DNA of 64,000 bases, from positions 248,001 through 312,000 of the forward strand of contig NZ_AFNU02000001.1 in NCBI RefSeq assembly GCF_000215935.2. The letters run 5' to 3'. The notes beneath the pieces were generated by a model, which was not told where the DNA came from, ran no database searches, and saw only the letters and a list, made by a program, of their open reading frames with translations. The DNA comes from Haloplasma contractile SSD-17B. Its GTDB lineage: Bacteria > Bacillota_I > Bacilli_A > Haloplasmatales > Haloplasmataceae. This document shows positions 1 to 64,000 of the stretch, piece by piece; position 1 is the stretch's first letter, and the number at the start of each line of letters is the position of its first letter. The translations under genes and the position numbers were made by a program.

Positions 1-166
1 TAATCACTTAGAACAAGTAAAATTGCAGTTGACACGGGCGATTAGACCATTACCTAATATGGTCATTAATAAAAATGTGAAGAACATTTTCGATTTTACT
101 TACGATGACTTTAAACTAACAGATTATAATCCACATCCTCATATCAAAGGAAAAGTTGCCGTTTAA
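1..166 (+). CDS. thyA: Thymidylate synthase, C-terminal end only
   Basis: Thymidylate synthase makes dTMP from dUMP using methylene-tetrahydrofolate and releases dihydrofolate. Only the last 54 codons are inside the window. The reading frame from base 2 ends at the TAA at 164-166 and shows the family's conserved tail, with a DFTYDDF stretch followed by [14 protein letters not shown]. The next gene, dihydrofolate reductase, starts 18 bases later. This is the usual thyA-dfrA pairing, in which the second enzyme regenerates the folate the first one oxidises. Nothing can be said about the catalytic half, which lies upstream of the window. Confidence 0.93.
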
Positions 167-184
167 TTTAATAGGAGTGTTAAT

Positions 185-673
185 ATGTTATCGATTATAG
201 TAGCGTTTGATCAAAATAGATTAATAGGGAAAGATAATAAAATGCCGTGGCATTTTAAAGAAGATTTACGTTATTTTAAGGAAGTAACCATAGGTCACAA
301 AGTGGTTATGGGAAGAAAAACCTTTGAATCCATTGTATCGTACATAGGTGGACCACTGCCTGAAAGGGATAATATTGTATTAAGCCGTAATCTGTTTCCT
401 AATGATGAAGTCGAATCCTTTAAAAGTATTGATGATTTTTTAAACGTCTATAAGGATCACGATGAAGAAGTTTTTATAATTGGTGGTAAGACAATCTATG
501 AACAATTACTACCTTTTGCAAAGCGGTTATATATTACACATATTGAACAAGAATATGAAGGAGATACTTATTTTCCTAACGTGAATTATGACCAATATAT
601 AAAATTAAATGAACGACAATCAGGGGTATTACGCTTCTGTGTCTATGAAAGGAGGATTAAAGATGAACAATAA
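185..673 (+). CDS. dfrA: Dihydrofolate reductase
   Basis: Reduces dihydrofolate to tetrahydrofolate with NADPH, supplying one-carbon carriers for thymidylate, purine and methionine synthesis in the cytoplasm. The 162-residue length is typical. Visible family signatures are the N-terminal SIIVAFDQNRLIGKDNKMPW stretch (substrate-binding Met20-loop region), the acidic residue in HFKEDLRYF that binds the pterin, the VVMGRKTFESI cofactor-binding motif, and FIIGGKTIYEQLLP near residue 100. The start is the ATG preceded by AGGAGTG. It follows thyA closely, so the two are probably cotranscribed. Its last 11 bases overlap the start of the acyltransferase gene, which suggests translational coupling. 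Confidence 0.96.
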   Translation: MLSIIVAFDQNRLIGKDNKMPWHFKEDLRYFKEVTIGHKVVMGRKTFESIVSYIGGPLPERDNIVLSRNLFPNDEVESFKSIDDFLNVYKDHDEEVFIIGGKTIYEQLLPFAKRLYITHIEQEYEGDTYFPNVNYDQYIKLNERQSGVLRFCVYERRIKDEQ

Positions 674-1469
674 AACCTATCTTTTGCCTAAGGTCATATT
701 TTTAACAATTTTATTTATGATTATATTTGGGCTATACGATGTACTTAGTATTGTATTATTCACATTAGCATCGTTTATTATTGCATTAGTATTTGAAGTC
801 ACTTATATCTACGTGAAGTCTTTGATCTTTGAAAGGCGAGTGGAAAAAGGTAAATCACCTTCATTACAAACAATCTATAATGTCGTAAATCGTGTGATGA
901 TATTGGTTAATAATCTGTTGCGAATAAATGTGATTGTGAAAGGATACAATCACTTCGACTCTCAAGAGAACTATGTAATCTACTCAAATCATCAGAGTAA
1001 TGCGGATATTATAGTTATGTTAGAAGCTTTCAGGGATCCTATTGCATTTATGGCAAAAAAAGAAACGAGTAAGATTCCTATTGTCTCTCGCTGGATGCGT
1101 CTAATGGGATGTACATTCTTAGATCGCAAAGACGTCAGAGCACAAATTAAAACACTAAAAGAAAGTATTAATCAAGTTAAGAATGGATATAACATGGTGA
1201 TTTTCCCAGAAGGAACAAGAAGTAAGGGATCGGAGATGTTAGACTTTAAGGCAGGAAGCCTTAAAATTGCTTTAAAATCTAAAGCAAAAATTTTACCTGT
1301 AACTCTAAATAATGTTTATACGTTTTCTAATAAGTGGCCATTTAGACGAACAAACGTAACGGTTCATATCCATGAACCAATGGAATATGAAATGTATATG
1401 GACTTAGATACAGGTGAACTAGCCGATAAGGTAAAATCAATTATAAGTACTAAAATAGATAAAAACTAA
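663..1469 (+). CDS. plsC: 1-acyl-sn-glycerol-3-phosphate acyltransferase (PlsC family)
   Basis: Predicted to transfer a second acyl chain to lysophosphatidic acid, giving phosphatidic acid for membrane lipid synthesis. The 268-residue protein has two hydrophobic segments in its first 55 residues, then the acyltransferase box NHQSNAD (the NHx4D catalytic pair) and the substrate-binding FPEGTRS motif. I chose the ATG at 663 because a strong AAGGAGG lies just before it. An in-frame ATG at 609 lies deep inside dfrA and has no such site. A second, different acyltransferase of the same family is encoded at 47895. Which one is the housekeeping enzyme cannot be told from sequence. A terminator follows. 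Confidence 0.9.
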   Translation: MNNKTYLLPKVIFLTILFMIIFGLYDVLSIVLFTLASFIIALVFEVTYIYVKSLIFERRVEKGKSPSLQTIYNVVNRVMILVNNLLRINVIVKGYNHFDSQENYVIYSNHQSNADIIVMLEAFRDPIAFMAKKETSKIPIVSRWMRLMGCTFLDRKDVRAQIKTLKESINQVKNGYNMVIFPEGTRSKGSEMLDFKAGSLKIALKSKAKILPVTLNNVYTFSNKWPFRRTNVTVHIHEPMEYEMYMDLDTGELADKVKSIISTKIDKN

Positions 1470-1482
1470 ACGTTATTAGAAG

Positions 1483-1517
1483 ACTCATTATCATTAATAT
1501 GGATAATGAGTTTTTTT
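1483..1517 (+). terminator. Rho-independent terminator of thyA-dfrA-plsC
   Basis: A perfect 10-bp stem (ACTCATTATC with GATAATGAGT) and 9-base loop are followed directly by a run of seven T. It closes the folate/acyltransferase operon. Confidence 0.85.
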
Positions 1518-1897
1518 ATGTTCAATTTTTAGACAAACTACGAGTTAATGTAACATATAATGTTTTAGAATCTATGTGACTAATTATTCTATTTGTATAC
1601 AGGTGCATAGTGTTAAATCGTTTTTTTATAGAGAGATGAACTAGTAATAGAGCTTAGTTTATAACGAATTTATTTATTATTACGAATAATTAACGCTAGA
1701 AAATTAAGCTTTATCTGCTAATAAGTCTCATTCCTTAGGTTAATTGCATAGTTTATAGTGTATGCCTATAAACGCCGTACATATGAATCAATCTGTAGAA
1801 AATCAAGGTTCAATGCGGTTTTGAGTACTATAGGGGGTCTAATAACCATTAGTTAACCTAAATAAAATTAAACTATTTATTTGTTTGTCTATAAATT
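1518..1897. other. Intergenic region with no recognised feature
   Basis: About 380 bases of AT-rich sequence between the terminator and the spoVID promoter. I see no credible ORF, no tRNA-like cloverleaf and no strong hairpin. Short palindromes around 1740-1775 and the GGGGGTC at about 1833 are unexplained. Confidence 0.5.
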
Positions 1898-1927
1898 ATC
1901 ATATTTAATTTTAGTGAGACATAAATT
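1898..1927 (+). promoter_or_regulatory. Sigma-E-type promoter for spoVID-ysxE
   Basis: ATCATATT (1898-1905), a 14-base spacer and CATAAATT (1920-1927) fit the mother-cell sigma-E consensus (GKMATATT, about 14, CATACANT), with one mismatch in each element. The predicted start point lies about 28 bases before the spoVID ATG. B. subtilis spoVID is a sigma-E gene, and sigE is present in this window at 39126. Confidence 0.6.
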
Positions 1928-1961
1928 ATATTGATATGAACATATTAAAGGAGATGATTCG

Positions 1962-3074
1962 ATGAATTATACAATACCTTATAGTGATAAGATATCCTTG
2001 CCGAGAATTAATGAAGTTTTAGAGGCAGACATAGTGGCAGAGGATATAAACTATGACCAAACTGAATTAGAGGGTAAGATTATTATATCTGGTGAATACA
2101 CAGTTACGAATGATAGTGAAGTAATGGAGTTTACACATGAAATTCCAATCTCATTTCTGATTGATGATCCTGATGTAAACCCAAGTGTAGACATTAATAA
2201 TTTTACCTATGATGTTATTCCAGGTAAAGGTTTAGAAGTGAACTTTGAACTCGATGTCATGATTGCAGAACATGAAGAACCTGAAAAAGTTGAAGTAGAG
2301 TTAGATGATGCAAAAGACAAGGAAGAATTTCAAGAAAATGTTAATAGTAAGTTGAATGAGTTTCTAACTGATCGTGATGATGAAAAATCGGTTGTATATG
2401 ATATAAATGAGGAAATTGATCCTATAGATGAACCGATTGATGTTGAAGAAGAAGATGATGAGACAGAGTACAATGAGTTAGTAGTGGATGAACGTGAAAC
2501 TAATGAAGCGGATGATCAACAGTTAGAATCAGAGGAAGAAGTAACAGAAGAGAGAGAATTAGATCAAGAGCAAGATGAAGACCATGATGACGACGATATT
2601 GAAATAGCGATGTCTCAGATTGATAATGAAGAGAATGATAACTTAGTTGAAGAAGTAGAAAAAACTCGAGAAAAAGAACATGAACAACACGTTGAGGATA
2701 ACGATTCAATTCGTGAAGACGAGGTTGAAATTGTTGATCTAGAGGAGAAAGAAGTAGAAGAAGAGGAAGAAACGAAAGAAATAGAAAGAGACGATATCGA
2801 AACAGTTGAAAAAATAATTGAGCATAATGACAATACGGATGAAAATTTAGAAGAAGATGGGCGAATTAACATAAGACCAAATGGAGCAATTTCTTCATCT
2901 GAAAGCTATTATAATTCATTGAGAGAAAGTTACAGTACTTATAAAGTTTACTTTTTAGATGAAGGTCAATCAATTGATGAATTCTGTGAAGAACATGATG
3001 TATCGCGCGCATTAATAAATGATGAAGATACTGAGGAAACTAGAAAGGTAGTTATCAGAGTAGACCATGAATAA
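1962..3074 (+). CDS. spoVID: SpoVID-like spore coat morphogenesis protein
   Basis: In B. subtilis SpoVID sits on the forespore surface and is needed for the coat to encase the spore. Assignment rests on three things. The N-terminal ~110 residues have the beta-rich 'D(I)V..E......G.I.I.GEY' character of the SpoVID head domain. The C-terminal ~50 residues resemble a degenerate LysM module (YKVYFLDEGQSIDEFCEEHDVS). The gene order spoVID-ysxE-valS is that of Bacillus. Between the two domains lie about 190 residues dominated by Glu and Asp, low in complexity and probably disordered, which is a usual SpoVID trait. AAGGAG precedes the ATG. It overlaps ysxE by 8 bases. A sigma-E-type promoter lies upstream. 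Identity is inferred, since residue conservation alone is weak. Confidence 0.78.
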   Translation: MNYTIPYSDKISLPRINEVLEADIVAEDINYDQTELEGKIIISGEYTVTNDSEVMEFTHEIPISFLIDDPDVNPSVDINNFTYDVIPGKGLEVNFELDVMIAEHEEPEKVEVELDDAKDKEEFQENVNSKLNEFLTDRDDEKSVVYDINEEIDPIDEPIDVEEEDDETEYNELVVDERETNEADDQQLESEEEVTEERELDQEQDEDHDDDDIEIAMSQIDNEENDNLVEEVEKTREKEHEQHVEDNDSIREDEVEIVDLEEKEVEEEEETKEIERDDIETVEKIIEHNDNTDENLEEDGRINIRPNGAISSSESYYNSLRESYSTYKVYFLDEGQSIDEFCEEHDVSRALINDEDTEETRKVVIRVDHE

Positions 3075-4035
3075 TATAGATGATTCTTTACGTGAAGCCG
3101 TAGAGGAACTATATGAAATAAAAATACAGAAAGTTTTTCCTATGAATACTGTTTTTAAAATCAAAACAGATGATGGAAAAACTTTCTGTTTAAAACAAAC
3201 AAATAACAAGAATCTCATGAATATATATAATTATTTAGTTGCAGCAAAGTTTAAGCATATCATTTTGCCAATTCGAAATAAAAATAATGAGTATCTTACA
3301 TCGTATAAACATGGGTACCTATATGTTACTCCCTGGTGTGATGACATTGGTTATCCTATTGAACGAAAACTGGTGGATTATTTAGAAATCCTAACTATAA
3401 TGCATGAAACAACGTTCATAGATAAGAAATTTAACAAGAAACAATTTGTCAGAACGTACGCAAAACAAAAAAAGCAATTAAATAATCACTTTTCCATTAT
3501 TGATTATTTCCTTGTAGAATGTGAATCGAGTGACTACAAACAGGTTTTTGAATGGGCTTTTCTTATGAACTATCGTAAGATTATAGAGGTTAAAAACATT
3601 TTTATGACACTACAAGATAAGATTGATACATTAGTTGATTCTATAAAGGTGTTTCCCTATTGTATGATTCATAACAATCCAATCATTGATCATTTTATAG
3701 TAACTAATGAAAATAAATACTTTATTAGTTTAGATAAAAGTATCTTGGGAATATCAACACACGATTTTATAAAGCCGTTTATTGAGTATTGTGATATGGA
3801 AGTTGATTGGTACAAACTAGTGACAGAAAATCATTCTCATGAACTCGCTTTTTATTACTTTATATTTAATGTTCTTTATTACATCGTGAAAAATATTGAT
3901 ATTACGTATTTATCAGGGAACGCTCACTTTGAGTCAATCAACTCTTTTATCTATACCATTCATGTTATTAATAGAGCGTGTGATATTTATTATAAGTATG
4001 AGGGAATGAAGGAAAAACAGACTAATGAAAGTTGA
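3067..4035 (+). CDS. ysxE: YsxE-like CotS-family spore coat protein
   Basis: Member of the CotS/YsxE family of spore coat proteins, which have an aminoglycoside-phosphotransferase-like kinase fold. The 322-residue protein begins with a small lobe (KIQKVFPMNTVFKIKTDDGK, then FCLKQTN, a beta strand with the usual ATP-site lysine) and continues with a largely alpha-helical second lobe. The catalytic-loop position reads CMIHNNPIIDHFI. The H.N pattern is kept, but the expected H(G/N)D aspartate is not obvious, so phosphotransfer is doubtful. Its start overlaps the end of spoVID, which indicates one operon and coupled translation. The position between spoVID and valS is that of B. subtilis ysxE. 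Probably made in the mother cell under sigma-E. Confidence 0.75.
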   Translation: MNNIDDSLREAVEELYEIKIQKVFPMNTVFKIKTDDGKTFCLKQTNNKNLMNIYNYLVAAKFKHIILPIRNKNNEYLTSYKHGYLYVTPWCDDIGYPIERKLVDYLEILTIMHETTFIDKKFNKKQFVRTYAKQKKQLNNHFSIIDYFLVECESSDYKQVFEWAFLMNYRKIIEVKNIFMTLQDKIDTLVDSIKVFPYCMIHNNPIIDHFIVTNENKYFISLDKSILGISTHDFIKPFIEYCDMEVDWYKLVTENHSHELAFYYFIFNVLYYIVKNIDITYLSGNAHFESINSFIYTIHVINRACDIYYKYEGMKEKQTNES

Positions 4036-4042
4036 TTTTTAA

Positions 4043-4210
4043 TTAATCACCAGATATGATCCAAAAGAAGGCGTAAACAATTCCTAATAAAATAAGTAAA
4101 ATTACCATTAACGGTAGCGGGATGAATATTGTTAGAATTAATTGCCATATTAAAAGAACCATGACATAATTCAACAACTCTTCTGCTAAAACACATAGTA
4201 CATTTTTCAT
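4043..4210 (-). CDS. Small two-helix membrane protein, hypothetical
   Basis: A 55-codon ORF too short for most ORF callers. It starts at an ATG preceded by AAAAAGGAGTG at good spacing and ends at a TAA seven bases beyond the convergent ysxE stop. The product starts MKNVLCVLAEELLN and then carries one long or two adjacent hydrophobic segments (about residues 15-29 and 32-52), ending ISGD. I recognise no family. Upstream on its own strand is AACC, 15 bases, CATAAAATA, which fits the late mother-cell sigma-K pattern. Together with its place beside spoVID-ysxE this suggests, without proving, a small spore-associated membrane protein. The good ribosome binding site is the main reason to believe it. 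Confidence 0.6.
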   Translation of the reverse strand: MKNVLCVLAEELLNYVMVLLIWQLILTIFIPLPLMVILLILLGIVYAFFWIISGD

Positions 4211-4242
4211 ATAAACACTCCTTTTTACAGTATTTCTTATTT

Positions 4243-4270
4243 TATTTTATGAATATAAATAAAAATGGTT
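4243..4270 (-). promoter_or_regulatory. Candidate sigma-K-type promoter for the 55-residue ORF
   Basis: Read on the minus strand: AACC (complement of 4267-4270), 15 bases, then CATAAAATA (complement of 4243-4251). This matches mACm-N15-CATAnnnTA. The start codon is about 33 bases from the -10 element. The motif is short and AT-rich, so chance occurrence is possible. Confidence 0.35.
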
Positions 4271-4298
4271 ATTGTATCCAAAAATTTCATTATAAATC

Positions 4299-4620
4299 TT
4301 GTATTTATTTTGAAAATTGTGTACAATATATAAAGATAAAATAAATAATGAATGACCATGACCAGGAGGAGTAAAGATGTATTTTACTTTTTAGAGAGGA
4401 ACTTCTAGGCTGAAAGAGTTCTAAGTAAACCATTTTGAAGGTAGCCTGTGAGTTGGTATGATGAAATAAGTAGTGTAGTCATACCCGTCCGTTTACGTTA
4501 CAAACAAAATTGAGTGGCCGTAGATCATTTTTAAATCTAACGGCAATTAGGATGGTACCGCGATTATAAGTCGTTCCTGTTTTATAGTTTTAAACTATAC
4601 AACAGGGAGGGCTTTTTTTA
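4299..4620 (+). promoter_or_regulatory. T-box leader of valS with promoter and terminator
   Basis: A tRNA-sensing T-box riboswitch. A plausible promoter (TTGTAT 4299, 17 bases, TACAAT 4322) is followed by a structured leader, the diagnostic T-box sequence AGGATGGTACCGCG at 4549-4562, and a terminator hairpin (4576-4610) ending in seven T. In the expected specifier position (GAAG-GTA-GCC, codon at 4441-4443) the triplet is GTA, a valine codon, which fits valS downstream. The exact specifier is inferred from pattern only. Uncharged tRNA-Val should favour the antiterminator and allow valS transcription. Confidence 0.88.
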
Positions 4621-4749
4621 TTGCAAGTGCAAGAATATATGTGTAAAGAATCGTGTCTGACTTTTGCGAGTAAGAATAGGAATGCTGTTTAAAAGGTGCT
4701 ACAAATTATTTTTTGATCTATATTTAATTATTTGCATGGTAACACTAAT

Positions 4750-4819
4750 TGTCGTATTTATGTTCTACGATTAAATACGACATTTGAGAACTTAACTTTA
4801 TCTTAAAAAGTCTTAAGAT
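4750..4819. repeat. Two hairpins in the long gap between the T-box and valS
   Basis: TGTCGTATTTA (4750-4760) is perfectly inverted at 4772-4782 with an 11-base loop, and a shorter ATCTTAA/TTAAGAT pair follows at about 4800-4819. Neither has a T-run, so they are not classic terminators. The T-box terminator ends 295 bases before the valS start, which is long for this riboswitch class. Confidence 0.6.
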
Positions 4820-4914
4820 TAAAAAACATAACTTATGAAGAATTTGTAATGAACTTAGAAATTAGTTTGATAAACTATATAGAGTTCGTATACGTTAGAA
4901 AGGAAGTAGATCTT

Positions 4915-7560
4915 ATGAGTAAAAAAGAATTAGCAAAAAAGTATAATCATCTAGAAGTAGAGAATGGTAAATATGACTTTTGGTTAGAAAATGAAGTATT
5001 TAAAGCTGACCCTGAGAGTGGTAAACCGAAATATTCAATTGTAATTCCACCTCCAAATGTAACAGGGAAACTTCACTTAGGGCATGCATGGGATGGAACA
5101 TTACAAGATATCTTAATAAGACGTAAAAGAATGCAAGGGTATGACGCCCTATGGTTACCTGGAATGGACCATGCAGGAATTGCGACTCAAGCGAAAGTTG
5201 ACGCTAAATTACGTGAACAAGGAACCAATCGATATGAATTAGGTAGAGAAAAATTCTTAGAGGTTTCATGGGAATGGAAACATGAATATGCTGAATTTAT
5301 AAGACAGCAGTGGGCAAATGTAGGATTTTCTCTTGATTACTCACGTGAACGGTTTACTTTAGATGAAGGACTAAATGATGCAGTTAATGAAGTATTCATA
5401 CGTCTCTATAACAAAGGACTAATCTATCGTGGTGAACGTATTATTAACTGGGACCCTCAAGCTCAAACTGCTTTATCGAATATTGAAGTTGAGCATAAAG
5501 AAGTAGAGGGAGCATTTTATTACTTCAAATATATGTTTGAAAATAGTGATGAATACTTAACAATCGCTACAACACGGCCTGAAACGATGTTTGGGGATGT
5601 TGCAGTAGCCGTTCATCCTGAAGATGACCGTTATAAAGACTTAGTTGGTAAAAATGTGTTGATTCCTGGAAATAAAAAACCAATTCCTATTATTACAGAT
5701 TCTTACGTAGATATGGAATTTGGTACAGGAGCCGTTAAGATTACACCAGCACACGATCCAAACGACTTTGAAATAGGTAATCGTCATGATTTAGAACGTT
5801 TAATATGTATGAATCAAGACGGTACCATGAATGACCTAGCTCATCCGTATACAGGTATGGACCGATTCAAATGCCGTAAGCAATTAGTTAAAGATCTAGA
5901 AGACGCTTTGTTAGTGATTAAAATAGATAAGCATGTTCATTCGGTAGGTCATAGTGAGCGTACAGGTGTAATAGTAGAACCATATTTATCTAAACAATGG
6001 TTTGTTAAAATGGATGAGTTATCACAAGCTGTATTAGAACAACAAAAGACAAATGAGAAAGTAAACTTTGTACCAGAACGATTTAATAAAACATTTAATA
6101 ATTGGATGGAAGGTGTTTATGATTGGTGTATCTCACGACAATTATGGTGGGGTCATCGTATACCGGCTTGGTACCATAAAGTGACTGGAGACATTTATGT
6201 TGGGAAAGATGCACCGAGTGACATCGAAAACTATACTCAGGATGAAGATGTATTAGATACTTGGTTCTCATCTGCTTTATGGCCTTTTTCAACATTAGGT
6301 TGGCCTAATGTTGATGACCAAGAATTGCAACGTTATTTCCCTACGGATTGTCTTGTTACCGGGTATGATATAATCTTCTTCTGGGTTGCACGTATGGTAT
6401 TCCAATCAATAGAATTTACAGGTCAGAGACCATTTACTGATGTGTTAATGCATGGTTTAGTTCGAGATGCAGAAGGACGTAAAATGAGTAAGTCGCTTGG
6501 TAATGGGGTAGACCCTATGGTAGAAATTGAGAAATACGGAGCGGATAGTTTACGCTATTTCTTAACAACAAACTCTGCACCAGGCCAGGATTTACGTTAC
6601 CTAGAAGAAAAGGTGGAATCATCTTGGAACTTTATTAATAAAATTTGGAATGCATCTCGATTTGTTATGATGAATCTTGAAGATTTAAACTATGAAGACA
6701 TTAATCTTAATGTAGAATCATTTAATATCGCTGACAAATGGATATTAGCTCGTTTAAACGAAACAATTGAACATGTTGATAGCAATTACGATAAATACGA
6801 GTTCGGAGAAGTAGCACGTCATCTGTATAACTTCATTTGGGAAGATTTCTGTGATTGGTATATTGAAATGGCTAAATTACCACTCAATGGTGAAGATGAA
6901 GTGGCTAAGCACACAACGCAATCTGTACTTGCTTATGTACTCGAATCAATTATGAAACTATTGCATCCATTTATGCCATTCGTAACTGAAGAAATTTGGC
7001 AACTACTTCCGCACGAGGATGTTGTATCAATTACGATCTCTGCGTGGCCTAAAGTAAAAGAGGAACTTTACTTTAAAGATAAGATTGAATCATTTAACAC
7101 AATTAAGGAAGTAATCCGTTCAGTACGTAATATAAGAGCTGAAGTTAATACACCGATTTCAAAACCAATCAGTTTATATTTAAAAGCTAAAAATCAGAAG
7201 GCATTAGACCTATTTAATGACAATAAACATTATGTAGAACGTTTCTGTAATCCAGAGAGATTAACGATTGGTAGTGAGATTAACTTAGATGAAGAGGCAA
7301 TGTCATCCATTCTAACAGATGTTGAGGTATATATTCCATTAGCGGGATTAATTGACATAAAAGCTGAAATAGAACGTTTAGAGGGAGAACTAAGTAAGTT
7401 AAAAGGCGAAGTGACCCGTTGTGAGAAAATGCTTGCAAATAAAAACTTCGTTGAAAGAGCTCCAGAAGCTAAAGTGCAGATTGAACGCGATAAATTACAA
7501 GACTATAAAACAAAATTTGAAACGGTACAGAAAAGAATAGCTGAATTAAAAGCAAAATAA
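4915..7560 (+). CDS. valS: Valyl-tRNA synthetase
   Basis: Charges tRNA-Val with valine in the cytoplasm and hydrolyses mischarged threonine. The 881-residue product has the class I signatures HLGH (within [16 protein letters not shown]) and KMSKS (KMSKSLGNG). It also has the CP1 editing domain with [10 protein letters not shown], and a C-terminal coiled-coil arm (about residues 815-880) that contacts the tRNA. I take the ATG at 4915 ([10 protein letters not shown]), which has AAAGGAAG upstream. The in-frame ATG at 4849 adds 22 residues without homology-like character and has no ribosome site. Control is by the T-box leader upstream. In B. subtilis folC usually follows. Here it is absent and a thioredoxin-like gene follows instead. 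Confidence 0.97.
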
Positions 7561-7720
7561 AACTAAGTAATATGATCTAGAGGGGGACCGTTTCTCCTAC
7601 TCAAGATCTATTACCAAATATAGATAACAAAAAAATTATTATAATAATTTATTCTTTTAAAGTAGTGTGGTATTATATAACATATGTAGTTTGATTTATT
7701 ACAGGAAGGGAGTACTGCAC

Positions 7721-8308
7721 ATGTTAAAAATGAATAAATTAATATATAGTTTAATACTCATCGGAGTCATTTTACTTTCTGGGTGCGAACAAACTCAAGA
7801 AGAACAAAATGAGCCAGAAAAGGATTTTACCTATTTAAACGAATTGACACACGAGGAATTCAAAGCTAAGTTTGATGCTGGTGAAGAGTTTTTTATCTAT
7901 ATTGGTCGCCCGGATTGTGGTGATTCGCGTAAATTTGAGCAAGAATTTGAAGATTTATTTGTTAAATTACATGAAGATGGTTCGGTAAACTTTATACGTT
8001 ATGAGCTAGATCAAAAATTATATTACTTTGATATATCGAGTATAATTCCTGATTTTGATAAGGTACTTAGAAAAGAATATCACGAGAAATATGATTTCTA
8101 CTTTACACCAACATTACTACATTATAAAAATGTTGATGAAGATCCAGAAAGTGATGCAATTATTATAGCAGAGTGGGACCCTGTTTACGGCTTCGAGCCC
8201 ACACAATATATGAACTGGTTCTACGATACTGGGTTAATTGAACCTAATCAAGATATTATTCATGATGGTGGTACTGATCGTGTATATGATGAATCAGAAG
8301 AAAAATAA
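7721..8308 (+). CDS. Thioredoxin-fold lipoprotein with CxxS motif
   Basis: A secreted lipoprotein of 195 residues. The N-terminus is MLKMNKLIYS, a hydrophobic stretch, and lipobox LLSGC, so it should be anchored outside the membrane. A thioredoxin-like domain follows, with IYIGRPDCGDSRKFEQEF giving a CGDS (CxxS) active site and a TPT loop (FTPTLLHY) in the cis-proline position. CxxS proteins lack the resolving cysteine and usually bind or isomerise rather than reduce disulfides. The start is the ATG after GGAAGGGAG. An upstream in-frame start at 7667 would bury the signal peptide. Its neighbour at 8338 is a CxxC thioredoxin, so the two may act as a pair on extracytoplasmic thiols. Substrate unknown. 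Confidence 0.8.
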   Translation: MLKMNKLIYSLILIGVILLSGCEQTQEEQNEPEKDFTYLNELTHEEFKAKFDAGEEFFIYIGRPDCGDSRKFEQEFEDLFVKLHEDGSVNFIRYELDQKLYYFDISSIIPDFDKVLRKEYHEKYDFYFTPTLLHYKNVDEDPESDAIIIAEWDPVYGFEPTQYMNWFYDTGLIEPNQDIIHDGGTDRVYDESEEK

Positions 8309-8337
8309 GATAATTAATATATGATGGAGTGATTAAT

Positions 8338-8775
8338 ATGAAAAAAATGGTAATTGGACTAATTTCATTATTAGTTGTACTAATTATAACAATCATCGGG
8401 ATTGATATTTACAATTCAGCGAAAGGGTATAAAGTAGAGCCTAAATCAGCTGAAGTTGCACTCGAGCAATTTGCTAAAGGAGAAGACTTTTTATTAGTGC
8501 TTGGGCAATCTTGGTGCGGTGGATGTAAAGCATATAAGAAGGACGCGTTGCCTGAGTATTTAAAATCAGATTATAATGAACAATATCCTTTAATATATGT
8601 CGAGTTGGATGAGAATCCGGAAAGCATTAGAAAAACACTTACAGGTATAGCTAACGTTACTTCTACACCTACTACTTACCTAGTGATAGATGGACAAATT
8701 CAACCAAAGTTAGAATCTGGAAAATATATTCCATCATTTGAACAAATAGAATCATATATTGAAAACTATGAGTAA
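8338..8775 (+). CDS. Membrane-anchored thioredoxin-like protein (CGGC)
   Basis: A 145-residue protein with an N-terminal transmembrane anchor (about residues 5-25) and an extracytoplasmic thioredoxin domain. The active site is WCGGC within LGQSWCGGCKAYKKD, and the cis-proline loop is TSTPTTYLV. CxxC thioredoxins of this kind resemble bacteriocin-transport accessory proteins and other extracytoplasmic thiol-disulfide enzymes. The specific role is unknown. I chose the ATG at 8338 (MKKMV) with GGAGTG nine bases upstream, over a GTG at 8329. It lies 29 bases after the CxxS lipoprotein and is followed by a terminator, so the two genes look like one unit. Confidence 0.82.
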   Translation: MKKMVIGLISLLVVLIITIIGIDIYNSAKGYKVEPKSAEVALEQFAKGEDFLLVLGQSWCGGCKAYKKDALPEYLKSDYNEQYPLIYVELDENPESIRKTLTGIANVTSTPTTYLVIDGQIQPKLESGKYIPSFEQIESYIENYE

Positions 8776-8799
8776 AATTAAACTGTAATATTTAAACTA

Positions 8800-8823
8800 A
8801 GCCCTCAACTGAGGGCTTTTTCT
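8800..8823 (+). terminator. Terminator after the thioredoxin pair
   Basis: AGCCCTC and GAGGGCT flank a three-to-four-base loop and are followed by a T-run. Compact, strong intrinsic terminator. Confidence 0.9.
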
Positions 8824-8850
8824 ATACAGGTGGTTACTCAAATTAAAATA

Positions 8851-8884
8851 CATCACATAAACATCACAATCTTATGGATATAAT
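8851..8884 (+). promoter_or_regulatory. Two-component promoter with 11-bp-phased direct repeat
   Basis: CATCACA at 8851-8857 recurs at 8862-8868, an 11-base period typical of OmpR-family operator half-sites. Ten bases later is TATAAT (8879-8884). There is no -35 hexamer at 17 bases, and the repeats occupy that position. A closely similar arrangement precedes the secreted protein at 11166, which suggests autoregulation plus a dedicated target. Confidence 0.6.
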
Positions 8885-8972
8885 AAGTATAAACTTAGTA
8901 AAATAGGTACTAACATGTTAAAATGGGTAATAAATATGGAAACCATTATTTTGATCGTTTGAGGAGGTCCCT

Positions 8973-9647
8973 ATGAAAGCAACAATCTTAGTAGTAGATG
9001 ATGAAAGACATTTAAGGAACCTAATGACTGATTATTTAATAAACGAAGCATATACCGTCATTGAAGATAAAAATGGTGCTGAAGCAATTGAACAGTATAT
9101 GAACAATGCTTCAGAAATTGATTTAATTATACTAGATGTTATGATGCCAAAAGTCTCAGGTTGGGATGTTTGTAAACGAATTCGAAACCAATCAAAAGAG
9201 GTACCAATATTATTTTTAACGGCACTAGGTAGCATTGATAATGAGATTAAGGGATTAGATCTAGGAGCAGATGAATATATTGCAAAGCCTTTTGAATACA
9301 AGGTATTAATGGCGAGAGTAAGATCAATATTAAGACGATTAAATAAGGGTGAACGCTTAATTGTGGGTAATTATTTAACAGTTGATTTTTATGCAAGAAC
9401 AGTAATAGAAGATGGAAGTGAACTTACTTTAACATCAAAAGAATTTGATTTACTTGAGTATTTAATAAAGAATAAAAACATCGCTTTATCTAGGGAGCAA
9501 ATTCTAAACCAAATATGGGGATACGACTATATTGGTGATATCCGCACCGTTGATACCCATATTAAACAACTAAGAGCAAAATTAACGAAATCCTCAACAC
9601 TAATAAAAACAGTACGTGGTCACGGTTATAAGTTAGAGGTGACATAA
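8973..9647 (+). CDS. OmpR/PhoB-family response regulator
   Basis: A DNA-binding response regulator of 224 residues. The receiver domain (1-~120) has the acidic pair at D9-D10, phospho-acceptor D55 (LIILDVMMPK), the threonine in FLTALG and the lysine in YIAKPF. The C-terminal winged helix (about 130-224) includes LTSKEFDLLEYLIKN and ends DTHIKQLRAKL with KTVRGHGYKLEV, typical of the OmpR/PhoB family. GAGGAGG precedes the ATG. The TAA overlaps the ATG of the histidine kinase by one base, so the pair is cotranslated. It probably binds the 11-bp repeats before its own gene and before the secreted protein at 11166. Confidence 0.95.
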   Translation: MKATILVVDDERHLRNLMTDYLINEAYTVIEDKNGAEAIEQYMNNASEIDLIILDVMMPKVSGWDVCKRIRNQSKEVPILFLTALGSIDNEIKGLDLGADEYIAKPFEYKVLMARVRSILRRLNKGERLIVGNYLTVDFYARTVIEDGSELTLTSKEFDLLEYLIKNKNIALSREQILNQIWGYDYIGDIRTVDTHIKQLRAKLTKSSTLIKTVRGHGYKLEVT

Positions 9648-11080
9648 TGAACAATTCTATTCGCAATAAACTATTTTTTATATTCGTAATCTTTCTCTTT
9701 GTTTTTGTATTCATGTCTTTATTGATTAGTCGTTATTTTTTAGATGATTTAATGATGTATGGAAGTAAAAGCTCAATGAGTAATGTATTTTATAAGTATC
9801 GAAAACAGATCAATGAAGATGAATATAACCTGGATTTATATAAAGATATCTCAAATAGCTATGGACTTGGTGTTTTGGTAATAGAAGGGAAACAGGTTAA
9901 ATACTGTAATTCTAGATTATTCTGTCATATGAATATGTATATGATACCGGATGAGGTACAAACCGCCTTGCCGAATATACAGATTGGAGAAAGTGAAGTG
10001 TTCGTTTTAAGGAACATCCACTCACTTAGTAATCAACTTGTTTTAATAGGTAGAACAAATCAAGATCATTTTTTAATATTAGATCAACCGGTAGGATCAT
10101 ATGAAAAAATAAAAGATGTTTTACAGGTATTTGTAATTGTTTCAGGCTTAGCAATATTAATTATTGGTTCAATCATTGTTTATTTTGTATCAAGACGGTT
10201 TACGAAACCAATAATTGAAATTAGTGATCGTGCTGAAGAAATTGCCAATCTAAACTTTAAACAAAAACTCAATATTGGTTCGCGAGATGAAATAGGTGAC
10301 CTTGCGGTTAATATGAACAAAATATCAAATAAATTAGATGTTACTTTAACAGATTTACATGATACGAATGAAAAGTTAAAGGTAGAACTTATGAAAGAGA
10401 AGGAACGAGAGCGCATACGTTTAAAATTCTTTTCAACTGCCTCTCATGAATTAAAGACGCCTATAACGATTATCCAAGGGTATGCAGACGGACTAAAAAA
10501 TAATGTTGCTAAATCTAAGGAAGATGTTGACTACTATACAAATGTTATTATAGAAGAAACTAAGAAAATGAATAACCTAGTACACGATTTACTTAACCTA
10601 TCTCTTTATGAATCAGGTAACTTTAATATAAGAAAAGAATCATTTGATTTGGTCGATGTAGTATCAAAGAGCGCTACTAAGTATCATCAATCAATTAAAA
10701 CAAAAGACGTAAAATTATCCTTAAATCTACCACAAAAGAGTATAGTCATTGCGGACAAAGTTCGCATTGAACAAGCAATTATGAATTTCTTAAGTAACGC
10801 TGTAAAACATGTAGGTGAACAAGGTTTATTAAGCATTACACTTCAAGATGATTCAAAGCATACAAAAGTAACTGTTTTTAATACAGGAGAATTAATAAAT
10901 CCGAATGAAATGAACACAATATGGAATTTATTTTATGAATCTGGAAACGAGTCAGAATTTGTAGGCACTGGACTAGGGTTGGCAATTGTTAAGTCAATTA
11001 TAGAACTTCATAAAGGAGAATACGGTGTCGCGAATAAGAATGATGGTGTTATGTTTTGGTTTAGTATACCAAAAGAATAA
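9647..11080 (+). CDS. Membrane sensor histidine kinase
   Basis: Partner kinase of the response regulator, 477 residues. It has transmembrane segment 1 (about 9-31), an extracytoplasmic sensor region of roughly 120 residues, and transmembrane segment 2 (about 158-182). A HAMP linker follows, then the phospho-acceptor His267 in STASHELKTPI, and a HATPase domain with MNFLSNAVKH (N box) and GTGLGLAIVKSI (G box). Two cysteines in the sensor region (KYCNSRLFCH) with a following histidine could bind a metal or form a disulfide. The signal is unknown. The context, a secreted repeat protein directly downstream with the same promoter architecture, suggests an envelope stimulus. Confidence 0.95.
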   Translation: MNNSIRNKLFFIFVIFLFVFVFMSLLISRYFLDDLMMYGSKSSMSNVFYKYRKQINEDEYNLDLYKDISNSYGLGVLVIEGKQVKYCNSRLFCHMNMYMIPDEVQTALPNIQIGESEVFVLRNIHSLSNQLVLIGRTNQDHFLILDQPVGSYEKIKDVLQVFVIVSGLAILIIGSIIVYFVSRRFTKPIIEISDRAEEIANLNFKQKLNIGSRDEIGDLAVNMNKISNKLDVTLTDLHDTNEKLKVELMKEKERERIRLKFFSTASHELKTPITIIQGYADGLKNNVAKSKEDVDYYTNVIIEETKKMNNLVHDLLNLSLYESGNFNIRKESFDLVDVVSKSATKYHQSIKTKDVKLSLNLPQKSIVIADKVRIEQAIMNFLSNAVKHVGEQGLLSITLQDDSKHTKVTVFNTGELINPNEMNTIWNLFYESGNESEFVGTGLGLAIVKSIIELHKGEYGVANKNDGVMFWFSIPKE

Positions 11081-11101
11081 AAGTAAAAATATTATCAGAA
11101 A

Positions 11102-11133
11102 CACACAAAACTATCACAAAGATACCCTATAAT
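11102..11133 (+). promoter_or_regulatory. Promoter of the secreted protein, likely response-regulator site
   Basis: CACACA at 11102-11107 and ATCACA at 11113-11118 are 11 bases apart. TATAAT follows at 11128-11133 after nine bases, with no -35 hexamer. This mirrors the layout at 8851-8884. Confidence 0.55.
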
Positions 11134-11165
11134 GTATTTGTAATAAGAACAAAGGAGGAACAACT

Positions 11166-11873
11166 ATGAAGCGAAAAATTATATTATTTGTATTAGTAGG
11201 GCTATTAGGTTCAGGAATGTATGTAGGTGCAACTACTCTATTACCTGATCAAATGGATCCTGTTATTGATTCTAACTACCAATCAGGTCAAACGAGATGG
11301 AACACGATGTATCATGGTGGGAATGGAGGTCACATGTCCCTAGATTACTATCTTTCACAGGAAGACCACCTTGCAATCATGAATAAACGAGTTGAACTAA
11401 CAAAATCTTTATTTGACAACTACGAACAAATGACTACAAGTGAAATTATTGAAGCAGATAATACTTACCATGAGGAATTAAGAACATTTATGATGGGTCA
11501 ACTAGATAACGATTCTGCCGATCCTTATTATGACCGTGATTATTTCAGAAATCATCATGGTTTAGATCAAGAAACATATGCTTTGGTTATTAGAAATCGT
11601 ATTGAACTCACTAATCAATACCTAACGACTTACAATGAACTTACACTAGAAGAACAAAGAGAGGTAGAAGCTTTATATCATGATGCAATGCATGACTTCA
11701 TGTATTCTCTTATGAATGACTCTCAGTTTGATGGGCGTAACGGTTCAGGGTCTTGTCATGGTAGTCGTTATTATGACTATCGAGATGGCGTGCGTTATGA
11801 TGATAATGGAGATACATACTATAATCAAGATCAAAACACACGCTATAGGCGTGGAGGTATGATGGGTTGGTAG
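11166..11873 (+). CDS. Secreted protein with two homologous helical modules
   Basis: Unrecognised 235-residue exported protein. A signal peptide (MKRKIILFVLVGLLGSGMYV, probably cut near residue 23) is followed by two copies of a ~50-residue unit at about 60-110 and 125-175. Each has the pattern 'I-x-N(K/R)R(V/I)ELT..(L/Y)..YE/NEMT...(A/V)...YH(E/D)..(R/H)(T/D)FM..(Q/L)L/M'. The tail is rich in Tyr, Asp, Gly and Arg and ends RRGGMMGW. His and Met are frequent (MYHGG, HMSLDY, HDAMHDFM), which would suit metal or stress sensing in the manner of CpxP-type proteins. That is only analogy. AAGGAGGAA precedes the ATG. A terminator follows. Probably a direct target of the adjacent two-component system. 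Confidence 0.75.
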   Translation: MKRKIILFVLVGLLGSGMYVGATTLLPDQMDPVIDSNYQSGQTRWNTMYHGGNGGHMSLDYYLSQEDHLAIMNKRVELTKSLFDNYEQMTTSEIIEADNTYHEELRTFMMGQLDNDSADPYYDRDYFRNHHGLDQETYALVIRNRIELTNQYLTTYNELTLEEQREVEALYHDAMHDFMYSLMNDSQFDGRNGSGSCHGSRYYDYRDGVRYDDNGDTYYNQDQNTRYRRGGMMGW

Positions 11874-11895
11874 TTTTAAACTCAAAATAACTTTT

Positions 11896-11927
11896 GGCAC
11901 TTATTCGACAGAATAAGTGCCTTTTTT
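11896..11927 (+). terminator. Terminator after the secreted protein
   Basis: Perfect 11-bp stem (GGCACTTATTC with GAATAAGTGCC) and a four-base loop followed by six T. Confidence 0.9.
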
Positions 11928-11928
11928 C

Positions 11929-11956
11929 TTGCAAAAGAAGCGCAATCCTTTATAAT
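11929..11956 (+). promoter_or_regulatory. Sigma-A-type promoter for the MgtC-like gene
   Basis: TTGCAA (11929-11934), a 16-base spacer and TATAAT (11951-11956) lie directly behind the previous terminator and 58 bases before the TTG start. Confidence 0.65.
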
Positions 11957-12013
11957 AGTAAATACTAAGGAATAATTTGATGAACAACTATCTTTAACTG
12001 GGAGGAGAAAGAA

Positions 12014-12529
12014 TTGGATATCTCACATTACTTTGAACAATTAGATATACTTCACTATGCAGAAATCGTATTAAAATTAGTATTAGCAGTATTAGCAGGG
12101 GGGATCATAGGTTATGAACGTGAAACCCATCATAAACCTGTAGGCTTAAGAACAAATATTCTAGTCTGTTTAGGAGCAACAATCATTGCGATTGTTGGAA
12201 TAGAGATAGCGAATGATGTTTTAGATCAATTTGCAAAAAATCCTGACCCTGCATTCCCTGTTAAAGTAGACTTAGGGAGATTAACGGCTCAAGTTGTATC
12301 TGGAATTGGTTTTCTAGGTGCTGGATCAATTATGAGAGATAAGAACTCGGTTTCTGGTCTAACAACAGCTGCCGGAATGTGGGTTAGTGCCTTAATAGGT
12401 ATAGCAATTGGATATGGGTATTATTTTGTTAGTGGAGTAGCACTATTGCTTGTTGTATTTACATTGTTGTTTAATAAATTAAAAGGTAAAACGTTTCACA
12501 GTGATGACGAAGTCAATGGTGACGATTAA
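12014..12529 (+). CDS. MgtC/SapB-family membrane protein
   Basis: A 171-residue integral membrane protein of the MgtC/SapB family, linked to growth at low magnesium and to ion homeostasis. The family core is plain: GGIIGYERETHHKPVGLRTN, then LVCLGATIIAIVG, then SGIGFLGAGSIMRDKNSVSG and LTTAAGMWVSALIGIAIG. About four or five hydrophobic segments are predicted. The start is TTG at 12014, chosen because GGGAGGAG lies eight to ten bases before it and no ATG precedes the conserved region in frame. The gene stands alone between its own promoter and a terminator. The C-terminal domain found in longer homologues is missing, as is common in Gram-positive members. Confidence 0.88.
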   Translation: MDISHYFEQLDILHYAEIVLKLVLAVLAGGIIGYERETHHKPVGLRTNILVCLGATIIAIVGIEIANDVLDQFAKNPDPAFPVKVDLGRLTAQVVSGIGFLGAGSIMRDKNSVSGLTTAAGMWVSALIGIAIGYGYYFVSGVALLLVVFTLLFNKLKGKTFHSDDEVNGDD

Positions 12530-12590
12530 ACCTAACTTTTATAAGAATAATTACCTAGTAATAGATTTTTTACAGAAAAACTTAGGTAAT

Positions 12591-12635
12591 AAAAAACGCA
12601 AGTAACCGAATTATGATTGGTTACTTGCGTTTTTA
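12591..12635. terminator. Bidirectional terminator between MgtC-like gene and ponA
   Basis: AACGCAAGTAACC and GGTTACTTGCGTT form a 12- to 13-bp stem flanked by A-run and T-run, so it can end both converging transcripts. A weaker inverted repeat (TTACCTA / TAGGTAA, about 12551-12589) precedes it. Confidence 0.85.
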
Positions 12636-12640
12636 GTATT

Positions 12641-15406
12641 TTAAAAGAATTCGAAACTTACAAATGGATTTATTGATATATTAGGATCACTTTTTAATTT
12701 ATGTGTATATTTAGAATAGTCGGCTTCTATGTAGAAGTGATCGTAAGAAAAATACTTAATCATATTCATTTCAACTGCTACCTGATCTTTGTATGGTCCT
12801 TCATATAGTATTTCTTCTTTAAGGCCTTTTTTTCCGATAATTCGATACTTAATATTACCAAGTGTACTATAGAGTCCGTCGCGATACCCATTCCAAGTTC
12901 GATACCCTCTAATTTCACTAATTTGTGCTTCACTTAATATCTTTAGTTGTTTGTCTTCTAATAATCTGTATTCTTCATATCGTTTTAACTCATCTAAGAG
13001 CTTTATATAGAAGTTCAATGACTGTCCCGTCAAATCAGTGCAGTAACGGTCATTAACAGTGAAGGAAGATTTTTGGGATTCGGTATCGTTTATCGTATCA
13101 TGATCAGTTGAATCTGAAGTATTTTCATCACAATACTGATTAATTAGAGTTTGCCATGAAGATTCATCAAGAAACTTTGGAATATAATCAGATTGTTTCT
13201 TATGGTCACGTGTTACTTTTCGTTTATAAAAGTCATATTTACTTTTGAGTTCATTTATTTTCTCCATTAGTTCTAGTTCATCATATGAAAAATCATTCTC
13301 AAGTTGATCCCAGTTAAAATCAATTGAACCAGTATCATAGTTATAATTCACCATAAAATTACGTGGCCTGTCGAGTGGTCTGAAGCGATTCGATTCTAAT
13401 TTAGGTTCATAACCTTTTATAAACAATTCTTTTTCAATATATTTTGATGGTGTATACTCGTTAGGTAGAGCTATTGGAGAAGTATGCGTTTCAATTTCAA
13501 CCTCAATAATCGATTCTGGTTTCATAAATGGCTCTGGTATTTCCTTGTGTGTCTGATCCATTACTTGTCTAAAGATATCTAATGGAATCTTCGTATCTTC
13601 TTTGTTTAGGTAGGAGGTTTTATCTATAATCTTATCGTATCCCACCCAGACAGAGGTCGTATATTTAGAGGTATATCCTATAAACCAAGCATCGCGAACA
13701 GCACCATAAGGAAAGTCATACTCTTCGCTTATATATTCACTATAATTTGTTTGTCCTGTTTTTCCTGCAATCATTAGCCTGTCGACGTTTGCACGATTAG
13801 CTGTACCTACAATCATGTTTTCGTGTAACATATCAGACATCAAATAAGCTGTTTCCTCTCTCATAGCAATCCTACTTTTACGCTCGGGTTTATGTATGTC
13901 GCCATCTTTCATATAATAGTCAATAGTAGTTGGTTCCACATGTACACCTTTATTACCAAAAGCAGAGAATGCAGCAGCCATTTCTAAAACGGTAAAGCCG
14001 TATTTAAATCCACCAATTGCTTGGGCTTCTGACAAGTTCGATTTAACCTGCAACCCTAAGTTTCTTGCAAACTCGGCTGCTTTACTTGAACCTACATCCA
14101 AAAAGGCTTTTACAGCAGGAACATTACGCGATTCAATTAAAGCCTGTCTCATCGTTACATACCCTTTATACTGATCATCCCAATTCGATATTGGCATATA
14201 GCCATTTCCAGCAGAATAATAGATTTTTTCATCATAAAAGGGATGTCCTGTTGAATAATTTAAATATTCAATTGCAGGACCAAAGTCTAGAATTGGTTTA
14301 ATTGTAGAACCAGGTTGTCTACGTGCCTGAGTGGCGTAATTAAACGTTAACGAGCCATTATGATTACGTCCTCCGCCAATTGCTCTTATAAAACCGGTAT
14401 TGTTTTCCAGTACTACAATTCCAGTTTCTAGTGAATCGTTTGGAAAGTTTTTGAATTTATTTTGTTCTAAATCAATTACATAATCTTGTAATTCAGTATT
14501 TAGATGTGTGTAAATTTCAACTTCTTCTGTAACGGGATCAATATTATATTTTCTTTTCATTTCTTGTATCACATAATCTAGATATTGATTGTATTTATCG
14601 TATTCATTGTTTGGTTCGTGAGGAATTACAAGATCATCTATCGGAATGTTTATTGCGTCTTCTGCTTCTTTTGCAGAAATAAATGCATTCTCTAACATCT
14701 GATTAATAACTGTTTCTTGCCGACTTTTTGTGCCTTTAGGATTATTGTAGGGATTATAAAGATTTGGCTTTTGAATCATACCTGCAAGAAGTGCTGCCTC
14801 AGCAATTTCTAATTCATCAGCTGATTTTCCAAAATAGTATTTTGATGCGCGTTCAACCCCATAAATCTTACCACCAAATAATATCTTGTTAAGGTATGCT
14901 TCTAAAATTTGTTCTTTTGATAATTCTTTTTCAAGTCGATGACTCAGCACCATCTCTTTTATTTTTCGTTCAATTGTCTTTTCATTACTTAAATATGAAT
15001 TTTTCACAAGCTGTTGCGTAATTGTGCTTGCACCTTCAGCATACCCCAATTCTTTAATGTTGGCAACAATTGCACCTAAAATTCGCTTTGTATCGATTCC
15101 TTCATGTTTAAAAAATCTTGCATCTTCAACCGCTAATAATGCGTTAACCATATTAGATGAGATGTCATCGTATTTTATGATGTCACGCTTTTCTACGCCA
15201 AGTTCTAGAAGTATATTACCGTTAACATCATATATTTTGGATGGCGTCTTTGAATAGATTTTATCAATATCTAGTTTGGGAGTATCCTGAACCATTTTAT
15301 AAACGACACTTCCTAGAAAGATACTACCAATTAATAAAAGAACTCCTGACAACATTGCGATTTTTAGTAATATACGTGAGACTGAACGAATTACACGTTT
15401 ACTCAT
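12641..15406 (-). CDS. ponA: Class A penicillin-binding protein (PBP1)
   Basis: Bifunctional peptidoglycan synthase anchored in the membrane, 921 residues, close to B. subtilis PBP1. A short cytoplasmic tail and a transmembrane helix (about 13-35) precede the glycosyltransferase (GT51) domain. That domain has the catalytic glutamate in VEDARFFKHEGID, the EGASTITQQLVKN motif and the ILEAYLNKILFGG region. The transpeptidase domain shows STIK (QPGSTIKP), SRN and KTGQTN, the three active-site motifs. A long C-terminal extension (about 690-921), partly charged and including two cysteines, follows. It starts five bases after the recU stop, and recU-ponA is the Bacillus arrangement. Confidence 0.95.
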   Translation of the reverse strand: MSKRVIRSVSRILLKIAMLSGVLLLIGSIFLGSVVYKMVQDTPKLDIDKIYSKTPSKIYDVNGNILLELGVEKRDIIKYDDISSNMVNALLAVEDARFFKHEGIDTKRILGAIVANIKELGYAEGASTITQQLVKNSYLSNEKTIERKIKEMVLSHRLEKELSKEQILEAYLNKILFGGKIYGVERASKYYFGKSADELEIAEAALLAGMIQKPNLYNPYNNPKGTKSRQETVINQMLENAFISAKEAEDAINIPIDDLVIPHEPNNEYDKYNQYLDYVIQEMKRKYNIDPVTEEVEIYTHLNTELQDYVIDLEQNKFKNFPNDSLETGIVVLENNTGFIRAIGGGRNHNGSLTFNYATQARRQPGSTIKPILDFGPAIEYLNYSTGHPFYDEKIYYSAGNGYMPISNWDDQYKGYVTMRQALIESRNVPAVKAFLDVGSSKAAEFARNLGLQVKSNLSEAQAIGGFKYGFTVLEMAAAFSAFGNKGVHVEPTTIDYYMKDGDIHKPERKSRIAMREETAYLMSDMLHENMIVGTANRANVDRLMIAGKTGQTNYSEYISEEYDFPYGAVRDAWFIGYTSKYTTSVWVGYDKIIDKTSYLNKEDTKIPLDIFRQVMDQTHKEIPEPFMKPESIIEVEIETHTSPIALPNEYTPSKYIEKELFIKGYEPKLESNRFRPLDRPRNFMVNYNYDTGSIDFNWDQLENDFSYDELELMEKINELKSKYDFYKRKVTRDHKKQSDYIPKFLDESSWQTLINQYCDENTSDSTDHDTINDTESQKSSFTVNDRYCTDLTGQSLNFYIKLLDELKRYEEYRLLEDKQLKILSEAQISEIRGYRTWNGYRDGLYSTLGNIKYRIIGKKGLKEEILYEGPYKDQVAVEMNMIKYFSYDHFYIEADYSKYTHKLKSDPNISINPFVSFEFF

Positions 15407-15410
15407 TTAG

Positions 15411-15992
15411 TTACTTTGCTCCAAAGTAGAGTGAGTTGACTACTTTTAAATAGTCAAGTTTTGGATAAAGTTTTTGTTCAATCTCATATCCTTTTTCCAT
15501 AAATGTTTTAATGCTTAGTGATTTACGACCATCTTTTAAATAGGAATTATAAAAGTGTACAATATCTTGTCCATCCATAAGATAGGTTTTATTTAATTTT
15601 TTAAACCGTATGATTACAAATGAAATACCACCTAGATTTATAATCTGTTGAATGTGTTCAATTTGGTGTTTATGAATATTCTGAAGAGGAAACGCAGTCT
15701 TACTAGATGTTTCCTTTGCTTCAAAATCGATATGTTTCCCTTTATAGATTCCATTATAGTCTGTTGTAGAAGGTTGCCTAAAGTAAGCTTCTTTAATAAC
15801 GGCTGAAGCACGTTTAGGATAATCAACTTTTACAATTTGAACTGGTGTTGGTTTCTTATGTATTAGAGCGATTCCATGCGCTCTGTAGTATTTATTTGAT
15901 TCATTAAGTTCTTTTTCAAGTGACATACCACGGTTTGCATAGAGTGTTTCTTTGTTATAAGAGATTTTTTTATTTGGATAATTAATAGCCAT
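15411..15992 (-). CDS. recU: Holliday junction resolvase RecU
   Basis: Cuts four-way DNA junctions during recombination and repair, and works with RuvAB. The 193-residue length is typical. The protein keeps the family features: an N-terminal ANRGMSLEKELNESNKYY stretch, the acidic metal-binding residues in TTDYNGIYKG and HIDFEAKET (D and ExK motif of the nuclease fold), and FPLQNIHKHQIEHI. Upstream, AGGTGGTGATC precedes the ATG. It is the first gene of a recU-ponA unit transcribed away from rnpB. The neighbouring gene gpsB, found beside recU in B. subtilis, is not present between recU and rnpB here. Confidence 0.93.
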   Translation of the reverse strand: MAINYPNKKISYNKETLYANRGMSLEKELNESNKYYRAHGIALIHKKPTPVQIVKVDYPKRASAVIKEAYFRQPSTTDYNGIYKGKHIDFEAKETSSKTAFPLQNIHKHQIEHIQQIINLGGISFVIIRFKKLNKTYLMDGQDIVHFYNSYLKDGRKSLSIKTFMEKGYEIEQKLYPKLDYLKVVNSLYFGAK

Positions 15993-16300
15993 TTGATCAC
16001 CACCTAAAATTATATTAACAAAAAATTATGGAAAAAGCATTATAATTTCACAATATTGTCTTCACACTCTATTATTTGTAAATCTTCGATATAAATTTTA
16101 CATTTGTCTATTTGGAAGTAACTGTTACTTTAAAACTGTTGACTTTTAATTTAAATTTTATATAATAGATAGGCAAGCTCATTTAAGGATTTAATAATTA
16201 GTTCACTGACTTGAATGAATCGTTAACATAAACATATAATAGAATATACATAAATTTCATATTGACTTAATTTCAAATCAGTTATATAATTAGTATTTAC
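15993..16300. other. recU-rnpB divergent intergenic region with two promoters
   Basis: Two strong sigma-A-type promoters read toward rnpB. TTGACT (16139-16144), 16 bases, TATAAT (16161-16166) is the distal one. TTGACT (16262-16267), 17 bases, TATAAT (16285-16290) is the proximal one. The second places the start point at about the 5' end of RNase P RNA. What the distal one transcribes beyond an extended precursor is unclear. No ORF is visible. Confidence 0.7.
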
Positions 16301-16686
16301 CGATAGTATTCAGGTGATCGCGCCATTTCGATGGTGAGGAAAGTCCATGCTCGCACAGACTGAGATGTCTGTAGTGTTCGTGCCTGACGAAACAATAAGT
16401 CAGGGTAGCATTTCTATGCTAACGGCTGTGTTTCTACCTAAACCTTTATGGCATGGTATAAACACTTTAAAAGTGCCACAGTGACGATGCCTAGTAGAAA
16501 TACTAGGACTGGAACGGGTAAACCCCACGAGCGAGAAACCCAAATGTTGGTAGGGGAACTTTTAACTCGGGAATTAAACTGAGTAGAAGGCAGTAATTTA
16601 CTGTAGATAAATGATTACCACCGGAGTACGAGGAGGCATCCGTTTGCAGTACTAAGGAACAGAACATGGCTTATCGAATACTATCG
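16301..16686 (+). ncRNA. rnpB: RNase P RNA, Bacillus type (class B)
   Basis: Catalytic RNA that trims the 5' leader from precursor tRNAs together with the RnpA protein. The ends pair perfectly as helix P1: CGATAGTATTC at 16301-16311 with GAATACTATCG at 16676-16686. Between them are the conserved GAGGAAAGTCCATGCTCGC segment (starting near 16336), the GAAACCC and ACCCCACGAGCGAGAAACC region, and the 3' conserved AGAACATGGCTTA. The overall length of about 386 nucleotides and the lack of type A elements fit the Bacillus form. A promoter with start point at the first base lies directly upstream and an intrinsic terminator follows. The position next to recU agrees with other Bacilli. Confidence 0.97.
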
Positions 16687-16704
16687 AATGCATATGAGTA
16701 TACA

Positions 16705-16736
16705 AACTTCTAGACAATCGTCTAGGAGTTTTTTTT
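16705..16736 (+). terminator. Terminator of rnpB
   Basis: AACTTCTAGA and TCTAGGAGTT form a stem around a short loop, followed by eight T. Confidence 0.88.
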
Positions 16737-16819
16737 ATTTTATAAACTAAATACTCAAGTAGAAATAGTTAAAGTAAACGCTTTAAAAAGGATATAATAC
16801 AAATTTCAACAATTTAGTA

Positions 16820-16848
16820 TTGAATAATGGTGTTAACTCGTTTATAAT
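16820..16848 (+). promoter_or_regulatory. Promoter of the guanine riboswitch
   Basis: TTGAAT (16820-16825), 17 bases, TATAAT (16843-16848), which places the transcript start about 20 bases before the aptamer. A second TATAAT at 16793 and a cre-like AGTAAACGCTTTAA (about 16772-16785) lie just upstream. Confidence 0.65.
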
Positions 16849-16876
16849 TGACCTGTAAAGAAAAAACTAAATATGC

Positions 16877-17055
16877 AATCGTATAACATCGGTAATACGG
16901 ACCGAAAGTCTCTACCTACCAACCGTAAATTGGTAGACTACGATTAGTGCTGAGTTTTATAATCTAAAGTTACGTACTTTTATGCAAAAAGTATGTAAAT
17001 TTAATTGCGCTAAAATCGTAAGGCTTTCGGAGTTCATCTTCGAAGGCTTTTTTTG
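16877..17055 (+). promoter_or_regulatory. Guanine-type purine riboswitch with terminator
   Basis: The aptamer is complete. P1 pairs AATCGTA (16877-16883) with TACGATT (16939-16945). P2 is TCGGT/ACCGA with the seven-base loop AATACGG. P3 is CTACCAA/TTGGTAG with loop CCGTAAA, whose CC can pair with the GG of the P2 loop. The joining strand AAGTCTCTAC and the J3/1 stretch ACTA match the purine class. The specificity base is C16938, which predicts guanine or hypoxanthine rather than adenine. A terminator follows (GCTTTCGGAG and CTTCGAAGGC, 17023-17047, then seven T). AATCGTA at 17014-17020 can pair with the 3' strand of P1, giving the usual mutually exclusive helix. No purine gene follows. The next gene is the ABC importer at 17423. 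Confidence 0.9.
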
Positions 17056-17422
17056 TTCTAAAAAGCAAGGAGCATACTCTATTTTTACCCAAAACAGTGT
17101 TTTTTAGGCAAAAAATTTATTTTCAATTTTTGTCGATAAGAATAGTATAAAAAATCCAAATAAAACCAGAAAATGTTAATAAAAACAAGTAATTAATGAT
17201 GCTTTTACTAGATATAAATTACCTTATCGTGTATAATGAAATTATATTTTGATTACTGGGAGAGGATGATGAATATTAAAAAACTGTAAACTTTTTTTTG
17301 AAGTTATAATTGATTGTTAACGCTTTTATAAAAACTTGCTAAATAGGATCTTAACAGAATATTAATATACTATTTTTTGGTAATATAGTATAATCAAATG
17401 TGTGAAAGTGAGGAAGATAACG
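17056..17422 (+). other. Leader region before the ABC importer
   Basis: 367 bases without a substantial ORF. A seven-codon frame, MMNIKKL then TAA (17267-17290), follows GGGAGAGG and could be a leader peptide or remnant. TGTTAACGCTTTTA (17315-17328) resembles a CcpA cre site. TATAAT at 17389-17394 has no clear -35 box. The importer could therefore be transcribed by read-through from the riboswitch, from this promoter, or both. Confidence 0.5.
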
Positions 17423-18478
17423 ATGGAAATTAGATTAGAAAATTTAACGAAGGTTTTTGTCGAAAAAAAGCAAAAGGAAACGATTGCTGTTAACGATATG
17501 ACCTTAACAATCCCTTCAGGTAAGTTAATTGGTTTGTTAGGTCCATCGGGATGCGGAAAGTCAACTACATTATTTATGATTTCAGGTTTATTAAAACCAA
17601 CAAGTGGTAAAATTTTCTTTGGTAACGATGATGTTACTAAATTAGCTGCTGAAAAAAGAGGGATTGGACTTGTGTTCCAAAATTATGCATTATACCCTCA
17701 TATGACCGTTCAGCAAAATATAATGTTCCCATTAGAGAACTTAAATGTAAAACGTGATGAAGCAATAGAGCGCACTTATGACATGGCAAAACTAGTTGGG
17801 ATCGAAGAGTTATTAGATCGCAAGCCTGGTCAATTATCAGGTGGACAACAACAGCGTGTAGCCATTGCACGAGCATTAGTTAAGAAGCCTCGTGTACTAC
17901 TACTTGACGAGCCATTATCAAACCTTGATGCTCGTTTAAGACTGCAAACACGTGAAGAAATTAAACGTATCCAACGAGAAACCGGAATTACGACAATCTT
18001 TGTAACGCATGATCAAGAAGAAGCTATGAGTATTTCTGATGAAATAGTTGTAATGAATTATGGTGTTACGCAACAAATGGGGGAACCACAAAAGGTTTAT
18101 ACCAACCCAGACAACTTATTTGTAAGTAAGTTCTTAGGGAATCCTCCTATTAATATTTTAGAAGGACGTATTTCTAAAGGTAAATTATTTGCAGGTGAAA
18201 TTGAACTTGCTGATGGGTTTGACATGGAAAATCGTAATGTAACAATTGGGATTCGTCCTGAGGACTTTAAAGTGGATGCGAATGGATTTGAAGCTAAAAT
18301 CACTTATATGGAATGTATCGGACGAGACACAACAATTCGTTTCCCATTAAATGAATCATCAATGCGAGCGCTTATCGATTCCGAGAGTCTAGTTGAATCG
18401 GATAAAATCAACTTGACTGTAAGAAAAGAGAAGGTGCATTTATTTGATCCTGAAACTGGGGCTGTTCTAAATGGATAA
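17423..18478 (+). CDS. ABC importer ATPase (MalK/MsmX/UgpC type)
   Basis: ATP-hydrolysing subunit of a binding-protein-dependent importer, 351 residues. It shows Walker A GPSGCGKSTT, Q-loop FQNYALYPHM, signature LSGGQQQRVAIARAL, Walker B VLLLDEPLSNLDARL and the H-loop VTHDQEEAM. After about residue 235 comes the regulatory OB-type domain (TIGIRPEDF, then DTTIRF) of CUT1-family ATPases. I prefer the ATG at 17423 (MEIRLENLTK) over a GTG at 17402 because GTGAGGA sits before it. It overlaps the first permease gene by eight bases. The family usually serves di- and oligosaccharides and glycerol-3-phosphate. The neighbouring nucleases raise another possibility. Confidence 0.93.
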   Translation: MEIRLENLTKVFVEKKQKETIAVNDMTLTIPSGKLIGLLGPSGCGKSTTLFMISGLLKPTSGKIFFGNDDVTKLAAEKRGIGLVFQNYALYPHMTVQQNIMFPLENLNVKRDEAIERTYDMAKLVGIEELLDRKPGQLSGGQQQRVAIARALVKKPRVLLLDEPLSNLDARLRLQTREEIKRIQRETGITTIFVTHDQEEAMSISDEIVVMNYGVTQQMGEPQKVYTNPDNLFVSKFLGNPPINILEGRISKGKLFAGEIELADGFDMENRNVTIGIRPEDFKVDANGFEAKITYMECIGRDTTIRFPLNESSMRALIDSESLVESDKINLTVRKEKVHLFDPETGAVLNG

Positions 18479-19520
18479 AATACGTAATTTTATATGGACG
18501 GTTAGAAATAGATATTATAAAGTTAACTCATCTATTCGTGATAACTTTAAAGAAGTTTATAATCGATTTGTAGAGACAAAAGCAGGTGCTTTTTTACATA
18601 AATATTTATTGCGCCATTTGGAAAATAGTCAATTTGTAAAAGGGGCTCTGTATCTGTCACCTGTATTAGTTTTATTGGGCATTTTTACATTTTATCCAAT
18701 TATTAATACAATGATGATTGCATTTTATAAAAACTATTCACCAGCAGATGGAATGATGGATGGATACACACTTGAAAACTTTACAACTGTATTGAAGCGT
18801 CCTGGGTTTAAACAAGCCCTTCAAAATACGGCAATCATCGTTTTGGTGTCAGTTCCTATATCAGTAATTATTTCATTGTTTATTGCTGTAATGCTAAACT
18901 CTATTAAGAAAATGCGAGCATTCTTTCAAACTGTTTTCTTCTTACCATATGTAACGAATGTAATTGCAATTGGACTTGTATTCTCATTGATGTTTAATAG
19001 TCAATACGGTTTAATTAATAAGTTATTAGAAATGGTAGGACTTTCGCCTGTTCACTGGCAAGATGCGAATGCTACTTATTGGAGTGCAATGGCGACTTTA
19101 CTGATTTATACAGTATGGAAATCATTAGCATTTAAAATTATGGTATTTACTGCTGGTCTATCTAATATTGATAAGCAGTTTTATGATGCTGCTAAAGTAG
19201 ATGGAACACCGAAATGGAGAGTGTTTACTCGTATTACTGTTCCACTTTTATCACCAATGATCGCCTATGTAACAATTACATCATTTATAGGAGCATTTAA
19301 AGCTTATACAACTGTTGTATCACTATTTGGTGAGACCGGTGTTACTGCGGGTGGAAAAGACATGAGAACAATTGTGTTCTATGTCTATGAATATATTGGT
19401 GAAGCCTTACAACCAGGTGAGTTATCTAAGGGGGCAGCAGCCTCACTGATTCTATTTGGAATTATTCTGTTGTTTACAGTATTCCAATTATACATTAGTA
19501 AAAAACGTGTGCATTACTAA
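18471..19520 (+). CDS. ABC importer permease, MalF/UgpA type
   Basis: First transmembrane subunit of the importer, 349 residues. After an unusually long charged N-terminal segment (about 55 residues) come six predicted membrane spans, beginning GALYLSPVLVLLGIFTFYPI. The binding-protein-dependent permease loop (EAA motif) is visible as YDAAKVDGTPKWRVFTRITVP, the site that contacts the ATPase. It starts inside the ATPase gene with no good ribosome site of its own, so its translation probably depends on the upstream reading frame. The second permease begins 18 bases after its stop. Confidence 0.92.
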   Translation: MDKIRNFIWTVRNRYYKVNSSIRDNFKEVYNRFVETKAGAFLHKYLLRHLENSQFVKGALYLSPVLVLLGIFTFYPIINTMMIAFYKNYSPADGMMDGYTLENFTTVLKRPGFKQALQNTAIIVLVSVPISVIISLFIAVMLNSIKKMRAFFQTVFFLPYVTNVIAIGLVFSLMFNSQYGLINKLLEMVGLSPVHWQDANATYWSAMATLLIYTVWKSLAFKIMVFTAGLSNIDKQFYDAAKVDGTPKWRVFTRITVPLLSPMIAYVTITSFIGAFKAYTTVVSLFGETGVTAGGKDMRTIVFYVYEYIGEALQPGELSKGAAASLILFGIILLFTVFQLYISKKRVHY

Positions 19521-19538
19521 GGGGAGGTGCTGACTAAA

Positions 19539-20831
19539 ATGAAGAATAAATTAATTTTAAGAAACTCATTTATAGCAATGTATTTTGAACTGGTTTGGGT
19601 TATTGTAAGCATTTCAATCTTTGCTAATCTCTACATGTTATTAATTGTTCCAGAAGAGGGACAGATAATAGATGTATCTAAAACTTATACTTTATTAGGA
19701 TATGAGAATATTCCTGAAGCAACATTAAATCTAATCATGGGATTATGTGTCTTTGTATTAATTATTGCTGTTCCTTTATTAGTGCTTAATTATAAAAATT
19801 ATAAACTAATGAAAGCAAATTCATTTGACCGTGAGACAGGAATCTTTCAAGTATTCGCAGGGGTATTGTATCTCCTGACTCTAAATATACCGTCGACGAT
19901 TCTATATATTTTCTCTGGTAGAGAGATTTTAAAACAGAATCCCAAAATACATATTGAGTACGAAGATCCAGAGTATGAGCAAAGTAGAGCAAACTTCAAC
20001 TATATAATTAGTAGAGTGCTGTTGTTTATGGCATTAATTTTCTTAGCACTAATTATTATTATTCCATTTTATTACATGATTTTAACGTCTTTAATGTCAC
20101 AGGCCACATTAGAGAGTTTTGATACAAATTTATTTTTGAACCTTAAAGACATGGAATGGATTAACTTTAAAGAAGCGCTCACAAAAGCAGACTTTGGAAT
20201 GTACATTAAAAATACATTAATCGTTGCTTTCTTTACAACAGCAGGTACTGTCATTACAACTATTATGGCTGCATTTGCCTTTGCTAGACTCGAGTTCAAA
20301 GGTAGGGATTTATTATTCTCGCTATTCTTAATGACAATGATGGTTCCTGGAGAACTGTATGTAATTACAAATTTTGTTACCGTAACGAATACATTTAATT
20401 GGTATAATACGTTCTATGCGATGGTTGTTCCCTTTATTGCAAGTATTTTCTATATATTCTTTTTAAGACAAACATTTAAACAAATACCCGATAGCTTATA
20501 TAGAGCAGCTAAAGTAGATGGGTGTAGTGATTTTAAATTCTTAACTAGAGTTATGGTGCCAGTAGCAATTCCGACTTTAATCACAATCACAATACTTAGT
20601 GCATTAGGAACATGGAATGCATATGTATGGCCAAGACTTGTTGCTAGTGATGATCATTATCTAGTATCGATTGCCTTACGTACAGCATTTGTTAATGAGG
20701 ATACAGGTATGCCAGACTATCGTTTGCAAATGGCTGCCGCAACAATCGTTACAGTACCAATTTTAGTTTTATTCTTATTTGCGCGTAAATATATTATGCG
20801 TGGAGTTGGAAGAAGTGGAACGAAGGGATAG
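19539..20831 (+). CDS. ABC importer permease, MalG type, with N-terminal extension
   Basis: Second transmembrane subunit, 430 residues, against about 270-300 for normal MalG-type permeases. The C-terminal ~275 residues hold the standard six spans and the EAA loop (YRAAKVDGCSDFKFLTRVMVP). The first ~150 residues are additional: about three hydrophobic segments (near 12-35, 62-85 and 95-120) and a charged linker (YEDPEYEQSRANFN). I do not recognise that extension. The start is the ATG at 19539 with GGGGAGGTG nine bases before it. A GTG at 19527 overlaps that ribosome site and is unlikely. Confidence 0.88.
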   Translation: MKNKLILRNSFIAMYFELVWVIVSISIFANLYMLLIVPEEGQIIDVSKTYTLLGYENIPEATLNLIMGLCVFVLIIAVPLLVLNYKNYKLMKANSFDRETGIFQVFAGVLYLLTLNIPSTILYIFSGREILKQNPKIHIEYEDPEYEQSRANFNYIISRVLLFMALIFLALIIIIPFYYMILTSLMSQATLESFDTNLFLNLKDMEWINFKEALTKADFGMYIKNTLIVAFFTTAGTVITTIMAAFAFARLEFKGRDLLFSLFLMTMMVPGELYVITNFVTVTNTFNWYNTFYAMVVPFIASIFYIFFLRQTFKQIPDSLYRAAKVDGCSDFKFLTRVMVPVAIPTLITITILSALGTWNAYVWPRLVASDDHYLVSIALRTAFVNEDTGMPDYRLQMAAATIVTVPILVLFLFARKYIMRGVGRSGTKG

Positions 20832-20872
20832 AAAGAACTTAATCCATATTGTGTATTTAATACAAAATTTGT

Positions 20873-20907
20873 TTTCCTTGCGCCTAGATTGATTCTAGTC
20901 AAGGGAA
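20873..20907 (+). other. Hairpin between permease and binding-protein genes
   Basis: TTCCTTG...CAAGGGAA and an inner CTAGA/TCTAG form an interrupted stem-loop with no T-run. Such elements often protect or partially stop the message, so the binding protein is made in excess of the membrane parts. Confidence 0.5.
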
Positions 20908-20958
20908 TCATATTGCGTATAAAATAGAAAAACAACTATTATAAAGGAGAGATTAAGG

Positions 20959-22776
20959 ATGAAGAAATTTGCAATACTATTTGCTGTTCTTGTAATGACT
21001 TTCGCTTTAGTTGGTTGCGCGAAAAAGCGTAATCAAGCACCTGAAATTCAGGGGGCCGTTACTACACAAACAATAGAGATTGGGTCAGAATATGATCCTC
21101 TTGATGGAGTTGTAGTTACAGATGACAATGATGGGACAATTACTAGTGATATTGAAGTAATAGGATCTTATGATGTTGATTCTGTAGGAGAATACACATT
21201 CTCGTTAAAGGTTAAGGACTCTGAGGGTTTAACTGATGAAGTGACAATTAAACTAATTGTAGAAGATCCTAACTCAGACAATCAAAGACCGACTTTAGTT
21301 GGCGTATCTGCAAACCAAACGTACTATATTGGTTCAGGAGCATACAATCCAATTGCAAATGTATCTGCTGTTGATGCTGAAGATGGAGCGATTACAGATA
21401 TCACGGTTGAGTATCCTGATAACTACGACTTAACAACGGCTGGTACTTATGTATTAATTATTAAGGTTGTAGATAGTCAAAATGCTTTAGCCCAACAAAC
21501 GGTTCAATTAACTGTTAAAGAACCAACTGTTCCTAACGCATTAACAAGTGATGATATTGAGATTACATTCTGGCATGCATTTGGACAAGAAAAAGAAGGA
21601 TTTGTTAGAGAATATGCTGATGAGTTTGAAGCCCTATATCCGAATGTAACAATTACTCTACAAAGTCAAGGTGGGTATACTGAACTATTAGATAAAGTTA
21701 CTTCTTCAATAGTTGCTGATAATATTCCAACTATGTTAATCGGATACCCAGATCATGTAGTAAACTATTTATCTGCTGATGCAGTTGAGCCATTAGATCA
21801 ATATGCATCTCATCCTGAACATGGTATTGAATTAAATGATTTTGTACAGTCTTATATAGATGAAAACACATCATTTAATAGTGAAGGGACATTATATGGC
21901 TTACCTTTCAATAAATCAACAGAAGTATTAATCTATAACAAAGACTTCTTTGATAATAACTCACTAACTGTTCCTACTTCTTGGGTAGAAGTAGCTGCTA
22001 TATCTGAAGAAGTTCGAAATGACTATACTGCTGATGACGTATATGGATTTGCTTATGACTCAGCGGCCAATATGTTTATCACATTAACTAGACAATGGGG
22101 CGGAGAGTATACAGGAATTGATGCAAATGCTAATGGAGAATATTTATTTGATAATGCTCAAACACGTAGCATGTTAACGTACTTCAAAGGTTTAGAGCAA
22201 CAAAACTATGTAACATTGCCACAGGCTTGGGAACAAGACTATGCAAGTGATCCATTTAAAAATGAAAAAGTGTTTATGACTGTAGGCTCAACTGCAGGTA
22301 TTACTTACAATATTCCTGCTGAAGGTACTTTTGAAATCGGTGTTGCACCAATCCCTCAGTATGATGAGAACAATAAACATGTAATTCAGCAAGGGACAAA
22401 CATTTCAATTCTTAAGTCAGACTCTATATCAGATCAAGAAAAACTTGCTGCATGGTTATTTGCTAAATATTTAACTAGTCCTGACGTTACAACTGATTGG
22501 GCTATAAAGACTGGTTATCTTCCGGTTAGAGAGAGTGCCTATACGTCAGATGAATATGCTCAATTTTTAGATTACTCTGATGCAACAGGAAATGAAAAAT
22601 ACATTTCAATGGCAGCCAATGCGGCTTATGAACAAAAAGATTTCATGTTTGTCGATCAGCCTTTCTCGGGATCATCAAAAGCACGTGCACAAGTTGATTC
22701 GTTAACAACTCAAGTTATTGTTGGTGATGTTTCGATTGACCAAGCAATTGCTAATGCTTTAGCTGAGTTAGAGTAG
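20959..22776 (+). CDS. Solute-binding lipoprotein with two Ig-like domains
   Basis: Extracellular binding component of the importer, 605 residues. Signal peptide and lipobox (LVGCA, Cys20) anchor it to the membrane. Two ~80-residue beta-sandwich units follow (about 30-105 and 112-190). They have the DUF5011/HYR-like pattern 'IEIGSEYDPLDGV.V.D..DG.I', then 'VD...VGEYTFSLKVKDSEG'. From about residue 200 to the end it is a family 1 solute-binding protein of the CUT1 type (DIEITFWHAFGQEKEG, then LYGLPFNKSTEVLIYNKDFF). The Ig-like spacers are unusual for this class and probably lift the binding domain away from the membrane. AAAGGAGAG precedes the ATG. The ligand cannot be read from sequence. Confidence 0.9.
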   Translation: MKKFAILFAVLVMTFALVGCAKKRNQAPEIQGAVTTQTIEIGSEYDPLDGVVVTDDNDGTITSDIEVIGSYDVDSVGEYTFSLKVKDSEGLTDEVTIKLIVEDPNSDNQRPTLVGVSANQTYYIGSGAYNPIANVSAVDAEDGAITDITVEYPDNYDLTTAGTYVLIIKVVDSQNALAQQTVQLTVKEPTVPNALTSDDIEITFWHAFGQEKEGFVREYADEFEALYPNVTITLQSQGGYTELLDKVTSSIVADNIPTMLIGYPDHVVNYLSADAVEPLDQYASHPEHGIELNDFVQSYIDENTSFNSEGTLYGLPFNKSTEVLIYNKDFFDNNSLTVPTSWVEVAAISEEVRNDYTADDVYGFAYDSAANMFITLTRQWGGEYTGIDANANGEYLFDNAQTRSMLTYFKGLEQQNYVTLPQAWEQDYASDPFKNEKVFMTVGSTAGITYNIPAEGTFEIGVAPIPQYDENNKHVIQQGTNISILKSDSISDQEKLAAWLFAKYLTSPDVTTDWAIKTGYLPVRESAYTSDEYAQFLDYSDATGNEKYISMAANAAYEQKDFMFVDQPFSGSSKARAQVDSLTTQVIVGDVSIDQAIANALAELE

Positions 22777-22789
22777 TGACTGATCTAAG

Positions 22790-23875
22790 ATGAGTTTTAA
22801 AAACCTATTTCTATTAGTTTTATTAGTTGGATTATTAACAGCGTGCTCAAATACTAATGACAAACAAAATAGATATACATTACCTGATTTATCGGGTAAA
22901 ACGATTGACAACTATAAAGAAGCAATTGATTCTCCTAAAATAACATTTGTGGAAAAAAAGGAATATAATGATGTTCTTGCTGTAGATGAATTTATTCGAT
23001 ATGATGAAAATTTGTCAGCAGGTGATCAAGTTGACTTTGGAGATATGGTCTATATCTACTTTTCTAAGGGACCAGCGGCACCAGCCGATACAGAAAGTCC
23101 TCAAATTCATGGTATATCAGATGGAGAAATCAAACATAGTGCAGAATTTGATCCTTTAGAAGGAGTAACGGTAACTGATGATATTGATACAGATTTAATC
23201 GATCGATTAGTTGTTACTGGTCAAGTAAACACTTCTAAATTTAATGATTACACATTAACCTACACTGTGATGGACCGTTCCGGGAAAATGACTCAAGAAA
23301 CACGAATAATCACAATTATTCCTGGAGACATAGACACACGTTATACGGATCAATTAACACTGGATCAAGATTTCTATAATAAAACATTTCTAAACGATGG
23401 TATTGGAATTGTTACTCTTGCACAAGGTGGATGTGTGGATGGAGATACAGCAGAATTTATTGATAGTGATGGTTCGCCACTTACAGGAGATAACCGAGTA
23501 CGTTTTATAGGTATTGATACACCAGAGACGAGTCCTTATGTTGGTGTACAGCCATGGGGACATGCAGCTAAAGATTTTACTTGCGAGAAATTAAAGAATG
23601 CTGAACAGATTGTCCTTGAGAGTGAAGGTACACTTAAAGGGAATTACGGTCGTTACATGGCTTGGATTTGGGTCGATGGAAGACTTCTGAATCTTGAAAT
23701 TCTTGAAGAGGCTCTAGCTGAAGGAAAAGCTGCAGGAACAAAATATAGTGAGATTTTCAATCTGGCAGAAATAAAGACCAAAGGCACAAAGGAACGCATC
23801 TTTGGGAACTATGACTCCAATGGGGCCTATGACCCTGATTATGATTATGAGAATAATGTCCACATCGGAGACTAG
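22790..23875 (+). CDS. SNase-family nuclease lipoprotein with PASTA-like and Ig-like domains
   Basis: Predicted secreted, membrane-anchored thermonuclease, 361 residues. Lipobox LLTAC gives Cys19. One PASTA-like unit (about 28-96, YTLPDLSGKTIDNY to VYIYFSKG) and one DUF5011-like unit (about 103-178) precede the nuclease domain (about 200-345). That domain keeps the staphylococcal-nuclease residues: calcium-site aspartates in CVDGDTAEF (D217, D219), R238 and E246 in VRFIGIDTPE, and R288 in YGRYMAW. R238 and E246 are spaced exactly like R35 and E43 of the model enzyme. Substrates should be extracellular DNA and RNA. It begins 13 bases after the binding-protein stop with a weak ribosome site, so it is probably in the same operon. 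Confidence 0.9.
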   Translation: MSFKNLFLLVLLVGLLTACSNTNDKQNRYTLPDLSGKTIDNYKEAIDSPKITFVEKKEYNDVLAVDEFIRYDENLSAGDQVDFGDMVYIYFSKGPAAPADTESPQIHGISDGEIKHSAEFDPLEGVTVTDDIDTDLIDRLVVTGQVNTSKFNDYTLTYTVMDRSGKMTQETRIITIIPGDIDTRYTDQLTLDQDFYNKTFLNDGIGIVTLAQGGCVDGDTAEFIDSDGSPLTGDNRVRFIGIDTPETSPYVGVQPWGHAAKDFTCEKLKNAEQIVLESEGTLKGNYGRYMAWIWVDGRLLNLEILEEALAEGKAAGTKYSEIFNLAEIKTKGTKERIFGNYDSNGAYDPDYDYENNVHIGD

Positions 23876-23900
23876 TTTTGCATACATTAATAATTGAATA

Positions 23901-23943
23901 TTCCCTATGATAGCTAAAACTTGATAGGATGAATTCATAGGGA
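23901..23943 (+). other. Inverted repeat between nuclease and OB-fold lipoprotein genes
   Basis: CCCTATGA (23903-23910) pairs with TCATAGGG (23935-23942) across a 24-base loop. It has no T-run, so it is not a standard terminator. It may be a processing or partial-stop site. Confidence 0.45.
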
Positions 23944-24042
23944 TAACATTATTTTAAATTTTCTCATTCTTGATATAAATATAAATAAACATTAATTAAA
24001 TTATTGATAAATAAAAGATCAAAGAAAAGGAGAAACGATGAT

Positions 24043-26979
24043 ATGAAGAAATTTATTGCTTTATTTCTTACCTTATCCTTCATGTTAGTGTTAGCAGCTT
24101 GTGGACCTAACACTGGCGAATTACTAAATGAAGCCAAAGAAGATTTAAATGTCGTTTATTCAAATGGAGATAGTGCGGATTCAGTTACTAAAAGAGTGAC
24201 GCTTATAACTAGTGGAATAAACAGTGCTATTATAACTTGGGAATCAAGTAACACTGATGTAATAGCAAATGATGGTACTGTTACACGTCCTGACTTTGGT
24301 GATGGAGATGCAGAAGTAACATTAACAGCTACTATAATGAAAGAAGATGAATCAGTGACAAAAGCGTTTGATTTAATTGTGAAAGAAATCGAACAAACTG
24401 ATCAGGAAAAAGTAGATGCTGCAAAGACTAATTTAGAAATCACTTTTGCTACTGGTGATGATGCAAGTTCAGTAACTAGTGATATAACGCTACCTACAGA
24501 AGATGGAGATGTTACAATCTCTTGGATTTCAGCAAAAACAGATATAATTACTAATGCTGGTGTTGTTACTAGACCTGCTTATACTGAAGATGATGAAATG
24601 GTCGTATTAACAGCAACATTAACTGCAGGTAATGAACTTGCGACTAAGTCATTCACGCTTACTGTCCCTGCCCATCCTATGACGGACGCAGATGCAGCTG
24701 AAGAAACAAAATCTAAAATTATAATCTTAAGTAATGCCACTGAAGCAACATCAAGCTTTGCTCTACCTACAGTGGGTGCTAACGATACAGTAATTTCATG
24801 GACATCTTCTAATGCTGATGTAATTGAAATTACATCAGAAACAATGGGAGCTGGAATAAAAGCGAAATTAACCCGTCCTGCTTTTGGTGAAGATGACGCT
24901 ACTATAACATTAACAGCAACAATTACTAAGAATGATGCTTCTGTAACTAGAACATGGGATATCGATGTTCCTGCATTAGAAACTGCTCCTACTACGATTG
25001 CAGACTTTAAGATGACTGCTAGCGCTGGAGATGAATTTACTTTTACGGCGACTGTAATTGGATTGCATGTGGTTGATAAATATAAAGGTTTCTATGTTTA
25101 TGACGGTACAGAATCAACTTATATACATAACGGGACAAGTGTTCCTGACGTATCAATTGGTGATGAGGTTACAATAACTGGAGAATTTGATGTATATCAT
25201 GGTATGCCACAACTTGCTTACCCGAATATAGAAGTGTTAAGTAGCGGAAACACTACACCGGATCCATATGTAAAAGCATTCTCTGAATTTGATACAACAG
25301 CAAGTACAAGAACAGAATATCATAGTGATTATATCACGTTAGAAAATGTATTCATTACTGATGAGGGTGAAAGTTATTACTTTATAACACAAGAGGGTAT
25401 CAAGTATGAATTATTTGACCAAACAGCTGGTAATGAAGATATAATTAATAATTATGTTGGAAAATCAGTTAACATAAATGTAATTGTACATTCATATCAT
25501 TCTCTTCATAAAGCTTGGCAATTCTCATTTGTTAATCAGCCTGGAGATATTGAGGAAGTGGTTTTAACAGATGCTGAAAAGCTAGCAAATGCTAAATCCA
25601 TATTATCGTTACCAACAGAGATCACTGAATTAGTACAGAGTTTGACATTACCTACGTCTTCAAACGATGTAACTATATCTTGGGTTTCAACTGATTCTAA
25701 CGTTATTGCTTTAGATGGGACAATTTCTCAACCAGCAATTGGAGAATCAGAAGTTGTTGTTACACTTACTGCAACATTAACTGTTGGAAGCGAAACTGAT
25801 ACTAAGGTTTTTGAAATAACTGTAAAACCACAAGTTGCTGTCACTACAGTAACCGATGCGCTTACTCAAGTTGATGGTGATGTAGTGAAAATCAAGGCAA
25901 TTGTTTCAGGACTACACTCAGATTCAGGATACTTTATTCAAGATGTAGATGGAACAGCAATATATGTAGACGAAGACCATTACGTAGAAGTTGGCGATGA
26001 AATTATCGTTATTGGAAAATTAGATACATATGACAGTTACGGTAATAATCAAAGAAAATTAGTTAGTGGTGCTGTATTAGACAGTGTTGTCTCTAAATTT
26101 AATACAACTACAGTAAAAACTGATTTAACAGCACAACAAATTGTTGACAATCATTCCCTATACTCATCGCAATTAATTACTTTAACTAATGTTACAATTA
26201 AACAAGTAGATGATGGTTATGGCTATACATTTGTTGAAACTAATGGTTCTATGGAGTTTAAGTTTAAAGCATCAGATTTTGGTATTGATACAACTACTTG
26301 GGTAGATGGAGGTACATTATCAGTTATCTCATTTAATGTTTATGATGTACACTATAGTGATTTACGTTTAGACAATGTTACACTAGCAGAAGTAGCTCAA
26401 CCCCCAGTAACCACAAGTACAGTGACACAAACTTTACAAGAGAGTGATAACACTGTAGTTAGAATAACAGGTGTCGTTACTGGTTTAAATTTTGATTCAG
26501 GTTACTTTGTACAAGATACTGATGGAACAGCAATTTATGTAAGAGCAGGACATAATGTAACTGTTGGTGATCAAGTAGATGTTACGGGTAGATTAGAAAC
26601 GTTTACTAAGTATGGAAACGATCAAAAGCGTTTAGCAAGTGGAGCGGTATTAAATAATGTTGTATCGTCAAACAATGCTTTGACTGTAAAAACAGACCTA
26701 ACAGCGCAACAAATTGTTGATAATCACTCACAATATTCTTCGCAACTAATTACATTAACTGATGTTATAATTGATCAAGTAGATGATGGATACGGATATA
26801 CGTTCATAAAAACTAACGGTTCAATGTTAATTAAATTCAAAGCTGCTGATTACAGTATTGATACATCATCTTGGACGGATGGAGATACAATTCCAGTTAT
26901 TTCATTCAATGTTTATGATGTAAACTATAGTAACTTAAGAGTTGTTAATGTTACATTAGCAGATGTAATACAACCATAA
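24043..26979 (+). CDS. Large surface lipoprotein with Ig-like and OB-fold-like repeats
   Basis: A 978-residue lipoprotein of unknown function (signal peptide, lipobox LAACG, Cys20). Residues of about 25-320 hold three ~95-residue units with the 'ISW.SS...VI...G.VTRP..GE.D..VTLTAT' pattern of degenerate bacterial Ig domains. About 325-500 is an OB-fold-like unit (FTATVIGLHVVDKYKGFYVY...). A fourth Ig-like unit follows (about 510-605). The rest is two ~185-residue copies of an OB-fold-like module (GYFIQDVDGTAIYV / GYFVQDTDGTAIYV, each followed by KTDLTAQQIVDNHS). Such OB modules occur in secreted nucleases such as YhcR. No catalytic domain is seen here. The start follows AAGGAG. Likely binds a ligand, possibly nucleic acid, beside the two nucleases. 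Confidence 0.85.
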   Translation: MKKFIALFLTLSFMLVLAACGPNTGELLNEAKEDLNVVYSNGDSADSVTKRVTLITSGINSAIITWESSNTDVIANDGTVTRPDFGDGDAEVTLTATIMKEDESVTKAFDLIVKEIEQTDQEKVDAAKTNLEITFATGDDASSVTSDITLPTEDGDVTISWISAKTDIITNAGVVTRPAYTEDDEMVVLTATLTAGNELATKSFTLTVPAHPMTDADAAEETKSKIIILSNATEATSSFALPTVGANDTVISWTSSNADVIEITSETMGAGIKAKLTRPAFGEDDATITLTATITKNDASVTRTWDIDVPALETAPTTIADFKMTASAGDEFTFTATVIGLHVVDKYKGFYVYDGTESTYIHNGTSVPDVSIGDEVTITGEFDVYHGMPQLAYPNIEVLSSGNTTPDPYVKAFSEFDTTASTRTEYHSDYITLENVFITDEGESYYFITQEGIKYELFDQTAGNEDIINNYVGKSVNINVIVHSYHSLHKAWQFSFVNQPGDIEEVVLTDAEKLANAKSILSLPTEITELVQSLTLPTSSNDVTISWVSTDSNVIALDGTISQPAIGESEVVVTLTATLTVGSETDTKVFEITVKPQVAVTTVTDALTQVDGDVVKIKAIVSGLHSDSGYFIQDVDGTAIYVDEDHYVEVGDEIIVIGKLDTYDSYGNNQRKLVSGAVLDSVVSKFNTTTVKTDLTAQQIVDNHSLYSSQLITLTNVTIKQVDDGYGYTFVETNGSMEFKFKASDFGIDTTTWVDGGTLSVISFNVYDVHYSDLRLDNVTLAEVAQPPVTTSTVTQTLQESDNTVVRITGVVTGLNFDSGYFVQDTDGTAIYVRAGHNVTVGDQVDVTGRLETFTKYGNDQKRLASGAVLNNVVSSNNALTVKTDLTAQQIVDNHSQYSSQLITLTDVIIDQVDDGYGYTFIKTNGSMLIKFKAADYSIDTSSWTDGDTIPVISFNVYDVNYSNLRVVNVTLADVIQP

Positions 26980-27004
26980 ACAAAAAACATATATAAATTG
27001 TTTT

Positions 27005-27029
27005 GAAGCCTCTTCGGAGGCTTCTTTTT
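27005..27029 (+). terminator. Terminator after the OB-fold lipoprotein
   Basis: GAAGCCTC-TTCG-GAGGCTTC, an eight-bp stem closed by a UUCG-type tetraloop, then five T. Confidence 0.92.
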
Positions 27030-27342
27030 ATTGCGTAAATAACTTAGCATAGCTCTTAATTATTTCCATTTTTTTGTTTTATATTGTAACTTTTTGTAGT
27101 AAAATTGTTGTATAGTCAAATAGTGTAGTTATACAGACAGTGTTAAATGTAATGATTAGAAAAAACATCGTAGAATATAAGTGTTTTATAATTTATAATT
27201 AAGTTGATGACTTTTTCTGATGCGTAAGTTGAGGCTAATTCTTAACTAACCATTAAATAAAGTCAATAATTCCATTAAGTTATAATCTAGATGGACATTT
27301 GCCTTTTTGGATTTGATGAATACCTGTGAAAGGAGACAAACT
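27030..27342 (+). other. Upstream region of the second nuclease gene
   Basis: About 310 AT-rich bases with no ORF I believe. TATAAT at 27281-27286 is the best -10 candidate, but it has no convincing -35. Since a terminator precedes it, the second nuclease must have its own promoter here. Confidence 0.45.
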
Positions 27343-28695
27343 ATGAAACGGTTATTTAGTTTATCATTTTTAATGCTCTTTATCGTTACGCTAGTAGGAT
27401 GTAGTGATACTACCCAAAATAGTAATAAATTCACTTTACCTGATTTAACCAATCAAACACAAGGTGAGGTAGATACTACATTACAAGGAGCTCCGATTAC
27501 GATAATTTATAAAGAGGTTAGAGATGAAACAAAGAATGATGGAACCTTTATTGAATATGGTGATGACTTAAAACCTAACGATATCATTGAGTATGGTAGT
27601 GTCATTTATGTTTATTTTGCTAAAGAAGAAATGACAACTTCAGATTCTACTGTAGAACTGCCTAGTCTAGACGGTAAGTCACTAAATGAAATCGTGACTA
27701 TTATGAATAAATATAATTTTATAATTCAATTTAATTATATTGAGAGTGACACTGTAGACGATCACATGTTTATTAGTTATGGAGAACAATTAGTTGCAGG
27801 TTCTAAAATGCACAAAAATGCTACTTTAACCATTAATTTAAGTAAATACCTACCTTCTAACGAAGTAAACTTACCTAATTTAACTGGAAAAGAGAAAATG
27901 GATATAGAACTTCTGTTTCATCCATTAGATTTAAATGTAGTATTTACTGATGTTGAGGACAACAGGTATGATACGGGTAAGTTCATTCGTTACGCATCTT
28001 ATCATGTAGGTGATGCTGTAGAAAAGGGAACAACTATTGAAGTTGTGATTGCTAATAATGGATCAGATTACTTCGCTCCTATAGAAATTGAATACGATGG
28101 ACCAAGGCTAGACTCAATTTATTTGAATGTTGATCCTATTAATCCAAGAGGTGGTTTCTTTGAAGCACCGCTAACACAATGCGTTGATGGTGATACAGCA
28201 AAGTTTGATTATCCTGACTACATTGATGTTGAATTAAACTACCCTGGTCAGAGTGTCAGATTCTTAAATATGGATACACAGGAAACGTATACAGGTGGAG
28301 AAGAAGAGTGGGGTAAACCGGGAAGTAATTATACATGTGATCAATTACAGTCAGCTGAAAGTATCATAATACAAACCGATCCTGATGACAACTTAACTGG
28401 GAATCATGGTCGACTTCTTAGTTGGATATGGATTGTTCCTGAGGGGACAGAGCTGAAGTCAGGAGAGGCTGACCATACAATTGATCAGTATGAACTGCTT
28501 AACTATAAAATTATGCAGCAGGGACTTGCAGAGGTTAAGTATTTGTTCGGTGCAGGACAAATCACTAATGACGGTAAAACCTATACTGAATGGATGTATC
28601 AGGCAGAGAATTATGCAAAGGAAAATGATTTAGGTCAATGGAGTGATTTACTAGATCCTTATTGGGACTACAATAAGGATGAACCTTTATTCTAG
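27343..28695 (+). CDS. SNase-family nuclease lipoprotein with three PASTA-like domains
   Basis: Second predicted secreted nuclease, 450 residues. A signal peptide and lipobox (LVGCS) are followed by three PASTA-like units (about 25-95, 102-170 and 172-240). All share the core '(F/V).LP.L.....', 'FI.Y...L..GD.(I/V).....' and a closing beta strand. The SNase domain (about 270-435) keeps CVDGDTAKF, VRFLNMDTQET (Arg and catalytic Glu, with Gln in place of the usual Pro) and HGRLLSWIW (second catalytic Arg). It carries insertions relative to the paralogue at 22790, notably around ETYTGGEEEWG and PEGTELKSGEAD. AAAGGAG precedes the chosen ATG. An upstream start at 27307 would mask the signal peptide. 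Probably transcribed on its own. Confidence 0.88.
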   Translation: MKRLFSLSFLMLFIVTLVGCSDTTQNSNKFTLPDLTNQTQGEVDTTLQGAPITIIYKEVRDETKNDGTFIEYGDDLKPNDIIEYGSVIYVYFAKEEMTTSDSTVELPSLDGKSLNEIVTIMNKYNFIIQFNYIESDTVDDHMFISYGEQLVAGSKMHKNATLTINLSKYLPSNEVNLPNLTGKEKMDIELLFHPLDLNVVFTDVEDNRYDTGKFIRYASYHVGDAVEKGTTIEVVIANNGSDYFAPIEIEYDGPRLDSIYLNVDPINPRGGFFEAPLTQCVDGDTAKFDYPDYIDVELNYPGQSVRFLNMDTQETYTGGEEEWGKPGSNYTCDQLQSAESIIIQTDPDDNLTGNHGRLLSWIWIVPEGTELKSGEADHTIDQYELLNYKIMQQGLAEVKYLFGAGQITNDGKTYTEWMYQAENYAKENDLGQWSDLLDPYWDYNKDEPLF

Positions 28696-28809
28696 TGATT
28701 GAAGCAAATACGAACCGATCAATTAAGATAAATTTTGTGATCATATTATTTAATTTTAATCTAGTGGTAGGATAATATAGAAATAAGTTCATTAAAAAAG
28801 GTGATTCAC

Positions 28810-29409
28810 ATGAGACTAAAACGTGACTTCTATGAACGTAATACGTTAACCGTTGCAAAAGAACTACTAGGAAAGACACTGGTTGTCCTTGTTGATAACG
28901 TTCCTGTAAAAAGCAAAATAGTTGAGACAGAAGCTTATATAGGTCCCCATGACAAGGCAGCACATACCTATAACAACAGGCGAACAATGAGAACTGAAAC
29001 GATGGTTTTGACAGGTGGACATGCCTATGTGTATCAAATATATGGCATGTATTTCTGTTTAAATGTAACGACTAGTTTAAAAGAAAAACCTGAAGCTGTA
29101 CTAATACGAGCTGTTGAGCCAATAGAACATATAGAAATACTTAAAAAGCATAGAAAGATTAAGATCAAAAGAGAGCGTGATTTGACAAACGGTCCTGGGA
29201 AGTTATGCCAAGCTTTGAAAATTGACAAGCGGATAGATGGTGTTGATTTTGTGACAAACGATGGTTATTATATTGAGGATGAAAAATCTAGTCTTGAAGC
29301 GATTGAAATAATTTCGGCAAAACGAATCGGAATAGACTATGCAGAGGAATATAAAGATAAAGCATGGCGATTTTATATTAAAGATAATGTCTATGTTTCA
29401 AAAAAATAG
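28810..29409 (+). CDS. 3-methyladenine DNA glycosylase (Mpg/AAG family)
   Basis: Removes alkylated purines such as 3-methyladenine and hypoxanthine from DNA to begin base-excision repair in the cytoplasm. The 199-residue protein matches the AAG/MPG family: catalytic glutamate in VETEAYIGPHDKAAHTYNN, then TGGHAYVYQIYGMYFCLNV, then AVLIRAVEP and LTNGPGKLCQAL. The start is the ATG at 28810 with AAAGGTGAT upstream rather than a GTG at 28801. Although it follows the nuclease genes, a 114-base gap and a cytoplasmic role suggest an independent unit. The PASTA-nuclease gene upstream lacks an obvious terminator. Confidence 0.92.
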   Translation: MRLKRDFYERNTLTVAKELLGKTLVVLVDNVPVKSKIVETEAYIGPHDKAAHTYNNRRTMRTETMVLTGGHAYVYQIYGMYFCLNVTTSLKEKPEAVLIRAVEPIEHIEILKKHRKIKIKRERDLTNGPGKLCQALKIDKRIDGVDFVTNDGYYIEDEKSSLEAIEIISAKRIGIDYAEEYKDKAWRFYIKDNVYVSKK

Positions 29410-29518
29410 TGGAAATTAATGTATAATAGTAATACTTTATAAAAGTTTAAGTATCAATTCGTCGCAAAAATGTGTTATAATGTATAAGATTATTATTAAA
29501 TTGAAGGTGTGAATAAAG

Positions 29519-30121
29519 ATGAATTTACCGAACAAACTTACATTATCTAGAATCTTTCTAATCCCAGTCTTTGTCGTTATTCCATACATAGATGCTTTTA
29601 TGAAAGACGTGTCACTATTCAATCATAGTGTGATGCTTGGGAATTTAATTATTGTAATTATTTTTGCGATTGCATCAATTACTGATTTTGTTGATGGATA
29701 TGTTGCAAGAAAATATAACTTAGTTACTACTTTTGGAAAATTCATGGATCCTTTAGCTGATAAATTGCTTGTGACGGCAGCACTACTTATGTTAGTCGAA
29801 TTAGGGTTGTTACCTGCATGGGTTCCAATTGCAATTTTATCAAGAGAATTTATGGTGACAGGAATACGATTGCTAGCGATTTCCGAAGGAAAAGTGATTG
29901 CTGCATCTAAACTAGGAAAATTAAAGACTGTATCTCAAATGATCATGATTTTAGTTCTATTTATTGTAGATACACCGTATAAAGATTTAATTAATAAACC
30001 ATTAAGTCCGGCAATAAATAGTGTCAATATCATCCTGATTTTACTTGCAACTTCACTAACAGTTATTTCTGGAGTTGACTATTTTGTGAAAAACAAGGAT
30101 ATAATTTTGGAAAGCAAATAA
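29519..30121 (+). CDS. pgsA: CDP-diacylglycerol-glycerol-3-phosphate phosphatidyltransferase
   Basis: Membrane enzyme that makes phosphatidylglycerophosphate, the committed step to phosphatidylglycerol and cardiolipin. The 200-residue product has four or more membrane spans. It carries the complete CDP-alcohol phosphotransferase signature, D-x2-DG-x2-AR-x8-G-x3-D-x3-D, within DFVDGYVARKYN and FGKFMDPLADK. The N-terminus MNLPNKLTLSRIFLIPVF is typical. It is followed by recA, as in Bacillus, but the cinA gene commonly found between them is absent. Its stop codon lies only three bases before a LexA-type box. Confidence 0.95.
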   Translation: MNLPNKLTLSRIFLIPVFVVIPYIDAFMKDVSLFNHSVMLGNLIIVIIFAIASITDFVDGYVARKYNLVTTFGKFMDPLADKLLVTAALLMLVELGLLPAWVPIAILSREFMVTGIRLLAISEGKVIAASKLGKLKTVSQMIMILVLFIVDTPYKDLINKPLSPAINSVNIILILLATSLTVISGVDYFVKNKDIILESK

Positions 30122-30124
30122 AAA

Positions 30125-30138
30125 CGAACGAACGTTCG
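30125..30138. promoter_or_regulatory. LexA (DinR) SOS box of recA
   Basis: CGAACGAACGTTCG is an exact match to the Gram-positive SOS operator CGAAC-N4-GTTCG. It lies 115 bases before the recA start. The surrounding A-run and T-run (AAAACGAACG...CGTTTTTT) also make a short self-complementary element behind pgsA. Confidence 0.88.
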
Positions 30139-30252
30139 TTTTTTGTTGATTATCTATAGAAAATAGTGTAAAATAGACTTATCAATAGAAAATAATCAAT
30201 TAAGAAAGTATATAATATATGCAAACTAATCGTTAAAGGGAGGAATTTAAAA

Positions 30253-31305
30253 ATGGCAGGAAATCGTGAGAAAGCACTCGGAAGTGCTCTTAAACAAATA
30301 GAGAAACAATTCGGAAAAGGTGCAATTATGAAACTTGGTGGACAAGCAAATCGAAAGATATCTGCAATATCATCTGGTTCAATTGCGTTAGACTCTGCAC
30401 TTGGTGTCGGGGGATATCCTAAAGGGCGTATCATTGAGATATATGGTCCTGAGAGTTCAGGTAAGACAACGTTTGCTCTGCATGCGTTAGCTGAGGTACA
30501 AAAATCAGGAGGTAATGCAGCATTTATTGATGCCGAACATGCAGTAGATCCTGAATATGCACGTAATCTAGGAGTGGATATTGATGAACTACTATTGTCA
30601 CAACCGGATACAGGAGAGCAAGCATTAGAGATTGCAGAGGCCTTGGTACGAAGTGGAGCAATCGATATATTAGTTATTGACTCCGTTGCAGCATTAGTGC
30701 CACGTGCTGAAATTGAGGGTGAGATGGGAGACTCTCACGTTGGACTTCAAGCCAGACTTATGTCTCAAGCTATGAGAAAATTAGCTGGTGCGATTAGTCA
30801 AGTAAATTGTATTGCAATTTTCATTAACCAGATTCGTGAAAAAGTAGGAATCATGTTTGGGAATCCTGAGACAACACCAGGTGGACGTGCGCTTAAATTC
30901 TATTCAAGTGTTCGTGTTGAGATTCGTCGTGGTGAGACGTTGAAACAAGGAACGGATATCCTTGGTAATAAAGCAAGAGTGAAAATAGTTAAGAATAAAG
31001 TTGCACCACCATTTAAGCAAGTAGAAATTGATATAATGTACGGTGAAGGAATTTCTAAAGAAGGAGAAATTCTAGACTTAGGAGTAGAACATGATATTAT
31101 TGGAAAAGCCGGTTCATGGTATTCATATAATAATGAGAAAATAGGACAAGGTCGCGAGAATGCTAAGCAATTCTTAAGAGATAATCCATTAATCAAGGAT
31201 GAAGTAGAACGTGCAATTAGAAAATCCTTAAATATAAGTCCAGAGTCAGAAGTAGAGGAAGTTAAAGAAACAAAAGAAACCAAAAAAGAAGAAAGTTCAA
31301 AATAA
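30253..31305 (+). CDS. recA: RecA recombinase
   Basis: ATP-dependent strand-exchange protein and co-protease for LexA. At 350 residues it has the family length. Visible motifs are Walker [22 protein letters not shown] (Walker B), loop L1 around [14 protein letters not shown], loop L2 at [16 protein letters not shown], and a C-terminal acidic tail ([16 protein letters not shown]). GGGAGGAA precedes the ATG. A consensus SOS box upstream indicates DNA-damage induction and autorepression through LexA. A terminator follows, separating it from rny. The order pgsA-recA-rny-ymdB-spoVS is that of B. subtilis. Confidence 0.98.
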
Positions 31306-31319
31306 AATAACGCTAAACA

Positions 31320-31348
31320 AAAAAATCCTGGGAAATCCAGGATTTTTT
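31320..31348 (+). terminator. Terminator of recA
   Basis: AAAAATCCTGG and CCAGGATTTTT form an 11-bp stem with a five-base loop. It ends in six T. Confidence 0.9.
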
Positions 31349-31531
31349 GCATCAATAATAGAATTTATTACCAAAATAGGTATGTATATAGAATACAACC
31401 ATTAAAATACGAAAATAATCGCTATATATAGTAAACAATACTTGACTAAAAAGGAAAAAAAATGTAATATTAAAGAAGCATGTTCAATACATTTTGTCCA
31501 ACTAAAGCTAACATAGATGGAGGTGGCGCGA

Positions 31532-33112
31532 ATGGTGCTAATAGGTATGACAATAGTAACAAAAATTATCATCTCTGTTTTGTTAGGTGCTATAGTTGGA
31601 TTAATTTTAGGATATTTAATTAGAAGTTTTATTTATGAAAATAAGATGAACAAAGCGAAAGAAACAGCTGAATCAATAATTGAAGACGCTGTAAAGGAAT
31701 CAGAACGAAAAAAGAAAAAATCATTAATTGAAACAAAAGAGGAACTTCATAAGTTAAAAGTTGAAGTTGATAAAGACCTCAAAGAACGAAAGAAAGTAAT
31801 AGTAGAACAAGAGGATCGGCTACGATTACAAATTGAAAGCTTAGACCGACGTTCTCAAATGATTGAAAGAAAAGAAAAATCGTTAGATACAAAAGAAGAA
31901 AAGATTGAATCTAAAATTAATGGGTTAAAAAGAAAAGAAGAAGAACTTGAAAACTTAACTAGAGAACAACTAACAAAATTAGAGGAAATTTCTAGATTAA
32001 CAACTGAACAAGCCAGAGAAGAGATTATGGTTCAAGTAAGAGAAGAGATGTCTGCTCAGATTGCCCAATATATTAAAGAGGCAGATGAAGAGGCTAAAAA
32101 TGAAGCTGATAAAAAGGCTAAAAGTTACATTTCTCTTGCTATTCAAAAATATGCTTCAGAAATGGCTGGCGAGAAGACAGTATCGGTTGTTACACTGCCT
32201 GATGATGATATGAAAGGCCGTATTATTGGTCGTGAAGGACGAAATATTCGAACAATTGAAACGCTAACTGGTGTTGATTTAATAATTGATGACACTCCGG
32301 AAGCAGTCGTTCTTTCATGTTTTGACCCGATAAGACGTGAAATAGCCAAACTATCGCTTGAAACTTTAGTATCTGATGGGCGTATACACCCAGCTAGAAT
32401 TGAAGAGGTTGTAGAAAAAGCACGTCGTGATGTTGAAGATCACATTCGTGAAAAAGGTGAAGAAGCAATATTCGAAACCGCAATCGGAAGAGTACATCCT
32501 GATTTACTCAAGTTAATCGGTAGATTGAATTATAGAACAAGCTATGGACAAAATGTATTAAAACATTCTATTGAAACTGCGTTTATAACAGGAAAATTAG
32601 CTGCAGAAATTGGTGAAGATGAAATTCTAGCAAGAAGAGCAGGATTATTACATGATATTGGTAAAGCAGTCGATCATGAGGTTGAAGGAAGTCACGTAGA
32701 GATTGGGTACAAAATTGCTCAAAAATATCGTGAACATGATGTAGTATTAGATGCAATTGCTTCACACCATGGTGATGCAGAACCAAATTCAGTAATAGCA
32801 ATCTTAGTTGCAGCGGCTGATGCACTATCAGCAGCTAGACCAGGAGCGAGAAGTGAATCGTTAGAAAACTACTTAAGTCGATTAGAAAAGTTAGAAGAAA
32901 TAGCTACTAACCATAATGGAGTAGATAAATCTTATGCTATTCAAGCTGGACGCGAGGTTCGCGTAATTGTGAAACCTGAGGACATTGATGATTCTAAATC
33001 AATTACTCTAGCTCGTGATATCAAAGCATCGATTGAAGATCAGTTGAATTATCCTGGTACGATTAAGGTTACAGTAATTAGAGAGACAAGAGCTGTAGAA
33101 GTAGCTAAGTAA
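31532..33112 (+). CDS. rny: Ribonuclease Y
   Basis: Membrane-anchored endoribonuclease that starts mRNA decay in Bacillota. The 526-residue protein has an N-terminal transmembrane helix (about 8-30) and a long charged coiled coil (about 40-200). A KH RNA-binding domain follows ([15 protein letters not shown]), then an HD metal-dependent nuclease domain with [23 protein letters not shown] precedes the ATG at 31532. The in-frame ATG at 31517 overlaps that site and is less likely. It lies between recA and ymdB as in Bacillus and ends with its own hairpin. Confidence 0.96.
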
Positions 33113-33125
33113 TAAAAGACAATTA

Positions 33126-33157
33126 GAGTGGGCGATACTGTTGCCCACTTTATTTTT
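33126..33157 (+). terminator. Terminator between rny and ymdB
   Basis: AGTGGGC and GCCCACT form a seven-bp stem with a nine-base loop. The T-run is interrupted (TTTATTTTTG), so some read-through into ymdB is likely. Confidence 0.7.
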
Positions 33158-33185
33158 GTTTACAAAGAATTAGAAAGGTGATTTC

Positions 33186-34004
33186 ATGAATATATTATTT
33201 ATAGGAGATGCATATGGCTCATTAGGTCGTAAAGCAGTGGAAGATTATCTCCCAACTTTAAGGTCTGATTATGGTATTAATTTTGTAATTTTAAATGGAG
33301 AGAATGCAGCTCATGGAAGAGGAATTACAGAGAAAATCTACCGTGCATTTCTTGAGCAAGGTATACAGGTGATTACATTAGGAAATCATGCATGGGACAA
33401 CAGGGATATTTTTAATTTTATAGATCAGGCTAAGTGTATGGTTCGTCCTGCTAATTATCCTATTGATCGCTCAGGAAATAGTGTAGTTCCTGGAAAAGGG
33501 TATGAAATTTTTAATTATAATCAATATAAGATAGCTGTCATTAATCTAATGGGACAAACGTTTATGAATCCACTTGAAAATCCATTCCATAAGTTTGATG
33601 AGATTTATGAAGAAATTAAAGACATTACCCCAAATATATTTGTTGATTTTCATGCTGAGGCATCGAGTGAAAAAATAGCCTTTGGGTACTATGTTGCCGG
33701 AAGGGCAACAGGCGTATTAGGCACCCATACTCATGTCCCGACTGCTGATGACCGTATTTTAGACAACCATACTGGATATATTACAGACGTTGGAATGACA
33801 GGACCTGTAGACGGTGTAATTGGAGTTACAAAAGAACCAGTCATTAAACGTTTTTTAAGTGGATTACCGACTCGTTTTAATCCTGTTGAAGAAGGTCCCA
33901 AACAATTAAATGCTGTTGTTTTATCGATTGATCCTGAGACTGGTCGTACAAAGACGCTTAAACGTATAAATATAAATGAAGCTAAGGGTAGCTTATTTAG
34001 ATAA
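33186..34004 (+). CDS. ymdB: YmdB metallophosphoesterase
   Basis: Calcineurin-like phosphoesterase of the YmdB family. In B. subtilis this enzyme hydrolyses 2',3'-cyclic nucleotides and influences biofilm and motility decisions. The 272-residue length matches. Metal ligands are visible in MNILFIGDAYGSLGRK (GD), ILNGENAAHGRG (NGEN), TLGNHAWDNRD (GNH), VDFHAEASSEK (DFHAE) and GTHTHVPTAD (GTHTH). AAAGGTGATTTC precedes the ATG. Its place after rny agrees with a shared RNA-metabolism theme, and the weak terminator between them may allow partial cotranscription. Confidence 0.95.
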   Translation: MNILFIGDAYGSLGRKAVEDYLPTLRSDYGINFVILNGENAAHGRGITEKIYRAFLEQGIQVITLGNHAWDNRDIFNFIDQAKCMVRPANYPIDRSGNSVVPGKGYEIFNYNQYKIAVINLMGQTFMNPLENPFHKFDEIYEEIKDITPNIFVDFHAEASSEKIAFGYYVAGRATGVLGTHTHVPTADDRILDNHTGYITDVGMTGPVDGVIGVTKEPVIKRFLSGLPTRFNPVEEGPKQLNAVVLSIDPETGRTKTLKRININEAKGSLFR

Positions 34005-34034
34005 ATCTTTAGTTAACGAGCAAAGTTGTTATTT

Positions 34035-34080
34035 AAATCATAATAGGAACAGGGGATTTGCCCTGTGACTATTATGATTT
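34035..34080. terminator. Long stable hairpin after ymdB
   Basis: AAATCATAATAG (34035-34046) pairs perfectly with CTATTATGATTT (34069-34080), and ACAGGG with CCCTGT above it. The only interruption is GA facing GA, which can form tandem sheared G-A pairs and keep the helix continuous. There is only a weak T-run, so it may be a terminator or an mRNA-stabilising element. Confidence 0.6.
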
Positions 34081-34250
34081 AATACGTATAAGACATAATT
34101 TTTTATTAGATACGAGAACTCATTGCTTATATAGTATTAGGTTTTACTTAAAAAGTTTATGTAAATTAATTATAAAAAGGCAAGCTAAAACTGGTAATGC
34201 TATACAATATATGGTATTATATAATCTTAATTTTAAAACGGAGGTACTGT

Positions 34251-35207
34251 ATGATACAACTTGATATTATAAAAAAAATAGAAGAATATGAAACAATTAT
34301 TATCCACCATCATGTTAGCCCAGATCCAGATTGCGTTGGGTCACAGATGGGACTTAAACACATAATAGAAGAAAGTTACCCTGAAAAGAAAGTATATGTC
34401 GTGGGTGAGGAGTCAGAACGTATTGCTTTCTTAGGGAAATTAGATCAAATACCTGATGATATATATGAACGTTCACTAGTAATAATCGTTGATGTAGGAG
34501 ATAAACCTCGTATAGCAGATGACAGATGGGCTAAAGGTAAAGAACTAATAAAAATTGATCATCATCCTCTTACTGAAGAATTTGCAGATTTGGAATGGGT
34601 CGATACATCGTTTGCAGCCGCTGCTGAGATGATTGTTGATTTATATGTAAAGAGTGATGGGAAACTTAAAATGAACGTAGAGGCGGCTAGAGCGCTTTAT
34701 TCTGGGATTTTAACAGATACTGGACGATTCTACTATAGTAGTGTTTCAGAGCGTACACTAAGATATGGTGCACAACTTTATAAATTTGATTTTGATAAAC
34801 AAGATTTATACAAGGATGTATACTACAGATCAGTTGAAGACATTAAATTTAAAGGTTATATTGAGTCATCATTTGAGTACACAGAACATGGACTTGGATA
34901 TATGAAGTTTGATCAAGAATTATTAGATCGCTTTGACATTGAGGCAGGGACTGCATCAGGAATGGTCAACACATTATCAAATTTAAAGGAAATTATTTGT
35001 TGGATTTTCTTTACTGAGGATAAAGACCTAGGTAAAATTCGTGTAGGGTTTAGATCTAGAGGACCAATTGTTAATACATTAGCTGCCAAGTATGGTGGCG
35101 GAGGTCATAACTGGGCTAGTGGAACACTTGCGCCGGACTGGGAGACAGTTGAAAAAATTATCGAAGATGCCAACAATCTATGCAAAGAATTTAATAATAA
35201 TTTTTAA
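34251..35207 (+). CDS. nrnA: NrnA-like oligoribonuclease / pAp phosphatase (DHH family)
   Basis: Cytoplasmic DHH/DHHA1 phosphoesterase that degrades nanoRNAs and dephosphorylates pAp. The 318-residue protein has the expected motifs: IIHHHVSPDPDCVGSQMGL (motif I, with Cys where Ala is usual), VIIVDVGDKPRIAD (motif II), KIDHHPLTEEF (DHH motif III) and WVDTSFAAAAEMI (motif IV). At the C-terminus is the DHHA1 RNA-binding signature GGGGHNWASG. GGAGGTACT precedes the ATG at 34251. The upstream in-frame ATG at 34197 has no ribosome site. Placed in an RNA-turnover neighbourhood (rny, ymdB), which fits its role of finishing decay products. A terminator follows. Confidence 0.92.
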   Translation: MIQLDIIKKIEEYETIIIHHHVSPDPDCVGSQMGLKHIIEESYPEKKVYVVGEESERIAFLGKLDQIPDDIYERSLVIIVDVGDKPRIADDRWAKGKELIKIDHHPLTEEFADLEWVDTSFAAAAEMIVDLYVKSDGKLKMNVEAARALYSGILTDTGRFYYSSVSERTLRYGAQLYKFDFDKQDLYKDVYYRSVEDIKFKGYIESSFEYTEHGLGYMKFDQELLDRFDIEAGTASGMVNTLSNLKEIICWIFFTEDKDLGKIRVGFRSRGPIVNTLAAKYGGGGHNWASGTLAPDWETVEKIIEDANNLCKEFNNNF

Positions 35208-35211
35208 TCGT

Positions 35212-35253
35212 AAGGGTACTGATTTACAGCTATTTAAATCAGTGCCCTTTTTA
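35212..35253 (+). terminator. Terminator of nrnA
   Basis: AGGGTACTGATTT and AAATCAGTGCCCT form a 13-bp stem with one mismatch, followed by a T-run. Confidence 0.88.
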
Positions 35254-35572
35254 TAATCAACCATCACTCGATGTGTTAATTTTTTTTGAAAATTAACATA
35301 TAGAAGTGAACTTTTTTAACTTAAATTGCTATTTTATAACATTTATCTTGCTGACAATCTTATATAATAGTTGTGAAAAAGTATTACAATTAGTCAACTA
35401 CTATTCAATGCAATAAGATCATACCCTAACACATTCTATGATAAAAACTAACATCAATTTAACATTGTTCTAAATACAGATTTTTTTTGTAGAATTGTGA
35501 TTTATTGGTAATAATAAATAATGTCGGCGAATATACTCTAATTGTAATAAAAAATATAGGAGGTCATAAAGT
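35254..35572 (+). other. Upstream region of spoVS
   Basis: About 320 AT-rich bases with no ORF. I looked for a sigma-H-type site. An AGATTT / GTAGAAT pair at about 35478-35497 is too closely spaced to count. GGAGG precedes spoVS. The promoter is not identified. Confidence 0.4.
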
Positions 35573-35833
35573 ATGGAAGTATTAAAAGTTTCATCAAAAT
35601 CCAATCCAAACTCTGTCGCAGGTGCACTTGCTAATTGTTTTCGTGAACGTGGAATTGTCGAAATTCAATCTATTGGAGCAGGTGCGTTAAATCAAGCAGT
35701 AAAAGCAATTGCTATAGCTAGAGGTTATGTAGCGCCTACAGGAAAAGATCTAATCTGTGTACCAGCATTCGCTGACATTAAAATTGATGGTGAGGAGAGA
35801 ACTGCTATTAAGTTAATAGTAGAAGCTCGATAA
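35573..35833 (+). CDS. spoVS: Stage V sporulation protein S
   Basis: Small (86-residue) Alba-like protein that in B. subtilis affects septum formation, coat assembly and progression past stage V. The sequence is very highly conserved: MEVLKVSSKSNPNSVAGAL, then VEIQSIGAGALNQAVKAIA and VAPTGKDLICVPAF. AGGAGG precedes the ATG. Its location downstream of ymdB is the Bacillus arrangement, with nrnA inserted here. spoVS also exists in some non-sporulating bacteria, so alone it would not prove sporulation. Together with spoVID, spoIIGA, sigE and sigG the case is strong. Confidence 0.96.
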   Translation: MEVLKVSSKSNPNSVAGALANCFRERGIVEIQSIGAGALNQAVKAIAIARGYVAPTGKDLICVPAFADIKIDGEERTAIKLIVEAR

Positions 35834-35863
35834 TTAGTAAAGTTAAAATTGTTTGCAATTGAA

Positions 35864-35888
35864 ATCCTACCCTAGGGTAGGGTTTTTT
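35864..35888 (+). terminator. Terminator of spoVS
   Basis: CCTACCC and GGGTAGG with a two-base centre, followed by six T. Confidence 0.85.
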
Positions 35889-36224
35889 ATGTGAACTATT
35901 GATGCTAAATTGAATATATTATACATTCGTGATAACATTTAAATGACTATATGGAAATTTAACTTTTGGAAATCAATCAATTTTGTCACTAAAAATAAGA
36001 TGATAGGTTATGCTTGCTTATATAATCAATAAGATATAAACGTAAATTAGAATATGAAGCCCTTACCTAAATCCTACTTATGATGAAATGATATATTATA
36101 GATAAGGTTTAATAAATCTACTTTACTATACTAAATAAAGATGGTACTATCCATTATAAATAAGAGCTTGTATACAATAAAAAATAAACCATATAGTAAA
36201 ATAATTCCGTGGAGGATTGTACAA
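35889..36224 (+). other. Intergenic region with no recognised feature
   Basis: About 335 AT-rich bases. An in-frame upstream ATG at 36141 for the next gene has no ribosome site and I disregard it. No hairpin or promoter stands out. Confidence 0.45.
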
Positions 36225-36563
36225 ATGAGCGAATTAGATGAAATCAAACAACAGCTAAGAGAGTTTGTAAAAGAAAGAGACTGGGAACAATTTCACAATG
36301 GTAAGGATTTGGCAATATCGATCTCTCTTGAGGCATCTGAACTCTTAGAATGCTTTCAATGGATTTCAAGTGAACAAGCAACAAAGCATAATTTAGACGA
36401 CATAAAAGATGAGCTTGCAGATGTGTTGTTATATGCGATCCGTCTTGGGGATCTGCTTGACATTGATTTAAAAGGTGCTATGCTTACCAAACTTCAAAAA
36501 AATAAAGAAAAATATCCAATTGAAAAGGCAAAAGGAAAAGCAACTAAATATAACAAGCTTTAA
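36225..36563 (+). CDS. MazG-like nucleotide pyrophosphohydrolase
   Basis: Small all-alpha NTP pyrophosphatase of the MazG/RS21-C6 type, 112 residues, expected to clear non-canonical or excess nucleoside triphosphates. The metal-binding helix pairs are clear: ISLEASELLECFQWIS (ExxE of the first helix) and DDIKDELADVLLYAIRLGD (ExxD of the second). The N-terminal REFVKERDWEQFHNGKDLA is typical of the dCTPase-like subgroup. The start is the ATG at 36225, preceded by GGAGGA. A convergent bidirectional terminator separates it from hsp20. Exact substrate unknown. Confidence 0.88.
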   Translation: MSELDEIKQQLREFVKERDWEQFHNGKDLAISISLEASELLECFQWISSEQATKHNLDDIKDELADVLLYAIRLGDLLDIDLKGAMLTKLQKNKEKYPIEKAKGKATKYNKL

Positions 36564-36591
36564 CATTTGTATAATTAAATTAACGACTAAA

Positions 36592-36628
36592 AAAGGGAAT
36601 GATATGAATCATCATTCCCTTAATTTTT
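36592..36628. terminator. Bidirectional terminator between MazG-like gene and hsp20
   Basis: AAGGGAATGA and TCATTCCCTT form a perfect ten-bp stem, with an A-run on one side and a T-run on the other. Confidence 0.85.
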
Positions 36629-36631
36629 ATT

Positions 36632-37045
36632 CTATTCGATTTCAATATTTTTTTTCGGACCTTCTTCGGATGTAGCTTTTGGTAATCGTAATGTAAGTAC
36701 ACCATGATCAAATTTAGCTTTGATACCATCCTGAACGACATCGGGAATTGTGAAAGAACGAGACATTGAGCCAAATCGACGTTCACGTCTAATATAACTG
36801 TCCGATTCTTCTACTTGATCATCATTCTTTTTAACATTGATTGTTAGTACATCATTTTCAATATTAATTGATATATTATCCTTTTTTACACCAGGAACCT
36901 CAGCCTCTATAACGTATTCTTTAAGTAATTCACGGATATCAACGCGCATTAGATTATTATTAAAATTACCGAATACATTATCTGAGAAAAAATCATTAAA
37001 GAAACTATAAACATCATTCTTTTTGTTTGATTTTAAATTACGCAT
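36632..37045 (-). CDS. Hsp20-family small heat shock protein
   Basis: ATP-independent chaperone that holds unfolding proteins, 137 residues. A short N-terminal arm is followed by the alpha-crystallin domain (about 32-125), with YVIEAEVPGVKKDNISI, then SYIRRERRFGSMSRSFTIPD and AKFDHGVLTLRLPK (the GVLTL motif). The C-terminal IEIE serves as the I-x-I anchoring motif. The start codon is preceded by GGAGG on the minus strand. No CIRCE or CtsR operator was recognised upstream. Some Bacillota use Hsp20 proteins in spores, but nothing here indicates that. Confidence 0.93.
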   Translation of the reverse strand: MRNLKSNKKNDVYSFFNDFFSDNVFGNFNNNLMRVDIRELLKEYVIEAEVPGVKKDNISINIENDVLTINVKKNDDQVEESDSYIRRERRFGSMSRSFTIPDVVQDGIKAKFDHGVLTLRLPKATSEEGPKKNIEIE

Positions 37046-37194
37046 ATCAAAACCTCCATTCTTAATTAACCTATTTCATCACTATTATATGTTAAATTGT
37101 AAAAAATATTTAATAATATAATCGATTAATTTGCAGAAACTATATACGAAAAGGAATAGGGATTTCAGTTTTGAGGAAAGTATGAGGTGACATT

Positions 37195-37884
37195 ATGATT
37201 GATCGATTCAGTCTAGATTTAGTGGCTGTCGCCGTAATACCAGTAATCACAATTTTACTTATATTTTATTACATAGACAGGCACGAGAAAGAACCTATAG
37301 GATTATTATTAAAACTCTTTCTATTTGGTATGTTAATTTCAGGTCCAATTTTGTTTTTAGAAATAATGTTAGATTACTTTAATCGGTTTACAGGCGTTGT
37401 TTCTTATTTTTATACAGCGTTTATTGTTGCTGGTTTTTCAGAAGAATTTTTTAAACGATCAGTTGTTATCAAGCTTGCATTTAATAATAAGCATTTTAAT
37501 GAACGTTTTGACGGAATTATTTACTCTGTATTTGTCTCACTTGGTTTTGCACTGGTCGAGAATGTTTTATATGTCATTTTTGGATATCAAAGTTATCAGG
37601 TTGGAATATCAAGAGCATTCTTATCCGTACCATCACACATGTTGTTTGCAGTCACAATGGGATATTACTTATCTCTTTCTAAATATTCAACGAATGAACG
37701 CAAGAAAATGAACTATTATAGACAGTCCTTGATTGCACCAATACTACTACACGGTGCATTTAATTTCATAATAGCTATTCAGGCATTTGTTTTTATGCCA
37801 ATTTTTTTAATTTTCTTAGTTTATCTTTGGTATATTAACATTTTAAGAATTAATAAATTAAAACATGTAAAGGAAGAAGAATAA
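37195..37884 (+). CDS. prsW: PrsW-like intramembrane metalloprotease
   Basis: Multi-pass membrane protease related to B. subtilis PrsW, which makes the first cut in an anti-sigma factor (RsiW). The 229-residue protein has about seven or eight hydrophobic segments. The family motifs are FYYIDRHEKEPIGLL near the start, AGFSEEFFKRSVV (paired catalytic glutamates), FALVENVLYV and SVPSHMLFAVTMGY, and a later HGAFNFI histidine. The start ATG follows GAGGTGAC. It lies just upstream of spoIIGA-sigE, a position held by other genes in B. subtilis. Its substrate is unknown, and no rsiW/sigW pair is in the window. Confidence 0.88.
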   Translation: MIDRFSLDLVAVAVIPVITILLIFYYIDRHEKEPIGLLLKLFLFGMLISGPILFLEIMLDYFNRFTGVVSYFYTAFIVAGFSEEFFKRSVVIKLAFNNKHFNERFDGIIYSVFVSLGFALVENVLYVIFGYQSYQVGISRAFLSVPSHMLFAVTMGYYLSLSKYSTNERKKMNYYRQSLIAPILLHGAFNFIIAIQAFVFMPIFLIFLVYLWYINILRINKLKHVKEEE

Positions 37885-37894
37885 TAGAGAGAAT

Positions 37895-37934
37895 GACTCT
37901 AACTAATGGTATGAAATAGTTAGGGTCTTTTTTC
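37895..37934 (+). terminator. Terminator of prsW-like gene
   Basis: GACTCTAACTA and TAGTTAGGGTC form an 11-bp stem (one G-T pair), followed by six T. Confidence 0.87.
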
Positions 37935-37963
37935 TATTCATTAGTAAAAACTGTTACTACATA

Positions 37964-37996
37964 CCGACAAAAATATTTTGTTAATGATTCTATAAT
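37964..37996 (+). promoter_or_regulatory. Candidate Spo0A-controlled promoter of spoIIGA-sigE
   Basis: CCGACAAAA (37964-37972) reads TTTTGTCGG on the other strand, close to the Spo0A box TTGTCGAA. TATAAT follows at 37991-37996 with no consensus -35 hexamer. B. subtilis spoIIG has the same kind of promoter: Spo0A boxes in place of a usable -35. The -10 is about 270 bases from the spoIIGA start, and that gap (37997-38268) shows no other feature. Confidence 0.35.
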
Positions 37997-38268
37997 GAAA
38001 CACAGCCATTTAAGTCCTATACTGAACTCACAACATGAACAGGAAAGAATCTCTTTTTTATAGTTGATTTACATAACAATTCAGTTCGCTAGCGGAGATA
38101 GTCTTTTATTACTTTTATCACCATAAGTTTATTAAGTAATCTATAGCAATACACTACTAATTAATTCATCGTTTATTGTCAGATATTAAAAAAAATTTAT
38201 CTACAAAAACTATTTTTTTTCTCAGGGCTTATTCTATAAAATGTTATCTAGATAGGGGGGAGATATTC

Positions 38269-39102
38269 TTGAAAATCTATCTTGATGTTTTGATACTCTT
38301 TAATTTTCTTATTGACTACTGCATCATTGTTTATACTGGTATTATACAAAAAGAAAAGATTCGTTATCATCGATTAATTCTTGCAACATTTTTCGCAGTA
38401 TTAGGATTTTTTGTATTCATGTTTATATCTTATACCATTTTATTTTTTACTATACGTATTGTATTTAGTCTACTTATCATATTAATTGCATATGGGTATA
38501 AAAACATTAAGCAAATGATTGGGAATGTCATTGTCTACTATTTACTAAATACTGTGCTTGCAGGTTTAATTATTTCGTTTAATGTTAAAACTTTAAATAT
38601 TAATAGTGGAAATAAAGCAGGTTTATATCTAGTAAACTCTAGTCATGTTGTGTCGTGGTATGTAATCGTGATCTCTTTTATTATAGCAAATCTAATCGTT
38701 TATTATTATAAACATACAATTGAAGAAAATGTTTTTTATAGTGATAAAACATATGAAATACGGTTTAATTTTTTAGGTAGTAACTATCATTGCAATGGTT
38801 TTGTAGATACAGGAAATCAGGTTAGGGTTACAGATGAGAATATACCTGTTATTTTCATCAGTACATCAATAATTAATAAACTAGATCACGTAGACCTAGT
38901 TGAAAAAGATGTTGAATTTAATTATATAACTTGTAACGGAATTAATAACCAGCAGACTGTTCTAGTCGTTAAACCTGAATCATTTTATATTAAGGTTAAT
39001 GAACATTTTGTTGAAAAAGATGTATATATTGCGATTAGTGACAATATTAATAGTAAAGACAAGCATTTTAATGCTATTATTCAACCATCTGTGCTGAATT
39101 AA
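38269..39102 (+). CDS. spoIIGA: SpoIIGA, pro-sigma-E processing protease
   Basis: Membrane aspartic protease that activates pro-sigma-E in the mother cell after receiving a signal from the forespore. The N-terminal half contains about five membrane spans. The C-terminal half holds the catalytic D180 in GFVDTGNQV. The start is TTG at 38269 (reading [16 protein letters not shown] after the initiator), which aligns with the conserved MKIYLDV N-terminus of the family and has GATAGGGGGGAG upstream. The longer in-frame ORF from 38176 has no such support. The length, 277 residues, is close to the B. subtilis protein. It is followed 23 bases later by sigE, its substrate. Confidence 0.93.
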
Positions 39103-39125
39103 GTGAGATTTTGGGAGGTGAGCAT

Positions 39126-39824
39126 ATGTTTAAGTTTTTGTTTAATCTAGTCAATAAGTTATTCAAGCGAAACGAACTATTTTTTATTAATGGTAGTGAA
39201 ATTCTACCGGAACCGTTAAAATCAGAAGAAGAGCGTTATTATATCATAGCTTTTAACAATGGAGATATGCTGGCAAGGGATAAACTCATTGAACATAACT
39301 TAAGATTAGTTGTCTACATTGCTAAAAAATTTGAAAGCTCGGGTGTATACATTGAAGATTTAATCAGTATTGGATGTATTGGTCTAATAAAGGGTGTTAA
39401 TACATTCAAAATGGATAAAAACATTAAACTTGCAACGTATGCATCTAGATGTATTGAAAATGAAATCCTAATGTTTTTACGAAAGAACAGTAAGCTAAAA
39501 TCTGAAGTATCATTTGATGAACCACTAAATATTGATTGGGATGGTAACGAACTTTTATTATCAGATATTTTAGGGACGGATGAAGATGTGGTAGTCAAAG
39601 GTATTGAAGAAAATGAAGAAAGACAAATGCTATATGATGCAGTAAATCGTTTAAATAATCGAGAAAGAGAGATTATCATACTACGATTTGGATTATATGG
39701 TAATGAAGAATTAACTCAAAAAGAAGTAGCTGAAAAAATGGGAATTTCACAGTCGTATATTTCTCGACTAGAAAAGAAAATAGTCGACAAAATGAAGCAA
39801 CAAATTCAGAAGGGAATTGCATAA
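39126..39824 (+). CDS. sigE: Sporulation sigma factor E (pro-form)
   Basis: First mother-cell sigma factor of sporulation, made as inactive pro-sigma-E. The 232-residue product has a short hydrophobic/basic pro-sequence ([17 protein letters not shown]), followed by the conserved [11 protein letters not shown] cleavage neighbourhood. Regions 2 ([43 protein letters not shown]) and 4 ([19 protein letters not shown]) are intact. The stretch [20 protein letters not shown] is nearly invariant in sigma-E. I chose the ATG at 39126 with GGGAGGTGA upstream, not the one at 39111 inside that site. A sigma-E-type promoter found at 1898 gives a likely target in this window. Confidence 0.97.
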
Positions 39825-39847
39825 GTTACATAAAAATTATAAAATTA

Positions 39848-39879
39848 TGAATACTTGCACGTAAATTAAGCCAAACTTA
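39848..39879 (+). promoter_or_regulatory. Weak candidate forespore promoter of sigG
   Basis: TGAATA (39848-39853), 18 bases, CAAACTTA (39872-39879) distantly resembles a sigma-F/sigma-G site, but spacing and -10 are imperfect. sigG lies 78 bases behind sigE, so read-through from spoIIG is also possible, as in B. subtilis. Confidence 0.25.
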
Positions 39880-39902
39880 TTGTATGAGAAGGAGGCTTTG
39901 AT

Positions 39903-40682
39903 ATGAGCAAGTATAAGGTGGATATCAACGGTTTAGACACTAGTAAAATCAAGGTTCTAAAAAATACCGAAATGGTCAAGTTATTCAAACAATTACAAAA
40001 CGAAGGCGATGAGTCTGCACGTGAAAAACTTGTGTTTGGGAATTTACGATTGGTACTCAGTGTTCTAAAACGTTTCAACCAACGTGGAGAGAATATGGAT
40101 GATTTGTTTCAGGTGGGATGTCTAGGTTTAATCAAAGCTATTGACAATTTTGATTTGAAGCATCAAGTTAAATTTTCAACGTATGCAGTACCAATGATTA
40201 TCGGTGAAATACGACGCTATTTAAGAGATAATAGTTCGATACGAGTATCACGCTCACTGAAAGATATTGCATACAAAGTATTGCAAGTTCGTGAGAGGTT
40301 TGTAACTGAAAATCAACGCGAACCAACTGAGAAGGAAATAGCAACGATTTTAGAAATTGATCCAATCGATGTTATTTTATCACTAGAAGCAATACAAGAT
40401 CCAGTTTCAATCTATACACCAATCTATAGTGATGGTGGCGATACCATTCACTTAATTGATCAAATACAAGATGATAAAAATGACTATCAGACTTGGAGCC
40501 AGAATGTAATGATTGAAAACGGATTAAAGAAACTTGAAAGTCGTGAAAAAAGAATTATTTATGAACGCTATTTCTTGGGAAAAACTCAGATGGAAATTGC
40601 AGATGAAATTGGTATTTCACAGGCTCAGGTTTCTAGACTTGAAAAAAATGCATTAAAACAAATGCATAATCATCTACATTAA
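39903..40682 (+). CDS. sigG: Forespore sigma factor G
   Basis: Late forespore-specific sigma factor that switches on genes for spore maturation and germination, 259 residues. The N-terminal signature SKYKVDINGLDTSKIKVLKN is the sigma-G hallmark (MSRNKVEICGVDTSKLPVLKN in Bacillus). Regions 2 (NLRLVLSVLKRF, DDLFQVGCLGLIKAIDNF, FSTYAVPMIIGEIRRYLRD), 3 (REPTEKEIATILE) and 4 (MEIADEIGISQAQVSRLEKN) follow in order. GAGAAGGAGG precedes the ATG. Its presence with sigE establishes a two-compartment sporulation programme. A terminator follows. Confidence 0.97.
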   Translation: MSKYKVDINGLDTSKIKVLKNTEMVKLFKQLQNEGDESAREKLVFGNLRLVLSVLKRFNQRGENMDDLFQVGCLGLIKAIDNFDLKHQVKFSTYAVPMIIGEIRRYLRDNSSIRVSRSLKDIAYKVLQVRERFVTENQREPTEKEIATILEIDPIDVILSLEAIQDPVSIYTPIYSDGGDTIHLIDQIQDDKNDYQTWSQNVMIENGLKKLESREKRIIYERYFLGKTQMEIADEIGISQAQVSRLEKNALKQMHNHLH

Positions 40683-40723
40683 CGATTATAAATTTAAAAT
40701 AAGATTACAATTGCATATAGGAT

Positions 40724-40764
40724 AAAAAGAAAGGTTATCATTATTAGGATAACCTTTCTTTTTG
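40724..40764 (+). terminator. Terminator of sigG
   Basis: AAAGAAAGGTTATC and GATAACCTTTCTTT form a 14-bp stem with an eight-base loop, followed by T. Strong intrinsic terminator. Confidence 0.92.
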
Positions 40765-40955
40765 ATTAAATAGAATAATGTATTAAAGAAGATTCCCACG
40801 TCATGTTAGTAGTCAGTAATCAGACAGATAATCATTTTTAATTTCTGATACAAGTTAAATAATCATCTTATCTTTTTTTTCATATAATAGATTATATAGA
40901 ATTTAAAAATAAGATAAATGATTACGAAGAATCTTAAGTAGTTAGGGTGAGTCAT

Positions 40956-41234
40956 ATGTTATTTACTGAGATTTGCGAAAAAGAAGTCGTTAATGTCATT
41001 AATGGTAAAGCAATTGGGAATGTTGTAGATTTGGAAATTGAACCGAATAGCGGAAGAATATTTTTCATTTATGTTCAACAAATAGAGGGGTTATTAAGTA
41101 TATTCAATAAACCAGAAAAATTAAAAATACCTTGGAATCAAATAGTAAAAATAGGAGTCGATGTAATCATTGTTAACTTTCCATTCCGTAAGGTTGATGA
41201 CGGTGATGAATTTGCTGAAGATGTACAATATTAA
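40956..41234 (+). CDS. ylmC: YlmC/YmxH-family PRC-barrel protein
   Basis: Small (92-residue) sporulation-associated protein of the YlmC/YmxH family, built on a PRC-barrel beta fold (INGKAIGNVVDLEIEPNSGRI, then LKIPWNQIVKIGVDVIIVNF). Biochemical function is unknown in the family. The start is the ATG at 40956 with GGGTGA upstream. A GTG at 40947 overlaps that site. It stands between sigG and ylmE, as in Bacillus, but ylmD (the laccase-domain gene usually next) is missing here. Confidence 0.88.
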   Translation: MLFTEICEKEVVNVINGKAIGNVVDLEIEPNSGRIFFIYVQQIEGLLSIFNKPEKLKIPWNQIVKIGVDVIIVNFPFRKVDDGDEFAEDVQY

Positions 41235-41348
41235 TTACTAGATGAAAAATCATTAAAAATTTTCAATAACTACCATTCATTCGCGATATAATGTTGACTA
41301 ATTTTGTAATATAATGTATTCTGAAATAAAAAAGAATATGGTGGTTTT

Positions 41349-42017
41349 ATGGATTTAAAGCGAAACATAGAAGCATTAAAAAAAGAAGTAGACGAAATGT
41401 GTACAAGCCTTAATTTAAGACGTAAAATTGAAATAGTTGCAGCCACTAAATATGTAAGTAGTGAAATTATTTCAAAATTATATTATAATGGTATTAAGCA
41501 TGTAGGGGAAAACCGCGTAAATGTTTTTCTAGAGAAATATGACCGTTTGCATGATTTAGACCTAACATGGCATTTTATTGGATCATTACAAAGTAAGAAG
41601 GTAAAAAAAGTCATTAATAAGGTTGATTACCTACATTCTTTAGATCGAGAGTCTTTAGCGGTTGCAATTGAAAAACATGCAGTTAAAAAAGTTAAGTGTT
41701 TTGTACAGGTTAATACATCTGAAGAAAATTCTAAACATGGTCTTTTATACACTGAAGCACTGTCCTTTATTAAAAAGTTAAGAGACTATCAAAAGATTGA
41801 AGTTGTAGGATTAATGACAATGGCACCGTTAACAGATGATGAAGAAATAATCAAAAATACGTTTAGTCGTTTAAAGGAATTGCAGGAAGAAATACAAACT
41901 TTAAAGCTAGAGAACGTACCATGTAAAGAGTTATCAATGGGAATGAGTAATGATTATTTAATGGCCATAGAAGAGGGAGCAACTTATTTAAGAATCGGTT
42001 CTAGGTTATTTAAGTAA
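41349..42017 (+). CDS. ylmE: YlmE/YggS-family PLP homeostasis protein
   Basis: Pyridoxal-phosphate-binding protein of the PLPBP (YggS/YlmE) family, with an alanine-racemase-like TIM barrel and no known catalytic reaction. It buffers PLP and influences amino-acid pools. The 222-residue product has the PLP-lysine in AATKYVSSEII, then HVGENRVNVFLEKY, WHFIGSLQSKKVK, FVQVNTSEENSKHG, GLMTMAPL and the phosphate-binding SMGMSNDYLMAIEEGATYLRIGSRLF. It begins the compact ylmE-sepF-ylmG-ylmH-divIVA run, whose genes are separated by 24 bases or fewer. Confidence 0.95.
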   Translation: MDLKRNIEALKKEVDEMCTSLNLRRKIEIVAATKYVSSEIISKLYYNGIKHVGENRVNVFLEKYDRLHDLDLTWHFIGSLQSKKVKKVINKVDYLHSLDRESLAVAIEKHAVKKVKCFVQVNTSEENSKHGLLYTEALSFIKKLRDYQKIEVVGLMTMAPLTDDEEIIKNTFSRLKELQEEIQTLKLENVPCKELSMGMSNDYLMAIEEGATYLRIGSRLFK

Positions 42018-42031
42018 TATAGGAGGTTTTT

Positions 42032-42565
42032 ATGGGAGCTATAAGAGATTCATTCAAAAAATTTCTAGGATTTGATGTTGAAGAACATGATAAAATTTTT
42101 AATTCGCAAACTAAAGAGATAGAGCAAGATTCTCCTTTTAAAAAGAATAGTTATGAAGAAGAAATTCAAGACTCAAATGACCAATCATTTAATGAAATGA
42201 ACAACGTTCGTAAACGACAACGTGACTATACGGTTGTTAGAAAACAGAAATTAGAAAACAACCAGGATAATTCGGCCAATGAAAATAACCAAAGTATACT
42301 TGCTAAAAGCAGCATTAAGTATGAAAAACCAAAAACTTATGGGGACGCATGCGAAATTGTTGAATTTTTGCTTGAGGGTTATACTGTATTTGTAGATGTA
42401 ATCGATTTAGAAGTCTCGAAAGCAAGACGAATTGTCGATTTTATTGATGGTGCAATATTTGCAGCTGGTGGAGATCGTCAAATTATTAAACATAAATATT
42501 TTAAGTTTAGTCCAACCTATGAAGAGGAAGAAGAGAACGAGTTGCTTCGTAATGGCTATAACTAA
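42032..42565 (+). CDS. sepF: Cell division protein SepF
   Basis: FtsZ-binding division protein that forms rings and links FtsZ to the membrane, 177 residues. An N-terminal membrane-targeting helix (GAIRDSFKKFLGF) is followed by a charged, probably disordered linker (about 20-95). The SepF core (about 100-170) contains YGDACEIVEFLLEGYTVFVD, then VSKARRIVDFIDGAIFAAGG. ATAGGAGG precedes the ATG. The gene lies 14 bases after ylmE, as in Bacillus. ftsA and ftsZ are not in this window. Confidence 0.95.
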   Translation: MGAIRDSFKKFLGFDVEEHDKIFNSQTKEIEQDSPFKKNSYEEEIQDSNDQSFNEMNNVRKRQRDYTVVRKQKLENNQDNSANENNQSILAKSSIKYEKPKTYGDACEIVEFLLEGYTVFVDVIDLEVSKARRIVDFIDGAIFAAGGDRQIIKHKYFKFSPTYEEEEENELLRNGYN

Positions 42566-42589
42566 TATACCAATAAGTAGGTGATGAAA

Positions 42590-42841
42590 ATGGATACAAC
42601 ACTAATATTAAAGTTTTTAATACAAATTATTGAGATTTATTCTTATACACTTTTAATTTATGCTTTAATGTCATGGCTTCCCGATTTAAGACAAACAAGG
42701 ATCTATGAATTTTTCTACAATGTTACTCACCCATATCTTCGATTATTTAAGTTCGCAAGAGTAGGAATGCTGGATTTATCCATAATAGTAGGTTTCTTTG
42801 TATTAAATATACTATCCATTATTCTTAGATCAATGATGTGA
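42590..42841 (+). CDS. ylmG: YggT/YlmG-family membrane protein
   Basis: Small integral membrane protein, 83 residues, with two YggT-type transmembrane segments (LILKFLIQIIEIYSYTLLIY and LSIIVGFFVLNILSIILRSM). The conserved SWLPDLRQTRIYEFFYNVTHPYLRLFK loop (positions about 26-52) lies between them. Homologues affect cell division or nucleoid distribution but the mechanism is unknown. I chose the ATG at 42590 because AGGTGATG precedes it at good spacing. The GTG at 42581 and ATG at 42584 lie within that site. It ends in TGA, showing that TGA is a stop codon in this organism. The next gene starts four bases later. Confidence 0.92.
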   Translation: MDTTLILKFLIQIIEIYSYTLLIYALMSWLPDLRQTRIYEFFYNVTHPYLRLFKFARVGMLDLSIIVGFFVLNILSIILRSMM

Positions 42842-42845
42842 TAGG

Positions 42846-43613
42846 ATGCTAGAACATTACGGAGAACAAGAACGTGATTTTGTATCAAAAATAGTCAAAT
42901 ATAAAAAACAGGTAGAAAAAAATGATAAAGTAATCTTAACACGTTTTTTAACAATGAGAGAACAAGTTATAATCAACGAGATATTTGGTCACCCTGACTA
43001 CTCTATTTATGAATTTTTCGGTGGATACGAAGATGCTGAACGCAAAAGATGTTTTATTTGTCCTAGCTATATGACAATTTATGATGAAATATTCGATGTC
43101 AAATGTTATAAAATAGAGTATAACAAACGGTATGTTGATTTAAACCATCAAAATGTACTAGGCTCACTAATGGCACTAAAAGTTGACCGTTCCCTATTTG
43201 GAGATATTATTTTTGATGAGCATGACGACTGTTACTTTTTTGTAAGTAAAGAGATAGAAAATCTTATACTTACAGAGTTTAAAACAGTTGGTAAGTATCC
43301 AATATCGCTTAAGGACTATCAAGGGAAAGTCAATTATAGAAAAAAGTATAAACTAAGGGAAGTAATAGTGTCATCAATTCGTTTAGACACTGTGATTAGC
43401 TCTGTACTAAATGTATCACGAAATCAGGCTAGTGAGTTAATATCAAAAGGGGCAGTGTCTGTTAATTCTAAACTAACTTATTATCAAGCGACAAAGTGCG
43501 AAGTGAAAGATATAATTTCGGTACGGAAGTTTGGAAGAATTATTATTGATGGTATTAAAGGAAAAACAAAACGAAGTAAATTGATCGTAATTGTTAAACA
43601 ACCCATTTCCTGA
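42846..43613 (+). CDS. ylmH: YlmH S4-domain RNA-binding protein
   Basis: RNA-binding protein of the YlmH family, now linked to ribosome-associated quality control in Bacillota. The 255-residue product has an N-terminal YlmH domain (REQVIINEIFGHPDYSIYEF, GGYEDAERKRCFICPSY, GSLMALKVDRSLFGDI). Near the C-terminus is an S4 domain (about 180-240: RLDTVISSVLNVSRNQASEL, then GAVSVNSKLTYY). Only four bases separate it from ylmG and the ribosome site is inside ylmG's end (TGATAGGA), so translation is likely coupled. Confidence 0.93.
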   Translation: MLEHYGEQERDFVSKIVKYKKQVEKNDKVILTRFLTMREQVIINEIFGHPDYSIYEFFGGYEDAERKRCFICPSYMTIYDEIFDVKCYKIEYNKRYVDLNHQNVLGSLMALKVDRSLFGDIIFDEHDDCYFFVSKEIENLILTEFKTVGKYPISLKDYQGKVNYRKKYKLREVIVSSIRLDTVISSVLNVSRNQASELISKGAVSVNSKLTYYQATKCEVKDIISVRKFGRIIIDGIKGKTKRSKLIVIVKQPIS

Positions 43614-43628
43614 AGTGGAGGGATCATA

Positions 43629-44543
43629 TTGAATTTAGAAAAGTTTAAGGGACAAATATTGAATGAGTTACCAAATTGCACAGAACAAGAAATTCGTGAA
43701 CTTATTCCAAACCTGCTCTCTAAGATAGAAGAGATTTATGAAGGTAAAAATAGGTTGACTGATGAGAACAAAAAGCTAAAAGAACAGAATAGGATGTTAG
43801 AGACCAAGTTGAACGATCCTAACGTTCTAAAAAATGCTGCTATTAAAGAAGGCGAAGAATTACTAGAGGATGCAAAAAGAAAGCATGAGGCATTAATTCA
43901 TGACGCAAACTTAAAGTCTGAACAAATGGTTCAGGATGCAAAGGATGAAAGTGAGCAGATTATTGCAAAAACAATCCTGAAAATACAAAATGCTGTTGCA
44001 GAAATTGAATGCATCGACCAACAACAAAAGGTATTCCGATCTCATATTTTATCATTATTCAAACATAATATATTCAAATTCTCAGATAGTGACTATTATT
44101 TTATTAAATCTGTTGATGATGATTTACAAGGGTTACTATCGTTCTTCGAAAAAGACGAACGTATTAAACGAATCTATGAAAAAAATATGAGTAAATTAAA
44201 AACGATTACAAAATCAATGGAAACATTTGATCCAATAAATGATCAAGCAGGGAACGATGATGTGATTGATGATGAATCAAACCATAATGACCTTACTTCT
44301 ATTGATACAGATTCGTTAAGTCGTATACAAAATCATGAACAAGATGATGAACTTAAGAATGACTTACACCATAAAACAGAAATTCATAATAATTCTGAGA
44401 ATAAGGGAACAACAAACATTAATAAACAGTCAACCCATGATCAAGTCATCGAAACAAAAAATGAAAAAGTTAACAGTAAAGAAAAAAAGAAAACCCCAAG
44501 TTTCTTAGATTTAATTAACTCTATTAATGAATTAGAAGAATAG
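43629..44543 (+). CDS. divIVA: Diverged DivIVA-like coiled-coil protein
   Basis: Occupies the divIVA position between ylmH and ileS. The 304-residue protein starts at TTG 43629 (AGTGGAGGG upstream). Residues of about 25-150 are strongly coiled-coil, and the segment AVAEIECIDQQQKVFRSHILSLFKHNIFKF resembles the conserved DivIVA end (KKQSKVFRTRFQMLIEAQLD). The normal N-terminal lipid-binding motif of DivIVA (a phenylalanine and GYDxxEVDxFL) is not recognisable. Instead there is FKGQILNELPNCTEQEIREL. After about residue 200 comes a long acidic, Asn/His-rich tail ending KKTPSFLDLINSINELEE. The tail may be a partner-binding peptide. Orthology is inferred mainly from position. Confidence 0.7.
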   Translation: MNLEKFKGQILNELPNCTEQEIRELIPNLLSKIEEIYEGKNRLTDENKKLKEQNRMLETKLNDPNVLKNAAIKEGEELLEDAKRKHEALIHDANLKSEQMVQDAKDESEQIIAKTILKIQNAVAEIECIDQQQKVFRSHILSLFKHNIFKFSDSDYYFIKSVDDDLQGLLSFFEKDERIKRIYEKNMSKLKTITKSMETFDPINDQAGNDDVIDDESNHNDLTSIDTDSLSRIQNHEQDDELKNDLHHKTEIHNNSENKGTTNINKQSTHDQVIETKNEKVNSKEKKKTPSFLDLINSINELEE

Positions 44544-44647
44544 ATTAGACATACAACCATTCTAAAAAAGATAGTTTACATATAATGAATTAGTAGTCTA
44601 ATTTAAGAATTATTTAGTGTAGATATTAAGCAACAAAGTACACTCTA

Positions 44648-44950
44648 TTGACAGGTTTAAAATTTATGATATAATTATTTTGAATTTGGTAAACATAATA
44701 TTAAATGGCAATGACTGGGACTGTAGACCTATAGACACTTATTAAAGCGATTCGAGGATGGTGTAAGCTCGGAATAAGAATAGGTTTAGGATCACCCACG
44801 AGCTTCATGCTGAACACAATTAGTTACTAAGCATGACGTTATTAATGCGTTAAATGATTATGAGATATGTATTTTTTTTAATGCATGTAAAAAAAGGTGG
44901 TACCACGGTTCTCATCGTCCTTTATATTAATATAAAGGGCTTTTTTTATT
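44648..44950 (+). promoter_or_regulatory. T-box leader of ileS with promoter and terminator
   Basis: A strong promoter (TTGACA 44648, 16 bases, TATAAT 44670) is followed by a structured leader. The diagnostic T-box AGGTGGTACCACG lies at 44895-44907, and a terminator hairpin follows (CCTTTATATTAATATAAAGG, then a T-run to 44948). ATC at 44791-44793 is an isoleucine codon on the 3' side of the first stem, where the specifier should be. That assignment is tentative. The ileS start is 43 bases past the terminator. Confidence 0.9.
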
Positions 44951-44992
44951 TAAACTAAAATTTATTTGTAATCTGTAAGGAGGTTATTTAAA

Positions 44993-47731
44993 ATGGCAAA
45001 AGAATATAAAGATACACTATTAATGCCAAAAACGGATTTTAAAATGCGTGGTAACTTAGGAAACCGCGAGCCAGAATTACAAAAACACTGGGAAGAAATG
45101 GATTTATATCATAAAATTATTGAAAAGAATAATGACAAACCGACATACATCTTACACGATGGACCACCATATGCGAACGGGAATATTCATATGGGACATG
45201 CACTTAATAAGGTGCTAAAAGATTTTGTTGTGCGCTTTAAAAATATGAGTGGGTTTAAGTCACCTTATATTCCTGGGTGGGACACTCATGGTTTACCAAT
45301 TGAAACAGCGTTGACTAAGAAGAAGAAAGTTAAACGTAAGGAGTTATCACCATCTGAATTTAGAGAAAAATGCGCGGAATATGCATTAGAACAGGTAGAA
45401 AATCAAAAAGAACAATTTAAACGTCTAGGTGTAATGGGAGAATGGGAACAACCTTATATCACCTTACAGAAAAATTATGAGGCTAGACAATTGAAATTGT
45501 TTGCTAAAATGGTGGAAAAAGGATTAATTTATAAAGGATTACGTCCTGTGTATTGGTCATGGTCAAGTGAGACAGCACTTGCAGAAGCTGAAATTGAATA
45601 TCATGATAAAAAGTCACCAGCAATCTACGTTGCATTCAACGTTATGGATGGTAAGGGAGTATTAGATGGTGATGAACAGTTCATCATTTGGACGACAACT
45701 CCATGGACAATACCTGCTAACTTGGCAATATGTCTACATCCTGAGTTGGAGTATTCGGTAGTTCTAGTAGATGGAAATAAATATATCGTTGCTTCTGACT
45801 TAGTAGAGTCATTAACTGAGGAATTCGAATGGTCAAATCCAAAAACAATCAAAACATATCAGGGTGCAGAACTTGAACATGTAAAAACTAAGCATCCATT
45901 ATATGACCGTGTGTCTTTAATTACTTTAGGAGAGCACGTTACAGCTGACGCAACAGGATGTGTGCATACTGCCCCTGGTCATGGTGAAGATGACTTTAAC
46001 ATTGGGAAGCAATATGGATTAGAACCATTATGTCCAGTTGATGATCGAGGAATAATGACGAAAGAAGCACCAGGATTCGAAGGATTACATATCGATAAAG
46101 CGAACAAAGCGATTACAGAAAAATTAGAAGCAACTGGAGCTTTAATAAAACTATCGTTTATAAATCACTCTTACCCACATGACTGGCGTACTAAGAAACC
46201 AATCATTTTCCGTGTAACTCCACAATGGTATGCATCTATTGATGGTCTAAAAGATACCATGATGAAAGAAATAGAATCGGTTAAATGGCTGCCTTCATGG
46301 GGAGACGTTAGACTAGGTAATATGATAAAAGACCGTACTGACTGGTGTATTTCGCGACAACGAGTATGGGGAGTTCCAATTCCTGTATTCTATGCTGAAA
46401 ATGGTGAAGAGATTCTAGATAAAGACGTTATTGATCACGTATCTGAATTATTTAAAGAACATGGATCGAACATTTGGTTCGATTGGTCTGCTGAAAAGCT
46501 ATTACCTGAAGGATTTACACACGCTGGTAGTCCGAACAACAAATTCCGTAAAGAGACAGATATTATGGACGTTTGGTTTGATTCAGGGACATCACACCAG
46601 GGTGTGCTAGAGGAAAGAGGGTTACCTTATCCAGCGGATTTATATCTAGAAGGTTCAGATCAGTACAGGGGATGGTTTAACTCTTCTTTATCTACAGGTG
46701 TCGCAATGACAGGAAAATCACCTTATAAACAAGTCGTAAGTCATGGATTTGTACTAGATGCTAATGGACGCAAGATGAGCAAGTCACTCGGAAATGTTGT
46801 AGATCCTTTAAAGATTATGAAACAACTTGGAGCAGACATCTTAAGATTATGGGTGTCATCAGTAGATTATCAAGCAGATGTGCGTATTTCAGATAATATG
46901 ATGAAACAAATTGCTGAATCATATCGAAAATTTAGAAATACATTTAGATTCTTATTAGGAAATCTGCATGACTTTGATCCTAAGTCAGATTATGTAGACT
47001 ATGAGAAGCGTAATGAAGTTGATCAGTACGTGACATGCAAGTTAAATGACCTTGTAAAGGAAGTATTACATGCGTATGAAAACTTTGAATTCGATGTGGT
47101 ATATCGTAAAATGACGAATTATGTAACGCAATTTTTGTCTTCATTTTATTTAGATTTTACAAAAGATATTTTATATATTGAAAAAGATAATTCATTAGAT
47201 AGACGTTCTATTCAATCCGTGTTATATGATAATATCGATCGTTTATCACGATTATTAGCGCCAATTTTATCGCATACAACTGATGAAGTATATCAGTATA
47301 TTCCAGGTAAAAAAGAGGAATCAATTCATTTAACGGATATGCCAAAACCAATTGAAATTGCAGAAGATGAAGCGCTTAAACAACGATATGATCAATTCTT
47401 AATATTACGTCGCGATATCCTAAAAGCGTTAGAGGAAGCACGCAATAAAAAAATAATCGGGAAATCTTTTAATGCAAAATTAACTATTTATCCTAATGAT
47501 GAACTTGTTCATCTTCTAAACCAACTAGATGCAAACTTTCAACAAATATTTATTGTATCTCAATTTGAGCAAAAAACATTTGATGAAGCACCTGAAACTG
47601 CCATGACATTTGAACAGGTTAAAGTTTTAGTTGAACCTGCTCTTGGACATACGTGTGCTAGATGCTGGCAGATCGTAGAAAATGTAAATGAAGATGAAAT
47701 TTGTTCGCGATGTGAAGAAGTAATCGAATAA
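44993..47731 (+). CDS. ileS: Isoleucyl-tRNA synthetase
   Basis: Charges tRNA-Ile and edits misactivated valine, 912 residues. Class I motifs are HMGH ([18 protein letters not shown]) and KMSKS ([14 protein letters not shown]). The CP1 editing domain has [12 protein letters not shown] and THDWRTKKP-like elements ([12 protein letters not shown]). The C-terminal zinc-binding module has four cysteines (CARCWQIV...ICSRCEE), which marks the bacterial type with a complete tail. TAAGGAGG precedes the ATG. It is controlled by the T-box leader upstream and ends the division cluster, as in B. subtilis. Confidence 0.98.
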
Positions 47732-47755
47732 TTTAAATAAATTATAAATATATGG

Positions 47756-47788
47756 GGACTTCCAAATACATTATTTGGGAGTTCTTTT
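47756..47788 (+). terminator. Terminator of ileS
   Basis: ACTTCCAAATA (47758-47768) pairs with TATTTGGGAGT (47772-47782) with one G-T pair, then a TTCTTTT tract. Confidence 0.78.
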
Positions 47789-47894
47789 CTATTAAAATTG
47801 GAAAAAAAACCAAAAAATAAGCAATATTACCTAAAATTTCTTAAAGATATGTTATAATATTTTATTATTAGGGAGTAATAGAGGAGAGATTCAT

Positions 47895-48674
47895 ATGTTT
47901 AGAATAATGTGGGTATATTTAAATGCAGGTTGGTATGTAATAAGACATCTTTTTGTAATAAAAAAGAAGATTAACTATCCAGATGATTATACAATTGATG
48001 AGAAGTTTGAGGAAGTTAGAGAATTAAATAAAATTATTGTTGAAACCTCTGGTTTAGATATTATGATTGAGGGAAAAGAGAATTTAAAGAACGAACCAGT
48101 TTTATATGTAGCAAATCATGCTAGTATGTTTGATCCCTATATTTTAGGAAATTCTATAGACAAGCAATTGGGAGCTGTTATAGCAGGTGATGAATGGTAT
48201 CAAAAAATTCCGATTATTTCGAACTGGTTTAAACTTATAGGAAGTGTATACTTAAATCGAAAAAATACCAGAGAAGGCATTAAAGCAATAAAAGAAGCTG
48301 CTACAAATATAAAAAATGGACACTCTATTCTTGTGTTTCCTGAGGGCGAAATTACACAATATATTACAAATGAATCTGTTGGTGTTTTTAAGGGTGGTAG
48401 TTTCAAAATTGCTACTAAGGCTAACGTACCTATTATCCCGATTGCTATGATCGGTACTGACGAAGTCTATAAATCTCGTGGGATATTTGGTAGATTGTAT
48501 AAGCATAGAGTAGTAGTCAAAATACTAGAGCCATATACCAAGCACTTAAATAAAACAATTAAAACTTCTGATATTGCAAATGATATAAGGCAAGAAATCA
48601 TGTATGAAGTTGAAAAAAATTCAGCTATTTTAAAAGCTGAAAACGAAACTATATACACCAAGGCAGCGAATTAA
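47895..48674 (+). CDS. 1-acyl-sn-glycerol-3-phosphate acyltransferase (second PlsC family member)
   Basis: Second acyltransferase of the PlsC family in the window, 259 residues. The catalytic box is NHASMFD (NHx4D), followed by SVYLNRKN and VFPEGEITQ, where Glu-Ile replaces the Thr-Arg of the more usual FPEGTR. It has one weakly hydrophobic N-terminal stretch, unlike the two clear spans of the protein at 663. GAGGAGAG precedes the ATG. It is a single-gene unit between the ileS terminator and a convergent terminator. Whether it uses a different acyl donor or lysolipid is unknown. Confidence 0.87.
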   Translation: MFRIMWVYLNAGWYVIRHLFVIKKKINYPDDYTIDEKFEEVRELNKIIVETSGLDIMIEGKENLKNEPVLYVANHASMFDPYILGNSIDKQLGAVIAGDEWYQKIPIISNWFKLIGSVYLNRKNTREGIKAIKEAATNIKNGHSILVFPEGEITQYITNESVGVFKGGSFKIATKANVPIIPIAMIGTDEVYKSRGIFGRLYKHRVVVKILEPYTKHLNKTIKTSDIANDIRQEIMYEVEKNSAILKAENETIYTKAAN

Positions 48675-48688
48675 TCGCTTTACTATAA

Positions 48689-48733
48689 AAAAAAGACTGA
48701 ATCACTATGATTAAAATGATTCAGTCTTTTTTT
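48689..48733. terminator. Bidirectional terminator between acyltransferase and collagen-like gene
   Basis: AAAGACTGAATCA and TGATTCAGTCTTT form a perfect 13-bp stem with an A-run before and a T-run after. Confidence 0.93.
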
Positions 48734-48770
48734 AGTTGTATAGGTGTTTGATCGAACAGTCTATAATAAA

Positions 48771-49319
48771 CTAAGAATTTTCTCGTTCTTCTCTAATATT
48801 TAAATAATTCTCAACTCGTCTTACACGCCGCGAGAGATTATTAAGACGACGTTGATTCTCTCTAACTTCTCGTTCTAAACGATTTAGTCTGGCTTCTAAG
48901 CGGTAACCTGGAAAATCCTGTTCTCCTCCAGGTTGTTGTTCACTTTTATAACTTTTTAATCCAGGAAAGTTATGCATAGATCCTCCGTTTTGACCTGGTC
49001 CACCCTGGAATCCAGGTCCACCTTGATAACCGGGACCTTGCTGAAAATCTGGTCCACCCTGGAATCCAGGTCCACCTTGATAACCGAGACCTTGCTGAAA
49101 ATCTGGTCCGCCCTGGAATCCAGGCCCACCTTGAAAGCCGGGACCTTGTTGTAAACCTGGTCCGCCTTGATAACCGGGGCCTTGTTGTAAACCTGGTCCG
49201 CCCTGGAATCCAGGTCCACCTTGAAAGCCTTGACCTCCCTTTAAACCTGGTCCTTGTTGTGGACCAAAACCAGGTCCTCCCCCAAATGGTTGACCACCTG
49301 GCATTTTATTAAATCGCAT
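48771..49319 (-). CDS. Collagen-like Gly-Pro repeat protein, probable spore surface protein
   Basis: A 182-residue protein with three parts. Residues of about 5-118 are a Gly/Pro/Gln-rich repeat built from units such as GPGFQGG, GPGLQQ, GPGYQGG and GPDFQQ. A linker (about 119-140) follows. Residues of about 141-182 form a charged, heptad-like helix (RLEARLNRLEREVRENQRRL) probably able to trimerise. No signal peptide is present, as expected for a mother-cell coat or exosporium protein rather than a secreted adhesin. AGAGGTGAG precedes the ATG. Upstream is a sigma-K-type promoter. The unit is not a strict G-X-Y triplet throughout, so a true collagen triple helix is uncertain. Function inferred. 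Confidence 0.75.
   Translation of the reverse strand: MRFNKMPGGQPFGGGPGFGPQQGPGLKGGQGFQGGPGFQGGPGLQQGPGYQGGPGLQQGPGFQGGPGFQGGPDFQQGLGYQGGPGFQGGPDFQQGPGYQGGPGFQGGPGQNGGSMHNFPGLKSYKSEQQPGGEQDFPGYRLEARLNRLEREVRENQRRLNNLSRRVRRVENYLNIREERENS
48990..49260. repeat. Tandem coding repeats of the collagen-like gene
   Basis: Repeated blocks of about 30-60 bases (such as CCACCCTGGAATCCAGGTCCA and CCTTGATAACCGGGACC) recur with small changes. They are in frame with the Gly-Pro protein and are likely prone to copy-number change. GC content is visibly higher than in flanking DNA. Confidence 0.85.
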
Positions 49320-49350
49320 ACTCTCACCTCTTTACTGTAGTATTCACTAA

Positions 49351-49378
49351 TAGTTTATGTTTGACTTGGGTTTTTGTG
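49351..49378 (-). promoter_or_regulatory. Sigma-K-type promoter of the collagen-like gene
   Basis: On the minus strand: CACA (complement of 49375-49378), 15 bases, CATAAACTA (complement of 49351-49359). This matches mACm-N15-CATAnnnTA exactly. The start codon is about 32 bases from the -10. It implies late mother-cell expression. Confidence 0.55.
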
Positions 49379-49538
49379 CCAACTTATACTAGTATTATTT
49401 ATATAAACTGCTAATTTATGGTATAATAATACTATTACTCTATTTGTAAAATCCTTGTTTGCTTGTGTTTTTAACAAATAAAGTTTATTGTTTGCTGATA
49501 GAGCTGAATTAAAAACAAATTTGAATGGAGTGATCATC

Positions 49539-50267
49539 ATGCGATTAGATAAGGTCTTAGCAAATATGGGCTATGGTTCGCGAAAAGAAATAAAAAAAAT
49601 CATAAAATCTGGCTATGTGACTGTAAATAACAAGCGAATTAAACAACCCAATACACATATTGATGAAGAAAACGATACAATTTATATAAATAAAGAGTTA
49701 GTAACGTATAAAAAATTTATCTATCTTATGATGAATAAGCCAAATAGTTTTATCTCTGCTACTAAAGATGGGTATCATAAAACGGTCATCGAATTATTGG
49801 ATGAAAATGATCGAATTCATGCACCGTATCCTTGTGGTCGCTTAGACATAGATACTGAAGGACTCTTAATTATTTCCAATGATGGTGATTTTGCACATCG
49901 TTTAACCCATCCAAAAAAAGATGTTACAAAAACCTATTATGTTGAAGTTGATCAACCACTTGATGAGAGTGATAAGCATGCATTCTCTCAAGGAATGGAA
50001 TTGTTAGATGGAAATAACAATATATATAAAACGAAACCTGCCTGTTTAGAATTAAAAGGTAGCGATGAACCGACTAAGGCGTACGTAACTATAAGTGAAG
50101 GAAAGTTTCATCAAGTAAAAAGAATGTTTAAAAATGTTGGAAAAACAGTAAACTATTTAAAGAGAATATCAATAGGTTGTTTAAAACTTGATGAGTCATT
50201 AGGTTTAGGACAATATCGACCATTAACTGAAGAAGAAACCTTGCTATTATTTAAAAACAAAGACTAG
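49539..50267 (+). CDS. rsuA: RsuA-family 16S rRNA pseudouridine synthase
   Basis: Converts a specific uridine of 16S rRNA (or a related RNA) to pseudouridine. The 242-residue product has an N-terminal S4 domain (RLDKVLANMGYGSRKEIKKI, SGYVTVNNKRI), the catalytic motif PCGRLDIDTEGLLIISNDG with its aspartate, and KTYYVEVDQPL, KFHQVKRMFKNVGK and YLKRISIG. The start is the ATG at 49539 after AATGGAGTGATC. The upstream frame start at 49488 lacks a site. It is followed 13 bases later by pepV. The target could instead be 23S rRNA, since subfamilies are hard to tell apart by eye. Confidence 0.9.
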   Translation: MRLDKVLANMGYGSRKEIKKIIKSGYVTVNNKRIKQPNTHIDEENDTIYINKELVTYKKFIYLMMNKPNSFISATKDGYHKTVIELLDENDRIHAPYPCGRLDIDTEGLLIISNDGDFAHRLTHPKKDVTKTYYVEVDQPLDESDKHAFSQGMELLDGNNNIYKTKPACLELKGSDEPTKAYVTISEGKFHQVKRMFKNVGKTVNYLKRISIGCLKLDESLGLGQYRPLTEEETLLLFKNKD

Positions 50268-50280
50268 GAGTGAATGCAAT

Positions 50281-51648
50281 ATGTTTAATTTCTATGAAGA
50301 GTTTGAAAAGTATCACGATGATTTTCTGAAAAAAACAGTAGAACTACTTAAAATTCCAAGTGTATTAGATGGCGATACTGCGAGTGAAGAGAAACCATTT
50401 GGAGAAGGAATTCAAAAAGCATATGAGTACATGATGAACTTAGGCGAGAAAGATGGATTCAGATCAAAAAATATTGATAATTACGCAGGACATTTAGAAC
50501 TTGGTGAAGGAGACGAAGTACTTGGTATTTTATGTCACTTAGATGTTGTTCCTACAGGAGATAACTGGAATCATCCACCATTTAGTGGAACAGTAAAGGA
50601 TGGTAAAATATTTGCAAGAGGAGCGATTGATGATAAGGGTCCTACAATGGCAGCTTATTATGCAGTAAAGATGTTAAAAGATTTAGGTGTTACATTCAAT
50701 AAGAAAGTTCGGATCATTATTGGAAACGATGAAGAGAGCGAATGGCGAGGAATTGATCGCTATTTAAAATCTGAGAAGATGCCAGACATTGGGTTTGCAC
50801 CGGATGCTGAATATCCATTGATATATGGAGAAAAAGGAATAGCAGTTGCTAGAATCTCTGGTAAGATAGAAGAATTCGATGGCTTGTTTAATCTAGGATT
50901 TGGAGAACGGGTAAATGTTGTCCCAGATAAGGCGACAGCTGTTGTTGATAATGTAAATTTAAAGGATGCGTACTATAAGTTTATAGAGGAAAAAGGTTAT
51001 AAAGGTGAGTCTGTAGAAGAAAATAAGAATCTAGCTCTTAAAGCATTTGGTAAGAATGCACATGCAATGGAGCCTGATCATGGCTTTAATGCAGGTTTTA
51101 TTTTACTTGAATTTTTAAATGAACGCTTTGATAATAAATTTGTTAACTTTATGAATACCTATCTAACCTATGATTCGAGACTTAAAAAGGCAGGACTTAA
51201 CTTTACTAGCGACGTTATGAACGATTTAACGTGTAATGTCGGAAAAGTTGTCTATGATAAAGGAGAATTTGAAATATTATTAAATTTTCGTTATCCGCAT
51301 GATATGGATATTAATGAGTTAAACACAAAATTTTCAAAAATCGTAAATCAGTATGGATTTAATTATGAGATGATATCAAACTCAAAGCCACATTTCGTTG
51401 ATCCAAACGATGAATTTATTCAGACTCTACATAATGCGTACATCAAGTATACAGGAGATGAAAAGACTGAGTTAAAGACAATTGGTGGCGGGACATATGC
51501 AAGAGCATTAAAAAAAGCTGTTGCTTTTGGAGCCTTAATGCCAGGACGAGAGGAATTAGCACATCAACCTAATGAGTATGTTCAAATTGAAGATTTACAT
51601 AAATCTGTAGCAATTTACGCTGAAGCCATCTATAACTTAACACGCTAA
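50281..51648 (+). CDS. pepV: Dipeptidase PepV-like (M20 family)
   Basis: Cytoplasmic zinc dipeptidase, 455 residues, releasing amino acids from dipeptides. Zinc ligands and catalytic residues are visible in order: CHLDVVPTGDNW (His and catalytic Asp), GAIDDKGPTMAAYYAVK (bridging Asp), NDEESEWRG (catalytic Glu pair), FAPDAEYPLIYGEKG (Asp), and MPGREELAHQPNEYV (final His). The PepV lid insertion lies between about residues 190 and 310. AGGAGTGAATGC precedes the ATG. It is clustered with rsuA and trmB, as with ytjP in Bacillus. Confidence 0.94.
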   Translation: MFNFYEEFEKYHDDFLKKTVELLKIPSVLDGDTASEEKPFGEGIQKAYEYMMNLGEKDGFRSKNIDNYAGHLELGEGDEVLGILCHLDVVPTGDNWNHPPFSGTVKDGKIFARGAIDDKGPTMAAYYAVKMLKDLGVTFNKKVRIIIGNDEESEWRGIDRYLKSEKMPDIGFAPDAEYPLIYGEKGIAVARISGKIEEFDGLFNLGFGERVNVVPDKATAVVDNVNLKDAYYKFIEEKGYKGESVEENKNLALKAFGKNAHAMEPDHGFNAGFILLEFLNERFDNKFVNFMNTYLTYDSRLKKAGLNFTSDVMNDLTCNVGKVVYDKGEFEILLNFRYPHDMDINELNTKFSKIVNQYGFNYEMISNSKPHFVDPNDEFIQTLHNAYIKYTGDEKTELKTIGGGTYARALKKAVAFGALMPGREELAHQPNEYVQIEDLHKSVAIYAEAIYNLTR

Positions 51649-51834
51649 GGCATAATAGAAAAACCTTTATTTAACATGTCAAACATGATATAATACTTCT
51701 TGCTAAAAATAAAGTGATCAACCTGTGTATGATGAGGTGAATAGTAGAAACATGATTCAGTGCATAGGGAACGACAGACAGGCACGTAATCCATCCCACA
51801 TCACATTTTAATACAATTATAGTAGGTGATATAG
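51649..51834 (+). other. Leader-like region before trmB
   Basis: 186 bases with a TATAAT at about 51688 and unusually GC-rich sequence for this genome (51710-51805). A 19-codon frame (MIQCIGNDRQARNPSHITF, 51751-51810) with GAGGTGAA upstream ends shortly before trmB. It may be a leader peptide or a structured leader RNA. I cannot assign it to a known class. Confidence 0.4.
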
Positions 51835-52476
51835 ATGCGTTTAAGAAATGTAAAGGGAGCAGCAAAAATACTAGAAAACAATCAGGATTTAGTCATATTA
51901 GAACCAAAACTTTATAGGAGTAAATGGCATGAATTCTTTGGCAATCAGAATCCAATTCATATTGAAGTAGGAATGGGAAAGGGTCAATTTGTATATGAGA
52001 TGGCTTTAAAATACCCAGATATTAACTTTATCGGGATTGAAAAGTATGATAATGTAATCGTGCGAGCAGTAGAGAAGTTGAGAGAACAAAAACCCTCTAA
52101 CCTAATGCTTATTCGAATGGATGCAGAAAAATTATTAGACTCATTTGCTGATGGAGAAATTAGTCGTATTTACTTGAGTTTCTCTGACCCGTGGCCTAAA
52201 AATAGACATGCTAAGAGGCGCTTAACACATAGTAATTTCCTGAAACTCTATGAACAAATTCTCAATAAAGAAGGAGAGTTACACTTTAAAACGGATAATC
52301 GATTATTATTTGAGTTTTCATTAGTAAGTGTGTCTCTATATGGAATGCTTTTAAAGAATGTATGGTTAGACTTACATGACGACCCTGATTTTGATAGTGT
52401 TATGACAGAATACGAAGAAAAATTTGCAACCATGGGAAAACGAATCTATCGTTTAGAAGCAAGTTTTAAGCGTTAA
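51835..52476 (+). CDS. trmB: tRNA (guanine-N7)-methyltransferase TrmB
   Basis: Methylates N7 of guanine 46 in tRNA using S-adenosylmethionine, 213 residues. Key features are the N-terminal MRLRNVKGA, the SAM-binding HIEVGMGKGQFV, FIGIEKYDNVIVRAV, and the catalytic/tRNA region SFSDPWPKNRHAKRRLTH. A second half has GELHFKTDN and MTEYEEKFATMGKRIYRLEA. The usual NFSDPWPK reads SFSDPWPK here, a mild change. GTAGGTGATATAG precedes the ATG. A terminator follows. Confidence 0.96.
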   Translation: MRLRNVKGAAKILENNQDLVILEPKLYRSKWHEFFGNQNPIHIEVGMGKGQFVYEMALKYPDINFIGIEKYDNVIVRAVEKLREQKPSNLMLIRMDAEKLLDSFADGEISRIYLSFSDPWPKNRHAKRRLTHSNFLKLYEQILNKEGELHFKTDNRLLFEFSLVSVSLYGMLLKNVWLDLHDDPDFDSVMTEYEEKFATMGKRIYRLEASFKR

Positions 52477-52483
52477 TTCTCTT

Positions 52484-52520
52484 TAGGACCAATTCAAATT
52501 ACTTGGATTGGTTCTTTTAT
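52484..52520 (+). terminator. Terminator of trmB
   Basis: GGACCAAT and ATTGGTTC form an eight-bp stem with G-T closing and a 14-base loop, then TTTT. Confidence 0.7.
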
Positions 52521-52814
52521 ATATTGAATAATATTTGTATTTATTAAAGAATCTTTTGTCGTTTTTATCTATTATTAACATAATGTTATCCATTTTAATC
52601 AATAATATAGTCGATTGAAGTTTTTTCAAATATAATTTTTTTTAATTACCTGCTAGAGAAAATCATGTATATGCAATATTCAATAGGGTCAATGTGCTAC
52701 TAATATAAACAAAGTATGTTAAATTCTATACTTTTTTGGTTATTAAATGAATTATACTTTCAAATCAATTCATTTTATTGTAAAATAAAGGTACTAATAA
52801 TGGAGGTGTTTAGT
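52521..52814 (+). other. Intergenic region with no recognised feature
   Basis: About 290 very AT-rich bases. An in-frame extension of the following gene (from 52716) covers part of it but has no ribosome site and encodes an atypical sequence. No clear promoter or hairpin. Confidence 0.45.
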
Positions 52815-53888
52815 TTGAAACAGGAAACAATGCAACTTTTAAAAAACTTATCTGAATTACATGGTGCACCTGGTTTTGAACACCAAGTACGTGCATTTAT
52901 GCGAAAAGAGTTAGACAAATACAGTGATGAACTTATTCAAGACAAACTAGGAAGTATTTACGGAGTTAAAAAAGGTGATGAAAAGGGACCACGCGTTATG
53001 GTAGCGGGTCACATGGATGAAGTTGGGTTCATGGTAACAAAAATAACAGACAATGGTATGATTAAGTTCCAAACTTTAGGAGGATGGTGGAATCAGGTTA
53101 TGCTAGCACAAAGAGTGCTTGTGCATACGAATAATGGACCAATCATGGGTGTTATCGGATCGGTTCCTCCACATTTATTAAGTCCTGAAGCTCGTAAAAA
53201 GCCGATGGAAATCACTAAAATGTTAATTGACATCGGTGCAGATAGTAAAGAGCATGCTAAGGAACTTGGAATCAGACCAGGTCAGCAAATCACTCCATAT
53301 TCTCAGTTTGCACCAACTGCTGATAATAAAAAACTACTTGGTAAGGCATGGGATAATCGTTATGGTTGTGCATTATCAATTGAATTATTAAAAGAATTGC
53401 AAGATGAACAATTGCCAAATACTCTATTTAGTGGTGCAAATGTACAAGAGGAAGTTGGACTACGTGGTGCACAGACGGCTGCTAATATGATCAAACCAGA
53501 TGTATTCTTTGCATTAGACGCATCACCTGCAAATGATATGTCAGGAGATAAAACAGAATTTGGTCAACTAGGTAAAGGGGTTTTACTTCGAATCTTTGAC
53601 CGTACGATGATTACACATCGTGGAATTCGTGAATACATGCTAGATATGTGTGAGACTCATGACGTACCTTATCAATACTTCACTTCTGCTGGTGGAACGG
53701 ATGCAGGTAAAGTTCATATATCAAATGAAGGGGTACCGTCAATTCTAGTTGGGATTCCTTCACGCTATATTCATTCACATACATCAATGATGCATGTTGA
53801 TGACTATGCAGCTGCTAAAGAAATCTTAGTGAAAATGGTTAAGGATATGGACCAAAGTACACTCGATTCAATTAAGGCTAATGTCTAG
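52815..53888 (+). CDS. M42-family metalloaminopeptidase (YtoP-like)
   Basis: Cytoplasmic dodecameric-type aminopeptidase of the M42 family, 357 residues. Metal and catalytic residues are visible in [14 protein letters not shown] (His, Asp), [14 protein letters not shown] (Asp), [16 protein letters not shown] (catalytic Glu pair), [10 protein letters not shown] (Asp), and [15 protein letters not shown] (His). I chose the TTG at 52815 because GGAGGTG lies eight bases before it. Using the ATG at 52800 would put that ribosome site inside the gene. The DUF84 gene starts two bases after its stop. Order with ytpP and sftA downstream matches ytoP of B. subtilis. Confidence 0.93.
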
Positions 53889-53890
53889 AC

Positions 53891-54388
53891 ATGAAAGTTC
53901 TTGTTGGTTCTACTAACAACGTGAAGGTGAATGCAGTAAAATCTATATTTACCGAATACGATGTTGATGGTATATCCGTTGATAGTGGTGTAAGTGATCA
54001 ACCGTTTTCAGATGACGAAACCATACAAGGGGCAATTAATCGTGCTATGTTAGCTAAAGATCACGCGGATATAGGAATTGGTCTAGAAGCTGGCGTTGTA
54101 AAAACTAAGTATGGTACCCAGTTAATTAATTGGGGTGCACTAGTAGATTCTGAACAGAATATAATGCTCGCAGGAGGCACTAGAATTATTTTGCCCGATG
54201 ATGTTGCTAAACATCTAAATGGTTCGAATGAGCTAGGAAATGTTATGGATGAGTATGCAAATCGTAAAGGTGTAAAACACAATGAAGGTGCTATAGGAAT
54301 TTTTACAAACAACATTGTAATAAGGCAAGATATATTCGAACATATCGCTAAATTACTATATGGTCAGTTACTATTTAATAAAAAATAA
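53891..54388 (+). CDS. DUF84 / inosine-xanthosine triphosphatase family protein
   Basis: Probable house-cleaning nucleotide phosphatase of the DUF84 (YjjX) family, 165 residues, related in fold to Maf/ITPase proteins. Visible features are MKVLVGSTNNVKVNAVKSIF (nucleotide-binding start), SGVSDQPFSDDETIQGAINR, GIGLEAGVV and the late LGNVMDEYANRKGVKHNEGAIGIF stretch. It starts two bases after the aminopeptidase stop, whose last codons also provide its weak upstream sequence, so coupling is likely. Substrate preference (ITP, XTP) is from the family, not from this sequence. Confidence 0.87.
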   Translation: MKVLVGSTNNVKVNAVKSIFTEYDVDGISVDSGVSDQPFSDDETIQGAINRAMLAKDHADIGIGLEAGVVKTKYGTQLINWGALVDSEQNIMLAGGTRIILPDDVAKHLNGSNELGNVMDEYANRKGVKHNEGAIGIFTNNIVIRQDIFEHIAKLLYGQLLFNKK

Positions 54389-54400
54389 AAATAAAAATAA

Positions 54401-54430
54401 GACTTGCCTAACGGATAAGGGCAAGTCTTT
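54401..54430 (+). terminator. Hairpin between DUF84 gene and ytpP
   Basis: GACTTGCC (54401-54408) pairs with GGCAAGTC (54420-54427), followed only by TTTAATT. A weak or partial terminator upstream of ytpP. Confidence 0.55.
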
Positions 54431-54452
54431 AATTAGATCGGAGTCTTTATTA

Positions 54453-54767
54453 ATGAAACGACTAGAAAGTAAGGAAGAATATCAAATATTAAAACAAGAA
54501 GAAGATACTATTTTTCTTTTCTCAGCAAAGTGGTGTCCGGACTGTATCGTTTTAGATCACTTTATTGATGATTTAGTTGAAAAATATTCTCAATATAATT
54601 GGATTTATATCGATCGTGATGAATTTTTAGACTTGTGTCAGGAAAATGATATATATGGGATTCCAAGCTTTGTTGTCTATAAAAATAATCAAGTAGTTGG
54701 AACATTTATTAGTAAACTCAGAAAGACAAAACAGGATATAGAAAACTTTTTGGATGATTTATCATAA
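54453..54767 (+). CDS. ytpP: Thioredoxin-like protein YtpP
   Basis: Cytoplasmic thioredoxin-fold protein, 104 residues. The active site is WCPDC within FLFSAKWCPDCIVLDHF and the cis-proline loop is IYGIPSFVVY. No signal peptide or membrane span. The ATG at 54453 has CGGAGTC upstream. The longer frame from 54360 starts inside the DUF84 gene and is improbable. Position between the M42 peptidase/DUF84 pair and sftA corresponds to ytpP in B. subtilis. Partner unknown. Confidence 0.88.
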   Translation: MKRLESKEEYQILKQEEDTIFLFSAKWCPDCIVLDHFIDDLVEKYSQYNWIYIDRDEFLDLCQENDIYGIPSFVVYKNNQVVGTFISKLRKTKQDIENFLDDLS

Positions 54768-54797
54768 AAAATGGAACTTTTTTGTTCCATTTTTTTA
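54766..54797 (+). terminator. Terminator of ytpP
   Basis: AAAAATGGAAC and GTTCCATTTTT form a stem with a six-T loop, then seven T. It overlaps the ytpP stop codon region. Confidence 0.85.
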
Positions 54798-54888
54798 TTT
54801 AGTAGTGATTATTTTCCGAGTATATGATAAAATGTATAGTAGATTTTTATACATTTATATAGAAATTTAGAGAGTAATGGGTGATATT

Positions 54889-57651
54889 ATGGGCACAAAG
54901 GATAAAGTTAAAAAAACAACTAAAAAATTAAAAAATAATCGCCAGCGTAAGGAAAAGTTTAGCATTCCTTTAATACCATATGATGATGAACTTAATCAGA
55001 GTCAATCGTTTGGTGAAAAAAGAAAACAGTATAATACATCATATAGAACTAGTACTAACTCTCTAAATAATCAAAGTCGAATAACACAATCGTCATATTT
55101 TTTTGTTTCACCGATTTATGGAAAGTTAGAGGATAAATCAACGTATCCTCAAACGACTAGTAATGGAAGCATTGATAAGCAGTACGATTTTTTGAGAGAT
55201 AAAAAAAGACTAAATAATACTGAGTTTAAGAAAAAACATGGTTCTGACTTTTATGAGTTCAGTCTTCGTAAAAATAAGATGGGATCAAATAAGGGTGAAA
55301 ACCAACCCACTAATGAACAAAATAAAGATCGTGTTATTACAAAAGACCCTAGTCAGAAGAAATCCTCTACTACGATTAAACAGACACCTAATAAACAAGA
55401 CCAACCGTTCAGCTTAAATTCAGAAGCAAATAGCAAGCTTAAACAGAATAATGAAAAAAAGAAAGATAAGAAACCGGAAGAAAGAAACACAAGTAACTAT
55501 AAGGATCAATCAAAGAGTAACCTTAGAGATTTATCTATATCGAATCAGAAATCAAAGAAAATAAGGAAACATAATGAAGAGCAGGCACTAAACGTAATCT
55601 TTGAAGAGGAATTTGAATTAAATGAAGAAGATTCAGTACTGACTTCCTACAATGGTTCAAGTGATAAAACGTTCTTTAATGACTTTAAAACCCCTCACAT
55701 AAGGAATCATGAGTTTGAATTTGAAATGACAGAATATGATGAGGAAGTTAGGCAATCTGATGAGAGCATGAACCATTTTGGTCATGATGATGCAAATCCA
55801 TTTAAATATTTTGAAGTTGATGACAACAAGGAAGAGACATTTTTAGAAGAAGGAGAGCATCTATTTAATCCTCCCTTAGACAGTGAGGATGATGAACCAA
55901 TCTATAAAGATGAATTCATATTTAAGGTAGACTTTAATGATGGTAAAAATTCTGAATTCGAAGAAGATTCTTTCGGAAGTGATGATCATACATTTGAAGA
56001 TGTAAATAAAGATCTAAATAATGAATTAGATTCTGGTAAAACTAGAAAACAAAATTCTAAACGCCAACAACACCTCAACTTAAGTGAAAATGATTATGAT
56101 AACGATGATGATTGGTCATATGATAATAGAGAATATGACAAAGTTAATCAAAATCAAACAACATCTAATAAAAATGATGATTCGCATAATAAAGACAATC
56201 ATGTCCAATTTTCATCTTATGAATTATCATCCTATCAGTTACCACCTATTTCGCTACTTAAAGAAGGCCAAAAAAATCATAAAAATGATATAGATTGGAT
56301 TCACCAGAAAATGACTGAACTTGATGAGACATTACAGAGTTTTGATTTAGACGCTAAAACAATTGATTTTACTCAAGGACCTACTGTAACACGTCTAGAA
56401 GTTAAGTTAGCACCTGGTATAAAGGTTAGCAAGATTACTAGTTTACAGGATAATATTAAACTTGGGTTAGCCGTGAATGAACTTCGAATTGAAGCACCTA
56501 TTCCTGGTAAAAATACCATAGGTATCGAAATTCCAAATGTCAACAAGCAATTTGTATGCATGCGTGACATTTTTGATACCCCAAAATTTCAATCGTATAA
56601 ATCACCCTTAAAAGTTGTGTTAGGGTTAGATATCACAGGAGAGCCTATCTATAGTGATATAAGTAAGATGCCTCATGGTTTAATTGCAGGTTCTACAGGG
56701 TCAGGGAAAAGTGTTTGTATCAATAATATTATTGTTAGTTTACTTTATAATACAAAGCCAGATGAGGTCAAACTAATCCTAATTGATCCAAAGATGGTTG
56801 AACTTGCTCCGTATAACAACATCCCGCATCTTTTAACTCCAGTAATTACTGATCCAAAAACTGCTACTGCCTCATTAAAATGGGCTGCTGAGGAGATGGA
56901 TCGTAGGTACAGTGTGTTTGCTAGAGTTGGTGCTAGAGATATAAAGGCCTACAATAGCAAACGAAAAAACAGTAATGAACAACTGGAAAAGATCCCATAT
57001 ATTGTTATTATCATTGATGAATTAGCCGATTTAATGACAGTAGCTGCACAAGATACTGAAGAATCAATTCTACGTATAGCGCAGAAAGCTAGAGCAGCAG
57101 GAATTCACCTAATTCTTGCAACACAGCGACCGTCGGTTAATATTATTACAGGAAATATTAAAATTAATATACCTACCCGCATTGCATTTAAAGTTCAATC
57201 GCTAGTTGATTCACGAACAATCTTAGATGAAAGTGGAGCAGAAAAGTTATTAGGTAAAGGGGATATGCTACTTCTTGAAAATGGTATGCCTGAAGTCATG
57301 CGCCTTCAGGGATCATTTATAAGTGATGATGAAATCGATCAGGTAACAACGTTTATCTGTGACCAATTAGAACCTAAATATGCCTTCACAAAGGATTCGC
57401 TCGTTAAGAGCCAAGCCGAAAAAACGATCGATCATGATGATGAATTATACGATGAGGTAGCACGGTATTTGATTGATTGTGGCGAAGCGTCTGCTTCTCG
57501 TATACAACGTCGATTCAGCATTGGTTTTAACCGTGCCGCAAGATTACTCGATATTATGGAACAAAATGGAATTGTGAGTCCTTCTCCAGGAGGAAGCAAA
57601 CCTAGAGAAGTGCTTATAAGTTTAAATGACTACAAGAAACTAACCTCATAA
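54889..57651 (+). CDS. sftA: SftA-like DNA translocase (FtsK/SpoIIIE family)
   Basis: ATP-driven DNA pump that clears chromosomes from the closing septum. About 920 residues. The first ~470 residues are polar, rich in Asn, Lys, Asp and Glu, with no membrane span, so this is the soluble SftA type rather than SpoIIIE or FtsK. The motor (about 490-840) has Walker A AGSTGSGKSVC, IDPKMVELAPYN, and Walker B IVIIIDELADLM, with ILATQRPSVN. The last ~65 residues form the gamma winged helix (EASASRIQRRFSIGFNRAARL). GGGTGAT favours the ATG at 54889. An ATG at 54877 is also possible. Position after ytpP fits B. subtilis ytpS. Confidence 0.93.
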   Translation: MGTKDKVKKTTKKLKNNRQRKEKFSIPLIPYDDELNQSQSFGEKRKQYNTSYRTSTNSLNNQSRITQSSYFFVSPIYGKLEDKSTYPQTTSNGSIDKQYDFLRDKKRLNNTEFKKKHGSDFYEFSLRKNKMGSNKGENQPTNEQNKDRVITKDPSQKKSSTTIKQTPNKQDQPFSLNSEANSKLKQNNEKKKDKKPEERNTSNYKDQSKSNLRDLSISNQKSKKIRKHNEEQALNVIFEEEFELNEEDSVLTSYNGSSDKTFFNDFKTPHIRNHEFEFEMTEYDEEVRQSDESMNHFGHDDANPFKYFEVDDNKEETFLEEGEHLFNPPLDSEDDEPIYKDEFIFKVDFNDGKNSEFEEDSFGSDDHTFEDVNKDLNNELDSGKTRKQNSKRQQHLNLSENDYDNDDDWSYDNREYDKVNQNQTTSNKNDDSHNKDNHVQFSSYELSSYQLPPISLLKEGQKNHKNDIDWIHQKMTELDETLQSFDLDAKTIDFTQGPTVTRLEVKLAPGIKVSKITSLQDNIKLGLAVNELRIEAPIPGKNTIGIEIPNVNKQFVCMRDIFDTPKFQSYKSPLKVVLGLDITGEPIYSDISKMPHGLIAGSTGSGKSVCINNIIVSLLYNTKPDEVKLILIDPKMVELAPYNNIPHLLTPVITDPKTATASLKWAAEEMDRRYSVFARVGARDIKAYNSKRKNSNEQLEKIPYIVIIIDELADLMTVAAQDTEESILRIAQKARAAGIHLILATQRPSVNIITGNIKINIPTRIAFKVQSLVDSRTILDESGAEKLLGKGDMLLLENGMPEVMRLQGSFISDDEIDQVTTFICDQLEPKYAFTKDSLVKSQAEKTIDHDDELYDEVARYLIDCGEASASRIQRRFSIGFNRAARLLDIMEQNGIVSPSPGGSKPREVLISLNDYKKLTS

Positions 57652-57677
57652 TTGAGAAATCATTTCAGTTCAAGTTT

Positions 57678-57719
57678 TAGCCTAAATCAAAAAACATATG
57701 ATATGATTTAGGCTTTTTC
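57678..57719 (+). terminator. Terminator of sftA
   Basis: AGCCTAAATCA and TGATTTAGGCT form an 11-bp stem with a 14-base loop, then TTTTT. Confidence 0.85.
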
Positions 57720-57741
57720 TGTGACAAATACTAAAGATAAG

Positions 57742-57789
57742 TTGACTTTAGGAGCATTATAATATAAAATAGTATCGAAAGCGTTTTCG
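57742..57789 (+). promoter_or_regulatory. Promoter and LacI-type operator of the regulator gene
   Basis: TTGACT (57742), 17 bases, TAAAAT (57765-57770) is followed by the palindrome CGAAAGCGTTTTCG (57776-57789) over the likely start point. This suggests autoregulation by the LacI-family protein encoded next, or CcpA control, because cre sites have the same core. Confidence 0.6.
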
Positions 57790-57907
57790 GATGTATGAAT
57801 AATCACAAAAAAACAGTTAAAATAATGGGGTATTTATTAATCAAAGTAGGCGTTATTAAAAAGTTCTTACTAGACTTAAATTGTAAGAGGAAGAGTTGGT
57901 GAACACA

Positions 57908-58918
57908 ATGGTAACAATACATGATATATCAAAGGAAACCGGTTATTCTATAACAACCGTTTCAAAAGCACTTAATGGTTATAAAGACATTAGTGACAAA
58001 GCTAAAAATCTCATACTAGAAAAAGCAAAAGAAATGGGTTACCTTCCGAATGCAAGTGCTAGAAGTCTGGTTATGAAAAAAACTTGGACAATCGGCGTTG
58101 TCTTTGAAGAGCAAACAGGCGTAGGTATTACACATCCATTTTTTGGTGATGTATTAAATAAGTTTAAAAAACATGTGGAGGCCAAAGGATATGATATTCT
58201 ATTCATTTCTGAGTCTATAGGAAGAAACATTAAATCTTATCTTGATCACTGTAGACAAAAAGGAGTAGATGGTATTATTATTCTTTGTACATATGATCAA
58301 AATGAAAATATACAAGAACTAATTGATAGTCCTATACCTAGTGTTTTAATTGATTTTAATGTTGAACAAACGAACTGCGTCTATACGAATAACTTTAAGA
58401 GTTTATATGAAGCTGTAGAATATTTATATGAAAAAGGTCACAGAAAAATCGCTCATATATACGGTGATCAATTCTCATATGCGGGCGCTGAACGGTTACG
58501 AGGATATAAACAAGCATTAATTGACCTAAATATTCCACTCTCTGATGACTATCTGTTTGAGGGGACTAATTATTCACTCGCTGAAGGATATCAACGAGGT
58601 CTAGACATAATTGCTTTAGAAGATAAGCCGACTGCAATTATAGCAGCCAGTGATAACCTTGCAATTGGTACAATGAAGGCATTTGAAGAGTATAACATTA
58701 AAGTGCCAGACGATATTTCAATTATAGGTTTTGACAACATTGAAATATCAGCATTAATAGACCCACCTCTGACGACTATCAATCAGGATAAAGAACAAAT
58801 AGCAGCGGAAGCTGCAGATTCATTAGTTCTACAAATCGAAGACAAGAAGAAGCAGTATCAAAAAACAGTTATTGATGGGATTCTAATCGAGCGTGAGACT
58901 GTAAAAAAATTAAATTAG
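57908..58918 (+). CDS. LacI-family transcriptional regulator
   Basis: Sugar-responsive repressor, about 336 residues. The N-terminal helix-turn-helix and hinge are canonical (VTIHDISKETGYSITTVSKA, then YLPNASARSL). The rest is the periplasmic-binding-protein-like ligand domain, with WTIGVVFEEQTG, DGIIILC, PSVLIDF, HRKIAHIYGD and DISIIGFDNIEIS. The start is ambiguous. ATG 57908 is given. GTG 57899 or TTG 57896 would add three or four residues and sit at better distance from AGAGGAAG. Operator-like palindromes lie before this gene and around the phosphorylase gene at 60836, so it probably controls beta-glucan use. Confidence 0.92.
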   Translation: MVTIHDISKETGYSITTVSKALNGYKDISDKAKNLILEKAKEMGYLPNASARSLVMKKTWTIGVVFEEQTGVGITHPFFGDVLNKFKKHVEAKGYDILFISESIGRNIKSYLDHCRQKGVDGIIILCTYDQNENIQELIDSPIPSVLIDFNVEQTNCVYTNNFKSLYEAVEYLYEKGHRKIAHIYGDQFSYAGAERLRGYKQALIDLNIPLSDDYLFEGTNYSLAEGYQRGLDIIALEDKPTAIIAASDNLAIGTMKAFEEYNIKVPDDISIIGFDNIEISALIDPPLTTINQDKEQIAAEAADSLVLQIEDKKKQYQKTVIDGILIERETVKKLN

Positions 58919-58994
58919 TATAAAGGTGGCCTGGTGGCTGCTTTTATACAATTTATTTTTATTATAAAAATCGAAACGATTAGATTTTACCTAG

Positions 58995-59354
58995 TCAATC
59001 CTATTCTTATATTTTGCAATTGCCATCGATAAAAAGACCTCTGAAAACGAAAACGTTTTAGTTGGTTGCTGCAATGTTGAACGTTTTGAAACGTTACTTA
59101 ATGATGCAAAATCTTATTGGCAAAAGATACTAAGTACTTATTCAAATCAAGAGGCAACGATTACGACAGAATTTAACGGCAAAATAATCACCATTACATA
59201 CGTAACTGGAGAACTGAAAAATGCGTTAGATTACAAAATATCGAACATTCGTATTAATTGTGTAGACGTTTTATTAGATGCGTTAGAATCAGGAGCAATT
59301 GTTAATAAAACACTATTGAAACAAAATTGCAATATAACAGTATCATTGGTCTAA
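58995..59354 (+). pseudogene. Remnant open frame with no start codon
   Basis: A 119-codon frame open between the TAG at 58992 and the TAA at 59352 that lacks any ATG, GTG or TTG in a usable place. Its amino-acid composition looks coding (FAIAIDKKTSENENVLVGCC, NDAKSYWQKILSTYSN, EFNGKIITITYVTG, ending NITVSLV). I do not recognise it with confidence. The beta-strand-rich tail could be the C-terminal end of a glycoside phosphorylase like the one starting at 60836, which would make it a leftover of a duplicated or deleted gene. A LacI-type palindrome (59048-59061) lies inside. No ribosome binding site is present. Confidence 0.5.
59048..59061. promoter_or_regulatory. LacI/cre-type palindrome inside the remnant
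   Basis: CGAAAACGTTTTAG with core AAAACGTTTT. It is close to the sequences at 57776, 60678 and 60892. A shorter TCGAAACGA lies at 58971-58979. Confidence 0.45.
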
Positions 59355-59477
59355 CAAATTAAGAACGCATTAGAATATGAGTTCGATTTACTTAACTATA
59401 GACCTGACTACTAACTTAACTGGACACTAAATCGAACTTAATTCATTTTTTTAAAAAAACTCAAGGAGGATACTATA

Positions 59478-60470
59478 ATGAAATACGTAGCAAATGACAA
59501 GCGTTATCAAAACATGGTCTATAATCGCTGTGGGAACAGTGGATTAAAGCTTCCTGCAATTTCACTTGGGATGTGGCATAATTTTGGAAGTGTAGATTCG
59601 TATGAAAATGCCAAAGCAATGATTTTAAAAGCATTTGATTTAGGAATTACTCACTTCGATTTAGCTAACAACTATGGGCCTGAACCCGGTTCTGCCGAAG
59701 AAACATTAGGAAGAGTATTAAAAAAAGAACTTAAAGGCTATAGAGATGAAGTTGTAATCTCAACAAAAGCAGGATATGGCATGTGGGAAGGCCCTTATGG
59801 TGATCATGGTTCTAAGAAGTACTTGATTTCAAGTTTAAATCAGAGTTTAAACCGTTTAGGACTTGCTTATGTTGATATCTTTTATCATCACCGACCTGAC
59901 AAAGACACGCCACTTGAAGAAACAATAGGCGCACTTGACCAAATAGTACGTCAAGGAAAAGCATTATATGTGGGGATTTCAAACTATAATGCGGAAGAAA
60001 CAAAACGAGCATCTGAAATTGCTAAGGATCTAGGAACACCACTTTTAATACACCAACCATCTTATTCGATGTTTAACCGGTCTGTAGAGAATGGATTGTT
60101 AGATGTAACAGAAGAAGAGGGAATGGGTGTTATGGCTTTTATGCCTCTTCAACAAGGATTGTTAACGAATAAATACTTAAAAGAAATTCCAGAAGATTCA
60201 AGAGCAGCAGGAACAAGTGTATTTTTGAATCGAAATGATATTACAGAAGATAAAATTTTAAAAATCCAGAAATTGAATGTTATTGCGAAGGATCGTAATC
60301 AAACACTTGCTCAAATGGCAATCGCATGGGTATTAAGAGACAAACGTGTGACTTCTGCACTAATAGGAGCAAGTAGAGTTAGTCAAATTGAAGATAACGT
60401 TAAAACAATCAACAATCTATATTTTAGTCAATCTGAATTAGATGCCATTCGAACAATTATTACGGAATAA
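59478..60470 (+). CDS. Aldo/keto reductase (YghZ/Gpr-like)
   Basis: NADPH-dependent aldo/keto reductase, 330 residues, closest in pattern to the YghZ (L-glyceraldehyde-3-phosphate reductase) group. The TIM-barrel catalytic tetrad is visible: Asp and Tyr in HFDLANNYGPEPGSAEETLG, Lys in VISTKAGYGMW, and His in FYHHRPD. ISNYNAEETKRA, the MPLQQGLLTNKYL loop and ALIGASRVSQI (phosphate-binding end) follow. AAGGAGG precedes the ATG. It lies between the LacI regulator and the phosphorylase, so it may process a sugar derivative, but aldo/keto reductases are promiscuous. A terminator follows. Confidence 0.92.
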   Translation: MKYVANDKRYQNMVYNRCGNSGLKLPAISLGMWHNFGSVDSYENAKAMILKAFDLGITHFDLANNYGPEPGSAEETLGRVLKKELKGYRDEVVISTKAGYGMWEGPYGDHGSKKYLISSLNQSLNRLGLAYVDIFYHHRPDKDTPLEETIGALDQIVRQGKALYVGISNYNAEETKRASEIAKDLGTPLLIHQPSYSMFNRSVENGLLDVTEEEGMGVMAFMPLQQGLLTNKYLKEIPEDSRAAGTSVFLNRNDITEDKILKIQKLNVIAKDRNQTLAQMAIAWVLRDKRVTSALIGASRVSQIEDNVKTINNLYFSQSELDAIRTIITE

Positions 60471-60473
60471 ATG

Positions 60474-60510
60474 AATATGTGCCACTCCAAACAGGGCACA
60501 TATTTTAAAA
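60474..60510 (+). terminator. Terminator of the aldo/keto reductase gene
   Basis: AATATGTGCC (60474-60483) pairs with GGCACATATT (60495-60504) around an 11-base loop, then TT and A-rich sequence. Moderate terminator. The stretch 60511-60644 beyond it shows no feature. Confidence 0.7.
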
Positions 60511-60644
60511 AATTAAGTTAAGGTTATATGAAATGAAAATTAGATCAATATATCATATTTCGAGGATTTAATTCATTTTTTTTACCTTAATCTGTAGTAA
60601 TCAGAATAAGAATTAAAAAATGAATTTAAATTATTAGATTTAGT

Positions 60645-60705
60645 TTGACTTTTAATTTTAAATTATGTATAATCAAATCGAAAACGATTTCGTAAAACGC
60701 TTTCG
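60645..60705 (+). promoter_or_regulatory. Promoter and double operator of the phosphorylase gene
   Basis: TTGACT (60645-60650), 17 bases, TATAAT (60668-60673) is a strong sigma-A-type promoter. Directly behind it TCGAAAACGATTTCG (60678-60692) and AAAACGCTTTCG (60694-60705) are two LacI/cre-type elements over the start point, a repressing position. Confidence 0.72.
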
Positions 60706-60835
60706 TTTTTTGCGAAATTTTTTAGTTAATCATAAGTTTTTAAAAAACAGAGTCATAGATAAACAAACAATATACGCCTTAAAATTAAAAAAGGGTATAT
60801 ATTTGAATACAAAACAGAGTTCAGGAGTGGATATA

Positions 60836-63800
60836 ATGGTAAAGTACAGTTTTGAGAATGGAAATTTTGTCATCGATTCTTTTGACAAAGCGAAAACGTT
60901 TTCTAGTTTTCTTCCAGGAATCGCAGGATTAAAAGGAATACCGATGTGGGCGTTTTACGTAAACAGAGGACAGGCAATTTCAAGTTTTGGTATCCAAGAC
61001 AAAGGACAGCCAATATTAGAATTCTCACCAGCTAGTATTACGTATCAAAACGTATCAAGGAACGGATTTAGAACGTTCTTAAAGGTAAATGGAGAACTTG
61101 TAGAAGCATTCGACTCTACAAACGAATCAGAACACATAAAAAGAAAAATGTATATCAATGAGGCACAAGTTTCAATTCTAGAACGTAATGAAGACTATGG
61201 ATTTGAGATAAAAGTTGATTACTTTGGAATGCCACAAGAAAATTTTGCGGCACTTGTGCGTAAAGTCGAAATTAAAAATATAACGGATCAAGACTTAACA
61301 ATTGAAGTATTAGATGGTTGTACTGCAATTTTCCCTCATGGTGTTGGTAATGCTGATTATAAAGCAGTAGGAAACTTGCTAAGAAGTTGGATGGATGTAT
61401 ATAATTTAGAGCAAGATTATGCGTTCTATAAATTAAGAGCAAGTACAGGAGATGAAGCTGAAATTAATGAAGTTGAAAAAGGAAACTTCTATCTTTCTTT
61501 CTCAGATGAAGAAGAACTGATTAAACCTATCGTTGATGCTGATTTAATCTTTGGTCATGATACATCACTTGCAAAACCAGTAAACTTTAGCAGTACCTCT
61601 CTAAAAGAAATCCAAAACAGTGAGCAAATAACTGCAAATAAAGTTCCGTGTGGTTTCACAGGAATAAATAAAGTAATTAAAGCAAATGAAACAGTTCGTA
61701 TTAATACGATTATTGGTCATGCACAAGACGTCAACCACATTGAAAACCAAAAGGAAAAACTTGTTGATGCTAAATACATTGATCGAAAACAAACTGAGGC
61801 ATATAACGTCATCCGCAATCTGACAGATGACATTGATACTAAAACAGGTAACAAGTTATTTGATGAATATGCAAGACAATGTTACTTAGATAATCTATTA
61901 CGTGGAGGATATCCAATTAAGCTTAAGAACAAAAAAGATGGATTTGTCTACCATGTTTACTCAAGAAAACACGGTGATTTAGAGCGTGACTATAACTGGT
62001 TCTCGATTGCACCAGAATACTATTCTCAAGGAAACGGGAACTTCCGTGATGCAAACCAAAACCGCCGTAACGATGGATTATTTAACCCCGAAGTCGGAAC
62101 GTATAATATTAAAACGTTTATGAGTTTAATACAAATGGATGGATATAATCCATTATCAGTTGAAGGAAGTTCATTTAACCTTAAAGCAGGGTCTGATGTA
62201 GAAGAATTAGTAAATAAATGTTTTAATTCACATCAAGATGATGTAAAAAATATCTTAAAAAATAACTTTACACCTGGTCGTATCATTAACTATATCTACA
62301 ATAATAATGTTGATTTAAAAGTTGATGAAGAAACAATGTTAGAAGAAGTTTTCAGTCAATCTGAGCAAAATATCGAGGCAAGTTTTGGAGAAGGATACTG
62401 GATTGACCACTGGACATATAATATGGATTTAGTGGATACATTCTTACGAGTATATCCAGACCGTTTAGAAGAATTACTATTTGAAGATGAAACCTATAAA
62501 TACTTCGATAGTCCTGTCTATGTACTACCAAGAAGTGAAAAATACGTATTAAACAAAAGTGGAAATGTTAGACAGTATGGTTCATTACTTCATTATGATG
62601 ATGAAAAGCTAAAACACCTAGGAATTGAATCACGAGCAACAAACTGGATACGCACTGAAAATGGTAAAGGTGATATCTATGAAACAAATTTATTCGTCAA
62701 GTTATTATCACTAGGGTTAGTTAAATATTCGTCAATTGACCCAGCTGGTATAGGAATTGAAATGGATGGTAATAAACCGGGATGGAACGACGCTATGAAT
62801 GGACTACCGGGATTATTCGGTTCTGGTGTCGGTGAGACATTTGAATTAGTTCGCGTTCTTCGCCTTGTAAAAGAAGCATGTGAAACGTTCGAAGGCCAGT
62901 CAGTAAATGTGCCTGAGGAATTAGCATTATTACTAGCTGAATTGACTGACCGAGTAAATAAATTCTTTGAAGGTAAAATTAATCAGCATACATATTGGGA
63001 TCAAGTAGCGACTGCTAGAGAAAATTACCGTGAGAGCATTCGTTTTGGAATTACAGGTAAAGAAATTACTATAAATCTTTCTGAGTTAGACCAAGTAATC
63101 AAATCAATGCTTGATAAAATTGAAATTGGTATTGAGAAAGCGAAAGAATTAGGAGATGGTGTTTACCCTACCTATCTAGTTTTTGGAGCTACTGATTTTG
63201 AAGTAGTCAAAGATGAAGCAGGAAACAAAGTAATCAGTCACTATGGTCTACCTAAAGTAGTTGTAAATGAATTTAAAGTACGTGCATTACCACGCTATGC
63301 AGAAGCGCCAGCACGTTCTATGAAAGTAATAAAAGATAAAGAGGCTAATCTTTTATTACATAAAAATGTTCAAGCAACTGAAATCTATGATAAGAAATTA
63401 CTGATGTATAAGACGTCAGAAAGTATTGCAGATGAGTCGAATGAAATTGGTCGTGCAAGAGCCTTTACACCAGGTTGGTTAGAGCGTGAGGCAATATTCT
63501 TGCACATGACATATAAGTACTTATTAGGTCTAGCAAAAGCAGGACTATATGATGAATATATTGAAGCTGTTAAAACAAATGTCGTTCCATTCTTAAAACC
63601 AGAGGTTTATGGAAGAAGTACATTAGAAAATTCTTCATTTGTTGCGAGTTCTGTCAATCCAAACCCTCATGTCCATGGTCAAGGATTCTATGCTAGATTA
63701 ACTGGTTCAACAGCTGAGTTCTTAAGTATGTGGACATTAATGATGTATGGAAATCAACCGTTCAGAATGGTTGACGGTGAGTTAATCGCTGAATTCAATC

Positions 63801-64000
63801 CAATCATACCGGGTTCTATGTTTGATGAAGACAATAAAGTATCATTTAAATTCTTAGGACATACAACTGTTACATATGTAAATCCTAAGCGAATCGATAC
63901 ATATAATGAAAGTTTATCTACTCAAAAAATTCAACTAGTCATTGAGGGGGAAACAACGACAGTAGAACAATCATATTTACCTCAGAAATACGCTACAATG
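60836..64000 (+). CDS. Large beta-glucan phosphorylase, GH94-related (3' end outside window)
   Basis: Open from the ATG at 60836 (CAGGAGTGG upstream) for 1,055 codons to the window edge without a stop. The N-terminal SSFLPGIAGLKGIPMWAFYV and GFRTFLK region, the WIDHWTYNMDLVDTF segment and the GWNDAMNGLPGLFGSGVGET motif belong to the cellobiose-phosphorylase clan. GWND matches the GDWND signature, so D652 is the probable general acid. The size exceeds ordinary cellobiose phosphorylase (about 800 residues) and resembles the longer relatives (beta-1,2- or beta-1,3-oligoglucan phosphorylases, GH94/GH149/GH161). No signal peptide, so it acts on imported oligosaccharides in the cytoplasm with phosphate. 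Linkage specificity cannot be told by eye. Confidence 0.88.
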   Translation, partial: MVKYSFENGNFVIDSFDKAKTFSSFLPGIAGLKGIPMWAFYVNRGQAISSFGIQDKGQPILEFSPASITYQNVSRNGFRTFLKVNGELVEAFDSTNESEHIKRKMYINEAQVSILERNEDYGFEIKVDYFGMPQENFAALVRKVEIKNITDQDLTIEVLDGCTAIFPHGVGNADYKAVGNLLRSWMDVYNLEQDYAFYKLRASTGDEAEINEVEKGNFYLSFSDEEELIKPIVDADLIFGHDTSLAKPVNFSSTSLKEIQNSEQITANKVPCGFTGINKVIKANETVRINTIIGHAQDVNHIENQKEKLVDAKYIDRKQTEAYNVIRNLTDDIDTKTGNKLFDEYARQCYLDNLLRGGYPIKLKNKKDGFVYHVYSRKHGDLERDYNWFSIAPEYYSQGNGNFRDANQNRRNDGLFNPEVGTYNIKTFMSLIQMDGYNPLSVEGSSFNLKAGSDVEELVNKCFNSHQDDVKNILKNNFTPGRIINYIYNNNVDLKVDEETMLEEVFSQSEQNIEASFGEGYWIDHWTYNMDLVDTFLRVYPDRLEELLFEDETYKYFDSPVYVLPRSEKYVLNKSGNVRQYGSLLHYDDEKLKHLGIESRATNWIRTENGKGDIYETNLFVKLLSLGLVKYSSIDPAGIGIEMDGNKPGWNDAMNGLPGLFGSGVGETFELVRVLRLVKEACETFEGQSVNVPEELALLLAELTDRVNKFFEGKINQHTYWDQVATARENYRESIRFGITGKEITINLSELDQVIKSMLDKIEIGIEKAKELGDGVYPTYLVFGATDFEVVKDEAGNKVISHYGLPKVVVNEFKVRALPRYAEAPARSMKVIKDKEANLLLHKNVQATEIYDKKLLMYKTSESIADESNEIGRARAFTPGWLEREAIFLHMTYKYLLGLAKAGLYDEYIEAVKTNVVPFLKPEVYGRSTLENSSFVASSVNPNPHVHGQGFYARLTGSTAEFLSMWTLMMYGNQPFRMVDGELIAEFNPIIPGSMFDEDNKVSFKFLGHTTVTYVNPKRIDTYNESLSTQKIQLVIEGETTTVEQSYLPQKYATM
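60892..60903. promoter_or_regulatory. LacI/cre-type palindrome inside the phosphorylase gene
   Basis: GAAAACGTTTTC is a perfect 12-bp palindrome 57 bases into the coding sequence. It could act as an auxiliary operator with the sites at 60678-60705, about 210 bases upstream. Confidence 0.5.

What the first reader, a model, noticed from the sequence alone, without database searches (positions are those of the whole stretch)
16820..17422. Complete guanine riboswitch with no purine gene behind it, upstream of an importer-nuclease locus
All elements of a guanine-class aptamer are present (P1-P3, 7-base loops that can kiss, C at the specificity position), with promoter, terminator and a P1-competing strand. 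Such switches normally precede purine synthesis or transport genes. Here the next gene, 367 bases past the terminator, is a CUT1-type ABC ATPase, followed by secreted nucleases. If transcripts read through, guanine would control uptake or degradation of extracellular nucleic acid. Otherwise the switch is orphaned, perhaps after loss of a purine gene. A seven-codon frame at 17267 may mark that loss.
Basis: partly seen in the sequence, partly recalled or inferred. Interest (0 to 1): 0.75.

Follow-up and report, generated by a model that had tools for sequence, protein, structure and literature searches.

The report
Guanine riboswitch fronting DNA-scavenging operon
A genuine, intact guanine-sensing RNA switch sits in front of genes predicted to cut up and import external DNA or RNA, in a bacterium that has lost the ability to make purines, so it probably turns on nucleic-acid scavenging when guanine runs short.

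Summary
The riboswitch is real: Rfam Purine RF00167 at 16859-16960, 85.5 bits, E 5e-14, the best of six in this Haloplasmataceae genome. It has C at the guanine-reading position, an intrinsic terminator, and a computed antiterminator shared with the genome's NCS2-permease riboswitch. No purine gene lies behind it, and no purine-gene remnant was found in the gap. The next genes are a CUT1-type ABC importer, two SNase-type nucleases and a large Ig-like surface protein, a cluster conserved in over 30 related genomes and known as a nucleic-acid scavenging locus. Among 53 sources searched with a riboswitch model, the window is the only one with the switch upstream of that cluster. In relatives the cluster often follows ackA; here it sits between rnpB and aag-pgsA-recA, with the switch at its 5' edge. 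The genome lacks purE and purC. Best reading: an OFF switch adding guanine control to this operon. A conserved -10 element just before the first gene leaves an orphan switch possible. The aptamer is ordinary; its target is new.

The parts
16306..16678 (+). rnpB (RNase P RNA, class B), 5' boundary of the inserted block; own terminator 16704-16731
   Evidence: Rfam RF00011, 304.9 bits; terminator
16820..16848 (+). putative sigma-70 promoter of the riboswitch (TTGAAT-17-TATAAT)
   Evidence: 10/12 consensus match; not above chance on its own, supported by position
16859..16960 (+). guanine-I riboswitch aptamer (P1 16877-16882/16940-16945, P3 16916-16922/16930-16936, specificity C16938)
   Evidence: Rfam RF00167 85.5 bits; session covariance model 89.5 bits; alignment of 35 relatives
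16902..16911 (+). antiterminator 5' strand (P2 3' strand + J2/3), pairs with 17021-17030
   Evidence: 10 bp CCGAAAGUCU/AGGCUUUCGG; same pairing, -16.9 kcal/mol, in the genome's NCS2 riboswitch
16938..16950 (+). P1 3' strand that pairs with about 17007-17018 in the ligand-free fold
   Evidence: minimum-energy folds
17020..17056 (+). intrinsic terminator (13 bp stem) with T-run
   Evidence: 5' arm in the 15-nt GTAAGGCTTTCGGAG shared with the genome's NCS2 leader
17266..17289 (+). seven-codon frame ATGATGAATATTAAAAAACTGTAA (MMNIKKL) with Shine-Dalgarno-like GGGAGAGG; meaning unknown
   Evidence: sequence; no similarity of the gap to purine genes
17389..17394 (+). putative proximal -10 (TATAAT), aligned with conserved TATAATTAA-type elements before the same gene in four relatives
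   Evidence: alignment
17423..18478 (+). CUT1-type ABC ATPase (UgpC/MalK-like)
   Evidence: Pfam ABC_tran and OB_MalK; best NCBIfam match UgpC, below its cut-off
18471..19520 (+). ABC permease 1 (UgpA-like)
   Evidence: BPD_transp_1; overlaps the ATPase gene
19527..20831 (+). ABC permease 2 (UgpE-like, extended N-terminus)
   Evidence: BPD_transp_1
20959..22776 (+). solute-binding lipoprotein with Ig-like domains
   Evidence: SBP_bac_8, Bact_surface_Ig-like
22790..23875 (+). predicted surface SNase-type nuclease A
   Evidence: SNase PF00565 E 1.5e-12
24004..26979 (+). large aBig_2 surface lipoprotein
   Evidence: aBig_2 E 1.9e-90; terminator 27005-27024 follows
27307..28695 (+). predicted surface SNase-type nuclease B with PASTA domains, probably its own transcript
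   Evidence: PASTA and SNase
28801..29409 (+). aag (3-methyladenine glycosylase family), 3' boundary of the inserted block; pgsA 29519-30121 and recA 30253-31305 follow
   Evidence: ORFs against relatives, in most of which aag directly follows rnpB; gene names by eye from sequence

Best explanation
It is an intact guanine-I riboswitch (transcriptional OFF switch) of the kind that fronts NCS2 purine permeases. In this lineage it lies in front of a conserved ABC importer/secreted nuclease operon, which was relocated to the rnpB-aag junction. Without guanine, the P2 3' strand/J2-3 and the P1 3' strand pair with the terminator's 5' arm and the segment before it, the terminator fails, and transcription runs through a 367-nt gap into the operon. 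With guanine bound, P1 and P2 hold, the terminator forms, and the distal transcript stops near 17056. A proximal promoter probably gives a second, guanine-independent supply. The predicted result is that this purine auxotroph raises extracellular nucleic-acid digestion and uptake when guanine is scarce. Shown: the aptamer, the terminator, the computed alternative folds, the gene content, the different genomic position of the operon, and the absence of purE and purC. Inferred: guanine binding, direction of switching, read-through, and the imported substrate.
For: Aptamer 85.5 bits, highest of six in the genome. Antiterminator -46.4 against -32.9 kcal/mol for the aptamer-forced fold once the terminator 5' arm is transcribed; full-length aptamer plus terminator -48.1. 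The aptamer core is 93% identical over 71 nt to the genome's NCS2-permease aptamer while the flanks are largely diverged, and a 13-bp terminator stem is kept in both, which suggests continued selection. The other five switches precede xpt-guaA, a BmpA-type nucleoside ABC, an NCS2 permease, guaB and a PhnD-type ABC; of 23 other family riboswitches 22 precede purine genes or such transporters, one is at a contig end. No terminator or ORF of 100 aa or more lies between switch and operon. purE and purC are absent from a 98.8% complete genome. The operon sits between rnpB and aag here, whereas in relatives rnpB is followed directly by aag or, in one, pgsA, and the operon often follows ackA. A long gap has a precedent: guaB lies about 740 nt past its aptamer behind a decayed guaA copy.
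Against: No other operon locus examined carries the switch upstream, so there is no phylogenetic recurrence and no other member of the genus is held. A conserved TATAAT just before the ATPase suggests the operon has its own promoter. The gap is not specially structured (z +1.3). No RNA data exist here. Relatives that also lack purE and purC (G002, G005) have the operon without a detected switch upstream; for G002 the contig starts only 48 nt before the ATPase gene.
Confidence: 0.58

Rival explanations
1. Orphan switch. An NCS2-type leader was duplicated or carried here during the rearrangement and has no real target; the importer operon is driven only by its proximal promoter near 17389.
For: Conserved -10-like element directly upstream of the ATPase; no switch upstream of the operon in relatives; 367-nt gap; homology to the NCS2 leader ends at the terminator.
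Against: Aptamer and terminator stem remain intact although the flanks are diverged; no remnant of a purine gene in the gap; the switch lies inside the relocated block rather than in the ancestral rnpB-aag spacer.
Confidence: 0.27
2. The switch and terminator release a short RNA of about 200 nt that acts in trans (as proposed for some terminated riboswitch RNAs), and the operon behind it is coincidental.
For: A complete promoter-switch-terminator unit that could act alone; no close target gene.
Against: No trans target is known and none was searched for; all five other switches in the genome are followed by cis targets.
Confidence: 0.06
3. The aptamer senses another purine (xanthine or 2'-deoxyguanosine), and the operon responds to that ligand.
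For: Guanine-class variants with changed ligands exist, and 2'-dG-II switches precede ComEC and endonuclease I genes (PMC9295807; PMC8872408).
Against: By eye the pocket carries canonical guanine-I residues: U51-, U47- and C74-equivalents kept and no J2-3 insertion (sequence); Rfam's best match is the ordinary purine family.
Confidence: 0.05

Closest known systems
Guanine-I riboswitch (Rfam RF00167), NCS2-permease subtype of the same genome (L037/L003)
   Same: 93% identical aptamer over 71 nt, identical P3 hairpin, the same terminator 5' arm (15-nt GTAAGGCTTTCGGAG) and the same antiterminator pairing
   Different: Precedes an ABC importer-nuclease operon instead of a nucleobase permease, across a 367-nt gap
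2'-dG-II riboswitches of Bacteroidetes
   Same: Purine-family aptamers placed before genes acting on DNA (ComEC, endonuclease I; PMC8872408)
   Different: Different ligand class and phylum; no ABC importer cluster mentioned
SNase-ABC transporter operon of mycoplasmas (MAG_5040 and relatives)
   Same: SNase nuclease with CUT1-like ABC importer and solute-binding lipoprotein, co-transcribed and proposed to feed nucleotide precursors (PMC3585158)
   Different: No riboswitch mentioned in the passages read; gene order differs
DNA-degradation loci of Candidatus Izemoplasma
   Same: Clustered extracellular nucleases and ABC transporters, with growth on DNA shown for one isolate (PMC8289736, PMC8397711)
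   Different: Larger loci; the word riboswitch does not occur in those two papers

Membership tests
Guanine riboswitch (RF00167, guanine-I) | Covariance score above the family cut-off | tested here: met
   85.5 against 37 bits
Guanine riboswitch (RF00167, guanine-I) | Three-way junction with P2/P3 loops able to kiss | tested here: met
   Rfam alignment with the full P1-P3 structure; L2 AAUACGG and L3 CCGUAAA keep the GG/CC contact
Guanine riboswitch (RF00167, guanine-I) | C at position 74 and canonical pocket residues | tested here: met
   C16938 in GACTACG; no J2-3 insertion
Guanine riboswitch (RF00167, guanine-I) | Binds guanine | not testable with these tools
   needs in-line probing or calorimetry
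Guanine riboswitch (RF00167, guanine-I) | Controls a purine synthesis, salvage or transport gene (a usual association, not a structural requirement) | tested here: inconclusive
   no known purine gene downstream; the next operon is an ABC importer with nucleases, purine-related only by inference
SNase-ABC nucleic-acid scavenging operon | CUT1-like ATPase, two permeases, solute-binding protein and SNase in one run | tested here: met
   same cluster in over 30 genomes of the class
SNase-ABC nucleic-acid scavenging operon | Transport of nucleic-acid breakdown products | not testable with these tools
   inferred from co-occurrence and the literature (PMC3585158)

The most novel reading that the evidence does not exclude
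A guanine-I riboswitch controls foraging on extracellular nucleic acid: after losing de novo purine synthesis this lineage moved its nuclease-importer operon and placed it under a purine-permease riboswitch, tying polymer scavenging to the intracellular guanine level.
Probability: 0.55. Interest if true: 0.58.

Novelty: new member of a known kind. Interest (0 to 1): 0.42.

Why it matters
If true, it is a guanine-I riboswitch regulating nuclease and nucleic-acid import genes, which would tie the still uncertain substrate of the conserved SNase-ABC operon to purine supply. It also shows regulatory rewiring: an operon that changed place and leader in a lineage lacking purE and purC. The same operon family includes the mycoplasma nuclease-transporter clusters, whose substrate is still a proposal.

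Tried and rejected
Relic of a lost purine gene: the gap gave no match to NCS2, UraA-like, xpt, bmpA, phnD, guaB or purE proteins and only chance-level guaA fragments, and outside the aptamer no other place in the genome matched. Ancestral switch at rnpB: in six of seven family members examined rnpB is followed directly by aag (intact or shortened), in G006 by pgsA-recA, with no switch there. Recurrence in other lineages: an RNA model over 53 sources (944 kb) found four hits besides the window. L116 and L117 precede a xanthine/uracil-type permease plus xpt with an unrelated ABC behind, L109 precedes an NCS2-like permease downstream of the operon, and L120 is a mycoplasma purine phosphoribosyltransferase/permease switch. 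Class-wide check of 79 more riboswitches: none had a nuclease of this kind among its first genes; about 47 matched purine-gene references directly and most others were recognised by eye as purL, formate-THF ligase-purE, adenine deaminase or PotBC-A-like ABC genes. A catabolite-control (cre) site in the gap at 17315-17328: not above chance.

Full report
What is there. cmscan of the whole window finds a purine riboswitch at 16859-16960, 85.5 bits against a curated cut-off of 37. rnpB ends at 16678 with its own terminator (16704-16731), so the switch is a separate unit. Position 74 is C (C16938), the pocket looks canonical, and the leader folds well beyond shuffles (z -4.8).

Genome context. The genome holds six purine riboswitches. 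The other five precede xpt-guaA, a BmpA-type nucleoside ABC transporter, an NCS2 permease, a PhnD-type ABC transporter, and guaB. In the family, 22 of 23 other switches precede purine genes or such transporters; the last runs into a contig end. In a class-wide set of 79 more, none had one of these nucleases among its first genes. The window switch is therefore an exception in its target, not in its structure. purE and purC are absent from this 98.8% complete genome, while G001, G003 and G004 have both, so the organism is predicted to be a purine auxotroph.

The operon. From 17423 come a CUT1-type ATPase, two permeases, a solute-binding lipoprotein, an SNase-type nuclease and an aBig_2 surface protein, closed by a terminator at 27005-27024, then a second SNase protein. 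The cluster is conserved in over 30 genomes of the class. Mycoplasma counterparts are co-transcribed and proposed to supply nucleotide precursors (PMC3585158); Izemoplasma carry loci with nucleases and ABC transporters, and one isolate grows on DNA (PMC8397711; PMC8289736). A covariance model built from 35 riboswitches and run over 53 sources finds the switch upstream of this operon only in the window.

How it got there. In most family members rnpB is followed within about 100 bp by aag, then pgsA. In the window aag is at 28801, pgsA at 29519 and recA at 30253. So about 12 kb, with the switch at its 5' edge, lies between rnpB and aag. In several relatives the operon follows ackA; the window genome's own ackA neighbourhoods lack it. 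The aptamer is 93% identical over 71 nt to the genome's NCS2-permease aptamer, with the same P3 and the same 15-nt stretch at the terminator. The simplest history is relocation of the operon together with acquisition of an NCS2-type leader; the order of these events is not known.

How it works. When the terminator 5' arm has been transcribed, a composite antiterminator (16902-16911 with 17021-17030, and the P1 3' strand with about 17007-17018) reaches -46.4 kcal/mol against -32.9 for the aptamer-forced fold; at full length, aptamer plus terminator is -48.1 and the antiterminator -47.0, while the unconstrained minimum (-52.5) contains the terminator without the intact aptamer. This is the usual picture of a kinetically controlled OFF switch. 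The NCS2 leader can form the same 5'-arm pairing (-16.9 kcal/mol). These are calculations, without tertiary contacts or ligand.

The weak step. Read-through to the operon is not shown. The gap holds no terminator, but a TATAAT at 17389-17394 aligns with conserved -10-like elements in four relatives, so the operon probably has its own promoter as well. In relatives the place upstream is often taken by a promoter-like site, a short ORF and, in several, a terminator; the window may have exchanged one leader for another, which is speculation. A long gap alone is no objection, since guaB lies about 740 nt past its aptamer behind a decayed guaA.

Verdict. A real, ordinary guanine-I riboswitch with an unusual and biologically sensible target. 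I give 0.58 to guanine control of the operon, 0.27 to an orphan, and the rest to a trans-acting RNA, a different ligand or something else.

Noticed in passing
L039, between the riboswitch (9161-9262, - strand) and guaB (6950-8422, -): A decayed guaA copy (50% identity over 153 aa, E 5e-42, plus two further pieces) lies between a guanine riboswitch and guaB; an intact guaA sits elsewhere behind xpt (L036).
   Followed up: partly
upstream of the ABC ATPase in L181, L084, L088, L091, L092, L086, L087: A promoter-like site, a Shine-Dalgarno and a short ORF (22-35 codons, no conserved peptide) precede the nuclease-importer operon, in several followed by a terminator: a possible attenuator or leader-peptide unit.
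   Followed up: partly
L212, L216, L220, L223: Guanine riboswitches directly upstream of PotB/PotC-like permeases with a PotA-like ATPase in four genomes of one genus: an ABC importer apparently under guanine control.
   Followed up: no
L226, L228, L234 (G028, G050, G039): Guanine riboswitches, in two genomes as two aptamers a few hundred bases apart, upstream of an unidentified protein of about 250 aa rather than an obvious purine gene.
   Followed up: no
window 4349-4581 and 44702-44925: Two T-box leaders; the first precedes a valyl-tRNA synthetase-like gene (4849-7560).
   Followed up: no
L042 1172-1488 (G006): Two purine aptamers in tandem (starts 215 bp apart) before purE, the first with its own terminator-like sequence.
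   Followed up: no
L038 8861-8962 (-): Purine riboswitch before a PhnD-type substrate-binding/ABC operon, suggesting this transporter carries a purine-related compound rather than phosphonate.
   Followed up: no
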